Shown: piece after piece, positions 1 through 64,000 of the stretch
Layout: every line of letters begins with the position of its first letter
Position numbering within the stretch: position 1 is the stretch's first letter
From: Tistrella mobilis
Lineage (GTDB): Bacteria; Pseudomonadota; Alphaproteobacteria; Tistrellales; Tistrellaceae
Reading direction: 5' to 3'
Assembly: GCF_041468085.1 (NCBI RefSeq)
Contig: NZ_CP121015.1
Location: forward strand, 1 to 64,000
Length of the DNA stretch: 64,000 nt
Program-made: the position numbers and the translations under genes
Notes under the pieces: generated by a model
Told to the model about the DNA's origin: nothing
The model's input: the letters and a program-made list of their open reading frames with translations, nothing else
Database searches by the model: none

Positions 1-19
1 AGCGGGATGCCGGGAAAGA

Positions 20-47
20 GCCGCCGGGGCGTCAACTCCCCGGCGGC
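20..47. repeat. Perfect hairpin upstream of repA
   Basis: A 10-bp perfect stem (GCCGCCGGGG with its complement) around an 8-nt loop. There is no T-run, so it is not a classical intrinsic terminator on either strand as seen here. It could end a transcript from the left (outside the window) or be part of the control region of the replication gene that starts about 85 bp downstream. Confidence 0.55.
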
Positions 48-132
48 ATGGACCGGTGAGACGTGGTAGTCTGGCCGCGGACACACCACCGCCAGCAGAT
101 GGGGACGGCCACCCCCGGCCGTCCGGAGACGC

Positions 133-1500
133 ATGAAGCGACCGACCAAACGGACGGATACCCAGATCGACCTGTTCGTCGCACTGCCGGGCACCATCCC
201 GACCTACGACCAGCAGGACACGATGGAGCTGCCCTTCTTCTCGCTGGCCAAGCCGACGCCGACGTCGCGCCGGTCGTCGATCGACTACCGGGCGACCGAC
301 GGCAATACCGAGATCCACATCAACGTCACGGCGCCCGAAAGCATCGGCGTCGCCACGATCTGGGATGCCGACATCCTGATCTGGGCCGCCAGCCAGCTGC
401 GCGCCGCGCTGGACCGGGGGGAACCGACCTCGCCGACCATCCGGGTCTCGCTCTATGAATTGCTGCGCGGCATCGGCCGGCCGACCGGCGGCGACGAATA
501 TCGCCGGATCCTGAAGGCGCTGGAACGGCTGAACGCCACCTTCATCCGCACCAATGTCCGCAGCGGCCGCCGCCGCGACCCCAAGGGCTTCCACTGGCTG
601 GAAAGCTATTCGGCGCCGCTGGATGAAAACGGCCGCTCGCTGGGCATCGAATTCACCATCGCCGACTGGCTGTACAAGGGCATCGTCACCGACCGGCTGG
701 TGCTGAGCATCGACCGGTCCTATTTCCAGCTGTCGGGCGGAATCGAACGCTGGCTCTACCGCCTGATCCGGCGCTATTCCACGGCCAATACCCAGGGCTA
801 TGTCCTGCCGCTGCGCTTCCTGCACGAGACCAGCGGCACCACCCAGCGCTATGCCGATTTCGCCAAGGAACTGCGCCGCACCATCGCCCGCCAGCGCCTG
901 CCGGGCTATTGGCTGGATCTGCGCACCCAGGAGGGCGTGGGCGAGGTGCTGTATTTCGTGGCCCGCGACCATCTGGCACCGGCCCTGCCGGCCCCGGAGG
1001 TGGAGGCGAACGGCCGCAAGCGCCGCAAGGCACCGGCGCCGGCACCCGAAACCGCCACCGATGCGCTGATGGAAACCACGGTGGAGATCCTGCAGCCCCC
1101 GGCCAGACCGCGCCGCAAGCCGGCCGCAGCCCGGCGTGGTGCGGGTGAGGATGGGGCAGGTGAGGGCGGGAGGGGCCAGGGCGGGACGGACCAGGCCGGG
1201 ACGGGCCAGGCCGGGACAGTCAAGGGACCCGACGCCCCCGAAGCCGGCCGCTCCGCCCCCCGAAGCCGTCGCACGGCCGAGGCCGTTGCCGCACCCGCCG
1301 AAGGGGCCGAAACCCCGACAGACCGGCCGCTCACCGCCGATCTGCTCGACCAGGCGGTCACGGCGGCGGCAAAACCCGCGCGCAAGCCGCGCAGCACGAC
1401 CCGTGGCACCACCGGCACAGGGGCCGGAACCCCGAAAAAACCCGCAACGACACGCAAACCACGTGCAGCCGGCGCAGCCAAGGGGGCGAAACCCCGATAG
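133..1500 (+). CDS. repA: Plasmid replication initiator protein RepA (RPA family)
   Basis: 455 residues. Residues about 20-285 match the replication initiator A family of alphaproteobacterial plasmids by recognisable pieces: WDADILIWAASQL, SLYELLRGIGRPTGG, RSYFQLSGGIERWLYRLIRR and a final ELRRTIARQRLPGYWLDL stretch. Such proteins bind iterons and open the origin. From about residue 290 the protein becomes a long low-complexity Ala/Pro/Gly/Arg/Lys tail of roughly 165 residues, much longer than usual for the family. The last part of this tail is encoded by copies of the iteron sequence itself (at 1303, 1420 and 1482), and the stop codon TAG is the end of an iteron. ATG at 133 has a weak GGAG just upstream. 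The iteron field follows directly. The family call is firm; the function of the tail is unknown. Confidence 0.9.
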   Translation: MKRPTKRTDTQIDLFVALPGTIPTYDQQDTMELPFFSLAKPTPTSRRSSIDYRATDGNTEIHINVTAPESIGVATIWDADILIWAASQLRAALDRGEPTSPTIRVSLYELLRGIGRPTGGDEYRRILKALERLNATFIRTNVRSGRRRDPKGFHWLESYSAPLDENGRSLGIEFTIADWLYKGIVTDRLVLSIDRSYFQLSGGIERWLYRLIRRYSTANTQGYVLPLRFLHETSGTTQRYADFAKELRRTIARQRLPGYWLDLRTQEGVGEVLYFVARDHLAPALPAPEVEANGRKRRKAPAPAPETATDALMETTVEILQPPARPRRKPAAARRGAGEDGAGEGGRGQGGTDQAGTGQAGTVKGPDAPEAGRSAPRSRRTAEAVAAPAEGAETPTDRPLTADLLDQAVTAAAKPARKPRSTTRGTTGTGAGTPKKPATTRKPRAAGAAKGAKPR

Positions 1501-2397
1501 CCAGGGGCTTTCGCCACGCCGGGCCATACCGGCCGGCGGTGCCGTGTAAGATCTTGTACCTTCGGGATAAATTGCGTGCATCGGTCGCCGCCGCGCGGCG
1601 CGCCGCATCGCCGTCATGCACCGCCCGGGCCCTGCACCACACCTCTCACCGCCCGCAACGATGCCGGCCGGAGGGCCTGCCTGCGCGATCGCCATGCCCC
1701 TCAACCCCTTGAAGCAAAGGCAGCTTCCGGATATCGGCGGCATGCCGGGGGGCGAAACCCCGATAGCCCGGCGCCGGCTGCCACGACCGCCGCGCGCAGG
1801 ATGTGGCGACGATACGACCATCATATGCAGTCACCAAAGACCGTTCCGGCGGCGTTCAGGGGCCGAAACCCCGATAGCCATCGGCCCGATATCCGGCATT
1901 CGGGGGCCGAAACCCCGGGAATCGGGGGTGGGGCAGGGGGGCGAACGGGGGCCGAAACCCCGGCAATTCCGCCGCGTCGGGGGGTAAAACCCCGTGTCGC
2001 GGGCCGATGGCCGCCCGTGGCGCCCCTCATCGCCCGAGCGGTGTGCCGGCCGCCGGACGGGTGAAACCTCTCTGTGGCCGCATTTTTTTTGCCGGGGGCC
2101 AAAACCCCGAGTCCGGTGCCACCGCGCCGGCGCCGCCCGCAGCGCGGCAAAAAACCGCCCCCGCACGGGCCGATTCGGGGTTTCGGCCCCCGGGGGCCAT
2201 GGCCCCCCCCGTCCGGCCCGCCGACCTGCCCCCCGCGGGAGTCGGGCAGGAATCCAAGGCTCCCGCGCAAGGCCATCGGGCCGGGATCTCATACCCCCGC
2301 CATCAGACGCCTGACCACCCCGTGCCGGGGCGTTTCAAATGCAGCGAAGACTCCAGGGGCCGAAACCCCGATTCCTCTGGGGGCCGAAACCCCGATG
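1303..2397. repeat. Iteron field, likely plasmid origin of replication
   Basis: About a dozen copies of a motif with core GGGGCCGAAACCCCGATAG or close variants start near 1303, 1420, 1482, 1747, 1859, 1902, 1947, 1979 (GTAAAACCCC variant), 2094 (CCAAAACCCC variant), 2356 and 2379. One copy at 2173-2191 is inverted. The core GGGGCC-GAAA-CCCC is itself nearly palindromic. The first three copies lie inside the 3' end of repA. Spacing is irregular, unlike tightly phased iterons. Iterons next to an initiator gene are the normal binding sites of that initiator. The stretch 1501-2400 has no convincing gene; the open frames on both strands are GC artefacts. A short T-run at 2083-2090 is the only clear AT patch inside the field. 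Confidence 0.8.
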
Positions 2398-2400
2398 GTT

Positions 2401-2805
2401 ATTTGCGGAAATCATGTATTCGGGGCTTGACAGACGCGGGAAGGCATCCGGACTCGGCTTGACTCCAGGCTTTCGGGTGCGTTTCTCTTGTTGCTGACCG
2501 GAGTTGGACCGGTTTTCTCATGCGCGCCGTGAGTCTTCAGGGATGCCCCGGCATCCGGATGATTCCACATCAGGACCGTGCGGCCGCATATCACTGACGG
2601 GAGATCTGCCGATCATGACCCCGAAATGAGATAGTCCCGTTTACGAAGCCGCTTTGGGCGACACCGCAAACGGGACCGACCTCGACTGACAGACTGGCTC
2701 TCGCCGCCCTATCAGCACCGTGACAAGTCTGATTCTAGGCGGAATAGCTGCTGTTTTCAAGCGCTGACAAGGCGTTGACGGTCTTCCTTTGCCTGTCGTC
2801 CGGAT
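2401..2805. other. Non-coding stretch between iterons and the next gene
   Basis: About 400 bp without a convincing gene, less GC-rich than its surroundings. It holds TTGACA-like hexamers near 2425 and the inverted repeat listed separately at 2634-2676. It is a candidate for the AT-richer unwinding region of the origin and for the promoter of the following winged-helix gene. Confidence 0.4.
2634..2676. promoter_or_regulatory. Inverted repeat upstream of the winged-helix plasmid gene
   Basis: GTCCCGTTT at 2634-2642 and its exact complement AAACGGGAC at 2668-2676, separated by 25 nt. No T-run follows, so an operator or replication-control site is likelier than a terminator. It lies about 170 bp before the start codon of the next gene, which encodes a helix-turn-helix protein that could bind it. 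Confidence 0.4.
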
Positions 2806-2847
2806 GTGACACCGCGGATCACCAGATCCGGCCGGGAGTGTTTTGTC

Positions 2848-3972
2848 GTGTCCGACATGTCTGAACCGACCCGCCTCGGCTGGCTGCACAGGGTGCAGCG
2901 AGGCCGGGAGACGGATGTTTACGGCCTGGCCCTTGCCGCCAGCCTGAGCGTGCTTGCCGATGACGACCATATCGTGCGGGCCAGCCTGCGCGAGCTGGCC
3001 GAAACCGCCCGCATCAGCCCCAAAACCGCCGGCGACCGGCTGCAACGCCTGGCCGAAGACGGCCTGCTGACGCTGGTCGAAACCGGCGCCACCGGCGGCC
3101 ATCAGCCGCGGCGCTTCTATCGGCTCGCCATGGCCGCGGGACTGGCGGCCGCCCGCGGGGTATCATGCCCCCACCCGCCTGCAACAACGCCGGCCGTGTC
3201 GGCGCCGAAGCCCACGGCACTGGCGGCAGATCCGGCGCCGATCGTCGATCCGATGATCCGCCTGGTCAGCCGCATTCAGCAGGCCGCCGCGGCCCCGGGC
3301 TGGAAGCGCGTCAAGGCCGCGGCCGCGGTGGCCGCCGCCGTGGAGACCGCCGGCCTTGCCGCCGTCGAGGCCTTTGCCGACCGTCTGGGCCAGGGCCCGA
3401 AGCGCCCGGCCTATGACATCGCGGTCGCGCTCTCGCAGCTGGCCGAGCCTGGATCGGCGACCGCGCCGCAGACCCCGGCCGATACCTGCGCCCCAGGCGG
3501 CGAGGCGGAGGCCGAGGCCGCCCCGCCCGCCCCGCCCGCCCCGCCCGCCCCGCCCGCACCTTCCGCACCGCCGCTGCCCGCCGCCTATCGGGCCGAAGCC
3601 GAAAGCCTGGTGGTCCTGGCCGGGCTCGACCCCGCGCGCCGGCGCACGCTGGATGCGCTGGTGACCGCAAGCGGCCGGCCGGCCCCCTGCTGGGGCCTGC
3701 GCGACGCCACGGTCACGGCCATCGGCCGGGCGCTGGCAGAGGCCGATGCCGGCCGCCTGACCATCCCCGCCGCCGCGGCCACCCTCCGCCACGACCTGCG
3801 CCCCAGACCCGCCTGTCAGGCCACCCTGGCGCCCATAGGACTCACCAGGAACAGGACTCTTCCTTCAAGACCTTATCCGGATCCGGATCCGGAACCCGAC
3901 TGGATGAAACTGGCAGGAATGACCGGCCCCATCCGTGGTCGGCCAGCCATCGAAGGCTGGATCCCGGGATAA
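2848..3972 (+). CDS. Winged helix-turn-helix plasmid protein, function unknown
   Basis: 374 residues if started at GTG 2848, which has GGGAG nine bases upstream; ATG 2857 and an upstream ATG at 2806 are alternatives. Residues about 10-95 form a winged helix-turn-helix domain (SLRELAETARISPKTAGDRLQRL recognised in two parts: helix SLRELAETARI and helix KTAGDRLQRLAEDGLL) followed by a wing. The middle has a stretch of tandem Pro/Ala (APPAPPAPPAP type) encoded by a 9-bp GC repeat. The C-terminal 130 residues (VVLAGLDPARRRTLDALVTA) are helical and unassigned. Its position beside repA and the iterons suggests a role in plasmid replication control or partition, but no known family name can be given. 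Confidence 0.65.
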   Translation: MSDMSEPTRLGWLHRVQRGRETDVYGLALAASLSVLADDDHIVRASLRELAETARISPKTAGDRLQRLAEDGLLTLVETGATGGHQPRRFYRLAMAAGLAAARGVSCPHPPATTPAVSAPKPTALAADPAPIVDPMIRLVSRIQQAAAAPGWKRVKAAAAVAAAVETAGLAAVEAFADRLGQGPKRPAYDIAVALSQLAEPGSATAPQTPADTCAPGGEAEAEAAPPAPPAPPAPPAPSAPPLPAAYRAEAESLVVLAGLDPARRRTLDALVTASGRPAPCWGLRDATVTAIGRALAEADAGRLTIPAAAATLRHDLRPRPACQATLAPIGLTRNRTLPSRPYPDPDPEPDWMKLAGMTGPIRGRPAIEGWIPG

Positions 3973-4193
3973 GGCCGATGGCTGTGACACCGGCCTTATC
4001 CTCCGGCCGGCCGCCCCGATATGCACGCGTCGGAGGACGCAATATCCTTGGGGTTGTTTATGTAAATCAATTTGAAATTTATGCGCTTGGTACCCTTACC
4101 GGCCTGCCCTAGACTGCCCGTGTCGGCCGCTTTTCCGGCGTGCCGGTCAGGCAAGGGCGATCCGCGCCCCGCCAATCACGGAGGAGTAGAGGC

Positions 4194-4676
4194 ATGTCGG
4201 CTGGCCCGATCGAACGAACCGTCATCATCCGCCACAAATCCACCGGCCGCCTGCTCGGCCTCTCGACCCTTGAGGTTGCGCCCGGCCAGATGGTGTCGCT
4301 GATCGGCCTCACCGACGAGGATGGTGTGCGCAACAGGGCAGAGGTGATCTGGAAGCTGGTCGGCGAGCCGCCGATCTCGCAGGAACTGGCCCTGATCAAC
4401 GAAACCGCCGGGGCCTATGTCGGTGTCGACCCCACGGTACACGACACCCATGAGATCCACACCCTCAACGCCGTGGCCATCGGCCTTGTCGCCGGGGAGG
4501 AGCCGCCCGCCTTCCTGATGGAGGTCAGCAGAACCGGCCAGCTGTTCAGCCTGGGCCACACCCAGTATCTCAACCTGCGCCGGCTGGGCGCGGTGACCGC
4601 GGTCTGGGCACCGATGGCCAGCCCGGCCGAGGAGGTCGAGGCGGAATTCGAGTGGGAGATCATCGCGATCGACTGA
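4194..4676 (+). CDS. Hypothetical protein, 160 residues
   Basis: ATG 4194 is preceded by a strong GGAGGAG seven bases upstream, so it is preferred over an upstream in-frame start at 4140. The protein is acidic, has no signal peptide or membrane segment, and contains no motif I recognise. It begins MSAGPIERTVIIRHKS and ends in an acidic EEVEAEFEWEI run. An AT-rich patch at about 4058-4082, unusual for this DNA, may hold its promoter. It stands alone: the next gene is on the opposite strand, tail to tail. Confidence 0.6.
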   Translation: MSAGPIERTVIIRHKSTGRLLGLSTLEVAPGQMVSLIGLTDEDGVRNRAEVIWKLVGEPPISQELALINETAGAYVGVDPTVHDTHEIHTLNAVAIGLVAGEEPPAFLMEVSRTGQLFSLGHTQYLNLRRLGAVTAVWAPMASPAEEVEAEFEWEIIAID

Positions 4677-4708
4677 CCGCGATCTGCCGGCGGCCTGATG
4701 CCCGGCAC

Positions 4709-5395
4709 TCACGCCGCCGGCGGCACCTCATCCCCCCACAGCTCGGGCCGGGCGATCACCCGGGCGCGGAAGGCGGCTTCCGCCGCCGGCGTCAGCTGCC
4801 GGTCGGTATAGGTCTGATAATAGATCGGCAGCAGCGACAGGCGGACCGACATCGGCTCGCGGACGTCGAGGGCGTAATAGCCCATCTGGATGAAATAGAA
4901 ATTCCGCGCCCGGATCTCGGCCTGCCCGGCATCGAAGCCGTGGTGGGCATACATGTCGACCAGGGCTTTGAGACGGGTCTGGTCGGCCGCGCGGATCGTA
5001 TCCTGGATGGCCGGCATGCCGCGCGCCCAGTCGCGCACCGCGAAATCGAGCCTGGGGTCGAACCGCTCCGGATCCAGCCAGACCTCGAACAGCGCCAGGA
5101 TGCAGGCTTCCAGCGTCGGGCCTGCCGTGGCCGCGCGCAGGATCGCATCGGTGTTCTTCAGGTTCCAGACCTCCAGCATCGCCTCCAGCAGCGCCGCCCG
5201 ATCCTGGAAATGCCAGTAGAAGCTGCCGCGGGTCACCCCCAGCCCGTCGGCCAGCCGCGTGATGCGCACGGCATCGACCCCGCTTTCCACCAGCATCTGC
5301 AGCGCCTTTTCAAGCCAGTCCGCCCGGCTCAGGCGCGGCGCGCGTGCGTCGTCTTCGGGCATGCTCACCTGCTCGATCAGCCGGCGGTTCGTCAT
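4709..5395 (-). CDS. TetR/AcrR family transcriptional regulator
   Basis: 228 residues from ATG 5395, chosen because GGAGA lies five bases upstream; an ATG at 5407 overlaps the candidate operator. Residues about 25-70 are the TetR helix-turn-helix (ITRLADGLGVTRGSFYWHF), followed by an all-helical ligand-binding part with RNFYFIQMGYYAL. It is divergent from a cupin-oxidase-TRAP cluster and is the probable local repressor of that cluster. Confidence 0.85.
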   Translation of the reverse strand: MTNRRLIEQVSMPEDDARAPRLSRADWLEKALQMLVESGVDAVRITRLADGLGVTRGSFYWHFQDRAALLEAMLEVWNLKNTDAILRAATAGPTLEACILALFEVWLDPERFDPRLDFAVRDWARGMPAIQDTIRAADQTRLKALVDMYAHHGFDAGQAEIRARNFYFIQMGYYALDVREPMSVRLSLLPIYYQTYTDRQLTPAAEAAFRARVIARPELWGDEVPPAA

Positions 5396-5405
5396 TGACG
5401 TCTCC

Positions 5406-5419
5406 ATACAGGTCTGTAT
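5406..5419. promoter_or_regulatory. Candidate TetR operator (ATACAG-GT-CTGTAT)
   Basis: A 6-bp perfect inverted repeat with a 2-bp centre, ten bases upstream of the regulator start codon, in the 145-bp divergent intergenic region. Size and place fit an autoregulatory TetR site. Confidence 0.5.
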
Positions 5420-5471
5420 TGTTCAAGACATAAGTGTACGGTGTCGGGCGCTCTCTGGCCAGAGTCTCCAT

Positions 5472-5502
5472 AACGAAGACGTGGCTCCACAACGAAGACG
5501 TG
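5472..5502. promoter_or_regulatory. Two direct repeats AACGAAGACGTG before the cupin gene
   Basis: Exact 12-bp copies at 5472-5483 and 5491-5502, 19 bp apart, with a third degenerate GCAAAGACGG at 5511. They end about 40 bp before the cupin start codon. Direct repeats at near two-turn spacing suggest an activator or repressor site. Confidence 0.4.
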
Positions 5503-5540
5503 ACACCACAGCAAAGACGGCAACCGGGGGGAAGGGAGAG

Positions 5541-5921
5541 ATGACGGTGCAGGTGAAATCGCCACCCAGGGTGATGCGGTTCGACGGGTTGCGCTTCGAG
5601 CCCCGCTTCGCCTTCCCCGAGATGGCCCGCGTGGTGGAAGTGGCGGGGGCGGAAGACGGCAGCGCGCTTGCCGGCGGCTTCGCGCGCTTCTCCGGCGCCC
5701 GGATCGCGTGGCAGCTGCGGTATGACGAGCTGATCCTGGTGCTCGACGGCCGGCTTGTGGTCGAAACCGCGGACGGCCGGCTGGAGGCCGGGCCCATGGA
5801 TACGATCTGGCTGCCGGCCGGCACCGATCTGGTCTACAGCTCGGAAAACGCGCTGGTCTGGTACTGCCTGCAGCCGGCCGGCTGGTCGCGGGAGATGGAT
5901 GCGGCGGGGGGCCGGGCATGA
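5541..5921 (+). CDS. Small cupin-domain protein (EutQ-like)
   Basis: 126 residues. ATG 5541 follows GAAGGGAGAG. The core ELILVLDGRLVVE then LEAGPMDTIWLPAGTDL is a single cupin barrel. The usual metal-binding HxH is missing (YDELILVL at that place), as in EutQ-like cupins, so a metal-dependent dioxygenase role is unlikely. Its stop overlaps the start of the FAD oxidoreductase by 4 bp (ATGA), so the two are translationally coupled and probably act on the same substrate, perhaps an amine or amino alcohol brought in by the TRAP system downstream. Confidence 0.75.
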   Translation: MTVQVKSPPRVMRFDGLRFEPRFAFPEMARVVEVAGAEDGSALAGGFARFSGARIAWQLRYDELILVLDGRLVVETADGRLEAGPMDTIWLPAGTDLVYSSENALVWYCLQPAGWSREMDAAGGRA

Positions 5922-7237
5922 CCGCCATCACCCTGCTGCCCGAGAACGACCGCACGAACGGCTGGAGCGCCGATCTGCCGCCGCGCCGGCCGAAGCCGCC
6001 GCTCGGCCGCGACGTCACCGCCGATGTCGTGGTGATCGGGGCCGGTTTCGCCGGGCTCGGCGCCGCGCGCCGGCTGGCGGAGCTCAGGCCCGATGCGAAG
6101 ATCGTGGTGCTGGAAGCGGGCCAGCTGGGCGAGGGCGCCTCGGGCCGCAATTCCGGCTTTGCGATCGACCTGCCGCATAATGTCGGCTCGTCGCTGGAAG
6201 AACTGGCCAAGGGCCTGGCCTATAAACGCCTCGCCCGTGCCGGCATCGCCTCGCTCAAAGACACGATCACCCGCCACGGCATCGATTGCGACTGGAGCGA
6301 AGACGGCAAATACCACACCGCCTCGTCGGATCGCGGCGCGGACGAGGTGCTGCGGCCGACGGTGGCGGAACTCGTCCGGCTGGGCGAGCCTCATGAATGG
6401 CTGGACCGCGCGGCGACCGCCCGCCGCCTCGGCACCCGCCATTTCGCCGCCGCGGTCTTCACCCCCGGCACGGTGCTGGTCAATCCGGCGGCGCTGACTC
6501 GCGGTTTGGGCGACAACTTGCCCGAGAATGTCGACCTTTATGAAGGCACCCCGGTTGTAGATGCCGAATTCGGCACGACCGTGGTGCTGAAAACGCCCGG
6601 CGGCAGCCTGCGCGCGCCCAAGGCCATTCTGGCGGTGAACGGGCTGGCGATGCGGTTCGGCTTCTGGAAAGGCCGGCTGCTCAACTTTGCCGCCCATGCC
6701 AGCCTGACCCGGCGGCTGACTGTGGCCGAACAGGCGGCGCTGGGCGATATCCGGCCCTGGGGATCAACCCCCGCCAATGCCTTCGCCGGCATCACCATGC
6801 GCTACACCAACGACCGGCGGATCCTGATCCGGCAGAACATCCACTACTGCCCGGGTATGCGTCAGCCCGATGCCCGCCGCACGCAGATCCGCACCAACCA
6901 TCAACGCCTGTTCGACCAGCGTTTCCCGATGCTGAAGGGCGTGCAGATGGAACATACCTGGACCGGCTTCATCTGCCTGTCGCGCAACGGCGCCCCCGGT
7001 TTCGGCCGGGTGGCCCCCAATGTCTGGAGCGCGGTCTGCCAGAATGCGGTCGGCATCGCCAAGGGCACGATCGGCGGCCGGCTGGCGGCCGCCATGGCGC
7101 TGGGCGAGGACGAGCCGCTGATCGCGGACATGGTGAGCCTCGGCACCCCGAGCCGCTTGCCGCCGCGCCCCTTCCTCGACATCGGCGTGCGGTCGCGCTT
7201 CGCGCTCGAAATCTTCGCCAATCGTCACGAGGCCTGA
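5918..7237 (+). CDS. FAD-dependent amino-acid/amine oxidoreductase (DadA/OrdL type)
   Basis: 439 residues. An N-terminal Rossmann motif (VVVIGAGFAGLGAARRL, residues about 32-48) and the SGRNSGFAID segment characteristic of DAO-superfamily flavoproteins such as gamma-glutamylputrescine oxidoreductase and related amino-acid oxidases. The C-terminal WTGFICLSRNGAPGFGRV is the second FAD/substrate region. No signal peptide. It shares a 4-bp overlap with the cupin gene upstream. Substrate is not readable from sequence; an N-methyl or polyamine-type compound is the family norm. Confidence 0.85.
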   Translation: MTAITLLPENDRTNGWSADLPPRRPKPPLGRDVTADVVVIGAGFAGLGAARRLAELRPDAKIVVLEAGQLGEGASGRNSGFAIDLPHNVGSSLEELAKGLAYKRLARAGIASLKDTITRHGIDCDWSEDGKYHTASSDRGADEVLRPTVAELVRLGEPHEWLDRAATARRLGTRHFAAAVFTPGTVLVNPAALTRGLGDNLPENVDLYEGTPVVDAEFGTTVVLKTPGGSLRAPKAILAVNGLAMRFGFWKGRLLNFAAHASLTRRLTVAEQAALGDIRPWGSTPANAFAGITMRYTNDRRILIRQNIHYCPGMRQPDARRTQIRTNHQRLFDQRFPMLKGVQMEHTWTGFICLSRNGAPGFGRVAPNVWSAVCQNAVGIAKGTIGGRLAAAMALGEDEPLIADMVSLGTPSRLPPRPFLDIGVRSRFALEIFANRHEA

Positions 7238-7650
7238 GGCTGTGATTGCCTGCGCGCCCTGGACGATTCGTCTTTACAAGACCTGCGCCGTCGATCACCG
7301 GAAATTCGCGGCAGATCCAGGCCTTCTGACAGTCTTCACGCGGACAGGAACCTGGATCCCCGCCTTCGCGGGGATGACGGTATAGAGGATGTACACAGGT
7401 TGTCCGGTGCAGAAGCTGACAGGGGCGGGGGTTGAGAACATAGAACGGGTGCCGGATCTTGAATCGGATACTGTCGATGTCCTGAACGGCCACCGATGTT
7501 CTTTGCGCAACACTCACCACCGTCATCCAGGACGTCGGCAGGTGCGGGGCGGGAGAGGGGAGCCCGAGACCGGCAGTCGACGGCGTTGACCATCCACACA
7601 AAGACGATCCGCAACAGGATCGCATCCATGTGATCAGGGAGGATACCCGC
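7238..7650. other. Intergenic region with one REP-like palindrome
   Basis: About 410 bp without a credible gene. At 7351-7380 it carries a REP-like element (CCTGGATCCCC then CGCCTTCGCGGGGATGACGG), with a GC stem around a TTCG-type loop. The same element is found singly at 55021-55050 and in inverted pairs inside the 353-bp tandem repeats at 57.4-61.3 kb. On the + strand it lies downstream of the oxidase gene and could slow or stop its transcript. Confidence 0.6.
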
Positions 7651-8652
7651 ATGACCATCAGGACGATGCTGGCCGGCGGCGCATTGCTGGCGCTGGCCGC
7701 GACCGGGCTTGCCGCAGCCCCGGCCCGGGCGGTGACGCTGAAGCTTGCGACCGATTCCGGGGCCAAGGGCTCGGATGCCGGCAATGCGATCGAGGCCTGG
7801 GCCGAAAAGATCAGGGCCGGCACGAAGGGTGAGCTCGATGTCCAGGTCTTCTACCAGAACGAACTGGGCGGCCAGCAGGAAGTCTTCGACCTGCTGATGG
7901 CCGGCGATGTCGACCTGATGCTGAACTGGCCGATGACCTCTTACGATCAGCGGATTTCGCTGATCTACACGCCCTATATGTTCACCGACTGGCCCGAGGC
8001 GCTGAAGGCCTATGGGCCGGGCGGCTGGCTCCACGCGGCCCTGGGCGACATCTATGGCGATATCGGGCTGCGCTTCCTGGGCGCCTGGCCCGAGGGCTTC
8101 AACGGCGTCGCCACCCGCGGCGGCCATGCCACCACGATCGAGGCCGCGAAGGCGTTCAAGGTGCGGGTGCCGCCGGTGTCGCCCTTCACCGAGACCGTGG
8201 CGGCGATGGGCTATCAGACCGCGACCGTCGATTGGGGGGAGCTGTATTCCGCCATCCAGACCGGCGTGGTCGATGGCGAGGCGGCCAATGTCATCTTCTA
8301 CGACGTCACCTATTTCGGCGATGTGCTGACCGATTACGTCCACACCCGCCAGCAGTTCCTGACCGGCATCCTGACCGCGAACGAGGAAAGCTGGCAGGAG
8401 CTGACGCCGGCACAGCAGACCGTGGTGGCAGAGGCCGCGCGTCAGGTGATGGTGGCGCAGTTCGACGCGGCTAAGGCGGCGGACGAGGCCCATGTGGCCG
8501 CGTGGAAAAAGCTGGGCCATACCTATGTCGAACCCTCGGCCGAAGAGCTGGCGGCCCTGACCAAAGCGGTACGCGCCGCCGTCTGGCCGGGCATGGAAAA
8601 GGTGCTGGGGCCCGAGCTGATGGCCCGGGTGCGCGCGCAGACCGGCAACTGA
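7651..8652 (+). CDS. TRAP transporter substrate-binding protein, DctP family
   Basis: 333 residues from ATG 7651, with AGGGAGG eight bases upstream. It has a Sec signal peptide (MTIRTMLAGGALLALAATG, cleavage after about APARA, residue 28) and a DctP fold: VTLKLATDSGAKGSD at the mature N-terminus and TATVDWGELYSAIQTGVVDGEA in the ligand-arginine/hinge region. It works in the periplasm, delivering an organic anion to the DctQM membrane part encoded next. The adjacent oxidase suggests the solute is its substrate or a related compound. Confidence 0.9.
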   Translation: MTIRTMLAGGALLALAATGLAAAPARAVTLKLATDSGAKGSDAGNAIEAWAEKIRAGTKGELDVQVFYQNELGGQQEVFDLLMAGDVDLMLNWPMTSYDQRISLIYTPYMFTDWPEALKAYGPGGWLHAALGDIYGDIGLRFLGAWPEGFNGVATRGGHATTIEAAKAFKVRVPPVSPFTETVAAMGYQTATVDWGELYSAIQTGVVDGEAANVIFYDVTYFGDVLTDYVHTRQQFLTGILTANEESWQELTPAQQTVVAEAARQVMVAQFDAAKAADEAHVAAWKKLGHTYVEPSAEELAALTKAVRAAVWPGMEKVLGPELMARVRAQTGN

Positions 8653-8712
8653 CCGGCGGCCCATCCCGCCCCTCTCGCCCCGTCCCGCCCGCCATCTTTG
8701 GGGGTTGTGCCC

Positions 8713-9219
8713 GTGATCACCTTCCTCGCTGCGCTGGACGGGGCCTTTGCCCGCGTCCTCAACCTGCTCGTGCTGATCACCAGCCTTGTCGTCACCGCCG
8801 CCCTGGTGCTGCTGGTGACGGCACGGGCCGGGTTCGACCTGCCGCTCACCGGCATGCACGAGGCCAGCATGCTGGCCGCCATGTGGCTCTACATGGCCGG
8901 CGCCACACTCGCCACCCGCAATGGCCGCCATCTGACGGTCGATTTTCTGGCGACCGGCCTGACCGGCCGGCGGGCGCGGGCGATCCACGGGCTGATCATC
9001 GCCGCGATCACCGCCGTGGTGGCGGGGTTCTTCTGTTTCTGGGTGTGGAAGATGTTCGCCTGGGGCATGAAGCGCCCGCAGACCATCCCGGTGCTGGGCC
9101 TGCCGCTCTGGCTGGCCCAGGCACCGCTGGCGCTGGCCGCCGTCACCGCCGTGCTCTATGCGCTGCGCGACATGGCGCGCGCCGTCTGCATCTTGGGCCG
9201 GCCGGGCGAGGGGGGCTGA
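8713..9219 (+). CDS. TRAP transporter small permease, DctQ family
   Basis: About 168 residues from GTG 8713 (GGGGG at 8700-8703 is the likely ribosome site; GTG 8707 and TTG 8698 are possible). Four hydrophobic segments (around residues 15-40, 52-70, 88-112, 132-152) and the motif MHEASMLAAMWLYMAGA are typical of DctQ. It ends 1 bp before the large permease gene. It forms the small membrane subunit of the importer. Confidence 0.85.
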   Translation: MITFLAALDGAFARVLNLLVLITSLVVTAALVLLVTARAGFDLPLTGMHEASMLAAMWLYMAGATLATRNGRHLTVDFLATGLTGRRARAIHGLIIAAITAVVAGFFCFWVWKMFAWGMKRPQTIPVLGLPLWLAQAPLALAAVTAVLYALRDMARAVCILGRPGEGG

Positions 9220-9220
9220 C

Positions 9221-10510
9221 ATGGATGCGCTCGCAGCCCTTCTGCTCCTTCTGGTCCTGCTCGGCATCGGCCTGCCGGTGGCCTGGTCCTTCGCGGCGGT
9301 GGTGGCGGCGCTCGCCGTCATCTACGACGCCAATTTCAACACCCTGATGCTGCAGGGCTTCCGCTCGCTCGACGGGGTCATTCTGCTCGCCCTGCCGCTT
9401 TTCGTGCTGGCGGGCTATCTGATGCAGTCGGGCGGCATCGCCGACCGGCTGGTCGCCTTCATCGAACTGCTGGTCGGCCGCCGCCGCGGCGGCATGGGCA
9501 GCGCCATGGTGGTGACCTCGGGCGTGTTCGGCGCGATGGCGGGCACGGCGACCGCGGCGGTCGCGGCCATCGGCACGCTGATGATCGACCCGATGGAAAA
9601 GCGCGGCTATTCCCGCGGCTATGCCGCGGCCCTGCTCGGCATTTCGTCGCTGCTGGGCATTCTGATCCCGCCCTCGATCACCATGATTCTGTTCGCGGTG
9701 GCGACCCAGCAATCGGTCGCGGCCTGTTTCGCGGCCTCGATCGTGCCGGGGCTGCTGTTGATGGTGGGGTTGATCCTGTTCAACCGCAGCCAGATCGGCC
9801 GCCATATCCACGAGATCCGCAGCGATTGCCGGCAAAGCCCGGCCGAAAAGCTGGGCGTGTCGGTCCGCGCCCTGCCGGCGCTGTCGATGCCGGCGATCAT
9901 CATCGGCGGCATCTATGGCGGGCTGTTCACGCCCACCGAAGCCGCGGCCTTCGCGGTGCTGGCCGCCGTGCTGATCGGTCTTTTCGTTTATCGCGACATG
10001 ACGCCGGCAAAGCTCCGCCAGGCGACCATCGATGCGGCCGAGACCACCGGATCGATCATCATCATCCTGCTCTTCTCGTTCATCATCGGCCGGATGCTGG
10101 TCGCCGGCCGGGTGCCGCAGGATCTGGCGGCGCTGGTCGCCGCGGTGGTGTCGGATCCGGTGATGATCATGATCCTGGTGAACGTTTTCCTGATCCTGGT
10201 CGGCGCGCTGATCGACGACGTCTCGATCACCGTGGTGATCGCACCGCTGCTGCTGCCGCTGATGGTCTCGGTCGATGTCCACCCGGTGCATTTCGCCGCC
10301 ATCGTCGGCACCTCGGTGGTGATCGGCGCCAACAGCCCGCCGATGGCGCCGCTGCTGTTCATGGCCTGCCGGATCGGCGGGGTTTCGGCCCAGCACGCCG
10401 TGGGGCCGGCGCTCAGGATGATGGCCTGGGTGGCCCTGCCGGTGCTGCTGCTGACCAGCTTCATCCCCGCCCTGTCGCTCAGCCTGCCGCGCTGGCTGGG
10501 GCTGCTCTGA
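9221..10510 (+). CDS. TRAP transporter large permease, DctM family
   Basis: 429 residues starting at ATG 9221, 1 bp after the DctQ stop. About 12 membrane segments. Family signatures include IALLALPLFVLAGYLMQSG-like text (seen as LLALPLFVLAGYLMQSGG), GVFGAMAGTATAAVAAIGT, and LGILIPPSITMILFAVAT. It is the Na+- or H+-coupled transport subunit. The three genes form one transcription unit behind the cupin-oxidase pair. Confidence 0.92.
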   Translation: MDALAALLLLLVLLGIGLPVAWSFAAVVAALAVIYDANFNTLMLQGFRSLDGVILLALPLFVLAGYLMQSGGIADRLVAFIELLVGRRRGGMGSAMVVTSGVFGAMAGTATAAVAAIGTLMIDPMEKRGYSRGYAAALLGISSLLGILIPPSITMILFAVATQQSVAACFAASIVPGLLLMVGLILFNRSQIGRHIHEIRSDCRQSPAEKLGVSVRALPALSMPAIIIGGIYGGLFTPTEAAAFAVLAAVLIGLFVYRDMTPAKLRQATIDAAETTGSIIIILLFSFIIGRMLVAGRVPQDLAALVAAVVSDPVMIMILVNVFLILVGALIDDVSITVVIAPLLLPLMVSVDVHPVHFAAIVGTSVVIGANSPPMAPLLFMACRIGGVSAQHAVGPALRMMAWVALPVLLLTSFIPALSLSLPRWLGLL

Positions 10511-10528
10511 ACGGCGGTTCCGCGCCGC

Positions 10529-11008
10529 TCAGGCAGCATCACCCGCCGCCCCGCCATCGCGCTCCAGCCGCTGCTTCAGCGCCATCATCACCCGATGTGC
10601 GGTTCGCAGCTCGTCCAGGGTCAAGCCCTCGGCCAGGGCGTCGATCTGCGGGTCGTAGAGGCGGAGCGCCTCGTCATAGACCGCGCGGCCGCGGGGGGTG
10701 AGAACCACCAGCTGCGCGCGTTTGTGATGGGGGTTGGGCGCGAAGGCGACGATGCCCTCTTTCGCCAGATCATTGACGATCCGCTGCACGTTCTGGCGAT
10801 TGGCGCCCAGATCGCGGGCCAGCCAGGCCACCGGCTGGGGCCGGTCGGCATAGACGATCGCGCCTAGAATCTGCCAGCGCGCGCTGGTCAGCCCCAGCGG
10901 CGCCACCAGCCGGTCGCCCCAGGCGAGCGTCAGATTGTTCACCCGGAACAAAGCCAGGATCAGATCGGTCAGGGCCGTGGCCCTGGCGGCATGCTGGTCA
11001 TCGGACAT
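10529..11008 (-). CDS. MarR family transcriptional regulator
   Basis: 159 residues. Winged helix-turn-helix with LTSARWQILGAIVYA, PVAWLARDLGANRQNVQRI as the recognition part, and the wing PNPHHKRAQLVVLTPRG. It is convergent with the TRAP operon and divergent from a small membrane protein gene. A very good palindromic operator lies 36 bp upstream of its start. It probably represses itself and the divergent gene. Confidence 0.9.
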   Translation of the reverse strand: MSDDQHAARATALTDLILALFRVNNLTLAWGDRLVAPLGLTSARWQILGAIVYADRPQPVAWLARDLGANRQNVQRIVNDLAKEGIVAFAPNPHHKRAQLVVLTPRGRAVYDEALRLYDPQIDALAEGLTLDELRTAHRVMMALKQRLERDGGAAGDAA

Positions 11009-11043
11009 GCGTCATCCTGCGAGCTGATTGACACTCTGCGCAT

Positions 11044-11067
11044 TAATTGACATCATGATGTCAATTA
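11044..11067. promoter_or_regulatory. Perfect 24-bp palindrome, candidate MarR operator
   Basis: Each half-site reads TAATTGACATCA and the other half is its exact complement, with no central gap. It sits between the divergent MarR and membrane-protein genes. It contains TTGACA on both strands, so bound repressor would cover the -35 elements of both promoters. Confidence 0.75.
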
Positions 11068-11149
11068 GTCATGTAGATGACGCTAGCGCGTCTGCCCATC
11101 CCGGGCAAGCCCCGGATGCCGGCGGCGCCGATGGGGAGACCCTGTCCCG

Positions 11150-11635
11150 ATGAAGGCCGCCCTGATGAAATCTGCCGCACTGGCACGCCGCATCCACCCG
11201 ATCGCCGGCACCATCGCCCTGCTGACCATCGCAAGCTTCTGGCTGGCCACGGTCGCCGCCGAAATCTGGGGCAGCGCCGCCACCGTCGCCCTGGTCAAGA
11301 CCGCCATCCCCTGGGGGTTCCTGCTGCTGGTGCCGGCCCTGGCGGTAACCGGCGGGTCGGGTATGGCGCTTGCGAAGGGGGGGCAGGCCGGAGGAGGGCT
11401 GGTGGCGCGCAAGCGCAGGCGCATGGCGATCATCGCCGCCAACGGCATGCTGGTGCTGATCCCCTCGGCCCTGTTCCTGGCCGCCCGGGCCGGGGCGGGG
11501 CGGTTCGACACCGGCTTCGTGCTCGTCCAGGCGATCGAGCTGATCGCCGGGGCGGTCAACCTCACCCTGCTCTGCCTCAACCTGCGGGACGGGATCCGGA
11601 TGGCGCGGGGGCGGAAAGCCCTGCCGTCTGGTTGA
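11150..11635 (+). CDS. Four-segment membrane protein, MarR-linked
   Basis: 161 residues, ATG 11150 with GGGGAGA about 11 bases upstream (ATG 11162 possible). Four hydrophobic segments, near residues 20-40, 48-68, 93-113 and 122-142. No catalytic motif. It resembles small conserved membrane proteins of proteobacteria without known function. The MarR operator lies between it and the regulator. Its stop is 2 bp before the first possible start of the SAVED gene, so the two could be co-transcribed. Confidence 0.65.
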   Translation: MKAALMKSAALARRIHPIAGTIALLTIASFWLATVAAEIWGSAATVALVKTAIPWGFLLLVPALAVTGGSGMALAKGGQAGGGLVARKRRRMAIIAANGMLVLIPSALFLAARAGAGRFDTGFVLVQAIELIAGAVNLTLLCLNLRDGIRMARGRKALPSG

Positions 11636-11637
11636 CT

Positions 11638-13281
11638 ATGGCGGGCAGCCATCGCATATGGCGATCGGGGTGGGAACGGCACAGGGATGCGGCGATGGCT
11701 CCGGCAGTGGCTGCCCGGCGTGAGGGCGATACGTTTCAGGCACGCATCTTCTGGTTGCATGCCGCCCTCCTGCTCGACCCGGAGAGCGGGGTGAGCCGCG
11801 TGGGTTTCGAAACCGGGCCCAAAAGTTTCGACGATATCCGGATCGTCTATGATCCGGCGCGGTGTCCGAACGATCATTACGGCAAGCCAGTGCTGCGCGA
11901 GCACATCCAGTGCAAATGGCATGTGACGCAAGGAAGCTACGGCTATGCCGATCTCGTCGACCCGGCCTTCATCAATGCGAGCACGCGATCATTCCTGCAA
12001 CGCGCCCATGACGCCCGGCGTATGGTCGGCTCTGAAGGCATCGGTGCCCCCGAAGACGTCGGTATCCGCTTCAAGCTGCTCAGCAACTGGATGCTCGAAA
12101 GGACCGATCCGCTGCGCGATCTGGTGAGCCAGCGCTCCGGCGGCATCCGGCGGGAGACGCTCTACAGCTCCCGCACCGACAACAGCCGGTTCGGCAGGGT
12201 CCGCAAGGCCTGGCGGGAGCATCTGAAAATCAAAGAAGATGAGCTGTGGTGTCTGGCGCAGACGCTCGCCTTCGGGTACGACCCCCGAAGCCTCGACGAA
12301 CTTCGCGGCGATCTGGACGAGCGGTTCGCCCGGGTCGGGCTGCGCCGGATCCCGGCCAACGAGAACGCCTTCCCTTATGATGATCTGGTCTTCCAATGGC
12401 TGGCCCAGGGACGCCGCGATTTCGATCGCGCCGGCTTTCGCGAGGCCTGCGCGCGCGAGGATCTGTTGCGCCCGGCCCAGGGCGGGCGATCGGTCTATGG
12501 CGTGAAATCCTTCGAACACGACTTCGACCGGCTTGAGGAACACTGTCATGCGGTTCTCGACCTCGTGCCGGCCTTCGACGCGCGGTATATCCGGCAGGAC
12601 GATGACTGGAGATCCACTCTCTACCCCAGGCTCAAGACCTTCCTGAGCGATGCGGCCAGGGCGGAGCCGCGGCTGAGGCTGGCGCTGGACGCCCACACCA
12701 CCCTGGCCTTCGCGGCGGGATCGATCATTCACGTCAAGGCGGGGCGCGAGGTGGAACTGGAGCAGCGGGTCGCCGGCCGGCAGATCTGGGCCGCCGATGA
12801 CCAGGCACCCGATCCGGCCTGGCCGACATTTGCGACCGAGACGGTGGAGCTTCGTCCGGATCAGCCCGATATCGCGGTCGCGCTGGGCCTGACGCACGAT
12901 GTTGCGGCAGACATGCGTGCCTATGTCGAGGCCAGCCTGCCCCAGGTGGGGCGATTGCTGATCCTTCGGCCGACGACAGGGCCGGGCAGGCAGTCGGTTG
13001 CCTGTGGTCGTCACGCGGCCGGGCTGGCCGATGCCGCGACGGATGCGGTTCGTGCCGCAAGGGCCGGCGGCGGCGGGCTCGTCCATCTGTTCATTGCAGC
13101 ACCCAACGCCTTCACCTTCTTTCTGGGCCAGCGCCGCACGGCGCTCGGCACCGTGCGGCTCTACGAGTTCGATTTCGATGGTGACGGCAACCGATCCTAC
13201 ATGCCGGCGCTGACATTGCCCCTGTCGTCCGCACCCTCTGCCGGCGATCCCGCCAGCGCCTCCAGCGCCATGCGGCGATAG
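11638..13281 (+). CDS. Nuclease-SAVED protein (Cap4-like CBASS effector), no cyclase next to it
   Basis: 547 residues from ATG 11638; ATG 11695 (528 residues, AGGG eight bases upstream) fits related proteins better. Numbered from 11638, the N-terminus has GDTFQARIFW (30-39), then FETGPKSFDDIRIVYD with E58 and D65/D66 and IQCKWH with Q91 and K93, a PD-(D/E)XK-type nuclease arrangement as in DUF4297/Cap4 proteins. The C-terminal 150 residues are a SAVED domain: DQPDIAVALGLTHDV, then VHLFIAAPNAFTFFLGQ (about 482-498) and VRLYEFDFDG. SAVED domains bind cyclic oligonucleotides and switch on the fused effector, here expected to degrade DNA during phage infection. No CD-NTase, Cap2/Cap3 or other CBASS gene is nearby. 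The 3' end overlaps the convergent TetR gene by 85 bp. The domain reading is from motifs only. Confidence 0.8.
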   Translation: MAGSHRIWRSGWERHRDAAMAPAVAARREGDTFQARIFWLHAALLLDPESGVSRVGFETGPKSFDDIRIVYDPARCPNDHYGKPVLREHIQCKWHVTQGSYGYADLVDPAFINASTRSFLQRAHDARRMVGSEGIGAPEDVGIRFKLLSNWMLERTDPLRDLVSQRSGGIRRETLYSSRTDNSRFGRVRKAWREHLKIKEDELWCLAQTLAFGYDPRSLDELRGDLDERFARVGLRRIPANENAFPYDDLVFQWLAQGRRDFDRAGFREACAREDLLRPAQGGRSVYGVKSFEHDFDRLEEHCHAVLDLVPAFDARYIRQDDDWRSTLYPRLKTFLSDAARAEPRLRLALDAHTTLAFAAGSIIHVKAGREVELEQRVAGRQIWAADDQAPDPAWPTFATETVELRPDQPDIAVALGLTHDVAADMRAYVEASLPQVGRLLILRPTTGPGRQSVACGRHAAGLADAATDAVRAARAGGGGLVHLFIAAPNAFTFFLGQRRTALGTVRLYEFDFDGDGNRSYMPALTLPLSSAPSAGDPASASSAMRR

Positions 13282-13862
13282 GTGGCGACCAGGCGGTCGC
13301 CTTCCTCTGGGGGAACGGCGATGGCAAGCCGCATGGTCGCCTCGCCCAGATGCATCACCAGGAAGGCGGTGGCCTCCACCGCGGCCGGGTCGGCCCCGGG
13401 GCGGATGCGGCGGATGGTGTCGGCCAGAAGGCGGGCGTTCAGCCGGCTTTCCTCGATTTCCATCTCGCGCAGCAGCTTGTCGGCCTGCATGCCCGACCAG
13501 ATGTCCGAAATCACCGGATCGGCCCGGAACAGGCCGTAATATTCATCGATCAGCGCGCCGAAGGCCGCGAGCAGGCCGGCTTCGTCGGCGACGGGTTCCA
13601 GCCCGGCGCGGATGCAGGCCCGGCTCTCTTCATTGCAGCGCATCGCCAGCATCCGGATGATCGCCGCCTTGTCGGGAAAGAACTGGTAAAGCGAGCCGAT
13701 CGGCACACCCGCGCGTTCGGCCACCTGCGCCATGCGCAGCCCGTCGGTGCCGTCGGCGGCGATGATGTCCCGCGCGGCCAGAAGCATGCGCTCCACCCGC
13801 TCGCGGCTGCGCTGCTGGGTGGGCATGCGCCGTGGCGCGGCGCGGTCTGCCGTGGTCGTCAC
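13197..13862 (-). CDS. TetR/AcrR family transcriptional regulator
   Basis: 221 residues from GTG 13862 (GGGAGAG upstream); starts at 13919 or 13928 would run through the likely operator. Helix-turn-helix at RMAQVAERAGVPIGSLYQFF. The C-terminal region has the conserved ATAFLVMHLGEATMRLAI stretch of multidrug/solvent-type TetR proteins. Divergent from an NmrA-like reductase gene that it probably controls. Its 3' end overlaps the SAVED gene tail to tail. Confidence 0.85.
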   Translation of the reverse strand: MTTTADRAAPRRMPTQQRSRERVERMLLAARDIIAADGTDGLRMAQVAERAGVPIGSLYQFFPDKAAIIRMLAMRCNEESRACIRAGLEPVADEAGLLAAFGALIDEYYGLFRADPVISDIWSGMQADKLLREMEIEESRLNARLLADTIRRIRPGADPAAVEATAFLVMHLGEATMRLAIAVPPEEGDRLVATYRRMALEALAGSPAEGADDRGNVSAGM

Positions 13863-13914
13863 CGGGTTCCGCTCTCCCTCTGATTTTCCGGCTTGACCCA
13901 GAATACGAGTCTGG

Positions 13915-13944
13915 CTCATGTTTTTCAATATGAGAGTTACTCAT
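13915..13944. promoter_or_regulatory. Candidate TetR operator with CTCAT/ATGAG half-sites
   Basis: CTCAT at 13915, ATGAG at 13930 and CTCAT at 13940 form two overlapping inverted pairs; ATGAG-AGTTA-CTCAT is the tighter one. The site is AT-rich and lies between the two divergent genes, just before the ribosome site of the reductase gene. Confidence 0.5.
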
Positions 13945-13963
13945 GTTTTGGGGAGAGGCGACC

Positions 13964-14851
13964 ATGACCACGAGCGGGATGACGCATGAGGGGATCGTCG
14001 CGGACCGGCGGCCGGTGCTGGTGACCGGCGGTACCGGCAAGACCGGGCGGCGGGTGGCGGCGGGGCTGCGGGCGCGGGGCTGGCCGGTGCGGATCGCCGC
14101 GCGCAGCGTGGTACCCGCCGCAGATGCGGTGCGGCTGGACTGGGCGGACCGGGCCGGCTGGCCGGCGGCGCTGGACGGCGTGGGCGCGGTCTACATCGCC
14201 TATGCGCCCGATCTGGCGGTGCCGGGGGCGGTGGACGACATCACCGCCTTCGCCGCGGCGGCGCGGGCGGCGGGTGTCGGCCGGATCGTGATGCTGTCGG
14301 GCCGCGGCGAGCCGGGGGCCGAGGCCGCGGAGCGTGCGCTGGCTGCGGCGGGGCAGGAGGGGGCCGGCCGGGATGGGGCGGGCTTCGCGTGGACGGTGCT
14401 GCGCGCCAGCTGGTTTGTGCAGAATTTCACCGAAGGCCTGCTGGCCCAGGCCCTGGCGGCGGGGGAACTGGCCCTGCCGGTGGGCGATGTGCCCGAACCC
14501 TTCATCGATGCCGACGACATCGCAGAGGTCGCGGTGAAGGCGCTGACCGAAGACGGGCTGGGCGGCCGCATCCTGGAACTGACCGGCCCCCGATCGCTGA
14601 GCTTCGCCGCGGCCATGGCCGACATCACCCGTCTGACCGGCCGGCCGATCCGCTATCGCCGGATCCCGCTGGTCGATTTCCTGGCCGGGCTTCAGGCCCA
14701 GGGCGTGCCCGACGACATGCGCGACTTCCTGGCCTGGCTGTTCACCACGCTGTTCGACGGCCGCAACAGCGCCACAACCCCCACCGTCGCCGAGGTTCTG
14801 GGCCGGCCGGCGCGGGATATCACCGACCGAGCTGCTGCCGGATGGCCCTGA
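13964..14851 (+). CDS. NAD(P)H-binding NmrA-like reductase (atypical SDR)
   Basis: 295 residues from ATG 13964 (GGGGAGAGG upstream). N-terminal VLVTGGTGKTGRRVAAGL is the atypical-SDR dinucleotide motif. Further features are VYIAYAPDLAVPGAVDD, a VGRIVMLSGRG strand, and TVLRASWFVQNF. These match NmrA/QorB-like proteins that bind NAD(P) as quinone reductases or redox sensors. The final 32 bp overlap the convergent aldehyde dehydrogenase gene. Confidence 0.85.
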   Translation: MTTSGMTHEGIVADRRPVLVTGGTGKTGRRVAAGLRARGWPVRIAARSVVPAADAVRLDWADRAGWPAALDGVGAVYIAYAPDLAVPGAVDDITAFAAAARAAGVGRIVMLSGRGEPGAEAAERALAAAGQEGAGRDGAGFAWTVLRASWFVQNFTEGLLAQALAAGELALPVGDVPEPFIDADDIAEVAVKALTEDGLGGRILELTGPRSLSFAAAMADITRLTGRPIRYRRIPLVDFLAGLQAQGVPDDMRDFLAWLFTTLFDGRNSATTPTVAEVLGRPARDITDRAAAGWP

Positions 14852-16238
14852 GCGTCGCCCGGCCATAGGGCGGTTTCAGCCCGGCCAGTTTCGCGATGTC
14901 GAGCCGCGACTGGCGATAGATCGCGCGGGCATGGCTGAAGGTGCGGAACCCGTCCCGGCCGTGATAGGCGCCCATGCCCGAGGGACCGATGCCGCCGAAG
15001 GGCAGGTCTTCCTGGCCGATATGGAAGATCACATCGTCCAGCGTCACACCGCCTGAGACGGTGCGGTCGAGCACGCGCCGGCGTTCGGCCGCATCGCTGC
15101 CGAAATAATAGAGGCCAAGCGGCCGGTCGCGGCGGTTGACCTCGGCGATCGCGCCGTCGATATCGCCATAGCGGCGGAGCGGCAGGATCGGGCCGAAGAT
15201 CTCTTCCCGCATCAGGATCATGTCGTCGGTGACGTCGCGGACGATATGCAGCGGCATCTTACGGCTGTTGGTGGCAGTGAAATCCTCGCCCGCCGGGTTC
15301 ACCGTCTCGATCCGTGCGCCCTTGGCCCGGGCATCCTCCAGCCAGTCGGTCAGGCGCTGGTGATGGCGGTCGTTGATGATGGCGGTGTAATCGGGGTTGT
15401 CGATCAGGCGCGGATACATCGTGGCCGCCGCCCGCTTCAGCCCCTCGACCACCTGGTCCTCGCGGTCTTCGGGCACCAGCATGTAATCGGGGGCGAGGCA
15501 GGTCTGGCCGGCATTCATCATCTTGCCGATCACCACCCGTTCGGTGCTGCGGGCGATATCCGCCGACGCCCCCAGGATCACCGGCGATTTGCCGCCCAGT
15601 TCCAGCGTCACCGGCGTCAGATTGCCGGCGGCGGCATGCAGGACCTCGCGGGCGATGCCGGTGGCGCCGGTGAACAGCAGGTGGTCGAAGGGCAGGGCGG
15701 CGAAGGCCCGGCCGGTCTCGGGCCCGCCCGACATGAAAGCCAGCTCGTCGGCGGCGAAATAGCGCGGGCAGAGCGCGTCGAACAGGGCGGCGGTGCGCGG
15801 GGTGAATTCGCTGGTCTTGACCATCGCCCGGTTGCCGGCGGCCAGCACCCCCGCCAGCGGTGCCATCACCAGATTGACCGGATAGTTCCAGGGCGCGATC
15901 ACCCCCACCACGCCCTTGGGCTGGTATTCGACCCGACCGCTGCCGCCCAGCAGGCCGAGCGGAAAGGTCACCTGCCGCCGTTCCGGCCGCATCCAGCGCG
16001 CCAGATGGCGGCGCGCGTGGCGCAGGGCCATGACCGAGGCCATAATGTCGGTCATCATCGACTGCTCGCGGCTGCGATGGCCGAAATCCTCGCTCATCGC
16101 CGCACAGAAGGCGTCGGCATTGTCGGTCACCAGCGCGATGGCGCGCGTCAGCCGGTCGCGGCGGATATCGGCCGCGACCGGCAGGGCGGCCGCGAAGGCC
16201 GCTTTCTGCGCCTGGAAGATGGTGGTCGGATCGGACAT
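14820..16238 (-). CDS. calB: Coniferyl-aldehyde dehydrogenase family enzyme
   Basis: 472 residues. Aldehyde dehydrogenase with cofactor-region VIAPWNYPVNLVMAPL, general base in TLELGGKSP, and catalytic cysteine in NAGQTCLAPDYMLVP. The short length and LFTGATGIAREVLHAA and GGIGPSGMGAYHGRDGFRTFSH segments place it in the CalB-like class 3 subgroup, which oxidises aromatic or long-chain aldehydes with NAD(P)+. It stands between two convergent genes and is monocistronic. The subgroup is clear; the exact substrate is inferred. Confidence 0.85.
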   Translation of the reverse strand: MSDPTTIFQAQKAAFAAALPVAADIRRDRLTRAIALVTDNADAFCAAMSEDFGHRSREQSMMTDIMASVMALRHARRHLARWMRPERRQVTFPLGLLGGSGRVEYQPKGVVGVIAPWNYPVNLVMAPLAGVLAAGNRAMVKTSEFTPRTAALFDALCPRYFAADELAFMSGGPETGRAFAALPFDHLLFTGATGIAREVLHAAAGNLTPVTLELGGKSPVILGASADIARSTERVVIGKMMNAGQTCLAPDYMLVPEDREDQVVEGLKRAAATMYPRLIDNPDYTAIINDRHHQRLTDWLEDARAKGARIETVNPAGEDFTATNSRKMPLHIVRDVTDDMILMREEIFGPILPLRRYGDIDGAIAEVNRRDRPLGLYYFGSDAAERRRVLDRTVSGGVTLDDVIFHIGQEDLPFGGIGPSGMGAYHGRDGFRTFSHARAIYRQSRLDIAKLAGLKPPYGRATLRAIRQQLGR

Positions 16239-16331
16239 GGGGGTGGCCTCTCACGGCGGCAGGGGGCTCCATCTTCCCTGATCGCAGACGAAAGGCCAAC
16301 CCAACCTATGATTGGGGGGTGCCTTGTCCCC

Positions 16332-19300
16332 TCAGGCGGCACCTCCCGCCAGCTGCGACGACAGCGAGCTGCGCAGGCGGCTGTTCTGGCGGGCGAATTC
16401 CTCGTCGAAGGATCGCCGGCTGCCCACCGGGTCTTCGAACCGGCGCAGCGACGGGGCATAGGGCTGGGCGGCGGCGGTGCTTTCGGGGGTGGAGCCGCCG
16501 AGCGTGGCTTCGGGCTGGCCATTGCCGTTGGCGCCGCCGCTGGTGCCGGTCTGGCCCGCACTATTGGCCAGGTCGATACTGCCGGCGGCAATGAAATAGC
16601 TGCCGAGCACCATATTCGCGACACCGGTGATCGATGCCCACCACTTCGAGTCGATGCCAAAGAAGGTTTTGGTGGCGGCCGTCGCGGCCGCGGTCACCCG
16701 CTCGCCCGTGTTGGCGGCCGAGAAGGCGGCGGTGCCGGTCAGATCGGCGAGGGCGATATCGACGCTGGAGACTTCCGAGAGGCCATAGAGCGTGACGCTC
16801 CGCGTTCCCTGATAGGCCTTGTAGGCGCCGCCGATGGCCGAGGCCGCCGAGGTCACCACCGAGGCGACGCCGAAGGCGAGCGAGGCGATGTTGAGATTGC
16901 GGATGGTCTCGGACCGGTCCCAGCCATTGGCCTCGTCGACCACGGTCATGATCGCGCTGGTCAGGCCCAGTGTGGCGCTGACGAAGCCCAGCCCCGCCCC
17001 CACCATGCCGAGTACGGCGAGCGCGCCGATCGAGGCGCCGCCGGTGGGGATCGCCGCCACCACCAGCACGGCGGCCAGCAGGAAGCCCAGGATGGCGAGG
17101 CCCAGATTCCAGCCGCTGCTGAGCAGGCCGCTCGGGTCCGACAGGTTCACCGGGTCGCCGCGGCAATAGCCATAGGCGTTGTAGCCGGCGCCGCCGAACA
17201 CGGCATAGGGGTCGGGGCTGAGGAAGACCATCAGTTCGGGGCAATAGGCCCGCCGCCCCTGGCCCAGATGGTAGAGCCCGGCCATGGCGTCCAGCCGCTC
17301 GCCGTTGAAGGCGACGCGGTTGCGATCGATCAGCGGGGTTGCCGCCGTCACCCCGGCCGGGCCGGCGCCGCCATAGGGGGTGTAGATGATGCCGGCCGTC
17401 GCGCCGCCGTCACCCACCGATCCGATGACGCCGCCGGTGGTGTCGAGCAGATTTTCACGCAGCTGCGTGACGCCGTCCCGGGTCAGCACCTGGCCGCGGG
17501 TGGCCGCGCCCTCGCGCCGATAGCGCAGGGTATTGCTGCCCTGGCGCTCGGCGATCAGCCCCTCTTCGCCGTAATCCAGATGCAGCGGCGGCGCCCCGGG
17601 GGCCGTCTGGGTCACCAGCCGGTTTTCGGCATCATAGACATAGCCGCCCGCGGTGGAGCAGGCGACCAGCCGGCCGAAACCGTCCCAGGTGAAGCGCCGG
17701 CCGGCGCCGTCATCGGTCATATTGCCGTCGGCATCATAGGAAAGCCGTCGGGTGCCGGCGGGGTTGGTGGTGCGGATCTCGACCAGTTTCGTGGGGTTGG
17801 TGGTGGCGAAGATCCGGTCGGCGCGGTTGCTGCTGCCGTCGGTGAAGCTGGTGGTACAGCTGGTGATGTTGTCCAGCGCATCGAAGGTGAAGCTCTGCGC
17901 CGCGATCGCGCGGCCCTGGGGATCCCTCGGATATTCGCTGCCGGTGCACGCATAGCCGGTCAGCCGGCCATAGGCGTCGTAGGTGAACCGCTCGTCGGCG
18001 ATCGTCGCGCCGTTGCCGGCGGTGGTCAGACGCCGCGACAGATTGCCGTTCTTCAGATAGCTGCGGCTCACCCGGCGCTGCAGCGTGCCGTTCAGCGTGA
18101 AATCGCGAGAGGCCTCGCGGCCGTAACCGTCGAAGGCAAGGGTGGTGACCAGGGTGCGGCCGCCTTCGGTGATGGTGGAGGCGAGCGGCCGGCCGTGGCT
18201 GTCATAGCTTTGGGTGATGGTGCTGCCGCCGCTGGTGATCTTCACCAGCCGGCCGGCGCTGTCATAGCTGCGGGTCTCGGCATCGCCCACCGGCGCCTCC
18301 ATCCGGGTCAGCCGGCCGCCGGGCGACCAGGTGAAGCGGGTGATGGTATCGGTGCCGTCGGTGTTCACCGTCTGGCTGGTCGGGAATTCATAGCCGTCAT
18401 ACGACCGGTCGCGCCGGGCGCTGGCGTTGGTGCTGCGGGTCAGCCGGCCGCTGGCGGGGGCATAGGCGTAGTCCGAGCTGCTGCCGTCGTCGAGCGTGAT
18501 CCGGGTCAGTGCCTTCTGCGCCGGATCATAGGTGTAATGACGCCGGGTACCGGCCGGCGTGGTGCGGCTGGCGGGTTCGGGATTGACGCCGTTATAGGCA
18601 AGCGTGGTGACACCGTCGCCCAGGCTTTCGGCGACCAGCCGGCCGACGCCGTCATGGCTGCGGGTGCCGAGCCGGGTGCCGTTCACCGTGACGGTGGCAT
18701 GAAGTTCAGCGGCGCTGCCCGGGGCATAGCCCAGCGTCACGCTGCGTGCCGCCGTGCCGTCGGCGGGGGTGGTGGTGCTGCCGGTCATCCGGTCGAAGGC
18801 GTCGTAGCTGTAGCGGGTGACGTTGCCGTCGACATCGGTCAGGCTGATGCAGCGGCCGAAGCCGTCATAGCCGCGGGTCAGGGTCTGCAGCCGGTTGCCG
18901 GCCGTGTCCACCTGCACCACGCCGGCCGGCTTGTCGAAGCCGTTGAAGCTGGTCACCGTGGTGTTCAGCCCCTGTGTGCCCGTGGTCATGGTGTTGGCGA
19001 CCCGGTCGCGCACCGACAGGGTCACGCTGCCATCGGGATTGGTGGTGGTGACCAGATCGTTCCAGCCGTTATAGCCATAGCGGCTGACGAGCGACAGCTG
19101 TGCCGCCCCCGGCGGCTGGTCGAAGGTGGTTTCGCTCGCCTTGCGGCTCAACCGGTCCCAGGTGGTGGTGCTGATCGGCCGTTCGCCCCCCTGCTGGATC
19201 TCGACCGAGGCGACGATGCGGCCCATGCCGTCATAGCGGCTGACATAGGTCTTGCCCAGCGCATCCACCGTGCGCAGCTCGGCCGGTGTCGATGCCACCC

Positions 19301-21164
19301 CGCTCGACCAGGTGGCGAAACGATAGGTGTACTGGCGGCTTGCCGCCGCAGCGGTATCGGGGGCGGTGGTTTCCGACGTCACCCGGCCGGCGGCGTCGTA
19401 GGTATAGCGGATGATGGTGCCGGAACTGGCCTGGGCTTCGATCAGCGCATCGACGGCGGGCAGAAGGCGCCGGGACGAGACGGCCTTGGTGCCGTCATGG
19501 CCGGTGATGATGCGGGCCTCGGTCAGCTCGGCGCCGGTGGCGGCATACATGAAGTCGGTGGTGGTGGTCCGCCCGTCCAGCACCGTCACCTGCCGCTGGG
19601 GCCGGCCATGGATCAGCGGTTGCGCGCTGTTGCCGATCATGGTCCAGGTGATCGTGGCGCCGCCGCTGACGCTGTCGGTCAGCGGCTGGACATAGCTGCC
19701 GCTGCCGCCCAGCCGGGTGATCTGCTGATAGGTGGTCGCAACCTCGCGCGCGGTGCCGCCGCCGGCCGGTACGGCACGTTCCACCGCACGGAAGCGCACG
19801 AACAGCCCGTTCGGCTCGGGCGGGCAGCGCCCCGGCGTGCCGCCGACCGGATAGTAGTCATAGGCCAGCTGCAGCCCCGACGGTTCGGTTTTCGACAGCA
19901 GGTTGCCGTAGTCGTCGGTCGACATCAGCGTGGTCTCGGTCCGCGAGGCGCCATTGGCGCCGAAGGTCGTGACCGTGCTTTTCGCCAGCTGCAGATTGGC
20001 CGGCTGGTTGACGAAATTGGTGTTCGGCAGCTCGTTATAGGTGATGTCGGTGGTCTTGGTGACGCCGGCCTGTTCCTGGTGTTCCCGCGTCATCAGATGG
20101 AATTTGTTGTAGGTGGTGGTCACCTTGCTCAACACCGCATTGCCGGCATCCGGATCCACCGTGCTCGCCTCGCACCAGTAGCTGTAGACGCCGGGCACCC
20201 GGTACAGATTGTCGGTGCCGGCGACGAAGCCGCCCGAGAAAGGATAGCCGGTGAAATTCGTGGTCGTGCTGTAGCGATAGCGGGTCACCATCGCCGGCAA
20301 CCCCGCCTCCTGGCGGCCGCCGGCGGGCTGGCGCTCCCAGACGGTGACGGCCGGCAGATAGGTGTTGTTGTAATAGGGCAGGCCACGCTCCAGATAGGTC
20401 ACCAGCTCCAGCCCGCCCATCGGGGTCTCGATGCGGGTGATGCCGCGCATGCCGTTGGCGAATGTCTGGTAACGGTAGCGGCGCACCTGTTCGGGGGCGG
20501 CCGCCGCATCGAAGGGCATGGAAATCTCGGTCAGCTGACCGTTGGCGACGGTGAAGGCCACCGCACTCCGCCGGCCGCCGGTGGCCATGGTGGTGACGCG
20601 CGAGATGGTGCCCGAGACATAGCTCGCCTCAAGGAACACGGTGCCGGTCTGCTCGCCGGTCACCCGGGTCAGCCAGCCGCCGGTCGAATAGTCCAGCCGC
20701 TGGCTTTCGCCGCTCTCCCAGGTCAGCCGGGTGGTGCGATAGGGGCCGGTGCCGGTGGGCCGCGTCAGGGTTTCGGTCACGCCGTCGGCATACATCACCT
20801 CCAGCGTGGCGGTCGCCGTGCGCCGGACCTCGACATTCTTCAGCTTCTTGTCCTGGAAGGTCAGCAGCTGGCCCACCGCCGGCAGCGGGTTCGCCTTGTA
20901 GCGTTCGCCCGTCGACAGGCTGAGCACCAGATTGGCGATGTCGAAGCTGGTCACGTTCAGCGACCAGCCGATGCCATAGCCGTCATTGCTGGTCTTGGCC
21001 ATGGAGAAGGTCAGGGTCAGGTCGCGGGTGCCGGTGGCGCCGCCGCCTTCGGGGCGCAGCGTCACCAGCGTCACCACGGCGCTGTACTGGCCGGTGCGCA
21101 TGTCCACCCGGCCATCCTGATAGGAACTGAAATTGAAGGCGTTGGAATAGATCTGGTCGGTCAT
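16332..21164 (-). CDS. RHS/YD-repeat protein with C-terminal membrane-active-looking tail
   Basis: 1610 residues, no signal peptide. Residues about 30-200 form the N-terminal part (GTRDLTLTFSMAKTSNDGYG). Residues 250-1280 hold many YD/RHS repeats such as YTYDAAGRVTSE, YDGMGRIVAS, GYDGFGRCISL and YSYDAFDRMTG, which build a beta-cocoon shell. The RHS core (FNGERLDAMAGLYHLGQGRR to GDPVNLSDPSGL) ends near residue 1343. The last 265 residues start with hydrophobic Ala/Gly-rich segments (LAILGFLLAAVLVVAAIP, LAVLGMVGAGLGFVSATLGL) and end in a hydrophilic FEDPVGSRRSFDEEFARQN tail, the place where RHS proteins carry a toxin. No immunity gene follows. Two partner genes lie directly upstream in the same direction. 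Secretion route is unknown: no VgrG, PAAR or Tc subunits are in the window. Confidence 0.85.
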   Translation of the reverse strand: MTDQIYSNAFNFSSYQDGRVDMRTGQYSAVVTLVTLRPEGGGATGTRDLTLTFSMAKTSNDGYGIGWSLNVTSFDIANLVLSLSTGERYKANPLPAVGQLLTFQDKKLKNVEVRRTATATLEVMYADGVTETLTRPTGTGPYRTTRLTWESGESQRLDYSTGGWLTRVTGEQTGTVFLEASYVSGTISRVTTMATGGRRSAVAFTVANGQLTEISMPFDAAAAPEQVRRYRYQTFANGMRGITRIETPMGGLELVTYLERGLPYYNNTYLPAVTVWERQPAGGRQEAGLPAMVTRYRYSTTTNFTGYPFSGGFVAGTDNLYRVPGVYSYWCEASTVDPDAGNAVLSKVTTTYNKFHLMTREHQEQAGVTKTTDITYNELPNTNFVNQPANLQLAKSTVTTFGANGASRTETTLMSTDDYGNLLSKTEPSGLQLAYDYYPVGGTPGRCPPEPNGLFVRFRAVERAVPAGGGTAREVATTYQQITRLGGSGSYVQPLTDSVSGGATITWTMIGNSAQPLIHGRPQRQVTVLDGRTTTTDFMYAATGAELTEARIITGHDGTKAVSSRRLLPAVDALIEAQASSGTIIRYTYDAAGRVTSETTAPDTAAAASRQYTYRFATWSSGVASTPAELRTVDALGKTYVSRYDGMGRIVASVEIQQGGERPISTTTWDRLSRKASETTFDQPPGAAQLSLVSRYGYNGWNDLVTTTNPDGSVTLSVRDRVANTMTTGTQGLNTTVTSFNGFDKPAGVVQVDTAGNRLQTLTRGYDGFGRCISLTDVDGNVTRYSYDAFDRMTGSTTTPADGTAARSVTLGYAPGSAAELHATVTVNGTRLGTRSHDGVGRLVAESLGDGVTTLAYNGVNPEPASRTTPAGTRRHYTYDPAQKALTRITLDDGSSSDYAYAPASGRLTRSTNASARRDRSYDGYEFPTSQTVNTDGTDTITRFTWSPGGRLTRMEAPVGDAETRSYDSAGRLVKITSGGSTITQSYDSHGRPLASTITEGGRTLVTTLAFDGYGREASRDFTLNGTLQRRVSRSYLKNGNLSRRLTTAGNGATIADERFTYDAYGRLTGYACTGSEYPRDPQGRAIAAQSFTFDALDNITSCTTSFTDGSSNRADRIFATTNPTKLVEIRTTNPAGTRRLSYDADGNMTDDGAGRRFTWDGFGRLVACSTAGGYVYDAENRLVTQTAPGAPPLHLDYGEEGLIAERQGSNTLRYRREGAATRGQVLTRDGVTQLRENLLDTTGGVIGSVGDGGATAGIIYTPYGGAGPAGVTAATPLIDRNRVAFNGERLDAMAGLYHLGQGRRAYCPELMVFLSPDPYAVFGGAGYNAYGYCRGDPVNLSDPSGLLSSGWNLGLAILGFLLAAVLVVAAIPTGGASIGALAVLGMVGAGLGFVSATLGLTSAIMTVVDEANGWDRSETIRNLNIASLAFGVASVVTSAASAIGGAYKAYQGTRSVTLYGLSEVSSVDIALADLTGTAAFSAANTGERVTAAATAATKTFFGIDSKWWASITGVANMVLGSYFIAAGSIDLANSAGQTGTSGGANGNGQPEATLGGSTPESTAAAQPYAPSLRRFEDPVGSRRSFDEEFARQNSRLRSSLSSQLAGGAA

Positions 21165-21240
21165 GATCGGGCTCCTCCCCCCGCGGCGCGCAACGACCGG
21201 AAAGGGCGGGGCAGGCGCGGGACCGGCCCCGCCCGCCGGG

Positions 21241-22203
21241 TCAGGCGTTGCCCAGCGTCAGCGTGTTGCCGGAATCGCTGTTGTTGGCCTTCAGCGTGAA
21301 GCGGCTGACGCAGCCCAGATTGTCGGTGATCGTCCAGTAGAGATAATTGTCGTAGGTGGGCGTGCAGCTGTGGCTGTCGCAGAGATAGCGCGCCGCCCGC
21401 ATCAGCCCGGCGCCGTTGGCGAGCGGCACCTGGGTGCCGGCATAGCCGCTGTTCGGCAGGTTGCCGATATCACCCAGCGTCAGCGAGGTGACGGTATAGC
21501 GGATCGCCATGCCCAGCCGGGTGGAGCTGTCATGGTTGATTGCCGACGCATAATACAGTTTCGACGTCCAATAGCCGGCATTCGAGAAGGACTCGTCATA
21601 GATCTTCAGCGACGAGGGCAGCGTCCAGTAATAGACGTCGACGTCGATATAGTCACCCTTCTGCCATTCGGTGTTGTAGGCGTCGTCGCGCCGATAGGCC
21701 ATCTCACCCACGGTGATCACATAGGGCCGCTGGGGGGCGATGGTGATCTTGGATTCGAACACCGCCCCGCCGCCATCGTCGAAATGGGTGGTGTAGGTCT
21801 TGCCGTCGTCCAGGCGGATGCGGGCCATGAACTGGTAGTTCTGCAACGGGTTGACCCGGCTGTCGCAGCGCAGATAGCGCTTCACGACATCGGCCGCCCG
21901 CACCTCGGGCATGGCGGTGGCCTCGGCGCGGTAGCTGCTGCCGCGCAGGCCCTGGTCATAGCGGTTGGCGGTGGTGTCGCAGAACCAGCCGACCGGCAGG
22001 CCGGCATTGATGTTGGCGGAATATTCCACCACCGTCACGCTGTTGGTCTCGGACGAACTCAGCGGCGTGGGGACGCCATTGACCAGCTTCTGCACGTTGA
22101 CGGCCACCACCACCTGCTGATTGCCGTTGGCATAAAGCGCGCTGGTATAGCTTTCGTTACCGCCGATGATGTTGATGGTGAACAGGCTCAGGGACATGCT
22201 CAT
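21241..22203 (-). CDS. Hypothetical protein next to RHS gene
   Basis: 320 residues, starting ATG 22203 or 22197. No signal peptide; mostly beta-strand composition, with several cysteines (FCDTTANRYDQ, YLRCDSRVN, CDSHSCTPTYDNYLYWT). No family recognised. It ends about 75 bp before the RHS start codon. An earlier gene of unknown function is 12 bp upstream. The order small gene, this gene, RHS suggests a shared function such as chaperone, adaptor or cap of the RHS protein. Confidence 0.65.
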   Translation of the reverse strand: MSMSLSLFTINIIGGNESYTSALYANGNQQVVVAVNVQKLVNGVPTPLSSSETNSVTVVEYSANINAGLPVGWFCDTTANRYDQGLRGSSYRAEATAMPEVRAADVVKRYLRCDSRVNPLQNYQFMARIRLDDGKTYTTHFDDGGGAVFESKITIAPQRPYVITVGEMAYRRDDAYNTEWQKGDYIDVDVYYWTLPSSLKIYDESFSNAGYWTSKLYYASAINHDSSTRLGMAIRYTVTSLTLGDIGNLPNSGYAGTQVPLANGAGLMRAARYLCDSHSCTPTYDNYLYWTITDNLGCVSRFTLKANNSDSGNTLTLGNA

Positions 22204-22215
22204 CGGGTGATCTCC

Positions 22216-22761
22216 TCAGAGCAGCTTGGAGACGAGGGTGAAGCCGATGAACGGATCGGCCAGTTCCTCATGCACGCGCAGATCGTAGCGGTCGGCCAGA
22301 TCCTCGGGCAGCGGATGGAAGATCGCCAGCAGCATGGCCCGGGTCTCGGGCGTGGTCAGGAAGAAATACTGGTTGGCATGGGGCGCCGAGCGGTAATAGG
22401 TCAGCACGGCGCGCCGGATGGCGGCGGAAAACCGCTCGTGGTTCGACGGCCCTTCCGTGGCCGACAGGCGGCAGAGATTGCGCAGGTTCTGCCCGCCATC
22501 GGCCAGCGAGATGCGGATCACGCGGTGATCCAGCTTGGGCACGAAACTGCCGCCGCGATTGGTGGCGTAGAGGATGTTCTCGAAGGCGTCGACCTGGGTC
22601 AGAAAGGCCGGCGTCTCGAATTCCATCAGATAGCGCTGGCCGTCGAAGACGACCGGCACGGCTTCCAGATTGCGCGACAGCGCGTGGATCCCGCCGACCC
22701 ACGTCGCACCATGGGCCCTGGCGAACAGATCGTCCGCCAGGCCCGTCCTCATCAGTCGCAT
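22216..22761 (-). CDS. Hypothetical protein, first gene of the RHS cluster
   Basis: 181 residues from ATG 22761, which has GGAGGGGA ten bases upstream; an in-frame start at 22791 has none. Soluble, no motif recognised; it contains QRYLMEFETPAFLTQVDAF and YFFLTTPETRAMLLAIFHPL. It is separated by 12 bp from the 320-residue gene and is probably co-transcribed with it and with the RHS gene. Confidence 0.65.
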   Translation of the reverse strand: MRLMRTGLADDLFARAHGATWVGGIHALSRNLEAVPVVFDGQRYLMEFETPAFLTQVDAFENILYATNRGGSFVPKLDHRVIRISLADGGQNLRNLCRLSATEGPSNHERFSAAIRRAVLTYYRSAPHANQYFFLTTPETRAMLLAIFHPLPEDLADRYDLRVHEELADPFIGFTLVSKLL

Positions 22762-22904
22762 CAGTCTCGGCTCCCCTCCGGGTGCGACCATCCATCGGCA
22801 CGAGCAGGGGCGCGTGCCGGCAGCGGCCCGCCACGGGGTGGCGGGCCCGACATGTCGCTGATTGACGTCTTTGGTTGCATAAGAGGAGCCGCGGTCGCCT
22901 CAGT

Positions 22905-22985
22905 GGACAGGCTAGGCAAATCCCGCACGGCCGTAAATTGAAATATGAGGTTGTTTATAAACTTATTTTAGCGAAATCGGGCCGG
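22905..22985. promoter_or_regulatory. AT-rich promoter region of the RHS operon
   Basis: A distinct AT patch (AATTGAAATATGAGG and TTTATAAACTTATTTTAG pieces) in otherwise about 70% GC DNA, upstream of the first RHS-cluster gene and downstream of a convergent TetR gene end. On the minus strand it offers TATAAA and TAAAAT-like boxes. AT-rich promoters before RHS cassettes fit acquired DNA silenced by nucleoid proteins; this last point is inference. Confidence 0.45.
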
Positions 22986-23038
22986 TTGTGTGCTCTGCGC
23001 CAAACGTTTCTCCAGGCGGAACGTGTTGCATTCTGCAG

Positions 23039-23635
23039 CTATGCTGCCGGTGCGCCGAAGCGCAGCCCGTCGACCAGCAGGCCCAGCATGCGCTGGACAT
23101 GCGCGGCGCCGTCCGGGCCCTCTGCGGCGGCAAGATTGCCGATCGCGCACAGAAGATCCCAGGCGGCGACATCGCCGCGGATCGCACCCGCCGCCGCCGC
23201 CCTTTCCAGCAGGGTGGTCAGCGCCGGCTCGAAGCGGCTGCGGAAATGGTCGGGCAGGGTGTCGAAGGCGGGGTCGCCCGACCGGAGCGCCACGGCCAGG
23301 CCCTTCTTGGTGTTGAGGAACGCGGCATAGCGCCGAAGCCACAGGGCCAGCGCCTCGCCCGGCGGATGGGCGGCAGCCAGGCCTGTGGCCTCGGCTGCGC
23401 AGCCGTCGACCTCGCGCCGGAAGACGGCCGCCACCAGATCGGCGCGCTTGGGGAAGCGGCGATAGAGCGTGCCGACGCCGACCCCCGCCCGCGCTGCGAT
23501 CTCGCGCGCCGGCGCATCGACGCCCGCCGCGGCGAAGACCGCCTTTGCCGCCTCCAGCAGGGCATCTTCGCTGCGCTGCGCATCGGCGCGCAACCGCCGG
23601 CCGCTGCCGGTCTCTGCCGTCTCATCCCCGTTCAA
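23039..23635 (-). CDS. TetR/AcrR family transcriptional regulator
   Basis: 198 residues from TTG 23635, chosen because GGAGG stands seven bases upstream and because longer versions would read through the operators. Helix-turn-helix VDAPAREIAARAGVGVGTLYRRF. C-terminal SbtR-like domain (FEPALTTLLERAAAAGAI). Divergent from an alpha/beta hydrolase gene. Confidence 0.85.
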   Translation of the reverse strand: MNGDETAETGSGRRLRADAQRSEDALLEAAKAVFAAAGVDAPAREIAARAGVGVGTLYRRFPKRADLVAAVFRREVDGCAAEATGLAAAHPPGEALALWLRRYAAFLNTKKGLAVALRSGDPAFDTLPDHFRSRFEPALTTLLERAAAAGAIRGDVAAWDLLCAIGNLAAAEGPDGAAHVQRMLGLLVDGLRFGAPAA

Positions 23636-23690
23636 ACACCTGCCTCCACCAGCGGAACCGGCCCAGGGGCACAGCTTGCCGCTTGATAAA

Positions 23691-23737
23691 CGGAACGCGG
23701 TTCCGTATATCTCGATCACAGACGGAACGTGGTTCCG
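23691..23737. promoter_or_regulatory. Twin TetR operators CGGAAC-N3-GTTCCG
   Basis: Two perfect 15-bp palindromes, CGGAACGCGGTTCCG at 23691-23705 and CGGAACGTGGTTCCG at 23723-23737, 32 bp centre to centre (three helical turns). They lie between the TetR gene and the hydrolase it presumably represses. Confidence 0.75.
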
Positions 23738-23833
23738 TTTAAGCGGATCACCCTGCCTCTTCCTGTTCTACAGGCGGCGCCGCTGTCCCGCCACGTGCAA
23801 CCTCACCTCTCCGCTGACCGAAGGTGTCCTGTC

Positions 23834-24844
23834 ATGACCGATCTGATCCGGGCGGCCCGGCATCTGCCGGCGCGCGCGCCCGTGGCCACCCTGTCGGTGG
23901 CGCCGCTTCACATCCGGGTTCCCGGCCGGCCGCGGCCGCTGGCGCTGCGCGTCACCCTGCCGGTGCCCACCCTGCCGGTACTGGAAGGGGGGAGCGATCC
24001 TCTGCCGGTGGTGCTGCTGTCTCACGGCCATGGGCCGTCGCTCTATCTGTCGTCGCTGGACGGTTATGCGCCGCTGGCGGGCTTCCTCGCCGGGCAGGGT
24101 TTCGCGGTGATCCAGCCCACCCATGCCAGCTCACGCGCGGGCGGGCTCGGCGCCGATGCGCCGGGCGCGCCGCTGTTCTGGCGGATGCGGGTGGCCGAGA
24201 TGACGGCGATCCTCGACCGGCTGGACGAGATTGCGGCCATGATCCCCGGCGCGCCCCCCATCCCCGGCGCTCCCCCACGGCTGGACCGGGACCGTATCGC
24301 CGCCATCGGCCATTCCATGGGCGGCCAGACCGTCGGCATGCTGCTGGGGGCGCGCCTGACCGACCCGACCGACCCGGCGGCGCAGGATGTCGGCCTGATC
24401 GAGCCGCGGATCCGCGCCGGTGTTCTGCTTGCCGCCCCCGGCCGTGGCGGCGACGCGTTGAGCGCCCATGCCGCCGCCGCCTGGCCGGCGCTGAACCCCG
24501 ATTTCAGCCACATGACCACGCCCTCGCTGGTGGTCTGCGGCGACCGCGACGACAACCCGCATCTGACCACCATGGGCCCCGCCTGGCATGCCGACCCCTT
24601 CCATCTCAGCCCCGGCGCCCGCGCCCTGCTGACGCTGGCCGGCGCCGGCCACGGCCTGGGCGGCATCGCAGGCTATGATGCGAAGGAAACCGACGACGAA
24701 GACCCCGACCGCCTGGAAGCCACCCGCCGCCTGACGGCGGCCTGGCTGCGCTCCACCCTCGACCCCACCGACCCGGTATGGGAGCAGGCGGTGGCGGCGC
24801 TCCGCGCGCATGCGCCGGGGTTGGGGTGGGTGGAGGGGCGGTGA
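23834..24844 (+). CDS. Alpha/beta hydrolase (PAF-acetylhydrolase/chlorophyllase-like)
   Basis: 336 residues from ATG 23834. Contains LPVVLLSHGHGPSLYLSSLD for the oxyanion region, the nucleophile elbow AIGHSMGGQTVG, an acid candidate in VVCGDRDDNPH, and a late His in LTLAGAGHGLGGI. No signal peptide. Regulated by the divergent TetR protein through the twin operators. The family is an ester or lactone hydrolase; substrate unknown. Confidence 0.85.
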   Translation: MTDLIRAARHLPARAPVATLSVAPLHIRVPGRPRPLALRVTLPVPTLPVLEGGSDPLPVVLLSHGHGPSLYLSSLDGYAPLAGFLAGQGFAVIQPTHASSRAGGLGADAPGAPLFWRMRVAEMTAILDRLDEIAAMIPGAPPIPGAPPRLDRDRIAAIGHSMGGQTVGMLLGARLTDPTDPAAQDVGLIEPRIRAGVLLAAPGRGGDALSAHAAAAWPALNPDFSHMTTPSLVVCGDRDDNPHLTTMGPAWHADPFHLSPGARALLTLAGAGHGLGGIAGYDAKETDDEDPDRLEATRRLTAAWLRSTLDPTDPVWEQAVAALRAHAPGLGWVEGR

Positions 24845-24925
24845 GGGCTGCACCGAAATGTCGCGCGGCGGAAAAATATTCTTCTGATATGCTTCTTTAT
24901 GTCGCCGCGATCCGGAGCCTGCCCC

Positions 24926-25399
24926 ATGGACGACGTGACCATCGCCCGCGCCCTTCACGTTCTGGCGGTCCTGCACTGGATCGGCGGATTATGGCTGGTG
25001 ACCCTGGTGCTGCTGCCGGCGGTGGGGCGGATGGCGGAGCCGGCCCGGCGGCTGGAGGTGTTCGAGGCGATCGAGGGGCGGTTTTCGGGCCAGGCGCGGG
25101 TGTCGGTGGTGCTGGCCGGGCTGTCGGGGTTCTGGATGACCTGGCGGATGGATGCCTGGTGGCGCTTCGCCGAGCCCGGCTATTGGTGGATGCATGCCAT
25201 GGTGGCGCTTTGGGCGGTGTTTGCGGTGATCCTGCTGATCGCCGAGCCGCTGGTGCTGCATGCCTGGTTCCACCGTGCCGCCGCCAGCCGGCCCGAGGCG
25301 GTGTACCGGCTGGTGCTGCGCGCCCATCGGCTGCTGGCGGCGGTGGCCGCGGTGACGGTGGCGGGCGCCGTGGCCGGCGCCCATGGCATGCTGTTCTGA
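24926..25399 (+). CDS. CopD-like membrane protein
   Basis: 157 residues from ATG 24926. Four membrane segments with conserved HVLAVLHWIGGLWLVTLVLL, GYWWMHAMVALWAVFAVILL and LRAHRLLAAVAAVT. His-bearing helices resemble CopD/DUF2269-type membrane proteins that may bind haem or copper. Convergent with the MDR oxidoreductase gene, 18 bp between stops. Confidence 0.65.
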   Translation: MDDVTIARALHVLAVLHWIGGLWLVTLVLLPAVGRMAEPARRLEVFEAIEGRFSGQARVSVVLAGLSGFWMTWRMDAWWRFAEPGYWWMHAMVALWAVFAVILLIAEPLVLHAWFHRAAASRPEAVYRLVLRAHRLLAAVAAVTVAGAVAGAHGMLF

Positions 25400-25417
25400 T
25401 CGGCGCGGGGGCGCCGG

Positions 25418-26455
25418 TCAATCCATCTCGATCACCAGCTTGCCGAAGGGCCCGCGGTCGAGATGGGCGAAGGCCTCGCGGATGGCGTCGGGCCGATAGC
25501 GCCGGGCGATGACCGGCTTGAGACCCAGCATGTCGACCGCGCGCACGAAATCTTCCAGGGCCCGCCGGTGGCCGACCGCGATGCCCTGGATCACCGGGGC
25601 CTTGGTCAGCAGCGGTTTGACATTGGCCGAGATTTCGGCGCCGTCGAGCACGCCGATCACCGAGATCCGCCCGCCCGGTGCGATGGCACGAAGCGAGGTG
25701 CCGAGACCGGCGCCGCCCGCCACTTCCAGCAGGTGGTCGACGCCGCGGCCGCCGGTTGCCGCCACCGCCGCCTCCGCCCAGTCGCCGGCGGTGCGATCGA
25801 TGCCGTGATCGGCGCCGAGGGCGCGCGCCTGCGCCAGCTTGTCGGCCGAACCCGAGGTGACCAGCACCCGTGCGCCATGCGCCCGCGCGATCTGCAACCC
25901 GAACAGCGCCACCCCGCCGGTGCCCTGGACCAGCACGGTGTCGCCGGCGCGGATCCGGCCGTATTCGACCAGCGCCATCCAGGCGGTCAGCCCCGCCACG
26001 GGCAGGGTGGCGGCACCGGCATCGTCGAGCGTGGACGGCGCCGCCACCAGCCAGGCCTCGGGCAGCACGGCATGGGTGGCGAGCAGGCCGGGCATCGTGC
26101 CGGCCAGCGTGTCGAGCGGCAGCGGCCAGGCCGTGCCGGGCCTGCGGCCGTCGATCCAGTCGGGGATGAACTGGGCGATCACCCGGTCGCCGGTCTTGAA
26201 GCGCGAGACGCCGGCGCCGGTGGCCAGCACCCGCCCGGCCATGTCGGATGCGGGGGAGACGGGCAGCCTGAGCGGCAGGCCCATGCCGGTTTCCACCACC
26301 ATCTTGTCGCGATAATTCAGCGCCACCGCGCCGATCTTCACCAGCACCTCGCCCGGGCCGGGGGCGGGGACGGGCAGGGTTTCGGGCTGGAGGGTGGCGA
26401 TGTCGTGGGCGCTGACCGTCCAGCGGGTCATGGTGCCGGTCGTCATATCGGCCAT
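25418..26455 (-). CDS. Zinc-independent MDR oxidoreductase (quinone reductase-like)
   Basis: 345 residues from ATG 26455. GroES-like N-terminus (GEVLVKIGAVALNYRDKMVV), then Rossmann motif VLVQGTGGVALFGLQIARA. The structural and catalytic zinc cysteines of true alcohol dehydrogenases are absent at the usual places, so it is probably an NADPH quinone/enone reductase. Divergent from a LysR gene (115 bp apart) that is its likely regulator. Confidence 0.85.
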   Translation of the reverse strand: MADMTTGTMTRWTVSAHDIATLQPETLPVPAPGPGEVLVKIGAVALNYRDKMVVETGMGLPLRLPVSPASDMAGRVLATGAGVSRFKTGDRVIAQFIPDWIDGRRPGTAWPLPLDTLAGTMPGLLATHAVLPEAWLVAAPSTLDDAGAATLPVAGLTAWMALVEYGRIRAGDTVLVQGTGGVALFGLQIARAHGARVLVTSGSADKLAQARALGADHGIDRTAGDWAEAAVAATGGRGVDHLLEVAGGAGLGTSLRAIAPGGRISVIGVLDGAEISANVKPLLTKAPVIQGIAVGHRRALEDFVRAVDMLGLKPVIARRYRPDAIREAFAHLDRGPFGKLVIEMD

Positions 26456-26570
26456 GGGGCTGTCTCCATTGCGGGGAGGGGGGAGCCGGCAGGCTAGCCT
26501 GGAATTCCGGTCGCCAGTTGCGCCGATATGTCCGAAGATTGGCGCCATGACGGCAACAAAGAGGCTGGGC

Positions 26571-27476
26571 ATGACAGACCGGTTGAGCGGCATCGGCGTG
26601 TTCGTGGAGGCGGCGGAGGCGGGCAGTTTCTCGGCGGCGGCCGAGCGGCTGGCCCTGTCGCGTTCGGCGGTGGCCAAGACGGTGGGCCGGCTGGAGGCCC
26701 GGCTGGGCGTGCGGCTGTTCCACCGCACCACCCGCGCCCAGGCGCTGACTGAAGACGGCCAGGCCTTCCTGGAGCATTGCCTGCGGGGGCTGGCCGAAAT
26801 CCGCGCCGGAGAGGCGATGCTCGATCGCGGCCGGCGTGCGGTTTCGGGGCGTCTCAGGGTGTCGCTGCCGGTGCTGTTCGGCCGGCGCTGCGTCGCCCCG
26901 ATCCTGACCGGGCTTGCCCGCGAGCATCCGGGGCTGGAGCTGGACCTGCATTTCACCGACCGGCTGGTCGATCTGGTCGAGGACGGCATCGATCTTGCCA
27001 TCCGCAACGGCCCGCTGGAGGATGCGTCGGGGCTGATGGCGCGGCTGGTCGCCCGCCAGCGGATGACGATCGTGGCCTCGCCCGACTATCTGGCCCGGCG
27101 CGGCACGCCGGCCGATCTGGCGGCGCTGGCCGATCACGACTGCCTGGTCTATCTGCGCGGCGGCCGGGTGCGCGGCTGGCTGTTTCCGCAGCCCGACGGC
27201 AGCGATGCGGTGATCCGCCCGGCCGCGCGGCTGCGTTTCGACGATCTGGAGGCGCTGGCCGATGCGGCGGCGGCGGGGCTTGGCCTGACCTGGCTGCCCT
27301 GCTGGCTGGTCCGCGACCGGGTGCGCGCCGGCACGCTGGCCGAAGTGCTGACCGACCGGCCGGCGACCGTGTTCACCAGCCATGCGATCTGGCCGCGCAG
27401 CCCCCATACCGACCTGAAGCTGCGGCTGGCCGTCGACCGTCTGGCCGCGCAGCTGCCGGGTGCGGCGGAGCTGTAA
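26571..27476 (+). CDS. LysR family transcriptional regulator
   Basis: 301 residues from ATG 26571 (AAAGAGG six bases upstream), the standard LysR length; ATG 26547 would add eight residues. N-terminal helix-turn-helix GSFSAAAERLALSRSAVAKT and LEARLGVRLFHRTTR. The effector domain begins at RLRVSLPVLFGRRCVAPIL. It stands back to back with the MDR oxidoreductase gene, the usual layout for a LysR activator and its target. Confidence 0.9.
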   Translation: MTDRLSGIGVFVEAAEAGSFSAAAERLALSRSAVAKTVGRLEARLGVRLFHRTTRAQALTEDGQAFLEHCLRGLAEIRAGEAMLDRGRRAVSGRLRVSLPVLFGRRCVAPILTGLAREHPGLELDLHFTDRLVDLVEDGIDLAIRNGPLEDASGLMARLVARQRMTIVASPDYLARRGTPADLAALADHDCLVYLRGGRVRGWLFPQPDGSDAVIRPAARLRFDDLEALADAAAAGLGLTWLPCWLVRDRVRAGTLAEVLTDRPATVFTSHAIWPRSPHTDLKLRLAVDRLAAQLPGAAEL

Positions 27477-27589
27477 CGGCGCGGCGAAATGCCGTGCGCC
27501 CGGTCTGCACAGGCGACAGCCGTACCGCTTGCGGGTACCATCCGCCGCCTGGCCCGCCGGGCGGCGGGGGAAGCTGAAGAGAGGGGCGG

Positions 27590-28222
27590 ATGCGCGACGA
27601 CGTCCGGGAGTTCAAGCGGGCGCTGATCCTGAAGGCGGCGGCGGAGCTGTTCTTCACCCAGGGCTATGCCCGCACCAGGCTGGACGATCTGGCGGTGCGG
27701 CTGCAGATGTCCAAGGCCTCGATCTACGATCATTTCTCGGGCAAGGCCGAGATCCTGTCGACGATCTGCGAAGCCTCGGTCGAGGCGTCGTTGAACGTGG
27801 TCCGGCGGGTGGCGGGTGCCGGGCTGGACCCGGTGGCGCAGATCGGCGCGGTGGCCCATGGCTTCACCGGGGTGGTGATCGACAACCATCAGCAGATCGC
27901 CATCCATGCCCGCGAATTCGCCCATCTGCCCGAGGCGGGGCAGGAGCGGATCATCGCCACCCAGCGCGCCTTCGATGCGCTGCTGGTCGAGATGCTGGAG
28001 GCCGGCCGCGCGGCCGGCCGGCTGACGGTGGCCGACCCCCGGGTGACCGCGCTCGCACTCGCCGGCATGATCATCTGGGTCCATAACTGGTACCGCCCCG
28101 ACGGCCGGCTGACCCGCGCACGCATTGCCGAAGGCATGGTCCGCAACGCGCTCGCCATGGTCGGCGCCGAGGCCGAGGCCGGGGCGGTGCTGGAACGGCT
28201 ACGCTTTTCCGGCCTGGTCTGA
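27590..28222 (+). CDS. TetR family regulator (KstR2/FadR-like)
   Basis: 210 residues. Helix-turn-helix RLDDLAVRLQMSKASIYDHF, followed by a TetR_C domain with YRPDGRLTRARIAEGMV near the C-terminus, a feature of regulators of acyl-CoA metabolism. An enoyl-CoA hydratase gene is 1.3 kb away on the other strand, a possible target. The last 24 bp overlap the convergent 100-residue gene. Confidence 0.85.
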   Translation: MRDDVREFKRALILKAAAELFFTQGYARTRLDDLAVRLQMSKASIYDHFSGKAEILSTICEASVEASLNVVRRVAGAGLDPVAQIGAVAHGFTGVVIDNHQQIAIHAREFAHLPEAGQERIIATQRAFDALLVEMLEAGRAAGRLTVADPRVTALALAGMIIWVHNWYRPDGRLTRARIAEGMVRNALAMVGAEAEAGAVLERLRFSGLV

Positions 28223-28501
28223 GGGTGGGGAGCCGTCCGGCGCAGCCGGCGGCGGGGCCGGCCAGGCCGCGGCTGCGGCCCTGAGCGTCACCAGCCGGGC
28301 GCGCAGCCCGTCGAGACGGGCGACGGCATCGGCGATCGAGGTGGTGGCCAGGCAGTCCAGATCATCGTCGATCGCGGCCATGGTCTCGGCCGCGGCGGCC
28401 GCGGTGGCCGTATCGCCACGGACAAGTGCCGCCTGCCGCAGCTCGAATGCCTCCAGGCGTTGCCGTTTCAGATCGCGTTCGATGGTGGCTGCATCGGTCA
28501 T
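28199..28501 (-). CDS. Small helical hypothetical protein
   Basis: About 100 residues from ATG 28501. Almost entirely helical, Ala-rich (AAAAAETMAAIDDDLDCLAT), with a Pro-rich C-terminus (PAPPPAAPDGSPPSD). No known family. It follows a lipoprotein gene by 36 bp in the same direction and may belong to the same operon. Confidence 0.5.
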   Translation of the reverse strand: MTDAATIERDLKRQRLEAFELRQAALVRGDTATAAAAAETMAAIDDDLDCLATTSIADAVARLDGLRARLVTLRAAAAAWPAPPPAAPDGSPPSDQAGKA

Positions 28502-28537
28502 GGCCCTGTGTCCCTCTCCCCGGAGTTCGGGCACCCG

Positions 28538-29413
28538 TCAACGTGTGCGGGTGGCCCTGACGGTTTCGGCCAGCACCCGCAATCCGTTGGCCTGATCGGC
28601 CAGTTCGGTGAAGCGGATGGCCGGGCCGTCGGCGGTGGCGGCGGCCACCGCCGCATCCATGGCGCGCGCCGTGCCGTCGAGCAGCAGCACCCAGCCGGCG
28701 AGCAGGCGCCGGTCCTGCTCCAGCGCCGTCTCCTGGTCGGGGGTGAGGCCCGAGGCCGTCTGGGCGCTGGTGTCGGGAGCGACGCGGGATCGTTCGAACA
28801 CCCGGAACATGGCCGGTGTCGCCCCGCGCAGACCGGTCAGGATATCCTTCATGACCGGGTGCGCCGCCGCCAGTTCGGCCCGGAAGCGGTTGCGGGCATC
28901 GGCCGCGACAAGGCTGCCGAAGATCGGTTCGGCGATGCCGATCGCCCCGGCCAGGGCATCCTTGGTGGCCGGTGCGGCGACAGTACCGGCGGGGCCGAAG
29001 CCTGCGGTCAGGATGCCGCCCGCGGTGACCAGATCGCGCAGGATCCCGGCCGCGCGGCCGGCGAGCGCGTCGGCGGCTTCGCCATTGGCCAGCCCCAGAA
29101 GCGCGGCGTTGTAGCCGCCAAGGGCGGAGAGCGTGGCGCGCAACCCGGCAGTATAGGGGCCGTCGACGCCGTCCACATAATAGGCGGCCTTGTCGGGATC
29201 GAAGGGCTCGATGATGCCGGGCGTCCGGGTCTGGCGCAGGATCAGCCGCCGCTCGGCGATGGCGAAGGCATCGAGCACGGCATCGCCCTGGCGCTGCTGG
29301 GCGGCATAGGCTTCGGAATAGGCGGCGAATTCTGCAACCCCGCGCGTGCCGCCGCAGGCGGCCAGCAGGAGCAGCAACGGTAACAGGACGAGGATGGAAC
29401 GCTGCCGGGCCAT
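28538..29413 (-). CDS. Lipoprotein of unknown function
   Basis: 291 residues. The signal peptide SILVLLPLLLLLAAC ends in a lipobox (LAAC, Cys at residue 20). The mature protein is helical and Ala-rich, with ATKDALAGAIGIAEPIFG in the middle. No family recognised. The residue after the Cys is Gly, which favours outer-membrane sorting. Confidence 0.7.
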   Translation of the reverse strand: MARQRSILVLLPLLLLLAACGGTRGVAEFAAYSEAYAAQQRQGDAVLDAFAIAERRLILRQTRTPGIIEPFDPDKAAYYVDGVDGPYTAGLRATLSALGGYNAALLGLANGEAADALAGRAAGILRDLVTAGGILTAGFGPAGTVAAPATKDALAGAIGIAEPIFGSLVAADARNRFRAELAAAHPVMKDILTGLRGATPAMFRVFERSRVAPDTSAQTASGLTPDQETALEQDRRLLAGWVLLLDGTARAMDAAVAAATADGPAIRFTELADQANGLRVLAETVRATRTR

Positions 29414-29484
29414 TCTGGCCTCCTTTCTGGCCGGATGACCATCAGTATACGCGAAAATGCCAGCATATGTTCACGCATTCGCAT

Positions 29485-29520
29485 AAAAACCCCCGCCCGC
29501 GGCGATGCCGGGGGCGGGGT
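29485..29520 (-). terminator. Intrinsic terminator after the enoyl-CoA hydratase gene
   Basis: Read on the minus strand, a GC stem (CCCCGCCCCCGGC pairing with GCGGGCGGGGG) is followed by TTTTTATG. It lies 28 bp past the stop of the crotonase gene. Confidence 0.8.
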
Positions 29521-29547
29521 GGGATGCGATGGCGGGTTGGGGGCGGT

Positions 29548-30360
29548 TCAGCGGCCGGTGAAGGCCGGGGCGCGCTTTTCCACGAAATGGCTGACACCCT
29601 CGCGGAAATCCTCGCTTTCGAAGCTCTCCACCATCAGCCGGTTGGCCTCGTCCCAGGCGGTGGACAGGTTCTGGAACATCGCCCGGTAGACCTGGCCCTT
29701 CATCACGCCGATCGAGCGCGGCGAAGAGGTGGTGACCAGTTCGCGGGCATAGGTCTTCACGGCATCCAGGAAGCCTTCGGCCGGCAGGCTGCGCACCAGG
29801 CCCAGGCGCTCGGCCTCGTCCGTGCCGACCAGCCGGCCCGAGAACAGCAGTTCCAGCGCGTTCATGTTGCCGATCAGCCGCGGCAGCATCCAGGAACTGC
29901 CGTGTTCGGCGATCAGCCCGCGGCGGGCGAAGGCGGTGGTGAGCTTCGCACCCTCGGCCATGAAGCGCAGATCGGTGAACAGCACCATGCACAGGCCGAT
30001 ACCGGCGACCGGGCCGTTGATCGCCGCGATCACCGGGGTCTTCAGCTTCAGCATATAGCTGAATTTCTGGTCGAAATTATCGTCCGACACCGCCTCGGCC
30101 GCGTGCGGCTCCCGCGTGCCCTGGGTTTCCGCTGCGCCTGAAAGCAGGCCCATATCGGCGCCGGCGCAGAAGCCGCGCCCGGCGCCGGTGACGATGATCG
30201 CGCGCACCGCCTCGTCGGCCTCGGCGCGGAGCATGGCGTCGTGCATCTCGTCTTCCATCGCCTGGGTCCAGGCGTTGAGGCGATCCGGGCGGTTGAGGGT
30301 GATGACCGCAAGCGGTCCGTCGACCTCGTAGAGGATGTCGGTATAAGCCTGGGCATTCAT
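29548..30360 (-). CDS. Enoyl-CoA hydratase/isomerase (crotonase family)
   Basis: 270 residues from ATG 30360. Crotonase core with LAVITLNRPDRLNAWT, the oxyanion-hole segments GAGRGFCAGADMGLL and INGPVAGIGLCMVLFTDLR, and the RRGLIAEHGSSWMLPRLIG region in which Glu is the likely acid/base. Probably acts in fatty-acid or aromatic acyl-CoA breakdown in the cytoplasm. A terminator follows it. Substrate cannot be told from sequence. Confidence 0.88.
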   Translation of the reverse strand: MNAQAYTDILYEVDGPLAVITLNRPDRLNAWTQAMEDEMHDAMLRAEADEAVRAIIVTGAGRGFCAGADMGLLSGAAETQGTREPHAAEAVSDDNFDQKFSYMLKLKTPVIAAINGPVAGIGLCMVLFTDLRFMAEGAKLTTAFARRGLIAEHGSSWMLPRLIGNMNALELLFSGRLVGTDEAERLGLVRSLPAEGFLDAVKTYARELVTTSSPRSIGVMKGQVYRAMFQNLSTAWDEANRLMVESFESEDFREGVSHFVEKRAPAFTGR

Positions 30361-30565
30361 CTGGGGGAGAACCTTCTTGAGACGGGTTCCGTGGCCGTTC
30401 ATGCCCGGATCGAACAATGTTCACCAGATCATCTGATCGGGCGAGCCAAATAGATCAGGGCATGGGAACAGCGTTTGGAACGGGATTTGATCTGGCGGCG
30501 CCGAGTTTTTTCTTGGCAGGATCGTCTGCAACGGTTCTCGAAGTCTACGGGAGTGGCCGGGGCGG

Positions 30566-32947
30566 TCAAGCCTCTGCCTGCGGGTGCAGGCGGATGGTCG
30601 TTACCGTCGCGGCATCGACCGCAGCCCGGCTGTAGGGCATGGGCAGGGTGGCGGCCCGCGCCCAGCCTTCGGCATGGTCGGCCAGATGGGGGCTGGCCGG
30701 ATCGCCCGACTGGCCGGGGCCGTTGATGAAGCGCGCCGCATCCCAATTGCCGACATCGATCACCATGCGGAACGACGCGCCGATCACCAGCCGCCCGTCT
30801 GCGGGGCGATAGGTGGTGTTCATCACCGTCATGCCCGACCCGCCCACCGGCAGCGGGCCGATCTCCGGGAAGCCCTGCATGCCCGCCTCGACCAGCGGGT
30901 GGACGAAGAGCGCATGGTGGAACCGCCCCCAATCCCAGCCGGCCGGATCGGCGCCGAAGCGGCGGCGGCAGTCGGCGACGGCCTGGCCCAGCGTCGGCAG
31001 CAGACAGGCGCGGGCGGCCGGGTCGGTGTCCAGCCGGTCGAGCAGGGTTTCGGCATCGCCCGGCTCCAGCATCCGGCGCAGCACCGGATCATCGGTCATG
31101 CGGTCGAGCAGCGCCGGGCGCAGATGATGCGTCCACCAGATCTCGAACAGCGCCGCCGCCGGTGTGTTCAGCCGCAGATGATGGTCCCAGCCGGCGAGCA
31201 GGGCCAGGCCGTCCTGAACCTCGCCGGCGGCTGCGGTGTCGGGCGCCGGCAGATGGCCGCAGACCCGTGCGGCCGGGATTGAGAACACATCGCCCTGCAA
31301 CGCTTCGGCGGCGGCCGGATCGTGCGGCGGGCCATCGGCCAGCACCGCCTTGATCCGGTCGGCGCGGAAGGGTTCCAGCCATTCGAAGCCGAAACCCCGG
31401 TTGCGCAACGGCCCGTCCGGCAGGTTCATCTCGTTGGCGGTGGCGATGAAGCCGCGGGGCGGGTCGATCTCGCGCGGCAGGCCGGCCGGGTCGTGGAAGC
31501 CGGTCCAGTCGTATCGCCCGTCGCCCGGCACCGGCAGCAGCCCGTCCGAGGCCGGGCGCCGCGGCAGTTTTGCGCCCACGATCCAGGCGATCCGCCCGTC
31601 GATATCGGCATAGACATGGTTGGTGGAGGGCACCGACCAGTGGCCGAGGGCGGCGGCATAGGCTTCCGGTGACCGCGCCCGCATGCAGCCGAGCCCGGCC
31701 AGATAGGGGGCTGCCCCGGGTTCCGACCAGACGGTGCGCACCGCAAAGGCGCGGCGGCGGTCCGTATCGCGGAAGATGACCGGGCCATGGACGGTGAAGT
31801 GCAGCGCCAGTTTCTGCGCCGGGCAGCCCTTCACCGGGATGCTCTCTTCCACCACCGTCATCGGCACATAACCGTCGCCGTGGCGGTAGAGCAGCGGGTC
31901 CTGCGCGGCCGTCTCGCAGACGAACAGATCCTCCTGATCGGCGGGGAAGATGGTCAGCGCGAAGGCGGCATGGCCGTTATGGCCCAGCGAGATGCCGGGA
32001 ATGGCGGGCTCGCCCGCACCGATCACGTCGAGGCCGGGGGCGGTGAGGTGGACCGCATAGCGCAACGACGGCAGGGCGTAATGGCGATGCGGGTCGCTGG
32101 CGAGCAGGGCGCGGCCGGTGGCCGTGCGCCCCGGCGCCACCACCCAGTTGTTGGAGCCTTCGGCCGCCGCCATCGCCGCCATCACCCGCCCCTCGGCATC
32201 GACGCGGGACCAGCGTGGCGCGTCGTTGAGGCCGGCGGCGAGCCGGGCGGGCTCGAAACTGACCGGGGCGGTGGCGAGCAGGAAATCATCCAGCACCCGG
32301 GCGCCGATATCCTCGGGGTCGAGGCCGTCGGGCACCCGGATCTCGTGCGCGGGCGCGATCGAGCGGCGGACGAGGTCCAGCGCCAGCGCCGCGGCGTCGT
32401 CTGCGTCCCGGCCCTGCTCACGGGCCAGGGCACGGGCACGCCCCAGAAGGCGGGCGCGCATCACTTCCGATGTCAGATTGCGCACCAGGGCATGGCTGCG
32501 GATGCGGACCACATCCTCGGGCGCCCAGCGCGCCGGCCGGGTGCCCATGGCGTGGAATTCGGGCGCGAGCAGCCCGGGATCGGCCTCGGTCAGCGCGATC
32601 CAGGCATTGATGCCGCGGGTGAAGGCGGCAACGATCCCCTCCAGCCCCGGCACCCCATAGGCCGCCCATTCCGCCGCCATGTCGCCACGATAGAGAAACA
32701 GCCGCGCGGCGCGGTCCTGCGCCAGATAGCCCGGCCCGAAATCGGCCGAGAGCAGCCCCAGCCCGCGCTTGCGCCAGAGATCGATCTGCCACAGCCGGTC
32801 GCGGGCGGCGTTGAACCCCTGCAGCAGAAACAGATCCGCCTCCGACCCCGCCCGCAGATGGGCCAGCCCGTGGCCATCGATCCGGATCTCGGCAGGGCCG
32901 TCGAGACCGGCCAGGATGATATCGTCGGGCATGCGATCGGCGGCCAT
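30566..32947 (-). CDS. Penicillin/AHL acylase family Ntn hydrolase
   Basis: 793 residues from ATG 32947. The alpha part starts with ILAGLDGPAEIRIDGHGLAH. The self-cleavage site lies before Ser265 in AEGSNNWVVAPGRTATG, the nucleophile of the beta chain, followed by LLASDPHRHYALPSLRY. Later elements typical of the family are LGHNGHAAFALTIFPADQED and VGGSGMTVMNTTYRP. No obvious signal peptide with this start, unlike many periplasmic members; an upstream GTG/ATG near 33043 adds a Pro-rich stretch but not a clear signal. Members cleave amide bonds in penicillins, acyl-homoserine lactones or other N-acyl compounds. Confidence 0.88.
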   Translation of the reverse strand: MAADRMPDDIILAGLDGPAEIRIDGHGLAHLRAGSEADLFLLQGFNAARDRLWQIDLWRKRGLGLLSADFGPGYLAQDRAARLFLYRGDMAAEWAAYGVPGLEGIVAAFTRGINAWIALTEADPGLLAPEFHAMGTRPARWAPEDVVRIRSHALVRNLTSEVMRARLLGRARALAREQGRDADDAAALALDLVRRSIAPAHEIRVPDGLDPEDIGARVLDDFLLATAPVSFEPARLAAGLNDAPRWSRVDAEGRVMAAMAAAEGSNNWVVAPGRTATGRALLASDPHRHYALPSLRYAVHLTAPGLDVIGAGEPAIPGISLGHNGHAAFALTIFPADQEDLFVCETAAQDPLLYRHGDGYVPMTVVEESIPVKGCPAQKLALHFTVHGPVIFRDTDRRRAFAVRTVWSEPGAAPYLAGLGCMRARSPEAYAAALGHWSVPSTNHVYADIDGRIAWIVGAKLPRRPASDGLLPVPGDGRYDWTGFHDPAGLPREIDPPRGFIATANEMNLPDGPLRNRGFGFEWLEPFRADRIKAVLADGPPHDPAAAEALQGDVFSIPAARVCGHLPAPDTAAAGEVQDGLALLAGWDHHLRLNTPAAALFEIWWTHHLRPALLDRMTDDPVLRRMLEPGDAETLLDRLDTDPAARACLLPTLGQAVADCRRRFGADPAGWDWGRFHHALFVHPLVEAGMQGFPEIGPLPVGGSGMTVMNTTYRPADGRLVIGASFRMVIDVGNWDAARFINGPGQSGDPASPHLADHAEGWARAATLPMPYSRAAVDAATVTTIRLHPQAEA

Positions 32948-33062
32948 GGGGCGAAGGATCCTCGCAGTCGGGTGGGGGAAGAAGGCGGGTGACGGGAAGG
33001 CGAGTGACGGGACAGGGGCGCATGAAGCGGGGGGTGGCGTCAACTGGTCGCCATCAATTAAG

Positions 33063-33080
33063 AATGAGACGCATTGTCAT
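33063..33080. promoter_or_regulatory. Fur-box-like site before the haem uptake operon
   Basis: AATGAGACGCATTGTCAT matches the AATGAGAATCATTATCAT form of the Fur consensus at 15 of 18 positions. It lies 83 bp before the sigma factor gene in an AT-richer intergenic patch, and would make the operon iron-repressed. Confidence 0.6.
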
Positions 33081-33162
33081 AGTCCATCCCGCCCGCTAGA
33101 CTGGCGTCAGCCAGCCGCCAGTTTCATTCACCGCAGATCACCGATCAGGGGGGCGGGGAGGG

Positions 33163-33666
33163 GTGGCGACGCGCGCGCTCTCGATATCCAGGCTGTATGG
33201 ACATGAACGCGATCGTCTGCGGGCGATCGCGCGGCGGATCCTGGGCGATCCGGTCACGGCCGAGGATCTGGTGCAGCAGGCCTTCGTCAACCTGCTGGGT
33301 CGCAGCGCCCATGCCGATCCGCCGCCGGTGAGCCAGGCCTATATCACCGCGGCGGTGCGCCATCTGACCCTCAATCATCTGCGCAATACGAAACGCCGGG
33401 GCGAGGTGGCGCTGGACGATGTGGCGCTGGCCGCGATCCCGGCGCCGGTCGCGAGCCCCGAGGATACCGTCATCCACCGGGCGGAGCTGCGGCGGCTGCT
33501 GAAGGCGATCGAGGCCCTGCCCCGGCGGCGGCGGCAGGTCTTCGTGCTGAGCCGGCTGGCGGGGTTGAGCTATATGGAGATTGCAGAGCGCATGGGCATC
33601 TCGCGCAACACGGTGATCTCGCAGATCGCCTCGGCCATGGTCGATCTCGACCGGGCGCTCGGCTGA
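33163..33666 (+). CDS. FecI/HasI-like ECF sigma factor
   Basis: 167 residues, GTG start at 33163 behind GGGGAGGGG. Region 2: RLRAIARRILGDPVTAEDLVQQAF. Region 4: QVFVLSRLAGLSYMEIAERM plus the recognition helix ISRNTVISQIASAM. It works with the anti-sigma factor encoded next (TGATG overlap) and the TonB receptor after that, so that binding of haem at the outer membrane turns on transcription of the receptor gene. Confidence 0.9.
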   Translation: MATRALSISRLYGHERDRLRAIARRILGDPVTAEDLVQQAFVNLLGRSAHADPPPVSQAYITAAVRHLTLNHLRNTKRRGEVALDDVALAAIPAPVASPEDTVIHRAELRRLLKAIEALPRRRRQVFVLSRLAGLSYMEIAERMGISRNTVISQIASAMVDLDRALG

Positions 33667-34592
33667 TGGCGGCCGCCATGGAGGGCGATGATCGGGCCGA
33701 GGCGATGCGCTGGTTCCTGGTGCTGAACGAGGAACCGGTGAGTGCCGCCGATCGCGCCGCCTTCGCCCGCTGGCTGGCCGGCGGGGAGGGCCGGGTGGCC
33801 GCCTATGCCCGGGCGGAAGAATTATGGGACCGTTACGGCGCGGTGAAACCGGCCTGGCAGCGGATGCAGGCCCGCCGTCGGGTCAACCGTCGGGCGGTGC
33901 TGACCGGCGGCGCGGCCCTGATCGCCGGCGCCGCCACATCGCAGCTGCTGGCCCCCGGCCGGCTGCTGGCCGACGAGACCACCGGCACCGGCGAGCGGCG
34001 CAGCCTGACGCTGGCCGATGGCAGCCGGGTGGAACTCGGCGGCCGGTCGGCACTCTCCACCCGTTTCGACGCCAGCCATCGCCTGGTCATGCTGGAGGAT
34101 GGCGAGGCCTGGTTTCATCCCGCGGCCGATCCGCGGCCGTTCATGCTGCGCACCGGCCAGGGCCTGATCATCGCCGGAAGCGACCCCTTCGACGTGAAAT
34201 GCCGGAACGGCCTGACCATCGCCGCCGCCCTCGACGGCCCCCTGCGGCTGCGCCCGGCCCGCGGCGCACCGGCCGATCTGGCGGCGGGGCACCGACTGGC
34301 TTTCGACATCCGTGCCGCCGGGGACCCCCATCCCTGCCGGGCGGCGGAGGTGCTGGCCTGGCGCCGCGACCGGATCGTGTTCGAAGACGAAAGCCTGGCC
34401 GCGGTGGTGGAGGATCTGGAGCGTTACCGCCCGGGCCGGATCGTGCTTGCCGGCGCAGGGGTGGCGGATCTGAAGGTGACCGCCGTCTTCGACCTGACCC
34501 GGCCGGAGCGTGCGCTCGACATTCTGGCCGAGACGCTGGCGCTCAGGATCCGCCGCCTGGCCGGGCTCGCCCTGGTCACCCGGGCGGGCTGA
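33666..34592 (+). CDS. FecR/HasS-like anti-sigma factor
   Basis: 308 residues, starting within the sigma stop codon. N-terminal DUF4880 sigma-binding part (AMRWFLVLNEEPVSAADRAAF to RAEELWDRYGAV), one membrane segment near residues 75-97 (AVLTGGAALIAGAATSQLL), then the periplasmic FecR domain (RRSLTLADGSRVELGGRSAL, PFMLRTGQGLIIAGSDPFDV) and a C-terminal STN-like part that meets the receptor signalling domain. Inner membrane protein. Confidence 0.9.
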   Translation: MAAAMEGDDRAEAMRWFLVLNEEPVSAADRAAFARWLAGGEGRVAAYARAEELWDRYGAVKPAWQRMQARRRVNRRAVLTGGAALIAGAATSQLLAPGRLLADETTGTGERRSLTLADGSRVELGGRSALSTRFDASHRLVMLEDGEAWFHPAADPRPFMLRTGQGLIIAGSDPFDVKCRNGLTIAAALDGPLRLRPARGAPADLAAGHRLAFDIRAAGDPHPCRAAEVLAWRRDRIVFEDESLAAVVEDLERYRPGRIVLAGAGVADLKVTAVFDLTRPERALDILAETLALRIRRLAGLALVTRAG

Positions 34593-34723
34593 AAAAAAGC
34601 GCGCTCCCGCAAAAAAAAGCACAGGCCGGATCATAACCCCCCGCGTCCCGGGTGTCTGGATCATGAGGGCCGCCCGATGGCGGCCGATCATGGGACATGA
34701 CCGACAGGGAAGGACGGCCGGGA

Positions 34724-37354
34724 ATGCCGGATCATATGACGAGACGGTACCATATGGCGGGGCGTGGGGCGGTGACGCTGGTGTTCCTGATGACCGGCGC
34801 CGTGCTGCCGCTGGCGCCGGCACCGGTCGCCGCGCAGGTGTCGGCGGTGCGCGACTATGCGATTGCCGCCCAGCCGCTGGCTGCGGCGCTGGTCCGCTTC
34901 TCGGAAACCAGCGGCCGGCAGGTGGTGGCCGATGGCGAACTGCTGCGCGGCCGCACCACCGGCGGCGTCACCGGCAGCTATGCCGATGATGCCGCCCTGG
35001 TCCGGCTGCTGGCCGGCACGGGTCTCACCTGGCGGTTCAGCGGCGAGGCGGTGATCATCCAGGCGGCGCCCGAGAGCAGTGAGGCGCGGCAGCTGCAGCC
35101 ATTGGTGGTAACCAGCGCCGTTCCCGCATCCGACAAGCCCTATGAGACCGCGGCGCCGGTGGCGCATATCGGGGGCGACACCATCCAGCGCTTCCGGGGC
35201 AGCAGCCCTGCCGACATCTTCCGCGGCGTGCCGGGCGTGATGTCGGGCGAGGCGCGCAACGGCGCCGGGTCGATCGACGTCAACATCCGCGGCATGCAGG
35301 GCATGGGCCGGGTGGCGACCACCATCGACGGGGCCGAGAATGTGGTCACCGTCTATCAGGGGTATCAGGGCGTCTCGAACCGCACCTTCGTCGATCCGGA
35401 TCTGCTGGCAGAGGTGGACATCACCAAGGGCTCCGACGTCTCGTCGTTCGGAACCGCCGGCACGGTCGCCATGCGCACGCTGTCGGCCGCGGATATCGTG
35501 GATGAGGGGGAGGAATTCGGCGTCCGGCTGAAGGGCGGGTTCGGCACGAACACCTCCTCGCCCAAGGCGGGTGATACATCGGGCTATGCCTGGCCGTCGA
35601 ATTCGCCGGCGGCCCCCACCGCCAGCCCGACGGGGCTGGACCGTCCGGGCTGGGCGGAGCCGACCAGCGGCTCGGGCAGCGCGGTTGCCGCCTATCGCGA
35701 TGCCGATATCGACCTGCTTGCGGCCTATGCCTATCGCAAACAGGGCAATTATCATGCGGGCAGCCATGGGGCGGCCGCCACCGTCACCAATCTGGGGCCC
35801 GGCGAATACTGCACCAGCTGGGGCAGTTGCAGCCAGGTCGACGACCGTTACGAGAATGGCGGCATCGCCAATTACCGCGCCGGCGAAGAGGTGCTGAACA
35901 CCGAGCTTGAGACCACCTCGTGGCTGGGCAAGGCGGGGCTGCGCTTCAGCGACGGCCATGCCGTGCAGCTGGGCTATACCAAATTCCGCAGCGAGGCCGG
36001 CGACCGCATCGCCTCGCGGCTGACCGGTGAGACTTCGCAGGCGGTCCAGCTGGGCCAGACCGCCGGCACCTGGCTGGATACCGGCACCGTCAATTATCGC
36101 TGGAAGCCCGAGGGCGAGCCGCTGGTCGATCTGAAGGCCAATCTCTACTGGTCGCATCTGGAACTGCGCAACCCCCTCCGCACCGGCTGGCGGCCACCCC
36201 AGCCGGGGGATTTCCGCGCCGGCTCCGACACCGATATGTGGGGGGCGGAGATCACCAATGTCAGCCGGGTGGCGACCGGCTTCGGCGACACCACCTTCAC
36301 CTATGGCGTGTCCTATCGCGGCGAGGATACCGGGCCGAGCGACGGCACCCGCGAGGCGGAAACCTGGCTGGACTATCGCGATGCAAAACGCGAGGAGGCG
36401 GCCGGGTTCGTCAAGGCCGCGTGGGAGGCAACCGACTGGCTGACGGTGAATGGCGGCCTGCGCTATATGCATTTCCGGACCCGGGATCGCAACGACCCCT
36501 ATCTCGAACGCGGCTATGACTATGACGCCCGCTTCAGCGATGGCGGCTTCAGCCCCTCGCTCGGCGTGACCGTGGAGCCCGTGGACGGCACTCAGTTCTA
36601 TGTGAATTATTCGAATGTGATGCGGGCGCCGAGCCTGATCGAATCGGCCTCGGCCTTCACCATGGGTGTCAATCCCGACGTCACGCCGGAACGGTCGCGG
36701 AACTGGGAGCTGGGCGTCAATCAGCACCTGCGCGGCGTGCTGGACCCGGCCGACGATGCCATGGTCAAGCTCAGCTACTTCAACTGGGACGTGACCGACT
36801 ACATCGCCCGCGAGTGGTATTATAATACCCAGCACAACTACTGGAGCATGCATATCTACAATATGGACCGGGCGAAATTCGAAGGCCTCGAACTCTCCGG
36901 CCGCTATCGCCAGGCCGGGTTCACCGCGGAGTTTTCGGCAAATTATTATCTGAACGTCGAATTCTGCCGCACGGCCGACAGCTGCGTCGACACGTCGCTT
37001 TATGGCGACTATTCCACCAACCATGTGCCGCCGGAGTATTCGGCCGATCTCACCCTCTCGCAGCTGCTGTTCGACGACATGCTGACGCTGGGCGGACGCG
37101 TGTCGCATATCGGCCCGCGGGCCATCGGCCATGGCGATCCCACGGCCCAGGGCGCGTCGCAGTTCATTTCTCAGGTGAACTGGAAGCCCTATACCCTGGT
37201 CGACCTGTTCGCGGATGTGGAGATCAACGAGAACCTGACCACCAGCCTGTCGGTGATGAACCTCACCGACCGCTATTACGTCGACCCGCTGGGGCTGGTG
37301 AACCAGCCGGGGCCGGGCCGGACGCTTTACATGTCGGCGACCGTGAAGTTCTGA
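34724..37354 (+). CDS. hasR: HasR-like TonB-dependent haem receptor with signalling domain
   Basis: 876 residues from ATG 34724 (AGGGAAGGA ten bases upstream; ATG 34697 and 34754 possible). Signal peptide VTLVFLMTGAVLPLAPAPVAAQ. N-terminal STN signalling domain (YAIAAQPLAAALVRFSETSG) marks a receptor that drives its own sigma factor. The plug has RGMQGMGRVATTIDGAENVV and YQGYQGVSNRTFVDPDLLAE, very close to HasR-type haem/haemophore receptors. The barrel contains NYSNVMRAPSLIESASAF (the FRAP-like region) and ends in a terminal Phe (LYMSATVKF), needed for barrel assembly. No haemophore HasA gene or HasDE secretion genes follow, so haem may be taken directly or the haemophore is elsewhere. Confidence 0.9.
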   Translation: MPDHMTRRYHMAGRGAVTLVFLMTGAVLPLAPAPVAAQVSAVRDYAIAAQPLAAALVRFSETSGRQVVADGELLRGRTTGGVTGSYADDAALVRLLAGTGLTWRFSGEAVIIQAAPESSEARQLQPLVVTSAVPASDKPYETAAPVAHIGGDTIQRFRGSSPADIFRGVPGVMSGEARNGAGSIDVNIRGMQGMGRVATTIDGAENVVTVYQGYQGVSNRTFVDPDLLAEVDITKGSDVSSFGTAGTVAMRTLSAADIVDEGEEFGVRLKGGFGTNTSSPKAGDTSGYAWPSNSPAAPTASPTGLDRPGWAEPTSGSGSAVAAYRDADIDLLAAYAYRKQGNYHAGSHGAAATVTNLGPGEYCTSWGSCSQVDDRYENGGIANYRAGEEVLNTELETTSWLGKAGLRFSDGHAVQLGYTKFRSEAGDRIASRLTGETSQAVQLGQTAGTWLDTGTVNYRWKPEGEPLVDLKANLYWSHLELRNPLRTGWRPPQPGDFRAGSDTDMWGAEITNVSRVATGFGDTTFTYGVSYRGEDTGPSDGTREAETWLDYRDAKREEAAGFVKAAWEATDWLTVNGGLRYMHFRTRDRNDPYLERGYDYDARFSDGGFSPSLGVTVEPVDGTQFYVNYSNVMRAPSLIESASAFTMGVNPDVTPERSRNWELGVNQHLRGVLDPADDAMVKLSYFNWDVTDYIAREWYYNTQHNYWSMHIYNMDRAKFEGLELSGRYRQAGFTAEFSANYYLNVEFCRTADSCVDTSLYGDYSTNHVPPEYSADLTLSQLLFDDMLTLGGRVSHIGPRAIGHGDPTAQGASQFISQVNWKPYTLVDLFADVEINENLTTSLSVMNLTDRYYVDPLGLVNQPGPGRTLYMSATVKF

Positions 37355-37463
37355 CAGGCAAGGCGGAAGGCAGGAGGCGGCTCTTGGGGCCGGCGCCGAT
37401 CCGGTGCATGATGGGCCGATCCGCCTTCAACGCACCCGACCGACCGCCGGCCCCTGCGCACCG

Positions 37464-37952
37464 ATGCCGAAACCCGCCACCGACGCCGAAACCTTCCGCT
37501 GCCTGTTGCGCCGTCCGGTGGACGATCCGGCGGTGCAGGCGCTGATCCGCGTCGCCCCGGAAGGGCTGGAGCGGGTGGACTGGACCGGCGTCGTCCGGTT
37601 GCAGCGCCACGGGGTGGCGGTGATGTTCAAGACCGCCCCCTGGGTCACGGGCGACGACGGCGAGACGCTGCATGTCGAGGCGATCCATTTTTATGGCCCC
37701 GGCCATGAAGGATCGCCCGGCTTTGCCGGCAGCCTTCCGGCCGGGCTCGCCTTCGGGGCCGAGGAAGCGGCGATCCGCGCCGGCCTGGGGGAGATCCGCA
37801 ACCAGGGCGGCGGCATCTTCAGCCGCACACTGCGTCGCACCCTGCCGCGCTGGATCTCGTTCGATTTCGGACCGGATATCCTGCACCTCCAGTTCAGCGG
37901 CGCGGGCGGGCTGGAACTGGTGACGATCTATGTGCCGCTGCCGGGCGTGTGA
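37464..37952 (+). CDS. Hypothetical protein, 162 residues
   Basis: ATG 37464. Soluble, no signal peptide. Notable pieces are MPKPATDAETFRCLLRRPVD at the start and RTLPRWISFDFGPDILHLQF near the end. No family recognised. It lies 110 bp behind the receptor gene and directly in front of the CRISPR-leader relic, whose hairpin could act as its terminator. Confidence 0.55.
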   Translation: MPKPATDAETFRCLLRRPVDDPAVQALIRVAPEGLERVDWTGVVRLQRHGVAVMFKTAPWVTGDDGETLHVEAIHFYGPGHEGSPGFAGSLPAGLAFGAEEAAIRAGLGEIRNQGGGIFSRTLRRTLPRWISFDFGPDILHLQFSGAGGLELVTIYVPLPGV

Positions 37953-37956
37953 CCGG

Positions 37957-38077
37957 CCCGCGAACCCCAAGCCCCGGTAAAACCCCCGGGAGGTTCGCGC
38001 GGATCGCCTTTTTGCGGATCGCCTTTTTTCCGGCATCGGAGTCAGGGTATTCAAGAGGGGGTGGGTCGCACCCTTGC
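37957..38077 (+). CRISPR. Relic of a CRISPR leader plus 13 nt of a repeat
   Basis: Positions 37957-38064 align with the minus-strand leader of the intact array (56261 down to 56083). Both begin with the hairpin GCCCGCGAACCCCAAG ... GGGAGGTTCGCG, and both end with CCGGC-N2-CGGA-N-TCAGG-N-TATT, AAGAGGGGGTG directly before the repeat. The copy here lacks the segment between two GAGGTTCGCG direct repeats present in the intact leader and has a duplicated GCGGATCGCCTTTTT. The first 13 nt of the repeat (GTCGCACCCTTGC, 38065-38077) remain; then similarity fades. So a second leader-repeat junction existed here. Its T-runs may now serve as a terminator for the preceding gene. Confidence 0.7.
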
Positions 38078-38179
38078 CGGCGCCACCATGAGGCGGATGT
38101 GGTTCAGGCTGTCCCGGTCCTCGACATCGGCGGCAGACAGTTGCATGCGCGGGTATCTGTGGACAAGCCGATGGCGTGA

Positions 38180-38476
38180 TCGTTCTGGCACCATCCTTCC
38201 TGGTGTTTTGCCGTCGCCTTCATCGCGCTGACCGCACGACTTCGCCCTGGTGCGGACCGGCAGCCGGCCGAGTGGGCGGCGCGGTCCGCGGCGCCGGGCC
38301 GGATCGTCATCGACAATGCGAAGAAGATCCTGATCGCCCTGCCGCTCTGCAATGATCTCCACGACTGGTTCGGGGGCGAGATCGCCGAGGACGAAGTCGT
38401 CCTCGGCATCCATGCGTTTCAGTCTGCGCAGCCGCATTGGTCGCGGCGGCGGCTGCAACGGCCGGGCGATCTCTGA
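38180..38476 (+). pseudogene. Possible gene remnant without a start codon
   Basis: An open frame of 98 codons, bounded by TGA 38177 and TGA 38474, has a plausible protein-like second half (PGRIVIDNAKKILIALPL, CNDLHDWFGGEIAEDEVVLG) but no usable start. It sits in a 650-bp stretch (38078-38723) that otherwise shows nothing gene-like. It may be the tail of a gene broken when the CRISPR relic formed. No family recognised. Confidence 0.25.
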
Positions 38477-38603
38477 CGACTTCGCGGCGCCCTCCGATCC
38501 CGGCTTCCGGTCATGGCCGGACCGGGCTATGCTGGGGCATTCCATCAGCGACAAGGCCAGCTGACGACATGTGGATGATGTGGGGCACCCGTCGAATTAG
38601 CTG

Positions 38604-38627
38604 CCCGGCCTGACCGTTCAGGCCGGG
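38604..38627. terminator. Perfect hairpin CCCGGCCTGA-N4-TCAGGCCGGG
   Basis: A 10-bp stem with a 4-nt loop in the gap before the small ATPase gene. No long T-run follows on either strand, so it could be a weak terminator or a regulatory hairpin. Confidence 0.4.
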
Positions 38628-38723
38628 ACAATCGCGTGCGCCATTCTGTCAGCCATCCGCCGTCGGCCGTTTTGCGGGGCATCTCTCGCGGGGGCCGGGG
38701 CCGTGTCCGGAGTTTTCCGACCC

Positions 38724-39254
38724 ATGTCGTCCATACCAGTCCTGCATCTGCTCTCGGGCAAGATCGCGGCCGGCAAATCCACGCTTGCCGCCCGCCTTGC
38801 CGCTGCCCCCGCCACCGTGCTGGTCGCCGAAGACGCCTGGCTTGCCCGGCTCTACGGCCCTGAAATGGCCAGCGTCGCCGATTATGTGCGCTATTCCGCC
38901 CGGCTGCGTGCGGCGATGGGGCCGCATGTCACCGACCTGCTCCGCGCCGGCCTGTCGGTGGTGCTGGATTTTCCGGCCAACACGCTTGCCAATCGGGCCT
39001 GGATGCGCGGGATCTTCGAGGCCGCCGGTGCCGACCATCGCCTGCATCTGATCGACCTGCCCGATGAGATCTGCCGGGCCCGGCTGCGGCAGCGCAATGC
39101 CGCAGGCGGCCACGATTTCGCCGCCACCGATGCCCAGTTCGATCAGATCACCGCCCATTTTGTCCCCCCGGCAGCTGAGGAGGGGTTCCGGGTGGTGGTG
39201 CATGCGGGGCGGCCCGGCTTTGAAACCGGTCGTCGCGACGACGTCTGGCTCTGA
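38724..39254 (+). CDS. Small P-loop ATPase/kinase-like protein
   Basis: 176 residues from ATG 38724. Walker A SGKIAAGKSTLAARL at residues 11-25; SVVLDFPANTLANRAWMRGI provides the Walker B-like acidic strand; RARLRQRNA is a lid-like Arg-rich stretch. It resembles the AAA_33/zeta-toxin-like kinase family of small ATP-binding proteins. Monocistronic, convergent with the cyd operon. Substrate unknown. Confidence 0.75.
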   Translation: MSSIPVLHLLSGKIAAGKSTLAARLAAAPATVLVAEDAWLARLYGPEMASVADYVRYSARLRAAMGPHVTDLLRAGLSVVLDFPANTLANRAWMRGIFEAAGADHRLHLIDLPDEICRARLRQRNAAGGHDFAATDAQFDQITAHFVPPAAEEGFRVVVHAGRPGFETGRRDDVWL

Positions 39255-39322
39255 CGGAAAACCGCCGCGACCTGCAGGCCGCGGCGGTGACCAATCGTCG
39301 GAAGTCGCGGGCGGGGCAGCCG

Positions 39323-39430
39323 TTACGGCTGCTGTTCGGCCGCATCCTCGCGCATTTCGAACCACATCGCGTTCAGCACGGCGAAGGCGCAGGCGAGCGG
39401 CAGGCCGAGCAGCCAGGCGAAGTACCACAT
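39323..39430 (-). CDS. cydX: Cytochrome bd oxidase small subunit CydX
   Basis: 35 residues, sequence starting MWYFAWLLGLPLACAFAVLN and ending in an acidic tail. It has the single membrane helix and the MWYFAW start typical of CydX/YbgT, which stabilises the haem b595/d site of cytochrome bd. ATG 39430 lies 28 bp behind the cydB stop, the usual place. A ribosome site (AAGGAGACAACCCC on the minus strand) supports it. Confidence 0.9.
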   Translation of the reverse strand: MWYFAWLLGLPLACAFAVLNAMWFEMREDAAEQQP

Positions 39431-39458
39431 GGGGTTGTCTCCTTCGTGATGCTTGCGA

Positions 39459-40613
39459 TCAGTAGTAGTGGCCGGCTTCCTCGCGGATCGCCTCTTCCTC
39501 CACCCGGCCCCACATGATGCGGTAGGCCCAGGCGGTATAGGCCAGGATCAGCGGCAGGAAGATCACGGTCACGACCAGCATGATGAACAGGGTCAGGTGC
39601 GAGGACGACGCATCCCAGACCGTCAGGCTGGAGCGCGGGTCGATGGAGGAGGGCAGGATGAAGGGGAACATGGAAAGCCCGACCGTCGAGATCACCCCGA
39701 AGATCGACAGCCCCGAGGCGATGATCGACAGGCCCCGGATCCGGGCGCGCAGTGCCACCAGGGTGACGGCGGCCCCGGCGAAGCCCAGCACCGGCGCGAT
39801 CAGCATCCAGGGGTTGTTGGCGTAGTTCACGAACCAGGCGCCGTCGCCATGGACGACGTCTTTCAGCAGCGGGTTCGACGGGCCGTCGGCCGCCATCGGT
39901 GCCGCCAGCGCATAGCCGTCCACCCAATTGGCCAGCGCCAGCCCGCCAAGGGCGAAGAGGGCGATGGTGGCGACGGCGGCGACGGTGCCGAAATTCCGCG
40001 CCCGCTCACCCACCGCGCCGCCGGCCTTCAGGGTCAGCCAGACCGCGCCGTGCATGGCGAGCATGGCCACCGACATCAGCCCGCAGAGCAGGGCGAAGGG
40101 GTTGAGCAGGCCGAAGAAGCTGCCCTCATAGAAGGCGCGCAGCGTGTCGTCCAGCCGGAAGGGCACGCCCTGCAGCACATTGCCGATCGCGACACCGAAG
40201 ATCAGCGCCGGCACGAAACCGCCCACGAACAGGGCCCAATCCCAGGCGCTGCGCCAGCCGGGCTCGATCCGCTTGGAGCGGTATTTGAACGCCACCGGCC
40301 GCAGGATCAGGGCCGCCAGCACCACGAACATGGCGAGGTAGAAGCCCGAGAACGACACCGCATAAAGCGGCGGCCAGGCCGCGAAGATGGCGCCGCCGCC
40401 CAGGATGAACCAGACCTGGTTGCCTTCCCAGACCGGGCCCACGGTGTTGATGGCGACGCGGCGTTCGACGTCGTTTTTTGCCACGAAGGGCAGCAGCAGG
40501 CCGACGCCCATGTCGAAGCCGTCGGTGGCGGCGAAGCCGATCAGCAGGATGCCGAGCAGCCCCCACCAGATCAGGCGCAGCGTGCCGTAGTCGATAAGCT
40601 CATGCAGGATCAT
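39459..40613 (-). CDS. cydB: Cytochrome bd ubiquinol oxidase subunit II
   Basis: 384 residues, eight or nine membrane segments. Starts near the family pattern LRLIWWGLLGILLIGFAATD GFDMG. Conserved NTVGPVWEGNQVWFILGGGA and SGFYLAMFVVLAALILRPVA. Partner of CydA in the inner membrane; reduces oxygen to water with electrons from quinol at high affinity. Starts 6 bp after cydA. Confidence 0.95.
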   Translation of the reverse strand: MILHELIDYGTLRLIWWGLLGILLIGFAATDGFDMGVGLLLPFVAKNDVERRVAINTVGPVWEGNQVWFILGGGAIFAAWPPLYAVSFSGFYLAMFVVLAALILRPVAFKYRSKRIEPGWRSAWDWALFVGGFVPALIFGVAIGNVLQGVPFRLDDTLRAFYEGSFFGLLNPFALLCGLMSVAMLAMHGAVWLTLKAGGAVGERARNFGTVAAVATIALFALGGLALANWVDGYALAAPMAADGPSNPLLKDVVHGDGAWFVNYANNPWMLIAPVLGFAGAAVTLVALRARIRGLSIIASGLSIFGVISTVGLSMFPFILPSSIDPRSSLTVWDASSSHLTLFIMLVVTVIFLPLILAYTAWAYRIMWGRVEEEAIREEAGHYY

Positions 40614-40619
40614 GGCTGG

Positions 40620-42224
40620 TCACTCCGCCGGGAAGGGCCGGGCGGCGCCACCTGCGGCAGGCAGATGCGTCGCGGACGGGGGCGGGACGGGGTCGTGATC
40701 GGGCTGCGGCCCCTTGCGGATGGCGCGGAGCATCAGCCCCATCTCGATCACGAACAGCACGCTGTAGAACAGGGTGAACCCGGCGATCGTCAGCAGCAGC
40801 TCACCCGCACCCAGGCTGGAGACCGCCATGGCCGTGGGCAGCACGCCTTCGATGATCCAGGGCTGACGGCCGACTTCGGCCACGATCCAGCCCATTTCGG
40901 CCGCGATCCAGGGCAGCGGGATCGCCAGCACCGCGATCTTCAGCAGCCAGCGCTGTTCCCCCAGCCGGTTGCGGGCCGACTGCCAGAAGAACACGCCGGT
41001 CAGCAGGATGAAGAAGAAGCCGAGCCCGACCATGATCCGGAAGGACCAGAACAATGTCGGCACATGGGGCACCAGATCCCAGGCGGCCTGGTCGATCTGG
41101 GCATCGGTTGCAAGGCGCGGGTCGTCGACATAGCGCATCAGCAGCAGGGCATGGCCCATATTGCCACCATTGGCCTCGAAGGCCTCGCGCACCTCGGGGC
41201 CGACCGCATCGATGCTGCGGGCGGCGCGGATCTTCTGCAGCGCGTCATAGGCGATGATGCCGCTGCGGATCCTCTCCTTGCCCTTGTCGACCAGATCGTT
41301 GATGCCGGGCACTTCGGTATCGAGCGAGCGGGTGGCGATCAGGCCCAGCGCATAGGGGATGGTGATCACGTGATGGGTTTCGCGCCCCGCCTGATCGGGG
41401 AAGCCCAGCGCCGTGAAGCCGGCCGGTGCGGCTTCCGTCTCCCACATGCCTTCCATCGCCGCCAGCTTCATGCGCTGGTGTTCGGTCGCCATATAGCCGC
41501 TCTCGTCGCCCAGCACCACCACCGACAGCGAGGACAGAAGGCCGAACGAGGCCGCCACCGCCATGGAGCGTTTGGCCAGCAGCACGTGCCGTCCCTTCAG
41601 CATGTACCAGGCCGAGACGCCGAGCACGAAGATCGAGGCGGTCACATAGCCGGCCGAAACCGTGTGCACGAATTTGGCCTGGGCGACCGGGTTGAACAGC
41701 ACGTCGAAGAAGTTGTCGACCTCCATCCGCATGGTCGCGGGGTTGAAGGCGGCGCCCACCGGGTTCTGCATCCAGCCATTGGCGATCAGGATCCAGAGCG
41801 CCGAGAAGTTCGACCCGATCGCCACCGCCCAGGTGGCGCAGAGGTGCTGAACCTTCGTCATCCGGTCCCAGCCGAAGAAGAACAGGCCGACGAAGGTGGC
41901 TTCCAGGAAGAAGGCCATCAGCCCCTCGATCGCCAGCGGCGCGCCGAAGATGTCGCCGACATAGTGGCTGTAATAGCTCCAGTTCATGCCGAACTGGAAC
42001 TCCATGGTGATGCCGGTCGCCACGCCCAGCACGAAGTTGATGCCGAACAGCGTGCCCCAGAATTTGGTCATCTGGCGCCAGATCGCGCGGCCGGTCATCA
42101 CATAGACCGTCTCCATGATCGCGATCACCACCGACAGGCCCAGGGTCAAGGGCACGAAGAGGAAGTGATAGAGGGCCGTCAGGGCGAATTGCAGCCGTGA
42201 CAGCGATACGACGTCCAGTTCCAT
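40620..42224 (-). CDS. cydA: Cytochrome bd ubiquinol oxidase subunit I
   Basis: 534 residues from ATG 42224, very close in pattern to E. coli CydA, including the long quinol-binding Q-loop type. Haem ligands are visible: His20 in LTALYHFLFVPLTLG (haem b595), the His in QAKFVHTVSAGYVTAS and the Met in FRIMVGLGFFF (haem b558). The GDESGYMATEHQRMKLAAME segment is the quinol region. In an operon with cydDC upstream and cydBX downstream. Confidence 0.96.
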   Translation of the reverse strand: MELDVVSLSRLQFALTALYHFLFVPLTLGLSVVIAIMETVYVMTGRAIWRQMTKFWGTLFGINFVLGVATGITMEFQFGMNWSYYSHYVGDIFGAPLAIEGLMAFFLEATFVGLFFFGWDRMTKVQHLCATWAVAIGSNFSALWILIANGWMQNPVGAAFNPATMRMEVDNFFDVLFNPVAQAKFVHTVSAGYVTASIFVLGVSAWYMLKGRHVLLAKRSMAVAASFGLLSSLSVVVLGDESGYMATEHQRMKLAAMEGMWETEAAPAGFTALGFPDQAGRETHHVITIPYALGLIATRSLDTEVPGINDLVDKGKERIRSGIIAYDALQKIRAARSIDAVGPEVREAFEANGGNMGHALLLMRYVDDPRLATDAQIDQAAWDLVPHVPTLFWSFRIMVGLGFFFILLTGVFFWQSARNRLGEQRWLLKIAVLAIPLPWIAAEMGWIVAEVGRQPWIIEGVLPTAMAVSSLGAGELLLTIAGFTLFYSVLFVIEMGLMLRAIRKGPQPDHDPVPPPSATHLPAAGGAARPFPAE

Positions 42225-42310
42225 TCGAACAACTCCCGCCGGCCGGACCGGCATTATCCTTGGCCGCATCCCCGGCGACGGACGATACCGCCCGGGGCGG
42301 GCGGCTGCCG

Positions 42311-44047
42311 TCAGTCCGGGCGGAGCCTGTCGAGCGCTGCCCGGAACGCCGTCTCACCACGCCGGAGGTCGCCGGTGATCCGCCCGTCTTCCATGATCAG
42401 AAGCCGGTCGGCCAGGGCGGCCTCCCGCCGCAGATGCGTGACGACGAGTATCGTCTGCGTCTGCGGCATTTCCTTGACCGTTGTCAAAACCTCCGCGGCG
42501 GTCCGGGCGTCGAGCCCGTCGGTCGGCTCGTCGAGCAGCAGCAGCGGCGCATCACGCAGGAAGATGCGCGCCAGCGCCATCCGCCGCCGCTGCCCGGAAG
42601 ACAGCCCTTCTCCGCCCTCTCCCAGGCGCTGGCCAAGCCCCGCCGGATGGTCGCGGACCAGCTGCCCCAGCCCCGCGCGGTCGAGTGCGGCCAGCATGCG
42701 GTCTGATGTCGCAGCCGGGTCGGCGAGCAGAAGATTGCCGGCCAGATCATCGGCGAACAGCTCGGTCGCCTGGCCGAGCAGGCTGTGCGGCAGCGCCCGG
42801 ATCCGGCCCCGATCGGGCCGGCGTTCGCCGGCGATCAGCTCGACCAGGGTCGATTTGCCGGCGCCGCTCGGCCCCAGCAGCGCCACCCGCTCGCCGCGGG
42901 CGAGCGCAAGCGACAGCCCGTCGAACAGCGGCGCCGCCGCGCCGTCATGGGCGAAGTGCAGATCCTCGATCACCAGCGCCAAGGGCACCGGCGGCGGATC
43001 GGCAGCCGGCGGCGGTGGTGCGCCGCCTGTCCTGAGGGCGCGGGGCTTCAGCATGGGCAGCAGCCGGCGCGCCGCGATGACCGTGCGGCCCAGGTCGAGC
43101 ACGCCGCGGCGGAGCGCCGCGAAAGGCTCCATCAGCGCCAGCGCCACCAGCACCACCAGCGCCGCCTGCGGCACCGTCGCGATGCCGGTCTGGACCAGCC
43201 CGCCCGCCGCGGCAAGGCTGCCCGCCAGCAGCACGGCGCTCGCCGCGCCGAAACCGCCGGCGGCGGCGGTGTCCAGCCGGTTCAGCCGGTCGTCGGCCAG
43301 GGCCAGCCGGTCTTCGGCCGCGGCGGCATGGTCGCGCGCCGCCGTGATGCGACCGGTCATCAGATGGTCGGTCTGGCCCGCCACCAGATCGACCGTGCGC
43401 ATGCGCAGGGCCTCCAGCGCCGCCGCGCGCCGCCGGGCCGGCCGGTCGGCGGCCCGGGCCAGCGCCAGCGGCAGGGCGATGCCGGTCACCGCCACGCCCA
43501 GCCCCACCCCCAGCCCGAGCAGCGGATCGATCAGCGCCAGCGCCAGCGCCGCCAGCGCCGCGGTGATCACCGCCGCGGCCGCCGGCAGCAGCACCCTCAG
43601 GTAAAGATTGTCGAGCGCATCCACCTCCACCGTCAGCCGGTGGAGCAGCCGCGCCGGCCGGGCCTTCAGCGCCCGGGCGCGATCGGGGCGCGCATGGGCG
43701 CGGAACAGCCGTTCGCGCAGCTCCGCCAGCAGGCCCAGCGTCGCATCATGGGTCACCAGCCGCTCGCCATAGCGGCCGCCGGTGCGCAGCAGCGCCAGCA
43801 TGCGGATGCCCGCCGCCGGCCGGAACACGTCAAAGGTGAGTGCAGTGGCAGCCGCACTGCCTGCGGCTGCAGTTGCGGTGATGAACCAGCCCGAGAGCCC
43901 AAGCAGCGCCACCCCCGCCAGCACGGTCAGCGCCGCCAGTGCGATGCCGGCGAGCAGCGGTTTGCGGCGCATGCGGAAGAACAGCGCCGCGGTGGCGGCG
44001 AGCGTCGCCATCCTGCCCTGTCCGCCCGGTCTCCGGCGCCGGCTCAT
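42311..44047 (-). CDS. cydC: Thiol reductant ABC exporter subunit CydC
   Basis: 578 residues. N-terminal six-helix membrane domain, C-terminal nucleotide-binding domain with Walker A LLGPSGAGKSTLVELIAG, signature LSSGQRRRMALARI, and Walker B PLLLLDEPTDGLDA. Exports glutathione/cysteine to the periplasm, required to assemble cytochrome bd. Overlaps cydD by 4 bp. Confidence 0.93.
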   Translation of the reverse strand: MSRRRRPGGQGRMATLAATAALFFRMRRKPLLAGIALAALTVLAGVALLGLSGWFITATAAAGSAAATALTFDVFRPAAGIRMLALLRTGGRYGERLVTHDATLGLLAELRERLFRAHARPDRARALKARPARLLHRLTVEVDALDNLYLRVLLPAAAAVITAALAALALALIDPLLGLGVGLGVAVTGIALPLALARAADRPARRRAAALEALRMRTVDLVAGQTDHLMTGRITAARDHAAAAEDRLALADDRLNRLDTAAAGGFGAASAVLLAGSLAAAGGLVQTGIATVPQAALVVLVALALMEPFAALRRGVLDLGRTVIAARRLLPMLKPRALRTGGAPPPPAADPPPVPLALVIEDLHFAHDGAAAPLFDGLSLALARGERVALLGPSGAGKSTLVELIAGERRPDRGRIRALPHSLLGQATELFADDLAGNLLLADPAATSDRMLAALDRAGLGQLVRDHPAGLGQRLGEGGEGLSSGQRRRMALARIFLRDAPLLLLDEPTDGLDARTAAEVLTTVKEMPQTQTILVVTHLRREAALADRLLIMEDGRITGDLRRGETAFRAALDRLRPD

Positions 44048-45660
44048 GACCGCGGCTCCAGCCGGATCACCCGGTCGAGTGCCGCGGCCAGATCGGGATC
44101 GTGGGTCGCCACCACCAGTGTGCGGCCGGCGGTGGCCTCGATCAGCGCGGCGCGTACCCGGGCGGCGGTGTCGCCGTCCAGATGCGCGGTCGGCTCGTCG
44201 GCGAGCACGATATCGGCGGCGGGGTCGGCGATCGCCCGCGCGATCGCCAGCCGCACCGCCTCGCCGCCCGAGAGCCCGAACCCGGCCTCGCCCACCTGGC
44301 GTGCCGGGTCCACCCCCGGCAGCAGCCGGGCGAGCGGCGGGCCTGCCGCCAGATCGCGGCCGAAGCGGACATTCGCCGCCAGGCTGCCGGCGATCATATG
44401 CGGCCGATGGCCGATCCAGGCGATCCGCCGGCGCAGATCCGCCCGGGTCGATGCATCGAGCGGCGTACCGCCGATGGTGATCCGCCCGCCATCTGGCAGG
44501 GCCAGTCCGGCGATCAGCGCCAGCAGGGTGGATTTGCCCGAACCCGAGGGGCCGAACAGCGCCACCCGCTCACCGGGCGCCACCTCCAGGCCGAACCCCG
44601 CGGGGATCCCCCGGCCGCTTGCCGGATGGGCGAAGGTCAGATCCCTGAGCGACAGCGCGGGCGGGCCGGAAAGGTCGACGACCCCCGGCGCCTGGTCCGT
44701 GGCGGCCGGTGCCGCCCCCAGCGCGGTCAGCGCGTCATGCGCGGCCTCGCCCGAGGCGCGGTCGTGCCAGACCGCCGCCAGCTCGCGCAGCGGCTCGAAA
44801 AACGCCGGGGCCAGCAGCAGCACGAACAGGCCCTGGGCCAGCCCCATCCGCCCGCCCCAGGCGCCGAAACTCAGATCCCCCAGCAGGTGGAAGCCGACAT
44901 AGACCGCAACCATCGCCACCCCCAGCGCCGAGAACAGCTCCAGCACCGCCGAGGACAGAAAGGCGATGCGCAGCACCGCCATGGTCCGCTGCCGCACGCC
45001 TTCGGCCGCGACCCTCAGGCGCCGCGCGGTCACGTCCACGGCATCCAGCGCCCGGATGGTGGCAAGCCCGCGCAGCCGGTCCATCAGCACCGCGTTCATG
45101 GTGCCGAGTTCGGCCAGCTGCGCCTCGCTCGCCGCCTTGGCGCGGATGCCGACCAGGGCCATGAAGAGCGGGATCAGCGGCGCCGCCACCAGCAGGATCA
45201 GCGCCGCCGCCCAGGACACCGAGGCCACAGCCGCCAGAAGCACAAAAGGAACGGTCACAACTTTCAGCTGTACCGGCTGGTAGCGGTGCAGCCAGGGCAG
45301 CACGGCTTCGGCCTGTTCCGCCACCACCGATGCCGCCGCCCCCGATGCGGCCCGGTCCGGGTCCAGCGGATCGCGGGCGGCCAGCGCCGCCAGCGCCCGG
45401 CGGCGCAACCGCCCCACCTCCGCCCGTGCGGCCCGGAACGCCATCCGGCTGCCCAGCGCCTCCAGCCCCGCCCGCAGCAGCCCCAGGGCCAGCACGGCGA
45501 TGGCGGCGGGCAGCACCACCGCCGTTTCGGCGTCCATGGCCAGCCGCCCCAGCGCATCGGCAATGATCCAGGCCATGGGCAGCCAGACCAGCGCGGCGGC
45601 CAGCTGCACCAAACTTCCGGTGGTCGTGGCTCGGGGGGAATGTCTCGTCCGGTTTCGCAT
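44044..45660 (-). CDS. cydD: Thiol reductant ABC exporter subunit CydD
   Basis: 538 residues. Membrane domain followed by a nucleotide-binding domain with Walker A LFGPSGSGKSTLLALIAG, signature LSGGEAVRLAIARA, Walker B DIVLADEPTAHLD. First gene of the cydDCABX operon, divergent from a hemerythrin gene. I see no clear FNR/Anr box (TTGAT-N4-ATCAA) in the 223-bp intergenic region. Confidence 0.93.
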   Translation of the reverse strand: MRNRTRHSPRATTTGSLVQLAAALVWLPMAWIIADALGRLAMDAETAVVLPAAIAVLALGLLRAGLEALGSRMAFRAARAEVGRLRRRALAALAARDPLDPDRAASGAAASVVAEQAEAVLPWLHRYQPVQLKVVTVPFVLLAAVASVSWAAALILLVAAPLIPLFMALVGIRAKAASEAQLAELGTMNAVLMDRLRGLATIRALDAVDVTARRLRVAAEGVRQRTMAVLRIAFLSSAVLELFSALGVAMVAVYVGFHLLGDLSFGAWGGRMGLAQGLFVLLLAPAFFEPLRELAAVWHDRASGEAAHDALTALGAAPAATDQAPGVVDLSGPPALSLRDLTFAHPASGRGIPAGFGLEVAPGERVALFGPSGSGKSTLLALIAGLALPDGGRITIGGTPLDASTRADLRRRIAWIGHRPHMIAGSLAANVRFGRDLAAGPPLARLLPGVDPARQVGEAGFGLSGGEAVRLAIARAIADPAADIVLADEPTAHLDGDTAARVRAALIEATAGRTLVVATHDPDLAAALDRVIRLEPRS

Positions 45661-45883
45661 GTCCGCCTCGTGGAATCCTTAAGGTGAAGGGCACCACAGA
45701 TTGACGCGACATGGAAGGGGGCATGGCTGCGACCTCATGCCCCGGCAGGCGGGAAGATGCAGACGGAGAGAAGAAGGGGCGAAGGGGAGGCGGATCGTCG
45801 CAGCTCTGAAATATATATTTAAGAGTCATCTTTCAGCGCCGATACTCCTCCCCACGAACCCGCCTTGCCGAAGGGATGATGCC
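45661..45883. promoter_or_regulatory. Divergent cydD/hemerythrin control region
   Basis: An AT patch at 45808-45826 (GAAATATATATTTAAGAG) stands out and provides a TATATT-type -10 on either strand. It is the likely promoter of the hemerythrin gene and perhaps of cydD. The short ATATATAT palindrome is the only symmetry seen. Confidence 0.45.
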
Positions 45884-46390
45884 ATGACCCGCCCCGATCC
45901 CGCCACCGCCCCCGAAGAGGTGCCGGCGGCCGACATCGGCACCGACGCCCTGATCGACCATATCCTGGTCTGCTATCACGACGCCCATCGCCGCGACCTG
46001 CCAGAGCTGATCCTGCTGGCCGGGAAGGTGGCGCGGGTTCACGCCGGCAACCCGGCCCTGCCGCAGGGCCTCGCCGAGCTGCTGCGCGAGACCGCGGGCC
46101 TTCTGGAAATGCACATGAAAAAAGAGGAACTGATCCTCTTCCCCGCCATGCGCCGCGCCCCTTCGGCCCTGGTTGCGCAACCCATACGTGTCATGCGCGA
46201 AGAACACGACGATCATGGCGAGCAGATCCGCCGCCTGGAAACCATGACCGACGGCTTCACCCCACCCCCCGGCGCCTGCCGCTCCTGGACCGCCCTCTAT
46301 CTGGGCCTCAGCCATTTCGTCGCGGAGCTGATGGACCACATCCATCTGGAAAACAATATACTCTTCCCGCGTTTCGAAGCCGAAGGCTGA
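45884..46390 (+). CDS. Hemerythrin-domain protein (YtfE/RIC C-terminal type)
   Basis: 168 residues from ATG 45884. Four-helix hemerythrin fold with the di-iron ligands in DHILVCYHDAHRRDL, LLEMHMKKEELILFPAM, MREEHDDHGEQI and LMDHIHLENNILFPRF. The N-terminal DUF542 domain of full-length RIC proteins is missing. Probably binds O2 or NO or repairs Fe-S clusters under stress. Its place opposite the cyd operon, which serves micro-oxic and NO-stressed growth, fits. Confidence 0.88.
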   Translation: MTRPDPATAPEEVPAADIGTDALIDHILVCYHDAHRRDLPELILLAGKVARVHAGNPALPQGLAELLRETAGLLEMHMKKEELILFPAMRRAPSALVAQPIRVMREEHDDHGEQIRRLETMTDGFTPPPGACRSWTALYLGLSHFVAELMDHIHLENNILFPRFEAEG

Positions 46391-46450
46391 CATTCGAACC
46401 GCCGTGGTGGCCGTGTTGGTCTTCGATGGTGCTGCACCTGCCGACGCGTG

Positions 46451-47521
46451 CTATTCCTCCCCCCGCGCCAGCGCCGCCGCCACGGCCCGGATATCCGCAT
46501 CCGACAACCCGCTGGCGGCGCGGGTCATCACCTCGGCGCGGGGGCCGCCGCCGCGGGTGCCGGCGCGCCAGAGCTGGAGCTGGGTGGCGAGATAGCCGGC
46601 ATTCTGGCCGGCGAGGCGGGGGATGCCGGGTTTGGGATCGGCGCCGCCCGCGCCGTGGCAGGCGCTGCAGGCGGGTACGCGCGCCTCAGGCATGCCGTCG
46701 GCGATGATCGCGGTGCCGCGGGCCGGCTCTGCCGGATCGGCAGGGGCGGCGGGGTCCGGCTCCGGTTGCCGGCCCGCGTAATGGCGGGCGAGGCGCGCGA
46801 TCATGTCGTCGTCGAGGCCGGCGGTTGCGACCTGCATGATGCCGCTGGCCCGGCGGCCGTCGCGGAAATCGGTGAGGGTGGCCGCCAGATAATCGGCGCG
46901 CTGACCGCCGATCACCGGCACCGCGCCGCCATGGGAACCGCCGTCGACGCCGTGGCAGGCGACACAGCCCGCCCGGGCGGGCAGGCTGCCGCCCGCATCC
47001 GCCGTGGCGGCGCGGCCGGAAAGCCGGGCGTAGTCGGGCCCCGCCATCTGCGGCAGGGCGCGCAGGAAGGCGACCATCGCCCAGACCTCGTCGTCGCGCG
47101 CGGGTGCGGGCCAGGCGGGCATGCCGCTGAACTTGACGCCGTGGCCGACGATGCGGAACAGCTCCGCCGGGCTCCAGGCATGGGCGGCGTGGCCAAGCCC
47201 GGGCGGGCGTGGGGTCATGTTGAAGGGCAGGGGCCCTGCGGGTGCGCCCGGGGCGCCATGGCAGAAGCGGCAGGCGGTGTCGAAATGGCCCGCGGCGCGG
47301 CGCACCAGCACCGGGTCGTCGACCTCGTCGGGCGGTTCGACGAACAGCGCATCGGTGCGGACGGAATTCTGCATCACCCAGTGCAGGGCCCAGGCGGTGA
47401 TCCGCCAATGGCCCGAACTGGCGGTGACCGGCATCAGCCCGGCCCAGAGCGCCACCAGCGCCGCGGCGGCGAGCCCGGCCAGGCCGTAGAGCAGGTGGCG
47501 GAGACGGATCTTCCGGTTCAT
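46451..47521 (-). CDS. Tri-haem c-type cytochrome
   Basis: 356 residues. N-terminal membrane anchor or signal (LLYGLAGLAAAALVALWAGL). Three haem-binding sites: CRFCH, CVACH and CSACH, each starting a class I cytochrome c unit. Last gene of the gcd-cta operon; its ATG overlaps the ctaG stop by 4 bp. Probably passes electrons to the caa3-type oxidase. It resembles the cytochrome subunits of membrane alcohol/aldehyde dehydrogenases, so it could also accept electrons from a periplasmic dehydrogenase. Confidence 0.88.
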   Translation of the reverse strand: MNRKIRLRHLLYGLAGLAAAALVALWAGLMPVTASSGHWRITAWALHWVMQNSVRTDALFVEPPDEVDDPVLVRRAAGHFDTACRFCHGAPGAPAGPLPFNMTPRPPGLGHAAHAWSPAELFRIVGHGVKFSGMPAWPAPARDDEVWAMVAFLRALPQMAGPDYARLSGRAATADAGGSLPARAGCVACHGVDGGSHGGAVPVIGGQRADYLAATLTDFRDGRRASGIMQVATAGLDDDMIARLARHYAGRQPEPDPAAPADPAEPARGTAIIADGMPEARVPACSACHGAGGADPKPGIPRLAGQNAGYLATQLQLWRAGTRGGGPRAEVMTRAASGLSDADIRAVAAALARGEE

Positions 47522-48198
47522 GGCGTGGTCCTTCCGTGCCGGGTATCACGGAACGCCCCGGCATCCCGGAACAGCCGCGCCATCAGCGCCACACCGCCGA
47601 TCAGATAGGCGAGCCCGCCGCCCAGCAGCATGATCACCCCCCCGGCCTGCTGGTCGGCGATCAGCTGCGCCGGATCGACCCCGGTGCCGTGCAGCCCGGC
47701 AAGGCCGTGGGTGTAGAGCGGCCGGCCGGCGAAGGCGATCAGCGCACCCAGCAGGGTCATGTGCATCGAGGTCAGCAGCAGGCCGACGGTGCCGAGGGCG
47801 GCGCGGCGGGACCGGCCATCCGTCTCACCGCCCGCCAGGCCGTGGCCGAGGCAGGCGGTCCAGACCCAGAGCCCCACCGCCAGAAAGCTTGCCTGTTCGG
47901 CGGCATGGGCAAGCGCATCGGTGCGGGCGGCGGCATGCAGCGCCGGCAGATGCCAGCCCCACACCGTGACCAGCTCCGCCGCCGAGGCGATCAGCGGCCC
48001 GAAGATCAGGGGATGGCGGTCCGACAGGTCGAAGCGCGTGCCGGCGATGCCGGCGGCGAGCAACGGTGCCACCACCGCCACCAGCCCCATATGCACGGCC
48101 ATATGGGCGGCGAAATCCTGGTGCGAGGCCCGCATCAGCGGCCCGCCCCAGAGCAGCGCCAGCAGGACGAGCCCGGCGACGACCAGCCCCCGGCGCAT
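47518..48198 (-). CDS. ctaG: CtaG (Caa3-type) cytochrome c oxidase assembly protein
   Basis: 226 residues from ATG 48198, which shares one base with the preceding stop (TGATG). About six membrane helices with conserved His in ASHQDFAAHMAVHMGLVAV, VWGWHLPALHAAAR and LLTSMHMTLLGALIAF, the pattern of the caa3_CtaG family (different from Cox11). Assists copper insertion or assembly of the oxidase encoded upstream. Confidence 0.85.
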   Translation of the reverse strand: MRRGLVVAGLVLLALLWGGPLMRASHQDFAAHMAVHMGLVAVVAPLLAAGIAGTRFDLSDRHPLIFGPLIASAAELVTVWGWHLPALHAAARTDALAHAAEQASFLAVGLWVWTACLGHGLAGGETDGRSRRAALGTVGLLLTSMHMTLLGALIAFAGRPLYTHGLAGLHGTGVDPAQLIADQQAGGVIMLLGGGLAYLIGGVALMARLFRDAGAFRDTRHGRTTP

Positions 48199-48560
48199 CA
48201 CCGGCAATCCGCGATGAACGCGGCCGGCAGGCCGGTGAAGACCACCGCCACGAAGCTCAGGGCGGCGACCAGAAAGGTGGCCGCCCCCATCTGGCGCATG
48301 CGGGAGGCACGGGTCGGGTCGTCATGGGGGGGCGTGTCGGCGGTGAAGCCGGTATGGCGGTGGGCCGCACGGGCGGCCAGCACGATGAAGACCAGCGCCG
48401 CCGCCGTGGCGGCCGCAATCACCAGCCGCACGCCGCCCAGATCCCACCCCTTGGCGCAGGCGATGGCGGCCAGGATATAGGCGGTCAGGAAATGCAGCGC
48501 CCAGACGGTGGGCGGGGCGAGCAGGGTGACGATGGTGGCGCGGTCGGGGCGGGTCAGCAT
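48198..48560 (-). CDS. Small membrane protein of the oxidase operon
   Basis: 120 residues with three membrane helices (TVWALHFLTAYILAAIAC, LVIAAATAAALVFIVLAA, ATFLVAALSFVAVVFTG). Located 13 bp after ctaDE and overlapping ctaG. Similar small proteins occur in caa3 operons of alphaproteobacteria; a subunit IV-like or assembly role is inference. Confidence 0.7.
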   Translation of the reverse strand: MLTRPDRATIVTLLAPPTVWALHFLTAYILAAIACAKGWDLGGVRLVIAAATAAALVFIVLAARAAHRHTGFTADTPPHDDPTRASRMRQMGAATFLVAALSFVAVVFTGLPAAFIADCR

Positions 48561-48573
48561 GGATGGCTCTCCC

Positions 48574-51093
48574 TCAGCCGCTCGCCAGCGGAAACAGGCC
48601 GATCACCGCCATGGTGACGGCAAGGGTGCCGGCGGTGAAATGCCAGTAGAGCGCGACGTTCCGGATGTCGATGTCGTGCAGCGGCGTCATATGGCCGGCG
48701 AGGCTGCGCGCCAGGCAATAGAGCTGCATCAGCACGCCCGCCGCCAGGTGCAGCGCGGTCCAGATCACCAGCACCCAGACGGTGGCGTCATAGACATGGA
48801 CCACGGGGTCGAGCCCGGTGGTCAGGATGGCGGCGGCTCCGGCGGCGATGGAGGCGATGGCGAGCCCGGCACCCGCGATCAGCGCCAGCCGGGCGATTGC
48901 CACCCGGCCGGCCCGGTTGGCATGGCGGGCCGCCAGCACCGTCGCCCAGGCGGCAAGCCCGGTTGCCGCCGCGATGCCCGGCCAGGCGAGCCCCGGGCCG
49001 GTGGCTTCCGGCGGCGGGAATTCGGCATGGATGGTCCAGTAGAAGAAATAGCCGAAGACCAGGCTGATGAAGGCGGTGGCATCGCCGACCATGGTGATGC
49101 ACATCGCCCACCACCCCACCGAGCGCGGCCCCGAGGCATAAAGCGGCAGGGTCAGCCCGCGGCCTGCATCCATCATGGCGGCTTCGGGCGGGCGGGCGGT
49201 GCCGGTCCAGAGCCAGCCCAGGATGACGCCGATGCCGATGATCCCGCCGGCCGTCGCCAGCCACCACCATTCGAAGGTGGCGGCGATGAAACAGGTGCCG
49301 ATGAAGACGGCGGCGGCGAGCGGGCGGAAGGAATTGGTCGGCAGGCGCTGCACCTGTTCAGGCGTCGCATCCAGCACGCCGGTGATCAGGGTCTCGCGCC
49401 GGCCGGCCGCGGCATCGGGCAGATAGCCGCGGCCCTGATCCATCTCCTCTACCAGCCCCGGCTGATCCCACAGCGGATAACGGCTGGAAATCTGCGGCAC
49501 CGAGCGCACGCCCCAATTCTCGTCGCTGGTTTCCACCGTCCATTCCAGCGTGCCGGCATTCCAGGGGTTGCGCGGTGCCGGCCGGCCATGGCGCAGGGCG
49601 CGGACCACGTCCACAACCACTATAAGTACCCCGATTGCCATTATATAGGCACCAAAGGTAGAGATCAGATTCAGCCAGTCCCAGCCATGGCCGGCGGGAT
49701 AGGTGAAGACCCGCCGCGGCATGCCGCGCAGTCCGGTGAAATGCATCGGCAGGAAGGTGATGTTGAAGCCGGTGAAGATCAGCCAGAAGGCCCATCTGCC
49801 GAGCCGGGCCGACAGCATGCGCTTCGTGGCGAAGGGGAAGAAGTAATAGAGCCCGGCGATCAGCGGCAGCAGCATGCCGCCGATCAGGGTGTAGTGCAGA
49901 TGGGCGACCACGAAATGGGTGTCGTGGGCCTGCCAGTCGAAGGGGGCCAGCGCCACCATCACCCCGGTCAGCCCGCCGAAGACGAAGACCGCGAGCGCAC
50001 CGGCCGCGAACAGCATCGGCACCGAAAAGATCACCCGGCCGGTGGCCATGGTGGCGATGAACACGAAGATCTGCACGCCGGTCGGGATCGCCACCGCTTC
50101 CGACGCCGCCGAGAAGAAGCCCAGCGACAGCGCCGGCAGGCCGGTGGTGTACATGTGATGGGCCCAGAGCCCGAAGCTGAGAAAGCCGGTGCCGACGGCC
50201 GCCAGCACGATCCAGCCATAGCCGGTGATCGGCACCTGAGAGAAGGTCGGCACGATCATCGCCATCAGCGCGATCGAGGGCAGGAAGATGATGTAGACCT
50301 CCGGATGGCCGAAGATCCAGAACAGATGCTGCCACAGCACCGGGTCGCCGCCGCGATCGGGGTCGAAGAACGGCCAGTCGAACATGCGTTGCAGTTCGAA
50401 CAGGATGTCGCCGGCGATCAGCGGCGGGAAGGCGAACAGGATCATCCCGGCCACGATCAGCACATACCAGCAATAGAGCGGCATCAGATGGATGCGCATG
50501 CCCGGCGGCCGGCATTTCAGCACGCCCACGATCAGTTCCACCGCCGCCGCGATCGAGGCCACCTCGATGAAGGACAGGCCGAGCAGCCAGATATCGGCGC
50601 CGATCCCGGCCAGATCCTTGTTGGTGGCCAGCGGCGGATACATGAACCAGCCGCTGGCCGGTGCCGCATCGAAAAAGATCGAGCCGGCGACGAAGGTCCC
50701 CCCGATCAGGAAGCACCAGAAGCCGAAGGCCGACAGCCGCGGAAAGGGCAGGTCGCGGGCGGCCAGCATCTGCGGCAGCAGCAGAATGGCCACCGCTTCG
50801 AAGATCGGCACGGCGAAGAGGAACATCATCATCGTGCCGTGCAGGGTGAAGGCCTGGTTGTAGAATTCCGGGCTGACCAGATCGTTCTGGGGCACCGCCA
50901 GCTGGGCGCGGACGATCAGCGCCAGCACGCCCGCAAACAGGAAGAAGCCGAAGGCGGTGACGATGTACCAGATGCCGACCTCGGTATTGTTCACCGCCGA
51001 CCAGTAGCGCCAGCCCCGGGGATTGGCCCAGACATGGCGCAGCCGCGCCGCCTGTGCCTCGGCAAGCGTATTGCGGGAGAGATCGTCACTCAT
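48574..51093 (-). CDS. ctaD: Cytochrome c oxidase subunit I fused to subunit III
   Basis: 839 residues. Residues 1-560 are subunit I: low-spin haem His in LHGTMMMFLFAVP, CuB ligand and cross-linked Tyr in WIFGHPEVYIIFLPSIAL, CuB His pair in LWAHHMYTTGL, and haem ligands in HDTHFVVAHLHYTLIGG. Residues about 610-839 are subunit III (GDATAFISLVFGYFFYWTIH, YWHFTAGTLAVTMAVIG). In the D-channel entry region ARDLPFPRLSAFGFW the Asn normally found at the first position after RL/RM is Ser. Inner membrane haem-copper oxidase, A-type. Its ATG overlaps the ctaC stop by 4 bp. Confidence 0.93.
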   Translation of the reverse strand: MSDDLSRNTLAEAQAARLRHVWANPRGWRYWSAVNNTEVGIWYIVTAFGFFLFAGVLALIVRAQLAVPQNDLVSPEFYNQAFTLHGTMMMFLFAVPIFEAVAILLLPQMLAARDLPFPRLSAFGFWCFLIGGTFVAGSIFFDAAPASGWFMYPPLATNKDLAGIGADIWLLGLSFIEVASIAAAVELIVGVLKCRPPGMRIHLMPLYCWYVLIVAGMILFAFPPLIAGDILFELQRMFDWPFFDPDRGGDPVLWQHLFWIFGHPEVYIIFLPSIALMAMIVPTFSQVPITGYGWIVLAAVGTGFLSFGLWAHHMYTTGLPALSLGFFSAASEAVAIPTGVQIFVFIATMATGRVIFSVPMLFAAGALAVFVFGGLTGVMVALAPFDWQAHDTHFVVAHLHYTLIGGMLLPLIAGLYYFFPFATKRMLSARLGRWAFWLIFTGFNITFLPMHFTGLRGMPRRVFTYPAGHGWDWLNLISTFGAYIMAIGVLIVVVDVVRALRHGRPAPRNPWNAGTLEWTVETSDENWGVRSVPQISSRYPLWDQPGLVEEMDQGRGYLPDAAAGRRETLITGVLDATPEQVQRLPTNSFRPLAAAVFIGTCFIAATFEWWWLATAGGIIGIGVILGWLWTGTARPPEAAMMDAGRGLTLPLYASGPRSVGWWAMCITMVGDATAFISLVFGYFFYWTIHAEFPPPEATGPGLAWPGIAAATGLAAWATVLAARHANRAGRVAIARLALIAGAGLAIASIAAGAAAILTTGLDPVVHVYDATVWVLVIWTALHLAAGVLMQLYCLARSLAGHMTPLHDIDIRNVALYWHFTAGTLAVTMAVIGLFPLASG

Positions 51094-52112
51094 TGCAATC
51101 CCTCCAGATAGGCGGCAAGGGCCGAAAGATCGTCATCGGCGATCCCGCCATAGGCCGGCATCAGCACGCCGGGCTTGACCGTGGCGGTCGCCCGGATGAA
51201 ATCGGCGATGTGCCGGGCCGTGTTGGGCAGAATGCCGGCGCCGATACCGTGCCGGCTGCCCAGATGGGTGAGATCGGGGCCGATCGTGCCCCGGGCATCG
51301 GTGCCGCGGATGCTGTGGCAGGCGCCGCAGCCCTCATCGTTGAACACCCGGGCCCCGCGCGCCGCCGCACTGCCCGGGGCGGGCGGGGCCGCATCCCGGC
51401 CTTCGGCGGCCAGCCAGCGGGCGAAGTCTTCGGCCGGCATCACCTCGGCGGTGAAGGCCATCAGCGTATGGCCGGTGCCGCAGAATTCGGCGCAGGCGCC
51501 GCGATAGAGGCCGGGTTTTACCGGCTTCAGCAGCTGGCGGGTCACGCGGCCGGGGATCATGTCGGTCTTGCCGGCGATCGACGGCAGCCAGAAGGAATGG
51601 ATCACGTCGGGGCTGGTCAGCTCCAGCTCCACCACGGCACCTGCGGGCAGGCGCAGCTCGTTGGCCGAGACCACCGGCGGGCCGTCTTCCGGCAGATAGG
51701 TCACCCGCCACCAGAACTGTTCGCCCTGCACCCGGATCTTCAGGTCGCCGCCGCCCGCGCGCAGTTCCGGCATCAGCCGGAGGCCATGGGTCAGCAGCAG
51801 GGTCAGCACGAGGGTGGGGAAGACGGCGCCGGCGCCGATGATGAACCATTGCGCCCGCTTCTGGCTGACCGGCGGCCCCTTGCGTCGGGCCGTGGCGATG
51901 GCGGTGGCCATCACGCCGGTCCAGATCACGGCGGCGCCGGCCAGCATGATCCAGAACAGCGTTGCCACCCGGTCGGCCGCCTCGCCGGCGGGATCGAGCG
52001 TCGATTGCATGCCTGAGCAGCCGGCGAGTGCGGCGCCCGTGGCGGCGATGGCCCAGCCCCGCGCGGATCTGCGGGCGGCCGGGGCGGCCGGGGCGCGTCG
52101 TCCGAGCGTCAC
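51090..52112 (-). CDS. ctaC: Cytochrome c oxidase subunit II with fused cytochrome c
   Basis: 340 residues from GTG 52112 (GGGAGG nine bases upstream; reading further up enters the gcd gene). Lipobox LAGC near residue 25, two membrane helices, then the CuA cupredoxin domain with complete ligands (SPDVIHSFWLPSIAGKTDM; CAEFCGTGHTLM), and a C-terminal cytochrome c domain (CGACH; distal Met in PGVLMPAYG). This is the caa3 layout, in which the subunit carries its own electron donor haem. Five bases after the gcd stop. Confidence 0.93.
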   Translation of the reverse strand: MTLGRRAPAAPAARRSARGWAIAATGAALAGCSGMQSTLDPAGEAADRVATLFWIMLAGAAVIWTGVMATAIATARRKGPPVSQKRAQWFIIGAGAVFPTLVLTLLLTHGLRLMPELRAGGGDLKIRVQGEQFWWRVTYLPEDGPPVVSANELRLPAGAVVELELTSPDVIHSFWLPSIAGKTDMIPGRVTRQLLKPVKPGLYRGACAEFCGTGHTLMAFTAEVMPAEDFARWLAAEGRDAAPPAPGSAAARGARVFNDEGCGACHSIRGTDARGTIGPDLTHLGSRHGIGAGILPNTARHIADFIRATATVKPGVLMPAYGGIADDDLSALAAYLEGLQ

Positions 52113-52117
52113 GGCGG

Positions 52118-54532
52118 TCAGCCTCCCTCGTCGCCGCCGCCGGCGGGCGGCAGGGCATAGGCGATGATCGCATCCCCGGCTTTGGTGCCGAGCGAGCCAT
52201 GGCCGCCGGCCACGACCAGCAGATATTGCCGGCCGTCGGGCCCCCGATAGGACATCGGCGTCGCCTGGCCGCCGGCCGGCAGCCGGTCTTCCCAAAGCCT
52301 GCGGCCGGTCGCCATGTCGAAGGCGCGGACGTAATAATCGATGGTGCCGCTCATGAAGGCGACGCCGCCGGCGGTGATCAGCGGCCCGCCCAGATCGGGC
52401 ACGCCCATTTCGAAGGGCAGCGGCACCGGGGCGCGGTCGCGGACCGTGCCGTTCAGATGCATCCAGGCGATGTCGCCGGTGCGCAGATCCGCCGCGGCGA
52501 CATAGCCCCAGGGCGGCGCCTGGCAGGGCAGGCCCAGAACGGGGGAGAGCATCGGGCCGATATCGACCGCGAAGGGCGCGCCGAAATTCTCGTTGAGCCC
52601 GGGCTCGCCGTCGGAAACATAGCGCCGCTCGTCATCCGTGCGCCGGATCAGCCGGATGACGAAGGCGAGGTAAGAGGGGGTGGCGAAGACCACCTGACGT
52701 TCCGGATCGACCGCGACGCCGCCCCAGTTGAACACGCCGAAATTGCCCGGATAGACCAGCGTGCCCCGTTCCGAGGGCGGGGTATAGGCGCCCCGATAGT
52801 CCAGGCTGCGATAGCGGATCCGGCAGGCGAGCTGATCGAACATGGTGGCGCCCCACATGTCGGATTCGGCCAGCGGCGGCGGCCGGAACGACAGGGCGGA
52901 GGCGGGCTGGGTGGGGGCGGCGTGGTCGCCTTCGGCGGCACCCTGCGGTGCGGGTTCTTCGGTCACCGGCAGCACCGGTTCACCGGTGCGGCGGTCGAGC
53001 ACGAAGAGATCGCCCTGTTTGGTGGGCTGAACCAGCGCCGGAACGGGGCCGCCGGGCAGGTCGAGGGCGGGCATGTCCAGATCCACCAGTGTCGGCTGGG
53101 CCGGCACGTCGCGGTCCCAGAGATCGTGATGCACGGTCTGGAACACCCAGCGCACCCGGCCGCTCGCCAGATCCAGCGCGGTGACGGAAGACGAGAAGCG
53201 TTCGGCGGCCTCTGACCGCGCCCCGCCCCACTGGTCGGGCGGCTGGTTGCCGATCGGCAGATAGACCAGCCCCAGCTCTTCATCGGCGGACGCCACCGAC
53301 CAGACATTGGGCGAATTGGCGGTATAGCTGGCGCCGTCCGGCAGGGGGGCGGTCGCCTCGGGATTGCCGGTGTCGAAATTCCACACCAGCGCGCCGGTCT
53401 CGACGTCATAGGCCCTGACCACGCCCGAGGGCTCGGCCACGGACACGTTGTCGTTCACGGCACCGCCGATGATCAGCAGATCGCGGGTCACCACCGGCGG
53501 CGAGGTGGAATAATAGAAGCCCGGCTCGACATTGGGCATGCCGCGCCAGAGGTCGATCTGGCCGTTCTGGCCGAACCCGGTGCAGACCCGGCCGGTGGCC
53601 GCATCCAGCGCGATGAGCCGGGCATCGGCCGTGGGCATGAAGATCCGCCGCGTGCAAAGCGTCGCGGGATCCGCGCCCTCGCGGGCATGGTACGACACGC
53701 CCCGGCAGGTGAGGTGCTGGCGGTTGATGTTGTCGGGCACCCGGGGGTCGAAGCGCCAGCGCTCCCGGCCGGTGCCGGCATCCAGCGCGATGACGTAATT
53801 ATGCGGCGTGCACAGATAAAGCGTGTCGTCGACCTTGAGCGGCGTGACCTGATAGGTGGTCTCGACCGGATCGCCCGGCCGGCGCATATCGCCGGTGTGA
53901 TAGGTCCAGGCGACCTCCAGCCGGTCGACATTGCGGGGGGTGATCTCGCCGAGCGGGCTGTAGCGCTGACCGGCGGCGGTGCGGCCATAGGCGTGCCAAT
54001 CACCCGCAGGAACGCCTTCGCCCGCCGGGACGCCGCCGTAATCAGGTGCGAGCTCCGCCACCCGCTCCATGGCAAGCCTGCCCGAAATGCCGTGAGAGGG
54101 GGTGGCCATCGCGATCCCCGCCACCACCACCGCCAGCACCAGCGATGCCGCCAGCGGCAGACCGCCGGGGGCAAGGCTGCGCGTGCCCAGCCGCCGGGTG
54201 ATCCAGGGCATCCAGAGCCAGAGGCCCAGCACCACGATCACATCGCCGCGCGGCGCCAGCTGCCACCAGTCGAAGCCCACTTCGACCAGCGCCCAGACCA
54301 GCGTGCCGGCCATGATCGCCGCATAGACATGCAGCGCGGCCGTCCGCCGCCGGTACAGCAGCCAGGCGGTGACCAGAAAGCCCAGCCCGGCCGCGAGGTA
54401 ATACCACGACCCGCCCAACCCCACGAGCCAGCCCCCGGCGCCGATCAGCCCCAGCGCGATCAGCAGGAACAGGATCGCGGTGGCGGTGATCAGCCGGGAC
54501 CGCGTGCGTGTCTGAGGCGTCGGCTCGGCCAT
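52118..54532 (-). CDS. gcd: Membrane-bound PQQ-dependent glucose dehydrogenase
   Basis: 804 residues from ATG 54532 (GGAGGG upstream). Five N-terminal membrane helices (to about residue 145) anchor the quinone-reactive part. The periplasmic eight-blade PQQ propeller follows: DWHAYGRTAAGQRYSPLGEI, TYQVTPLKVDDTLYLCTPHN, DNINRQHLTCRGVSYH, HHDLWDRDVPAQPTLVDLD, and a C-terminal GGVAFMSGTIDYYVRAFD with GGQATPMSYRGPDGRQYLLV. Oxidises glucose or other aldoses to lactones and reduces ubiquinone. First gene of the operon. No PQQ synthesis genes in the window. Confidence 0.93.
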   Translation of the reverse strand: MAEPTPQTRTRSRLITATAILFLLIALGLIGAGGWLVGLGGSWYYLAAGLGFLVTAWLLYRRRTAALHVYAAIMAGTLVWALVEVGFDWWQLAPRGDVIVVLGLWLWMPWITRRLGTRSLAPGGLPLAASLVLAVVVAGIAMATPSHGISGRLAMERVAELAPDYGGVPAGEGVPAGDWHAYGRTAAGQRYSPLGEITPRNVDRLEVAWTYHTGDMRRPGDPVETTYQVTPLKVDDTLYLCTPHNYVIALDAGTGRERWRFDPRVPDNINRQHLTCRGVSYHAREGADPATLCTRRIFMPTADARLIALDAATGRVCTGFGQNGQIDLWRGMPNVEPGFYYSTSPPVVTRDLLIIGGAVNDNVSVAEPSGVVRAYDVETGALVWNFDTGNPEATAPLPDGASYTANSPNVWSVASADEELGLVYLPIGNQPPDQWGGARSEAAERFSSSVTALDLASGRVRWVFQTVHHDLWDRDVPAQPTLVDLDMPALDLPGGPVPALVQPTKQGDLFVLDRRTGEPVLPVTEEPAPQGAAEGDHAAPTQPASALSFRPPPLAESDMWGATMFDQLACRIRYRSLDYRGAYTPPSERGTLVYPGNFGVFNWGGVAVDPERQVVFATPSYLAFVIRLIRRTDDERRYVSDGEPGLNENFGAPFAVDIGPMLSPVLGLPCQAPPWGYVAAADLRTGDIAWMHLNGTVRDRAPVPLPFEMGVPDLGGPLITAGGVAFMSGTIDYYVRAFDMATGRRLWEDRLPAGGQATPMSYRGPDGRQYLLVVAGGHGSLGTKAGDAIIAYALPPAGGGDEGG

Positions 54533-55139
54533 GGGGTTCCCTCCGTGTCGAACTGCCGGCGCCGGATCAACGCGGGCAGGGGGCGAAGGTTCCATGTCAT
54601 GGGCCGTCAGGGGGAGGCGCACATCGCGATCTGCCGCCGCCCGATCCCGGGAGCCGCAACCAGCCTGAGCAGCGTTTCTCCGCCCCGGTTCCGCCGCGGC
54701 CGCGCGTCATGGATCCGGAGGGATGGCAGGGGGGCAGGTCAGCGCCTGTGCGCGACGGCGGGGATGACGGTGCACATGTCGCACAGGATGTCGGCCGGTG
54801 GAGATCCTGACATGAGCGCCGATCCCTGGCCCGGAGACTGTCGGTGTCATGAACAACCGCCGATGGTCCATGCACAACGCTCACCACGGCCAGCCCCGCG
54901 AAGGGCAGCTGTCAGCCCAGACGCCGAACGCCCTGAACCCGGCCCTGACCGGGCATTCCCCCTGATGGCTGACGGCACGGCTCCCGCCAGGGGATCACCG
55001 CCCGATCCTGTAGGGGCCGACCTGGATCCCGGCCTTCGCCGGGATGACGGGATTTTCTTTCAGGGACAATGGGTCGGGTCTGATTGTGCATCAGGCGGCG
55101 GGGCGACGGAAGCGAAGGCTCCCGTTGCTGGGGGGCGCG
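54533..55139. other. Intergenic region between gcd and the CRISPR array
   Basis: About 600 bp without a convincing gene. It holds the gcd promoter side, and one REP-like element at 55021-55050 (CCTGGATCCCGGCC, TTCGCCGGGATGACGG) followed by GATTTTCTTTC, which may stop transcripts coming out of the CRISPR array from the other side. Nothing else stands out. Confidence 0.5.
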
Positions 55140-56082
55140 GTTTCGGTCTGCGCGCCCGTAAGGGTGCGACCGGAAGGGACCGGCGTCTGGTCCCAGGCAC
55201 TTGGTTTCAATCCACGCACCCGCAAGGGTGCGACCGGTGTGGCATGATGCCCATTGTCAGACTCAAGAGCTTCAATCCACGCACCCGCAAGGGTGCGACG
55301 CGCGGCAGAATCCGCATCCCGTCGTCGCACGAGTGTTTCAATCCACGCACCCGCAAGGGTGCGACTCGGCCAGCGCCACCTCAGCCTCTGCCGATGCCCG
55401 TTTCAATCCACGCACCCGCAAGGGTGCGACCGCCCTCACCGGCCCCGCTTCCGCGCCGGCGCGGTTTCAATCCACGCACCCGCAAGGGTGCGACTCCAGG
55501 CCGCACCAGGCCGCCAGACGGGCCTGTGTTTCAATCCACGCACCCGCAAGGGTGCGACGTGCCGGCACCGGAAGCTGACCCGGTCGACGTCAAGTTTCAA
55601 TCCACGCACCCGCAAGGGTGCGACTGGTGAGATCAACCATTGCGCTACCTTCCGAACGGTTTCAATCCACGCACCCGCAAGGGTGCGACTCTTTAACGGC
55701 TCCGACCCTGGGGCAGCTGTACCACGGTTTCAATCCACGCACCCGCAAGGGTGCGACCCGGCCAGTTATGTGGCGCAGACGCGGGTGTTGGCGGTTTCAA
55801 TCCACGCACCCGCAAGGGTGCGACCGCTCGGGCGTCGCCAGTGCGTGGAGCGACAGCGTTTCAATCCACGCACCCGCAAGGGTGCGACGCTCCCGGGTGC
55901 CGCAAGGCACGCGCTACCGTGGGTTTCAATCCACGCACCCGCAAGGGTGCGACCGCGCAGCACTGCGGCTGACGGTGCCCGTGCTGCGTTTCAATCCACG
56001 CACCCGCAAGGGTGCGACGGGCTTGAGCAATGCTCTAGACCGGTCGCTTGCGTTTCAATCCACGCACCCGCAAGGGTGCGAC
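55140..56082 (-). CRISPR. Type I-C-like CRISPR array, 15 repeats and 14 spacers
   Basis: Repeats of 31 nt start at 55140 (degenerate), 55204, 55269 (one mismatch), 55335, 55400, 55464, 55528, 55594, 55659, 55727, 55794, 55858, 55923, 55988 and 56052. On the plus strand each begins GTTTCAATCC and contains the stem-loop CGCACCC-GCAA-GGGTGCG. Reversed, it ends in GTGGATTGAAAC, the type I-C hallmark, so the crRNA is read on the minus strand. Spacers are 33-37 nt, all different by eye. The degenerate repeat at 55140 is the leader-distal end, and the AT-rich leader is at 56083-56261. No cas genes lie on either side: gcd on the left, a SufR-like gene on the right. None of the spacers has an obvious match elsewhere in the window. 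Confidence 0.97.
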
Positions 56083-56261
56083 TCACCCCCTCTTAATAGC
56101 CTGAATCCGCAGCCGGAAAAAGGCGATCTGCGCGAACCTCCGCTGGAGGCCATGCCAAAGTATGAACAAGAATAAATCGTGAAATTTAAGTCATTGAAAA
56201 AAGCCAGAAATTTTTTCCGCGAACCTCCCGGGGTTTTTACGGGAGCTTGGGGTTCGCGGGC
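56083..56261 (-). promoter_or_regulatory. CRISPR leader
   Basis: AT-rich (AAATTTAAGTCATTGAAAAA and GAAATTTTTTCC runs), directly next to the first, perfect repeat. Its distal end is a hairpin (CCGCGAACC ... GGTTCGCGG at 56218-56259). A shortened copy is at 37957-38064. It holds the array promoter and, by analogy with other arrays, the signals for spacer insertion. Confidence 0.8.
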
Positions 56262-56522
56262 GAGGCGGGGCGGGTTCTGGGGCGGTATTGGCGGTGAGAA
56301 GATCCCGTAGAGACGCCTCGTGGTTTCTGTCCGGGTCTATGGTCGCGCAGTGCTGCACAAACCCTCTGCCGTCCGTCCGGCGTGAGGGCTGACGGTTGCC
56401 TTTTGTGGGGATGACGGATCGGCCTGCCCCACAGCCCTTGCCCCGCGCCGTCCTCTCCCTTAATTTCCAAAGACCGGCTTGGAATAACGCTTTGGCATGA
56501 TCCCGAAAGGGCGAGGACGCGG
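56262..56522. other. Intergenic region between CRISPR leader and sufR-like gene
   Basis: 260 bp with no gene, repeat or palindrome that I can support. It must hold the promoter of the sufR-like gene; AAATTTCCAAAG at 56461-56472 is an AT island close to it. Confidence 0.4.
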
Positions 56523-57200
56523 GTGACCGACCCCTTGAGAGACCCTTCCCTGAGACAGGCAACGGGCACGGCCGACCGGCTGCTGACCCTGATCAAGACC
56601 GGCGGGCCCGAGACCGCCGCGGCGCTGGGCCGTGCGCTGGGCACCACGGGGGAGAATGCCCGCCAGCAGCTGGTCAAGCTGGCGGCCGAGGGGCTGGTGG
56701 AGGCGCGGGCGGAGATCCGCGGCGTCGGCCGCCCGGCCCAGATCTGGCACCTCACCGATCGCGGCCAGGCCCGGTTTCCCGATGCCCATGCCGAGCTGAC
56801 CGTGGCCCTGATCCGCCATGTCCGCGACCTGCTCGGCGAAGAGGCGCTCGACCGGCTGATCACCGCGCGCGAGGCCGAAACCCGCGCGGCCTATGACGCG
56901 GCGCTGGCCGACGCGGCCGATCCGGAGACCCGCCTCCAGGCGCTCGCCCGCCAGCGCAGCGCCGAAGGCTATATGGCCGAGGTCCAGCCCGCCCCCGACG
57001 GCGATGGCTGGCTGCTGATCGAAAACCACTGCCCGATCTGCGCCGCCGCCACGGCCTGCCAGGGCTTCTGCCGCGCCGAACTTGCCGTCTTCCGCACGGT
57101 GCTGGGGCCGGGATGCACGGTCACGCGCGAAGATCATATCCCGGCCGGCGGGCGGCGGTGCAGCTATCGAGTGCGGGTGGTGGCGGGCACCACCCGGTGA
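56523..57200 (+). CDS. SufR-like Fe-S cluster transcriptional regulator
   Basis: 225 residues, GTG start. N-terminal winged helix-turn-helix (GGPETAAALGRALGTTGENA, RQQLVKLAAEGLVEARAEIR). The C-terminal part has Cys clusters ENHCPICAAATACQGFC, then GPGC and GGRRCSYRV, matching the Fe-S-binding region of SufR-type repressors of cluster assembly. No suf genes are next to it in the window. It is followed immediately by the leader-like sequence of the first 353-bp repeat array. Confidence 0.82.
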   Translation: MTDPLRDPSLRQATGTADRLLTLIKTGGPETAAALGRALGTTGENARQQLVKLAAEGLVEARAEIRGVGRPAQIWHLTDRGQARFPDAHAELTVALIRHVRDLLGEEALDRLITAREAETRAAYDAALADAADPETRLQALARQRSAEGYMAEVQPAPDGDGWLLIENHCPICAAATACQGFCRAELAVFRTVLGPGCTVTREDHIPAGGRRCSYRVRVVAGTTR

Positions 57201-57221
57201 GCCGCCGGAGGGAACGACCTG

Positions 57222-57368
57222 GTGGAAATGCTATCTCTCTGATAATATTCTGGAAAATCCTCCCGGAGGCGGCGTTACATAACCTGTTATGCAGATCAGT
57301 GGGAGCCGACGGAAACGGCCCCTTTCACCGGCTGCTTGACAATGGGTTGGAAGGAGGGGAGTTCGAGG
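57222..57368 (+). promoter_or_regulatory. Leader-like sequence A before repeat array 1
   Basis: 147 bp, AT-rich in its first half. It shares about two thirds of its bases with leader B (58821-58967) without gaps. Shared landmarks at identical spacing are GTGGAAATG at its start, the palindrome CATAAC-CT-GTTATG (57278-57291), CCGACGGAAAC, TTGACA (57336-57341), and TTGGAAGGAGGGGAG just before the first repeat unit. The palindrome is 78 bp from the first unit in both copies. TTGACA and the purine-rich ribosome-site-like block suggest transcription and perhaps translation into the repeats. Confidence 0.65.
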
Positions 57369-57960
57369 TCATGACCATTTGCTCCGGTCATGGAAACTCT
57401 AGTGCACCATCGCTGCTAAAAATCACCACGTTTGAGGTCATGACCATTTGCTCCGGTCATGGAAACCCCGCAACCCGGTCTCCCCGGGTTATCGGCCGCT
57501 TCATCCCTCTGGTCATCCGCATGCCGCGCCGTTGATGTCCGGCGCTGGCGCTGCCAGTCCCGGCACACCCTCCCCACCGTCATCCCGGCGAAGGCCGGGA
57601 TCCAGGTTCGTCCCCCCACAAAGAACGCTGAACGCCCTGGTCCGGCGGTGATGGCCGACATGGTGGTCCGCACGCCCGGTCGCCTGTCCATTCCCGTGGA
57701 CGCCTACCTGGATCCCGGCCTTCGCCGGGATGACGGTAGAGGGGGTGTGCAGTGGGTGGCGAGGTTTGGATCGGACATAGAGGTTTGAGGTCATGACCAT
57801 TTGCTCTGGTCATGGAAACCCCGCAACCCGGTCTCCCGGGTTGTCGGTGGATTCAGCCCTCTGACCATCCGCGCGCCGCGCCGTTGATGTCCGGCGCTGT
57901 CGCTGCCAGTCCCGGCACACCCTCCTTACCGTCATCGCGGCGAAAGGCCATCGTCAGCGC
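57369..57960 (+). repeat. Repeat array 1: partial, full and truncated 353-bp units
   Basis: Unit starts (TCATGACCATTTGCTC) at 57369 (broken after about 40 bp), 57438 (full, 353 bp) and 57791 (truncated near 57950 inside its REP element). Unit structure is given under array 2. The broken end adjoins an unrelated gene fragment, so DNA was lost or inserted here. Confidence 0.9.
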
Positions 57961-57962
57961 CC

Positions 57963-58082
57963 ATGCCGGATGGTGGTGTGCAGCCGGCCGGCTGCGATGC
58001 CGCCAGCTTCGACCGGCTGCATGAGCGGTTCCGGCGGGTGGCCGCGGAGCATGGGATCGGGTGGGAGGTGGGGGGCCTGTAA
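57963..58082 (+). pseudogene. C-terminal gene fragment
   Basis: A 39-codon frame with strongly protein-like coding (CDAASFDRLHERFRRVAAEH ending in GIGWEVGGL, TAA). It starts where repeat array 1 breaks off and has no promoter or ribosome site. It is probably the tail of a gene whose front was lost. Family not recognised. Confidence 0.4.
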
Positions 58083-58093
58083 GGGCCGGGTGG

Positions 58094-58396
58094 TCAAGGC
58101 AGCAGATAGCCGGCTTCCTTCTGGTGCCGGAAAGCCAGCACATACACGGCCGTCTCGCCCGGAACATGACGGTAGAGCGCCGCATAGCCGGAGTGACCGA
58201 ACGGGATCAGCAATTCCCGCAGATCCGAGCCGTCGGAGAACGGGCGACCGATATCCGGGTGAGAAGCCAGCGACACCAGGTATCGATCTATGGTTTGGCC
58301 TGCCCGTCGCGCAGCATCGGGCGCCTTGGCCGCCAGAAAGGCCTGGCAGCGCTGGATGCCGCGAACGGCAGTCCTGGTGACGATTACCTGTGGCAC
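58094..58396 (-). CDS. RelE/ParE family toxin
   Basis: 100 residues from GTG 58396, overlapping the antitoxin stop by 13 bp. Fold-typical pieces are QTIDRYLVSLASHPDIGRPF, LRELLIPFGHSGYAALYR and VYVLAFRHQKEAGY with the terminal Arg/His/Lys cluster. Toxins of this type block gyrase (ParE) or cleave mRNA (RelE); sequence alone does not decide. On a plasmid it would serve as a stability system. Confidence 0.85.
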   Translation of the reverse strand: MPQVIVTRTAVRGIQRCQAFLAAKAPDAARRAGQTIDRYLVSLASHPDIGRPFSDGSDLRELLIPFGHSGYAALYRHVPGETAVYVLAFRHQKEAGYLLP

Positions 58397-58656
58397 CGCG
58401 GTGCCGGCGTCTCGCCCTCGGTGCCCCAGCTGTTCAGCCAATCGCTGACTTCCTGGCCGGTCAGGTGCAGGCCGTCCGTCTGATACGCGGCCCAGGAGGC
58501 TTCGGCCTCCCGTCGGAAGTCGTCGCGGGCTTCCTCGCGTTCGACATATTGCCGGATCGCTTCAACCGTGACGGCATCGACGGAGCGACGGCGGCGGCCT
58601 GCTACCTCGTGGAGGCGCCGTTCGAGGTCGTCATCAATCTTGAGAGAGGTCGACAT
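58384..58656 (-). CDS. Ribbon-helix-helix antitoxin
   Basis: 90 residues from ATG 58656. N-terminal ribbon-helix-helix (STSLKIDDDLERRLHEVAGR, VDAVTVEAIRQYVEREEA), then a toxin-binding helix (FRREAEASWAAYQTDGLHLT). Gene order antitoxin-toxin with overlap is the standard type II layout. It represses the pair. Leader B begins 165 bp upstream of its start on the other strand. Confidence 0.85.
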   Translation of the reverse strand: MSTSLKIDDDLERRLHEVAGRRRRSVDAVTVEAIRQYVEREEARDDFRREAEASWAAYQTDGLHLTGQEVSDWLNSWGTEGETPAPRCHR

Positions 58657-58820
58657 GACACTCACCTTCCGGAACGATCCCTTGATAATTTAGGCCCCTG
58701 TGGGACGGGAATCCAGCCTCTTCGCCTGCTGCCGGCGGTCCCGGCGCCGTCGCTGAACGGGCGGATGCCTTTCGGCTGTGCCGCGGCGGATGGGGCGCGT
58801 GAACGGATGGAGATCGCCCA

Positions 58821-58967
58821 GTGGAAATGTTATACTATTGATATTATTATTGAAAATACCGATAAGAATTGGAGCGCATAACCTGTTATGTAAATGAGCG
58901 CGACCCGACGGAAACCGTGCTTTTCGGAGGTCTCTTGACAAGGGTTTGGAAGGAGGGGAGTTTGAAG
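58821..58967 (+). promoter_or_regulatory. Leader-like sequence B before repeat array 2
   Basis: Gap-free homologue of leader A. More AT-rich in the first half (TATTGATATTATTATTGAAA). Palindrome CATAAC-CT-GTTATG at 58877-58890, TTGACA at 58935-58940, AGGAGGGGAG at 58951-58960, first repeat unit at 58968. ATG 58970 of the unit lies ten bases after this ribosome-site-like block. Confidence 0.65.
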
Positions 58968-61300
58968 GCATGACCATTTGCTCCGGTCATGGAAACCCCG
59001 CAACCCGGTCCCCCGGGTTGTCGGTGGATTCAGCCCTCTGGCCATCCGCGCGCCGCGCCGTTGATGTCCGGCGCCGTCGCTGCCAGTCCCGGCACACCCT
59101 CCCCACCGTCATCCCGGCGAAGGCCGGGATCCAGGTTCGCCCCCCCCACAAAGAACGCTGAACGCCCTGGTCCGGCGGTGATGGCCGACATGGTGGTCCG
59201 CACGCCCGGTCGCCTGTCCATTCCCGTGGACGCCTACCTGGATCCCGGCCTTCGCCGGGATGACGGTAGAGGGGGTGTCCAGTGGATGGCGAGGTTTGGA
59301 TCGGACATAGAGGTTTGAGGTCATGACCATTTGCTCCGGTCATGGAAACCCTGCAACCCGGTCCCCCCGGGTTGTCGGCCGATTAAGCCCTCTGGCCATC
59401 CGCGCGCCGCGCCGTTGATGTCCGGCGCCGTCGCTGCCAGTCCCGGCACACCCTCCCCACCGTCATCCCGGCGAAGGCCGGGATCCAGGTTCGTCCCCCC
59501 ACAAAGACCGCTGAACGCCCTGGTCCGGCGGTGATGGCCGACATGGTGGTCCGCACGCCCGGTCGCCTGTCCATTCCCGTGGAAACCTACCTGGATCCCG
59601 GCCTTCGCCGGGATGACGGTAGAGGGGGTGTGCAGTGGGTGGCGAGGTTTGGATCGGACATAGAGGTTTGAGGTCATGACCATTTGCTCTGGTCATGGAA
59701 ACCCCGCAACCCGGTCTCCCGGGTTGTCGGTGGATTCAGCCCTCTGGCCATCCGCGCGCCGCGCCGTTGATGTCCGGCGCCGTCGCTGCCAGTCCCGGCA
59801 CACCCTCCCCACCGTCATCCCGGCGAAGGCCGGGATCCAGGTTCGCCCCCCCCACAAAGAACGCTGAACGCCCTGGTCCGGCGGTGATGGCCGACATGGT
59901 GGTCCGCACGCCCGGTCGCCTGTCCATTCCCGTGGACGCCTACCTGGATCCCGGCCTTCGCCGGGATGACGGTAGAGGGGGTGTGCAGTGGGTGGCGAGG
60001 TTTGGATCGGACATAGAGGTTTGAGGTCATGACCATTTGCTCTGGTCATGGAAACCCCGCAACCCGGTCTCCCGGGTTGTCGGCCGATTCAGCCCTCTCG
60101 CCATCCGCGCGCCGCGCCGTTGATGTCCGGCGCTGTCGCTGCCAGTCCCGGCACACCCTCCCCACCGTCATCCCGGCGAAGGCCGGGATCCAGGTTCGCC
60201 CCCCACAAAGAACGCTGAACGCCCTGGTCCGGCGGTGATGGCCGACATGGTGGTCCGCACGCCCGGTCGCCTGTCCATTCCCGTGGACGCCTACCTGGAT
60301 CCCGGCCTTCGCCGGGATGACGGTAGAGGGGGTGTGCAGTGGATGGCGAGGTTTGGATCGGACATAGAGGTTTGAGGTCATGACCATTTGCTCCGGTCAT
60401 GGAAACCCCGCAACCCGGTCCCCCGGGTTGTCGGCCGATTCAGCCCTCTGGCCATCCGCGCGCCGCGCCGTTGATGTCCGGCGCTGTCGCTGCCAGTCCC
60501 GGCACACCCTCCCCACCGTCATCCCGGCGAAGGCCGGGATCCAGGTTCGTCCCCCCACAAAGAACGCCACACACCCGGGTCCGGCGGTGATGGCCGACAT
60601 GGTGGTCCGCACGCCCGGTCGCCTGTCCATTCCCGTGGAAACCTACCTGGATCCCGGCCTTCGCCGGGATGACGGTAGAGGGGGTGTGCAGTGGGTGGCG
60701 AGGTTTGGATCGGACATAGAGGTTTGAGGTCATGACCATTTGCTCTGGTCATGGAAACCCCGCAACCCGGTCTCCCGGGTTGTCGGTGGATTCAGCCCTC
60801 TGGCCATCCGCGCGCCGCGCCGTTGATGTCCGGCGCCGTCGCTGCCAGTCCCGGCACACCCTCCCCACCGTCATCCCGGCGAAGGCCGGGATCCAGGTTC
60901 GCCCCCCCCACAAAGAACGCTGAACGCCCTGGTCCGGCGGTGATGGCCGACATGGTGGTCCGCACGCCCGGTCGCCTGTCCATTCCCGTGGAAGCCTACC
61001 TGGATCCCGGCCGTCGCCGGGATGACGGTAGAGGGGGTGTGCAGTGGATGGCGAGGTTTGGATCGGACATAGAGGTTTGAGGTCATGACCATTTGCTCCG
61101 GTCATGGAAACCCTGCAACCCGGTCCCCCCGGGTTGTCGGCCGATTCAGCCCTCTGGCCATCCGCGCGCCGCGCCGTTGATGTCCGGCGCTGGCGCTGCC
61201 AGTCCCGGCACACCCTCCCCACCGTCATCCCGGCGAAGGCCGGGATGACGGTAGAGGGGGTGTGCAGTGGGTGGCGAGGTTTGGATCGGACATAGAGGCC
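58968..61300 (+). repeat. Repeat array 2: six full 353-bp tandem units and one shortened
   Basis: Units start at 58968, 59321, 59674, 60027, 60378, 60730 and 61083 (lengths 353, 353, 353, 351, 352, 353, then about 210). Each begins with palindrome GGTCATGACC and a second GGTCATG 16 bp on, then the hairpin AACCCGG-N-CCGGGTT, then a REP-like element (CCGTCATCCCGGC, GAAG loop) and, about 100 bp later, the same element inverted. The two elements can pair with each other over about 30 bp. Units are nearly identical; differences are mostly C/T changes and 1-bp indels. In the last unit the sequence between the two inverted elements is deleted, leaving one perfect 13-bp-stem hairpin at 61222-61251. 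Open frames in the units are artefacts or at most very short peptides. Confidence 0.95.
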
Positions 61301-61460
61301 AGGCTTTTGGGTGTGGTTTTGCGGGGGCATCCCGGGTCGCGGGGGTGTGTGAGCCGCAGCCGGCAATGGACGGCCCGGTGGAGCCATTGTCCTGTACACT
61401 CTCCCCACGGTTATGCCGCTCCGGCGCCCGCCCGTCTTCGCCCGATGCGGCCCACCCCGC

Positions 61461-62930
61461 TCAGAACACCGTGTTCTCGGCCGTGAACTTGGTCACCAGC
61501 CAGCCCTCCATCGCCTCGCTGCCGCCTTCCGAGCCGTGGCCGGACGCCTTGATGCCGCCGAAGGGGACTTCCGGGAAGCCGAGCGGGGCCTGGTTGATCG
61601 AGACCATGCCGCTTTCAAGGTCGGCCGAGACCGCCGCGGCCGTGCGGGCGCTGCCGGTATAAGCATAGGCGGCGAGGCCCCAGGGCAGGCGGTTGGCCTC
61701 GGCGATGACCGTGTCGTAATCGCGGAAGGTGGCGATGGGGGCGATCGGGCCGAAGGGTTCCTCGTTCATGATCCGGGCGGAAAGCGGCACGCCGGTCAAC
61801 ACGGTGGGCTGGAAGAAACAGCCCTGATTGCCGATGCGGGCGCCGCCGGTGCAGAGCTCCGCGCCCGCGGCCTGAGCATCGGCCACCAGCGCCTCCATGG
61901 CCTCCACCCGGCGCATATTGGCGAGGGGGCCCATGCCCACGCCGTCATCCAGGCCGTTGCCGACCCGGATCGCGGCGGCGGCGCGGGTGAAGGCGGCGGT
62001 GAAGGGCTCTGCGATGTCTTCATGGACCAGGAAACGGGTGGGCGAGATGCAGACCTGGCCGGCATTGCGGAATTTCTGCGCCGCCAGCGCCGCCGCGGCC
62101 TTGGCCGGATCGGCATCGGCGAACACGATCGCCGGGGCATGGCCGCCCAGCTCCATGGTGGCGCGCTTCATATGCCGCCCGGCCAGCGCCGCCAGCTCCT
62201 GCCCCACGGCGGTGGAGCCGGTGAACGAGATCTTGGCGATCACCGGATGGGGGATCAGATAGGCCGAAATCTCGGCCGGCACGCCGAAGACCAGGTTGAT
62301 CACGCCCGCCGGCACCCCGGCATCGGCGAAGGCGGCGATCAGCGCGGCGCAGCTGGCCGGGGTTTCTTCCGGCCCCTTGACGATGATCGTGCAGCCGGCG
62401 GCAAGAGCGGCCGCCACCTTGCGCACCACCTGATTGATCGGGAAATTCCAGGGCGTGAAAGCCGCGGCCGGGCCGACCGGCTCGCGGGTGACGATCTGGA
62501 CATGGCCGGGGGCGCGCGAGGGGATCACCCGGCCATAGGTACGGCGCGCCTCTTCGGCGAACCAGTCGATGGTATCGGCCGATCCCATCGCCTCGGCGCG
62601 GGCTTCGGCCAGCGGCTTGCCCTGTTCCAGGGTCAGGATGGGGGCGATGGCGGCCGCGCGCTCGCGCATCAGCCCGGCGGCCCTGCGCATCAGCTTCGCC
62701 CGATCGAAGGCCGGCACCCGTCGCCAGCTGCGGAAGGCGCGGTCGGCGGCCGCAAGCGCCCGGTCGAGATCGGCGGTCGAGGCATGGGCGACCCGGCCGA
62801 TGGCGGTGCCGGTGGCCGGGTTCAGAACCGCCTCGTCGCGGCCGGTGCTGCCGGCGGTCCAGGCGCCGTCGATGAACAGGCGCGTGTCGGGGTAGGAGGT
62901 GGCGGCGGGACAGGAGAGAGCGGCGGACAT
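61461..62930 (-). CDS. gabD: NAD(P)-dependent succinate-semialdehyde dehydrogenase-like enzyme
   Basis: 489 residues from ATG 62930. Aldehyde dehydrogenase with [33 protein letters not shown], the base in [12 protein letters not shown], and catalytic Cys in [32 protein letters not shown] and [20 protein letters not shown] are typical of the GabD/SSADH subgroup. Oxidises succinate semialdehyde or a similar aldehyde. Runs in the same direction as the ABC gene, 49 bp behind it. Confidence 0.85.
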
Positions 62931-62979
62931 GGGGGGGACGTCCTTGGTCTGTGAAAGCGGGGGCTTGGGTCGCGAAAGA

Positions 62980-64000
<1,021 letters not shown>

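Follow-up and report, generated by a model that had tools for sequence, protein, structure and literature searches.

Within the stretch of Tistrella mobilis DNA analyzed here (64,000 nucleotides, hereafter the window), positions 37953-38077 are most probably (a probability of roughly 0.85) a relic of a type I-C CRISPR array, one member of a leader-array family that is dispersed through Tistrella genomes and for which a single I-C cas operon probably acts in trans. In these 125 bases, the leader known from the array at 55140-56082 recurs in shortened form and runs into the initial 13 nt of the 31-nt repeat. That array lies on the minus strand and is intact, with 15 repeats (13 perfect, one with one mismatch and one degenerate terminal repeat), and its full leader, at 56083-56265 on the same strand, served as the reference in the alignments and in a search of the whole genome. 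When 37940-38090 was aligned with 56055-56275 in reverse complement, two matching blocks with a deletion between them appeared, and the genome search with the leader as query recovered the stub as three pieces, at 37956-37999 (93%, E 7.8e-12), 37989-38013 (96%, E 3.0e-4) and 38014-38077 (88%, E 9.9e-14). Compared with 2000 dinucleotide shuffles each, the distal leader block scored 73 where the best shuffle reached 36, the proximal block 84 against 30 and the 51 nt adjoining the repeat, with the repeat itself excluded, 61 against 27. The first-pass annotation had proposed that a hairpin, a proximal block and the start of the repeat are common to this site and the leader near 56 kb, and the two aligned blocks, both scoring above all shuffles, bear this out; the similarity is not confined to the hairpin.

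All parts of the stub are on the plus strand. The upstream reading frame (37404-37952) ends 3 nt before the leader, which begins with a distal block at 37956-37999 that is 93% identical to the reference leader and contains the hairpin CGCGAACC...GGTTCGCG; using RNA parameters, this hairpin folds in both the stub and the full leader (z of -3.6 and -3.7, respectively). In the full leader, two copies of GGAGGTTCGCG occupy positions 38-48 and 125-135, and these coincide at 37989-37999 of the stub, as seen in the overlap of the BLAST pieces and in the alignments, marking the loss of 87 nt. A perfect 15-bp tandem duplication, GCGGATCGCCTTTTT, follows at 37999-38028 (2.0 copies, 100%, Tandem Repeats Finder), and together the deletion and the duplication explain most of the difference between stub and leader; one extra C is also present in the stub, TATT(C)AAGAG. 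The proximal block that adjoins the repeat spans 38014-38064, and sequence comparison identifies 38065-38077, GTCGCACCCTTGC, as the first 13 of the 31 nt of the repeat; its other 18 nt and every spacer are missing. Thus leader homology extends up to the repeat and some repeat sequence is present at the leader end, and the locus has no whole repeat with spacers as a working CRISPR array has, which makes it a relic rather than an array. The leader that the stub most closely resembles is that of the array at 575 kb of the same contig, not that of the array at 56 kb. The explanation first offered for the shortening, recombination between direct repeats within the leader, holds in that a deletion fell between the two GGAGGTTCGCG copies; the name of the mechanism does not, as deletion between 11-nt repeats is better termed slipped-strand or short-homology deletion than homologous recombination.

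The stub belongs to a large family. The genome that contains the window (G000; 6,300,058 bases on four contigs, the window being C2:1-64000) has nine arrays with this leader on three contigs in addition to the stub. They are found at 56, 76, 566 and 575 kb of C2 (15, 20, 5 and 6 repeats, respectively), at 406 and 921 kb of C4 (7 and 5 repeats) and at 206, 209 and 473 kb of C1 (9, 12 and 13 repeats), repeats being counted at each leader locus with up to 6 substitutions allowed. Hence, the view that the site holds a decayed leader and repeat stub of a lost array was correct as to its nature but not as to number, since two arrays in all had been proposed and the contig alone has four of the family plus the stub. 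The 31-nt repeat is identical in seven of the nine arrays, with 32-nt variants at C1:206k and C1:473k, and the repeats of the intact array match the Rfam family CRISPR-DR9 below its cut-off only (best 23.8 against 45 bits). A lone perfect repeat is present at C2:565209-565239, 1.4 kb past the end of the C2:566k array. The DNA beyond that array matches G001 (see below) twice, from A+487 to A+1376 and from A+1916 to A+2637, so it looks like a 1.4-kb tandem duplication may have carried the last repeat along.

At an E value of 0.001 the leader was found in all three Tistrella genomes, G000 included, and in none of 56 other genomes of the class. The two relatives are T. mobilis KA081020-065 (G001, in which C2 is NC_017957.2) and a second genus mate (G002). 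An exact leader pattern occurred in a contig collection at two places, both on T. mobilis pTM1, and was absent from viral contigs; absence outside the genus rests on these exact patterns and the 56 genomes, and the collection may lack records of G000 itself. The leader loci total 27 (10, 9 and 8 in G000, G001 and G002, respectively), as found with one leader as query, so that more diverged leaders may be missed. By alignment, three features recur with small variations in 23 of the 27: the hairpin at the distal end, a second GGTTCGCG-like copy some 87 nt further along and the block that adjoins the repeat. The two GGTTCGCG-like copies are fused in the stub and in G001:C3:187k, and the proximal block is missing from G001:C2:386k and G001:C4:418k. 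None of the eight orthologous groups with at least two spacer-keeping members shared a spacer at the threshold used, and the seven similar spacer pairs listed all fall within one array or between non-orthologous arrays; this suggests turnover of array contents after the species diverged.

No cas genes were found beside the stub, as the first-pass annotation had noted. The search that it had suggested for a type I-C operon located one on the largest contig (G000:C4, 1037.7-1043.8 kb), where profiles identified cas3-cas5c-cas8c-cas7c. Of the genes expected of a type I-C system, cas8c, cas5c, cas7c and cas3 are all present, and cas4-cas1-cas2 are missing, which leaves the system incomplete in G000. 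G002 has I-C-type cas4, cas1 and cas2 after cas7 (by profile) and G001 has cas1 beside cas8c in an I-C operon with DNA 94% alike, and in G000 homology stops just past cas7 and resumes 5.8 kb further on. The 5.8 kb that stand in place of cas4-cas1-cas2 (9778-15576 of G000:C4:1034000-1052000) carry a 1251-aa frame with weak matches to a Cap4 nuclease domain and STAND NTPases, all below the Pfam cut-offs, as well as an HTH/S24-like regulator. A genome-wide Cas1 search of G000 returned only the I-E and II proteins and the one beside III-D, none of type I-C, and the 18 kb surrounding the I-C operon showed no array.

The assignment of the family to type I-C is upheld by a remnant of its leader directly 3' of the I-C cas2 of G001, which ties the one to the other; after cas2 in G002 there is a match that is weak and may or may not represent the leader (score 36, against 21-29 for the other, unrelated best scores). 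In the stretches C1 200-275 kb, C4 884-904 kb and C4 1034-1052 kb, G000 carries four CRISPR-Cas types in all: I-C, I-E (C1:228-237k), II (C4:892-896k) and III-D (C1:243-258k), the last with a 671-aa Cas1 fusion alongside, the reverse-transcriptase part of which was judged by eye. Each of the I-E, III-D and II loci has its own array of different repeats nearby. Since these systems have repeats of their own and the leader remnant follows cas2 in G001, the sequences suggest that the dispersed arrays are processed by the I-C system. Gene content further suggests that the I-C machinery of G000 may use its nine arrays with its own insertion genes gone, and it is possible that other Cas1 proteins of G000 act in trans for these arrays.

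The stub lies at a rearrangement breakpoint in a region with several deletions. To its left, flank X (27456-37952, plus strand; FecR/TonB receptor genes and others) is collinear with the minus strand of G001:C2 from 654101 to 641316 except for two gaps: 28223-29542 is extra in G000, and 3.6 kb of G001 are absent at 33048-33060. The G001 segment missing at 33047-33061 of the window (about C2:646195-649793) is annotated with a PqqD family protein, an HPr kinase and an asparagine synthase-related protein, a set typical of lasso-peptide clusters. X is homologous to both relatives as far as the stop codon that precedes the leader by 3 nt. In G001 and G002 no leader is present at the end of X, which continues into the gene for a PaaI thioesterase (the next gene 3' of X in G001), and in G000 that piece is found at C2:338532-334566. 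To the right, flank Y (38081-39203) consists of deletion-ridden acyl carrier protein/O-acyltransferase remains that match G001:C2:657616-654167 in four collinear pieces, 1123 bp in G000 standing for 3450 bp. Y lies before X in the relatives, directly so in G001 with 65 bp between them, and the X-stub-Y order of G000 is therefore permuted. In G000, the sequence that precedes Y in G001 occupies C2:426498-428046, where its inner part is reduced to small decayed pieces. The leader search detected nothing at G000:C2:338532 or 426498, the remaining two ends of the rearrangement, and the two relatives showed no intact orthologue of the stub array at this site, which is rearranged in G000. An array presumably stood at the stub site, or came with one of the flanks, and was cut off.

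Arrays of this leader family have died repeatedly, and in similar ways in the relative G001. Four of the 27 loci lack a whole repeat (the stub, G001:C2:386k, G001:C3:195k and G001:C4:418k) and one more, G001:C1:1441k, has a single whole repeat left. When orthology was assigned by flanks, three of the four repeat-poor loci of G001 had array-bearing partners. For example, G001:C2:386897 has no repeats and its upstream-flank orthologues have 20 each (G000 C2:76k and G002 C2:228k). At G001:C3:195959, in an end state resembling that of the stub, the leader runs through 8 nt of repeat directly into the family's trailer, and the orthologues keep 9 (G000 C1:206k) and 5 (G002 C17:98k) repeats. The orthologue of G001:C1:1441k, G002 C4:184k, has 31 repeats. 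In addition, G001:C3:187220-187329 shows the identical 87-nt leader deletion with 2 repeats remaining; its upstream flank is shared (93% over 4.1 kb) by G002 C36:2.6k, where a complete leader precedes at least 38 repeats, counted to near the end of the contig. The 87-nt lesion thus arose at least twice, unless one of the two copies, at the stub and at G001:C3:187k, was derived from the other; the flanks of the two are different. The arrays at G001 C2:386k and C3:195k were lost without this deletion, which argues against a fixed order of steps. Similarly, dead loci are most numerous in G001, which has I-C cas1, so the presence of this gene gives no protection; this argues against a simple rule that array death follows from loss of cas1.

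The following course could have produced the stub. An array with a full leader would have stood at the site or arrived with flank X or Y. It would then have lost 87 nt of leader by a short-homology deletion between the two GGAGGTTCGCG copies, an event that can be read from the sequence and has a second case in G001 and that was probably of slipped-strand nature, given the 11-nt repeats. This deletion may have removed sequence needed for spacer insertion or transcription, so that the shortened leader would have ended acquisition. The array would next have been lost by a deletion or rearrangement that reached from 13 nt into the first repeat to within Y; the junction itself is visible, and its place in the order of steps is presumptive. 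Finally, the remnant would have drifted, giving rise to the 15-bp duplication and the single-base insertion. The stub stores no spacers and should offer no target for integration, because its single repeat lacks 18 of 31 nt.

An alternative is that no array ever occupied the stub position and that a leader fragment was brought there by the rearrangement in which X and Y became joined. Even then the fragment would be a relic of an array formerly elsewhere, so this possibility overlaps with the relic reading and the odds of the two are not exclusive. That the stub sits between two segments that are not neighbors in that order in either relative, neither of which has a leader at the X end, speaks for a carried fragment; however, the piece begins where leaders usually do and continues without change of order into the first repeat, like the start of a whole unit, and arrays that died in place, one of them cut early in the first repeat, exist at loci with intact orthologues. 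We consider such a transfer unlikely, though with a real chance of being true; on the three genomes, the array may have stood at X, come with Y or arrived as a fragment.

It seems very improbable that the stub is retained because it has its own function, for example as a terminator hairpin of the gene upstream or as a small RNA. Although the distal hairpin folds well (z as given above) a few nt past the stop codon of the upstream frame, it is part of the family leaders regardless of what lies upstream, and the sole Rfam match within 37850-38250 at E up to 1 scores 16.1 bits, far short of the 52-bit cut-off. Nothing was found in favor of a generic intergenic repeat or chance similarity, which can practically be dismissed: the E values speak against it, and every match to the leader in G000 with E below 0.3 lies at one of the nine arrays or the stub. 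Chance similarity was also refuted by the shuffles. We retain the relic of an array as the preferred reading.

A broader and rather doubtful idea is that leader, array and trailer together make up a single self-copying cassette that spreads through Tistrella genomes, aided by the palindromic elements that frequently flank it, with the direct repeats in the leader as a weak spot that switches copies off before they are lost; arrays would then be born and die as a gene family does. A trailer of about 90 nt that runs into a palindromic element is common to six loci at four distinct sites (G000 C2:56k; C2:76k with G002 C2:228k; C2:566k with G002 C2:24k; and G002 C17:98k, which shares the trailer only from about nt 40 on). 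Palindromic elements occur within 500 bp of 11 of the 27 leader loci, and 14 of 36 fall within the 3.9% of 682 kb that flanks arrays; these counts include non-independent orthologues and duplicates, come from DNA sampled around arrays and cas genes and concern elements that favor intergenic DNA anyway, making their proximity to arrays a lead rather than a test. At 58960-61246 the window also has a 353-bp unit repeated 6.5 times in tandem; it includes a palindromic, MITE-like element with ends like CCGTCATCCCGGCGAAGGCCGGGATCC, to which the elements near the leader loci are related.

Comparison of four G000 arrays with G001 revealed no clean empty site (0 of 4). At C4:406k, homology breaks off 324 bp ahead of the leader and is restored 47 bp past the array, and 36 bp separate the two matches in G001. 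The corresponding distances at C4:921k are 359 and 528 bp with 1137 bp between (364 and 246 bp with 176 bp between when compared with G002) and at C2:575k 60 and 886 bp with 679 bp between; at C1:473k, homology ends 684 bp before the leader and there is none after the array. Consequently, no insertion boundary or target duplication can be read, and mobility of the unit is hypothetical.

Loss of CRISPR arrays is often inferred from absence. In Tistrella, readable scars together with intact orthologues for several of them could make the order and frequency of the steps of array death (leader lesion, shrinkage and loss) measurable in one genus. A repeat-based array finder should not report the stub, which suggests that searching with leaders reveals dead arrays that such finders miss. 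Nine papers mention both Tistrella and CRISPR; neither word appears in any of their titles or abstracts, and their texts may describe these arrays already.

Like known type I-C (Dvulg) CRISPR-Cas systems, the operon has cas3-cas5c-cas8c-cas7c in G000, followed by cas4-cas1-cas2 in G002 and by a family leader remnant after cas2 in G001; the G000 operon differs in having no array in its 18-kb stretch, dispersed arrays and no cas4-cas1-cas2. Orphan and degenerate arrays are a known kind of object, and the portions of two reports that describe them (PMC8616872, PMC12814883) present features that resemble ours: array sequence at a distance from cas genes, more than one array sharing a repeat for a single cas locus, and signs of degeneration. 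Relative to what those portions describe, the Tistrella stub differs in that it keeps only a leader and 13 nt of repeat, the array being gone, and in that related genomes show further stages of decay. The stub itself is thus of a known kind, and the part of interest is the readable series of decay stages to which it belongs.
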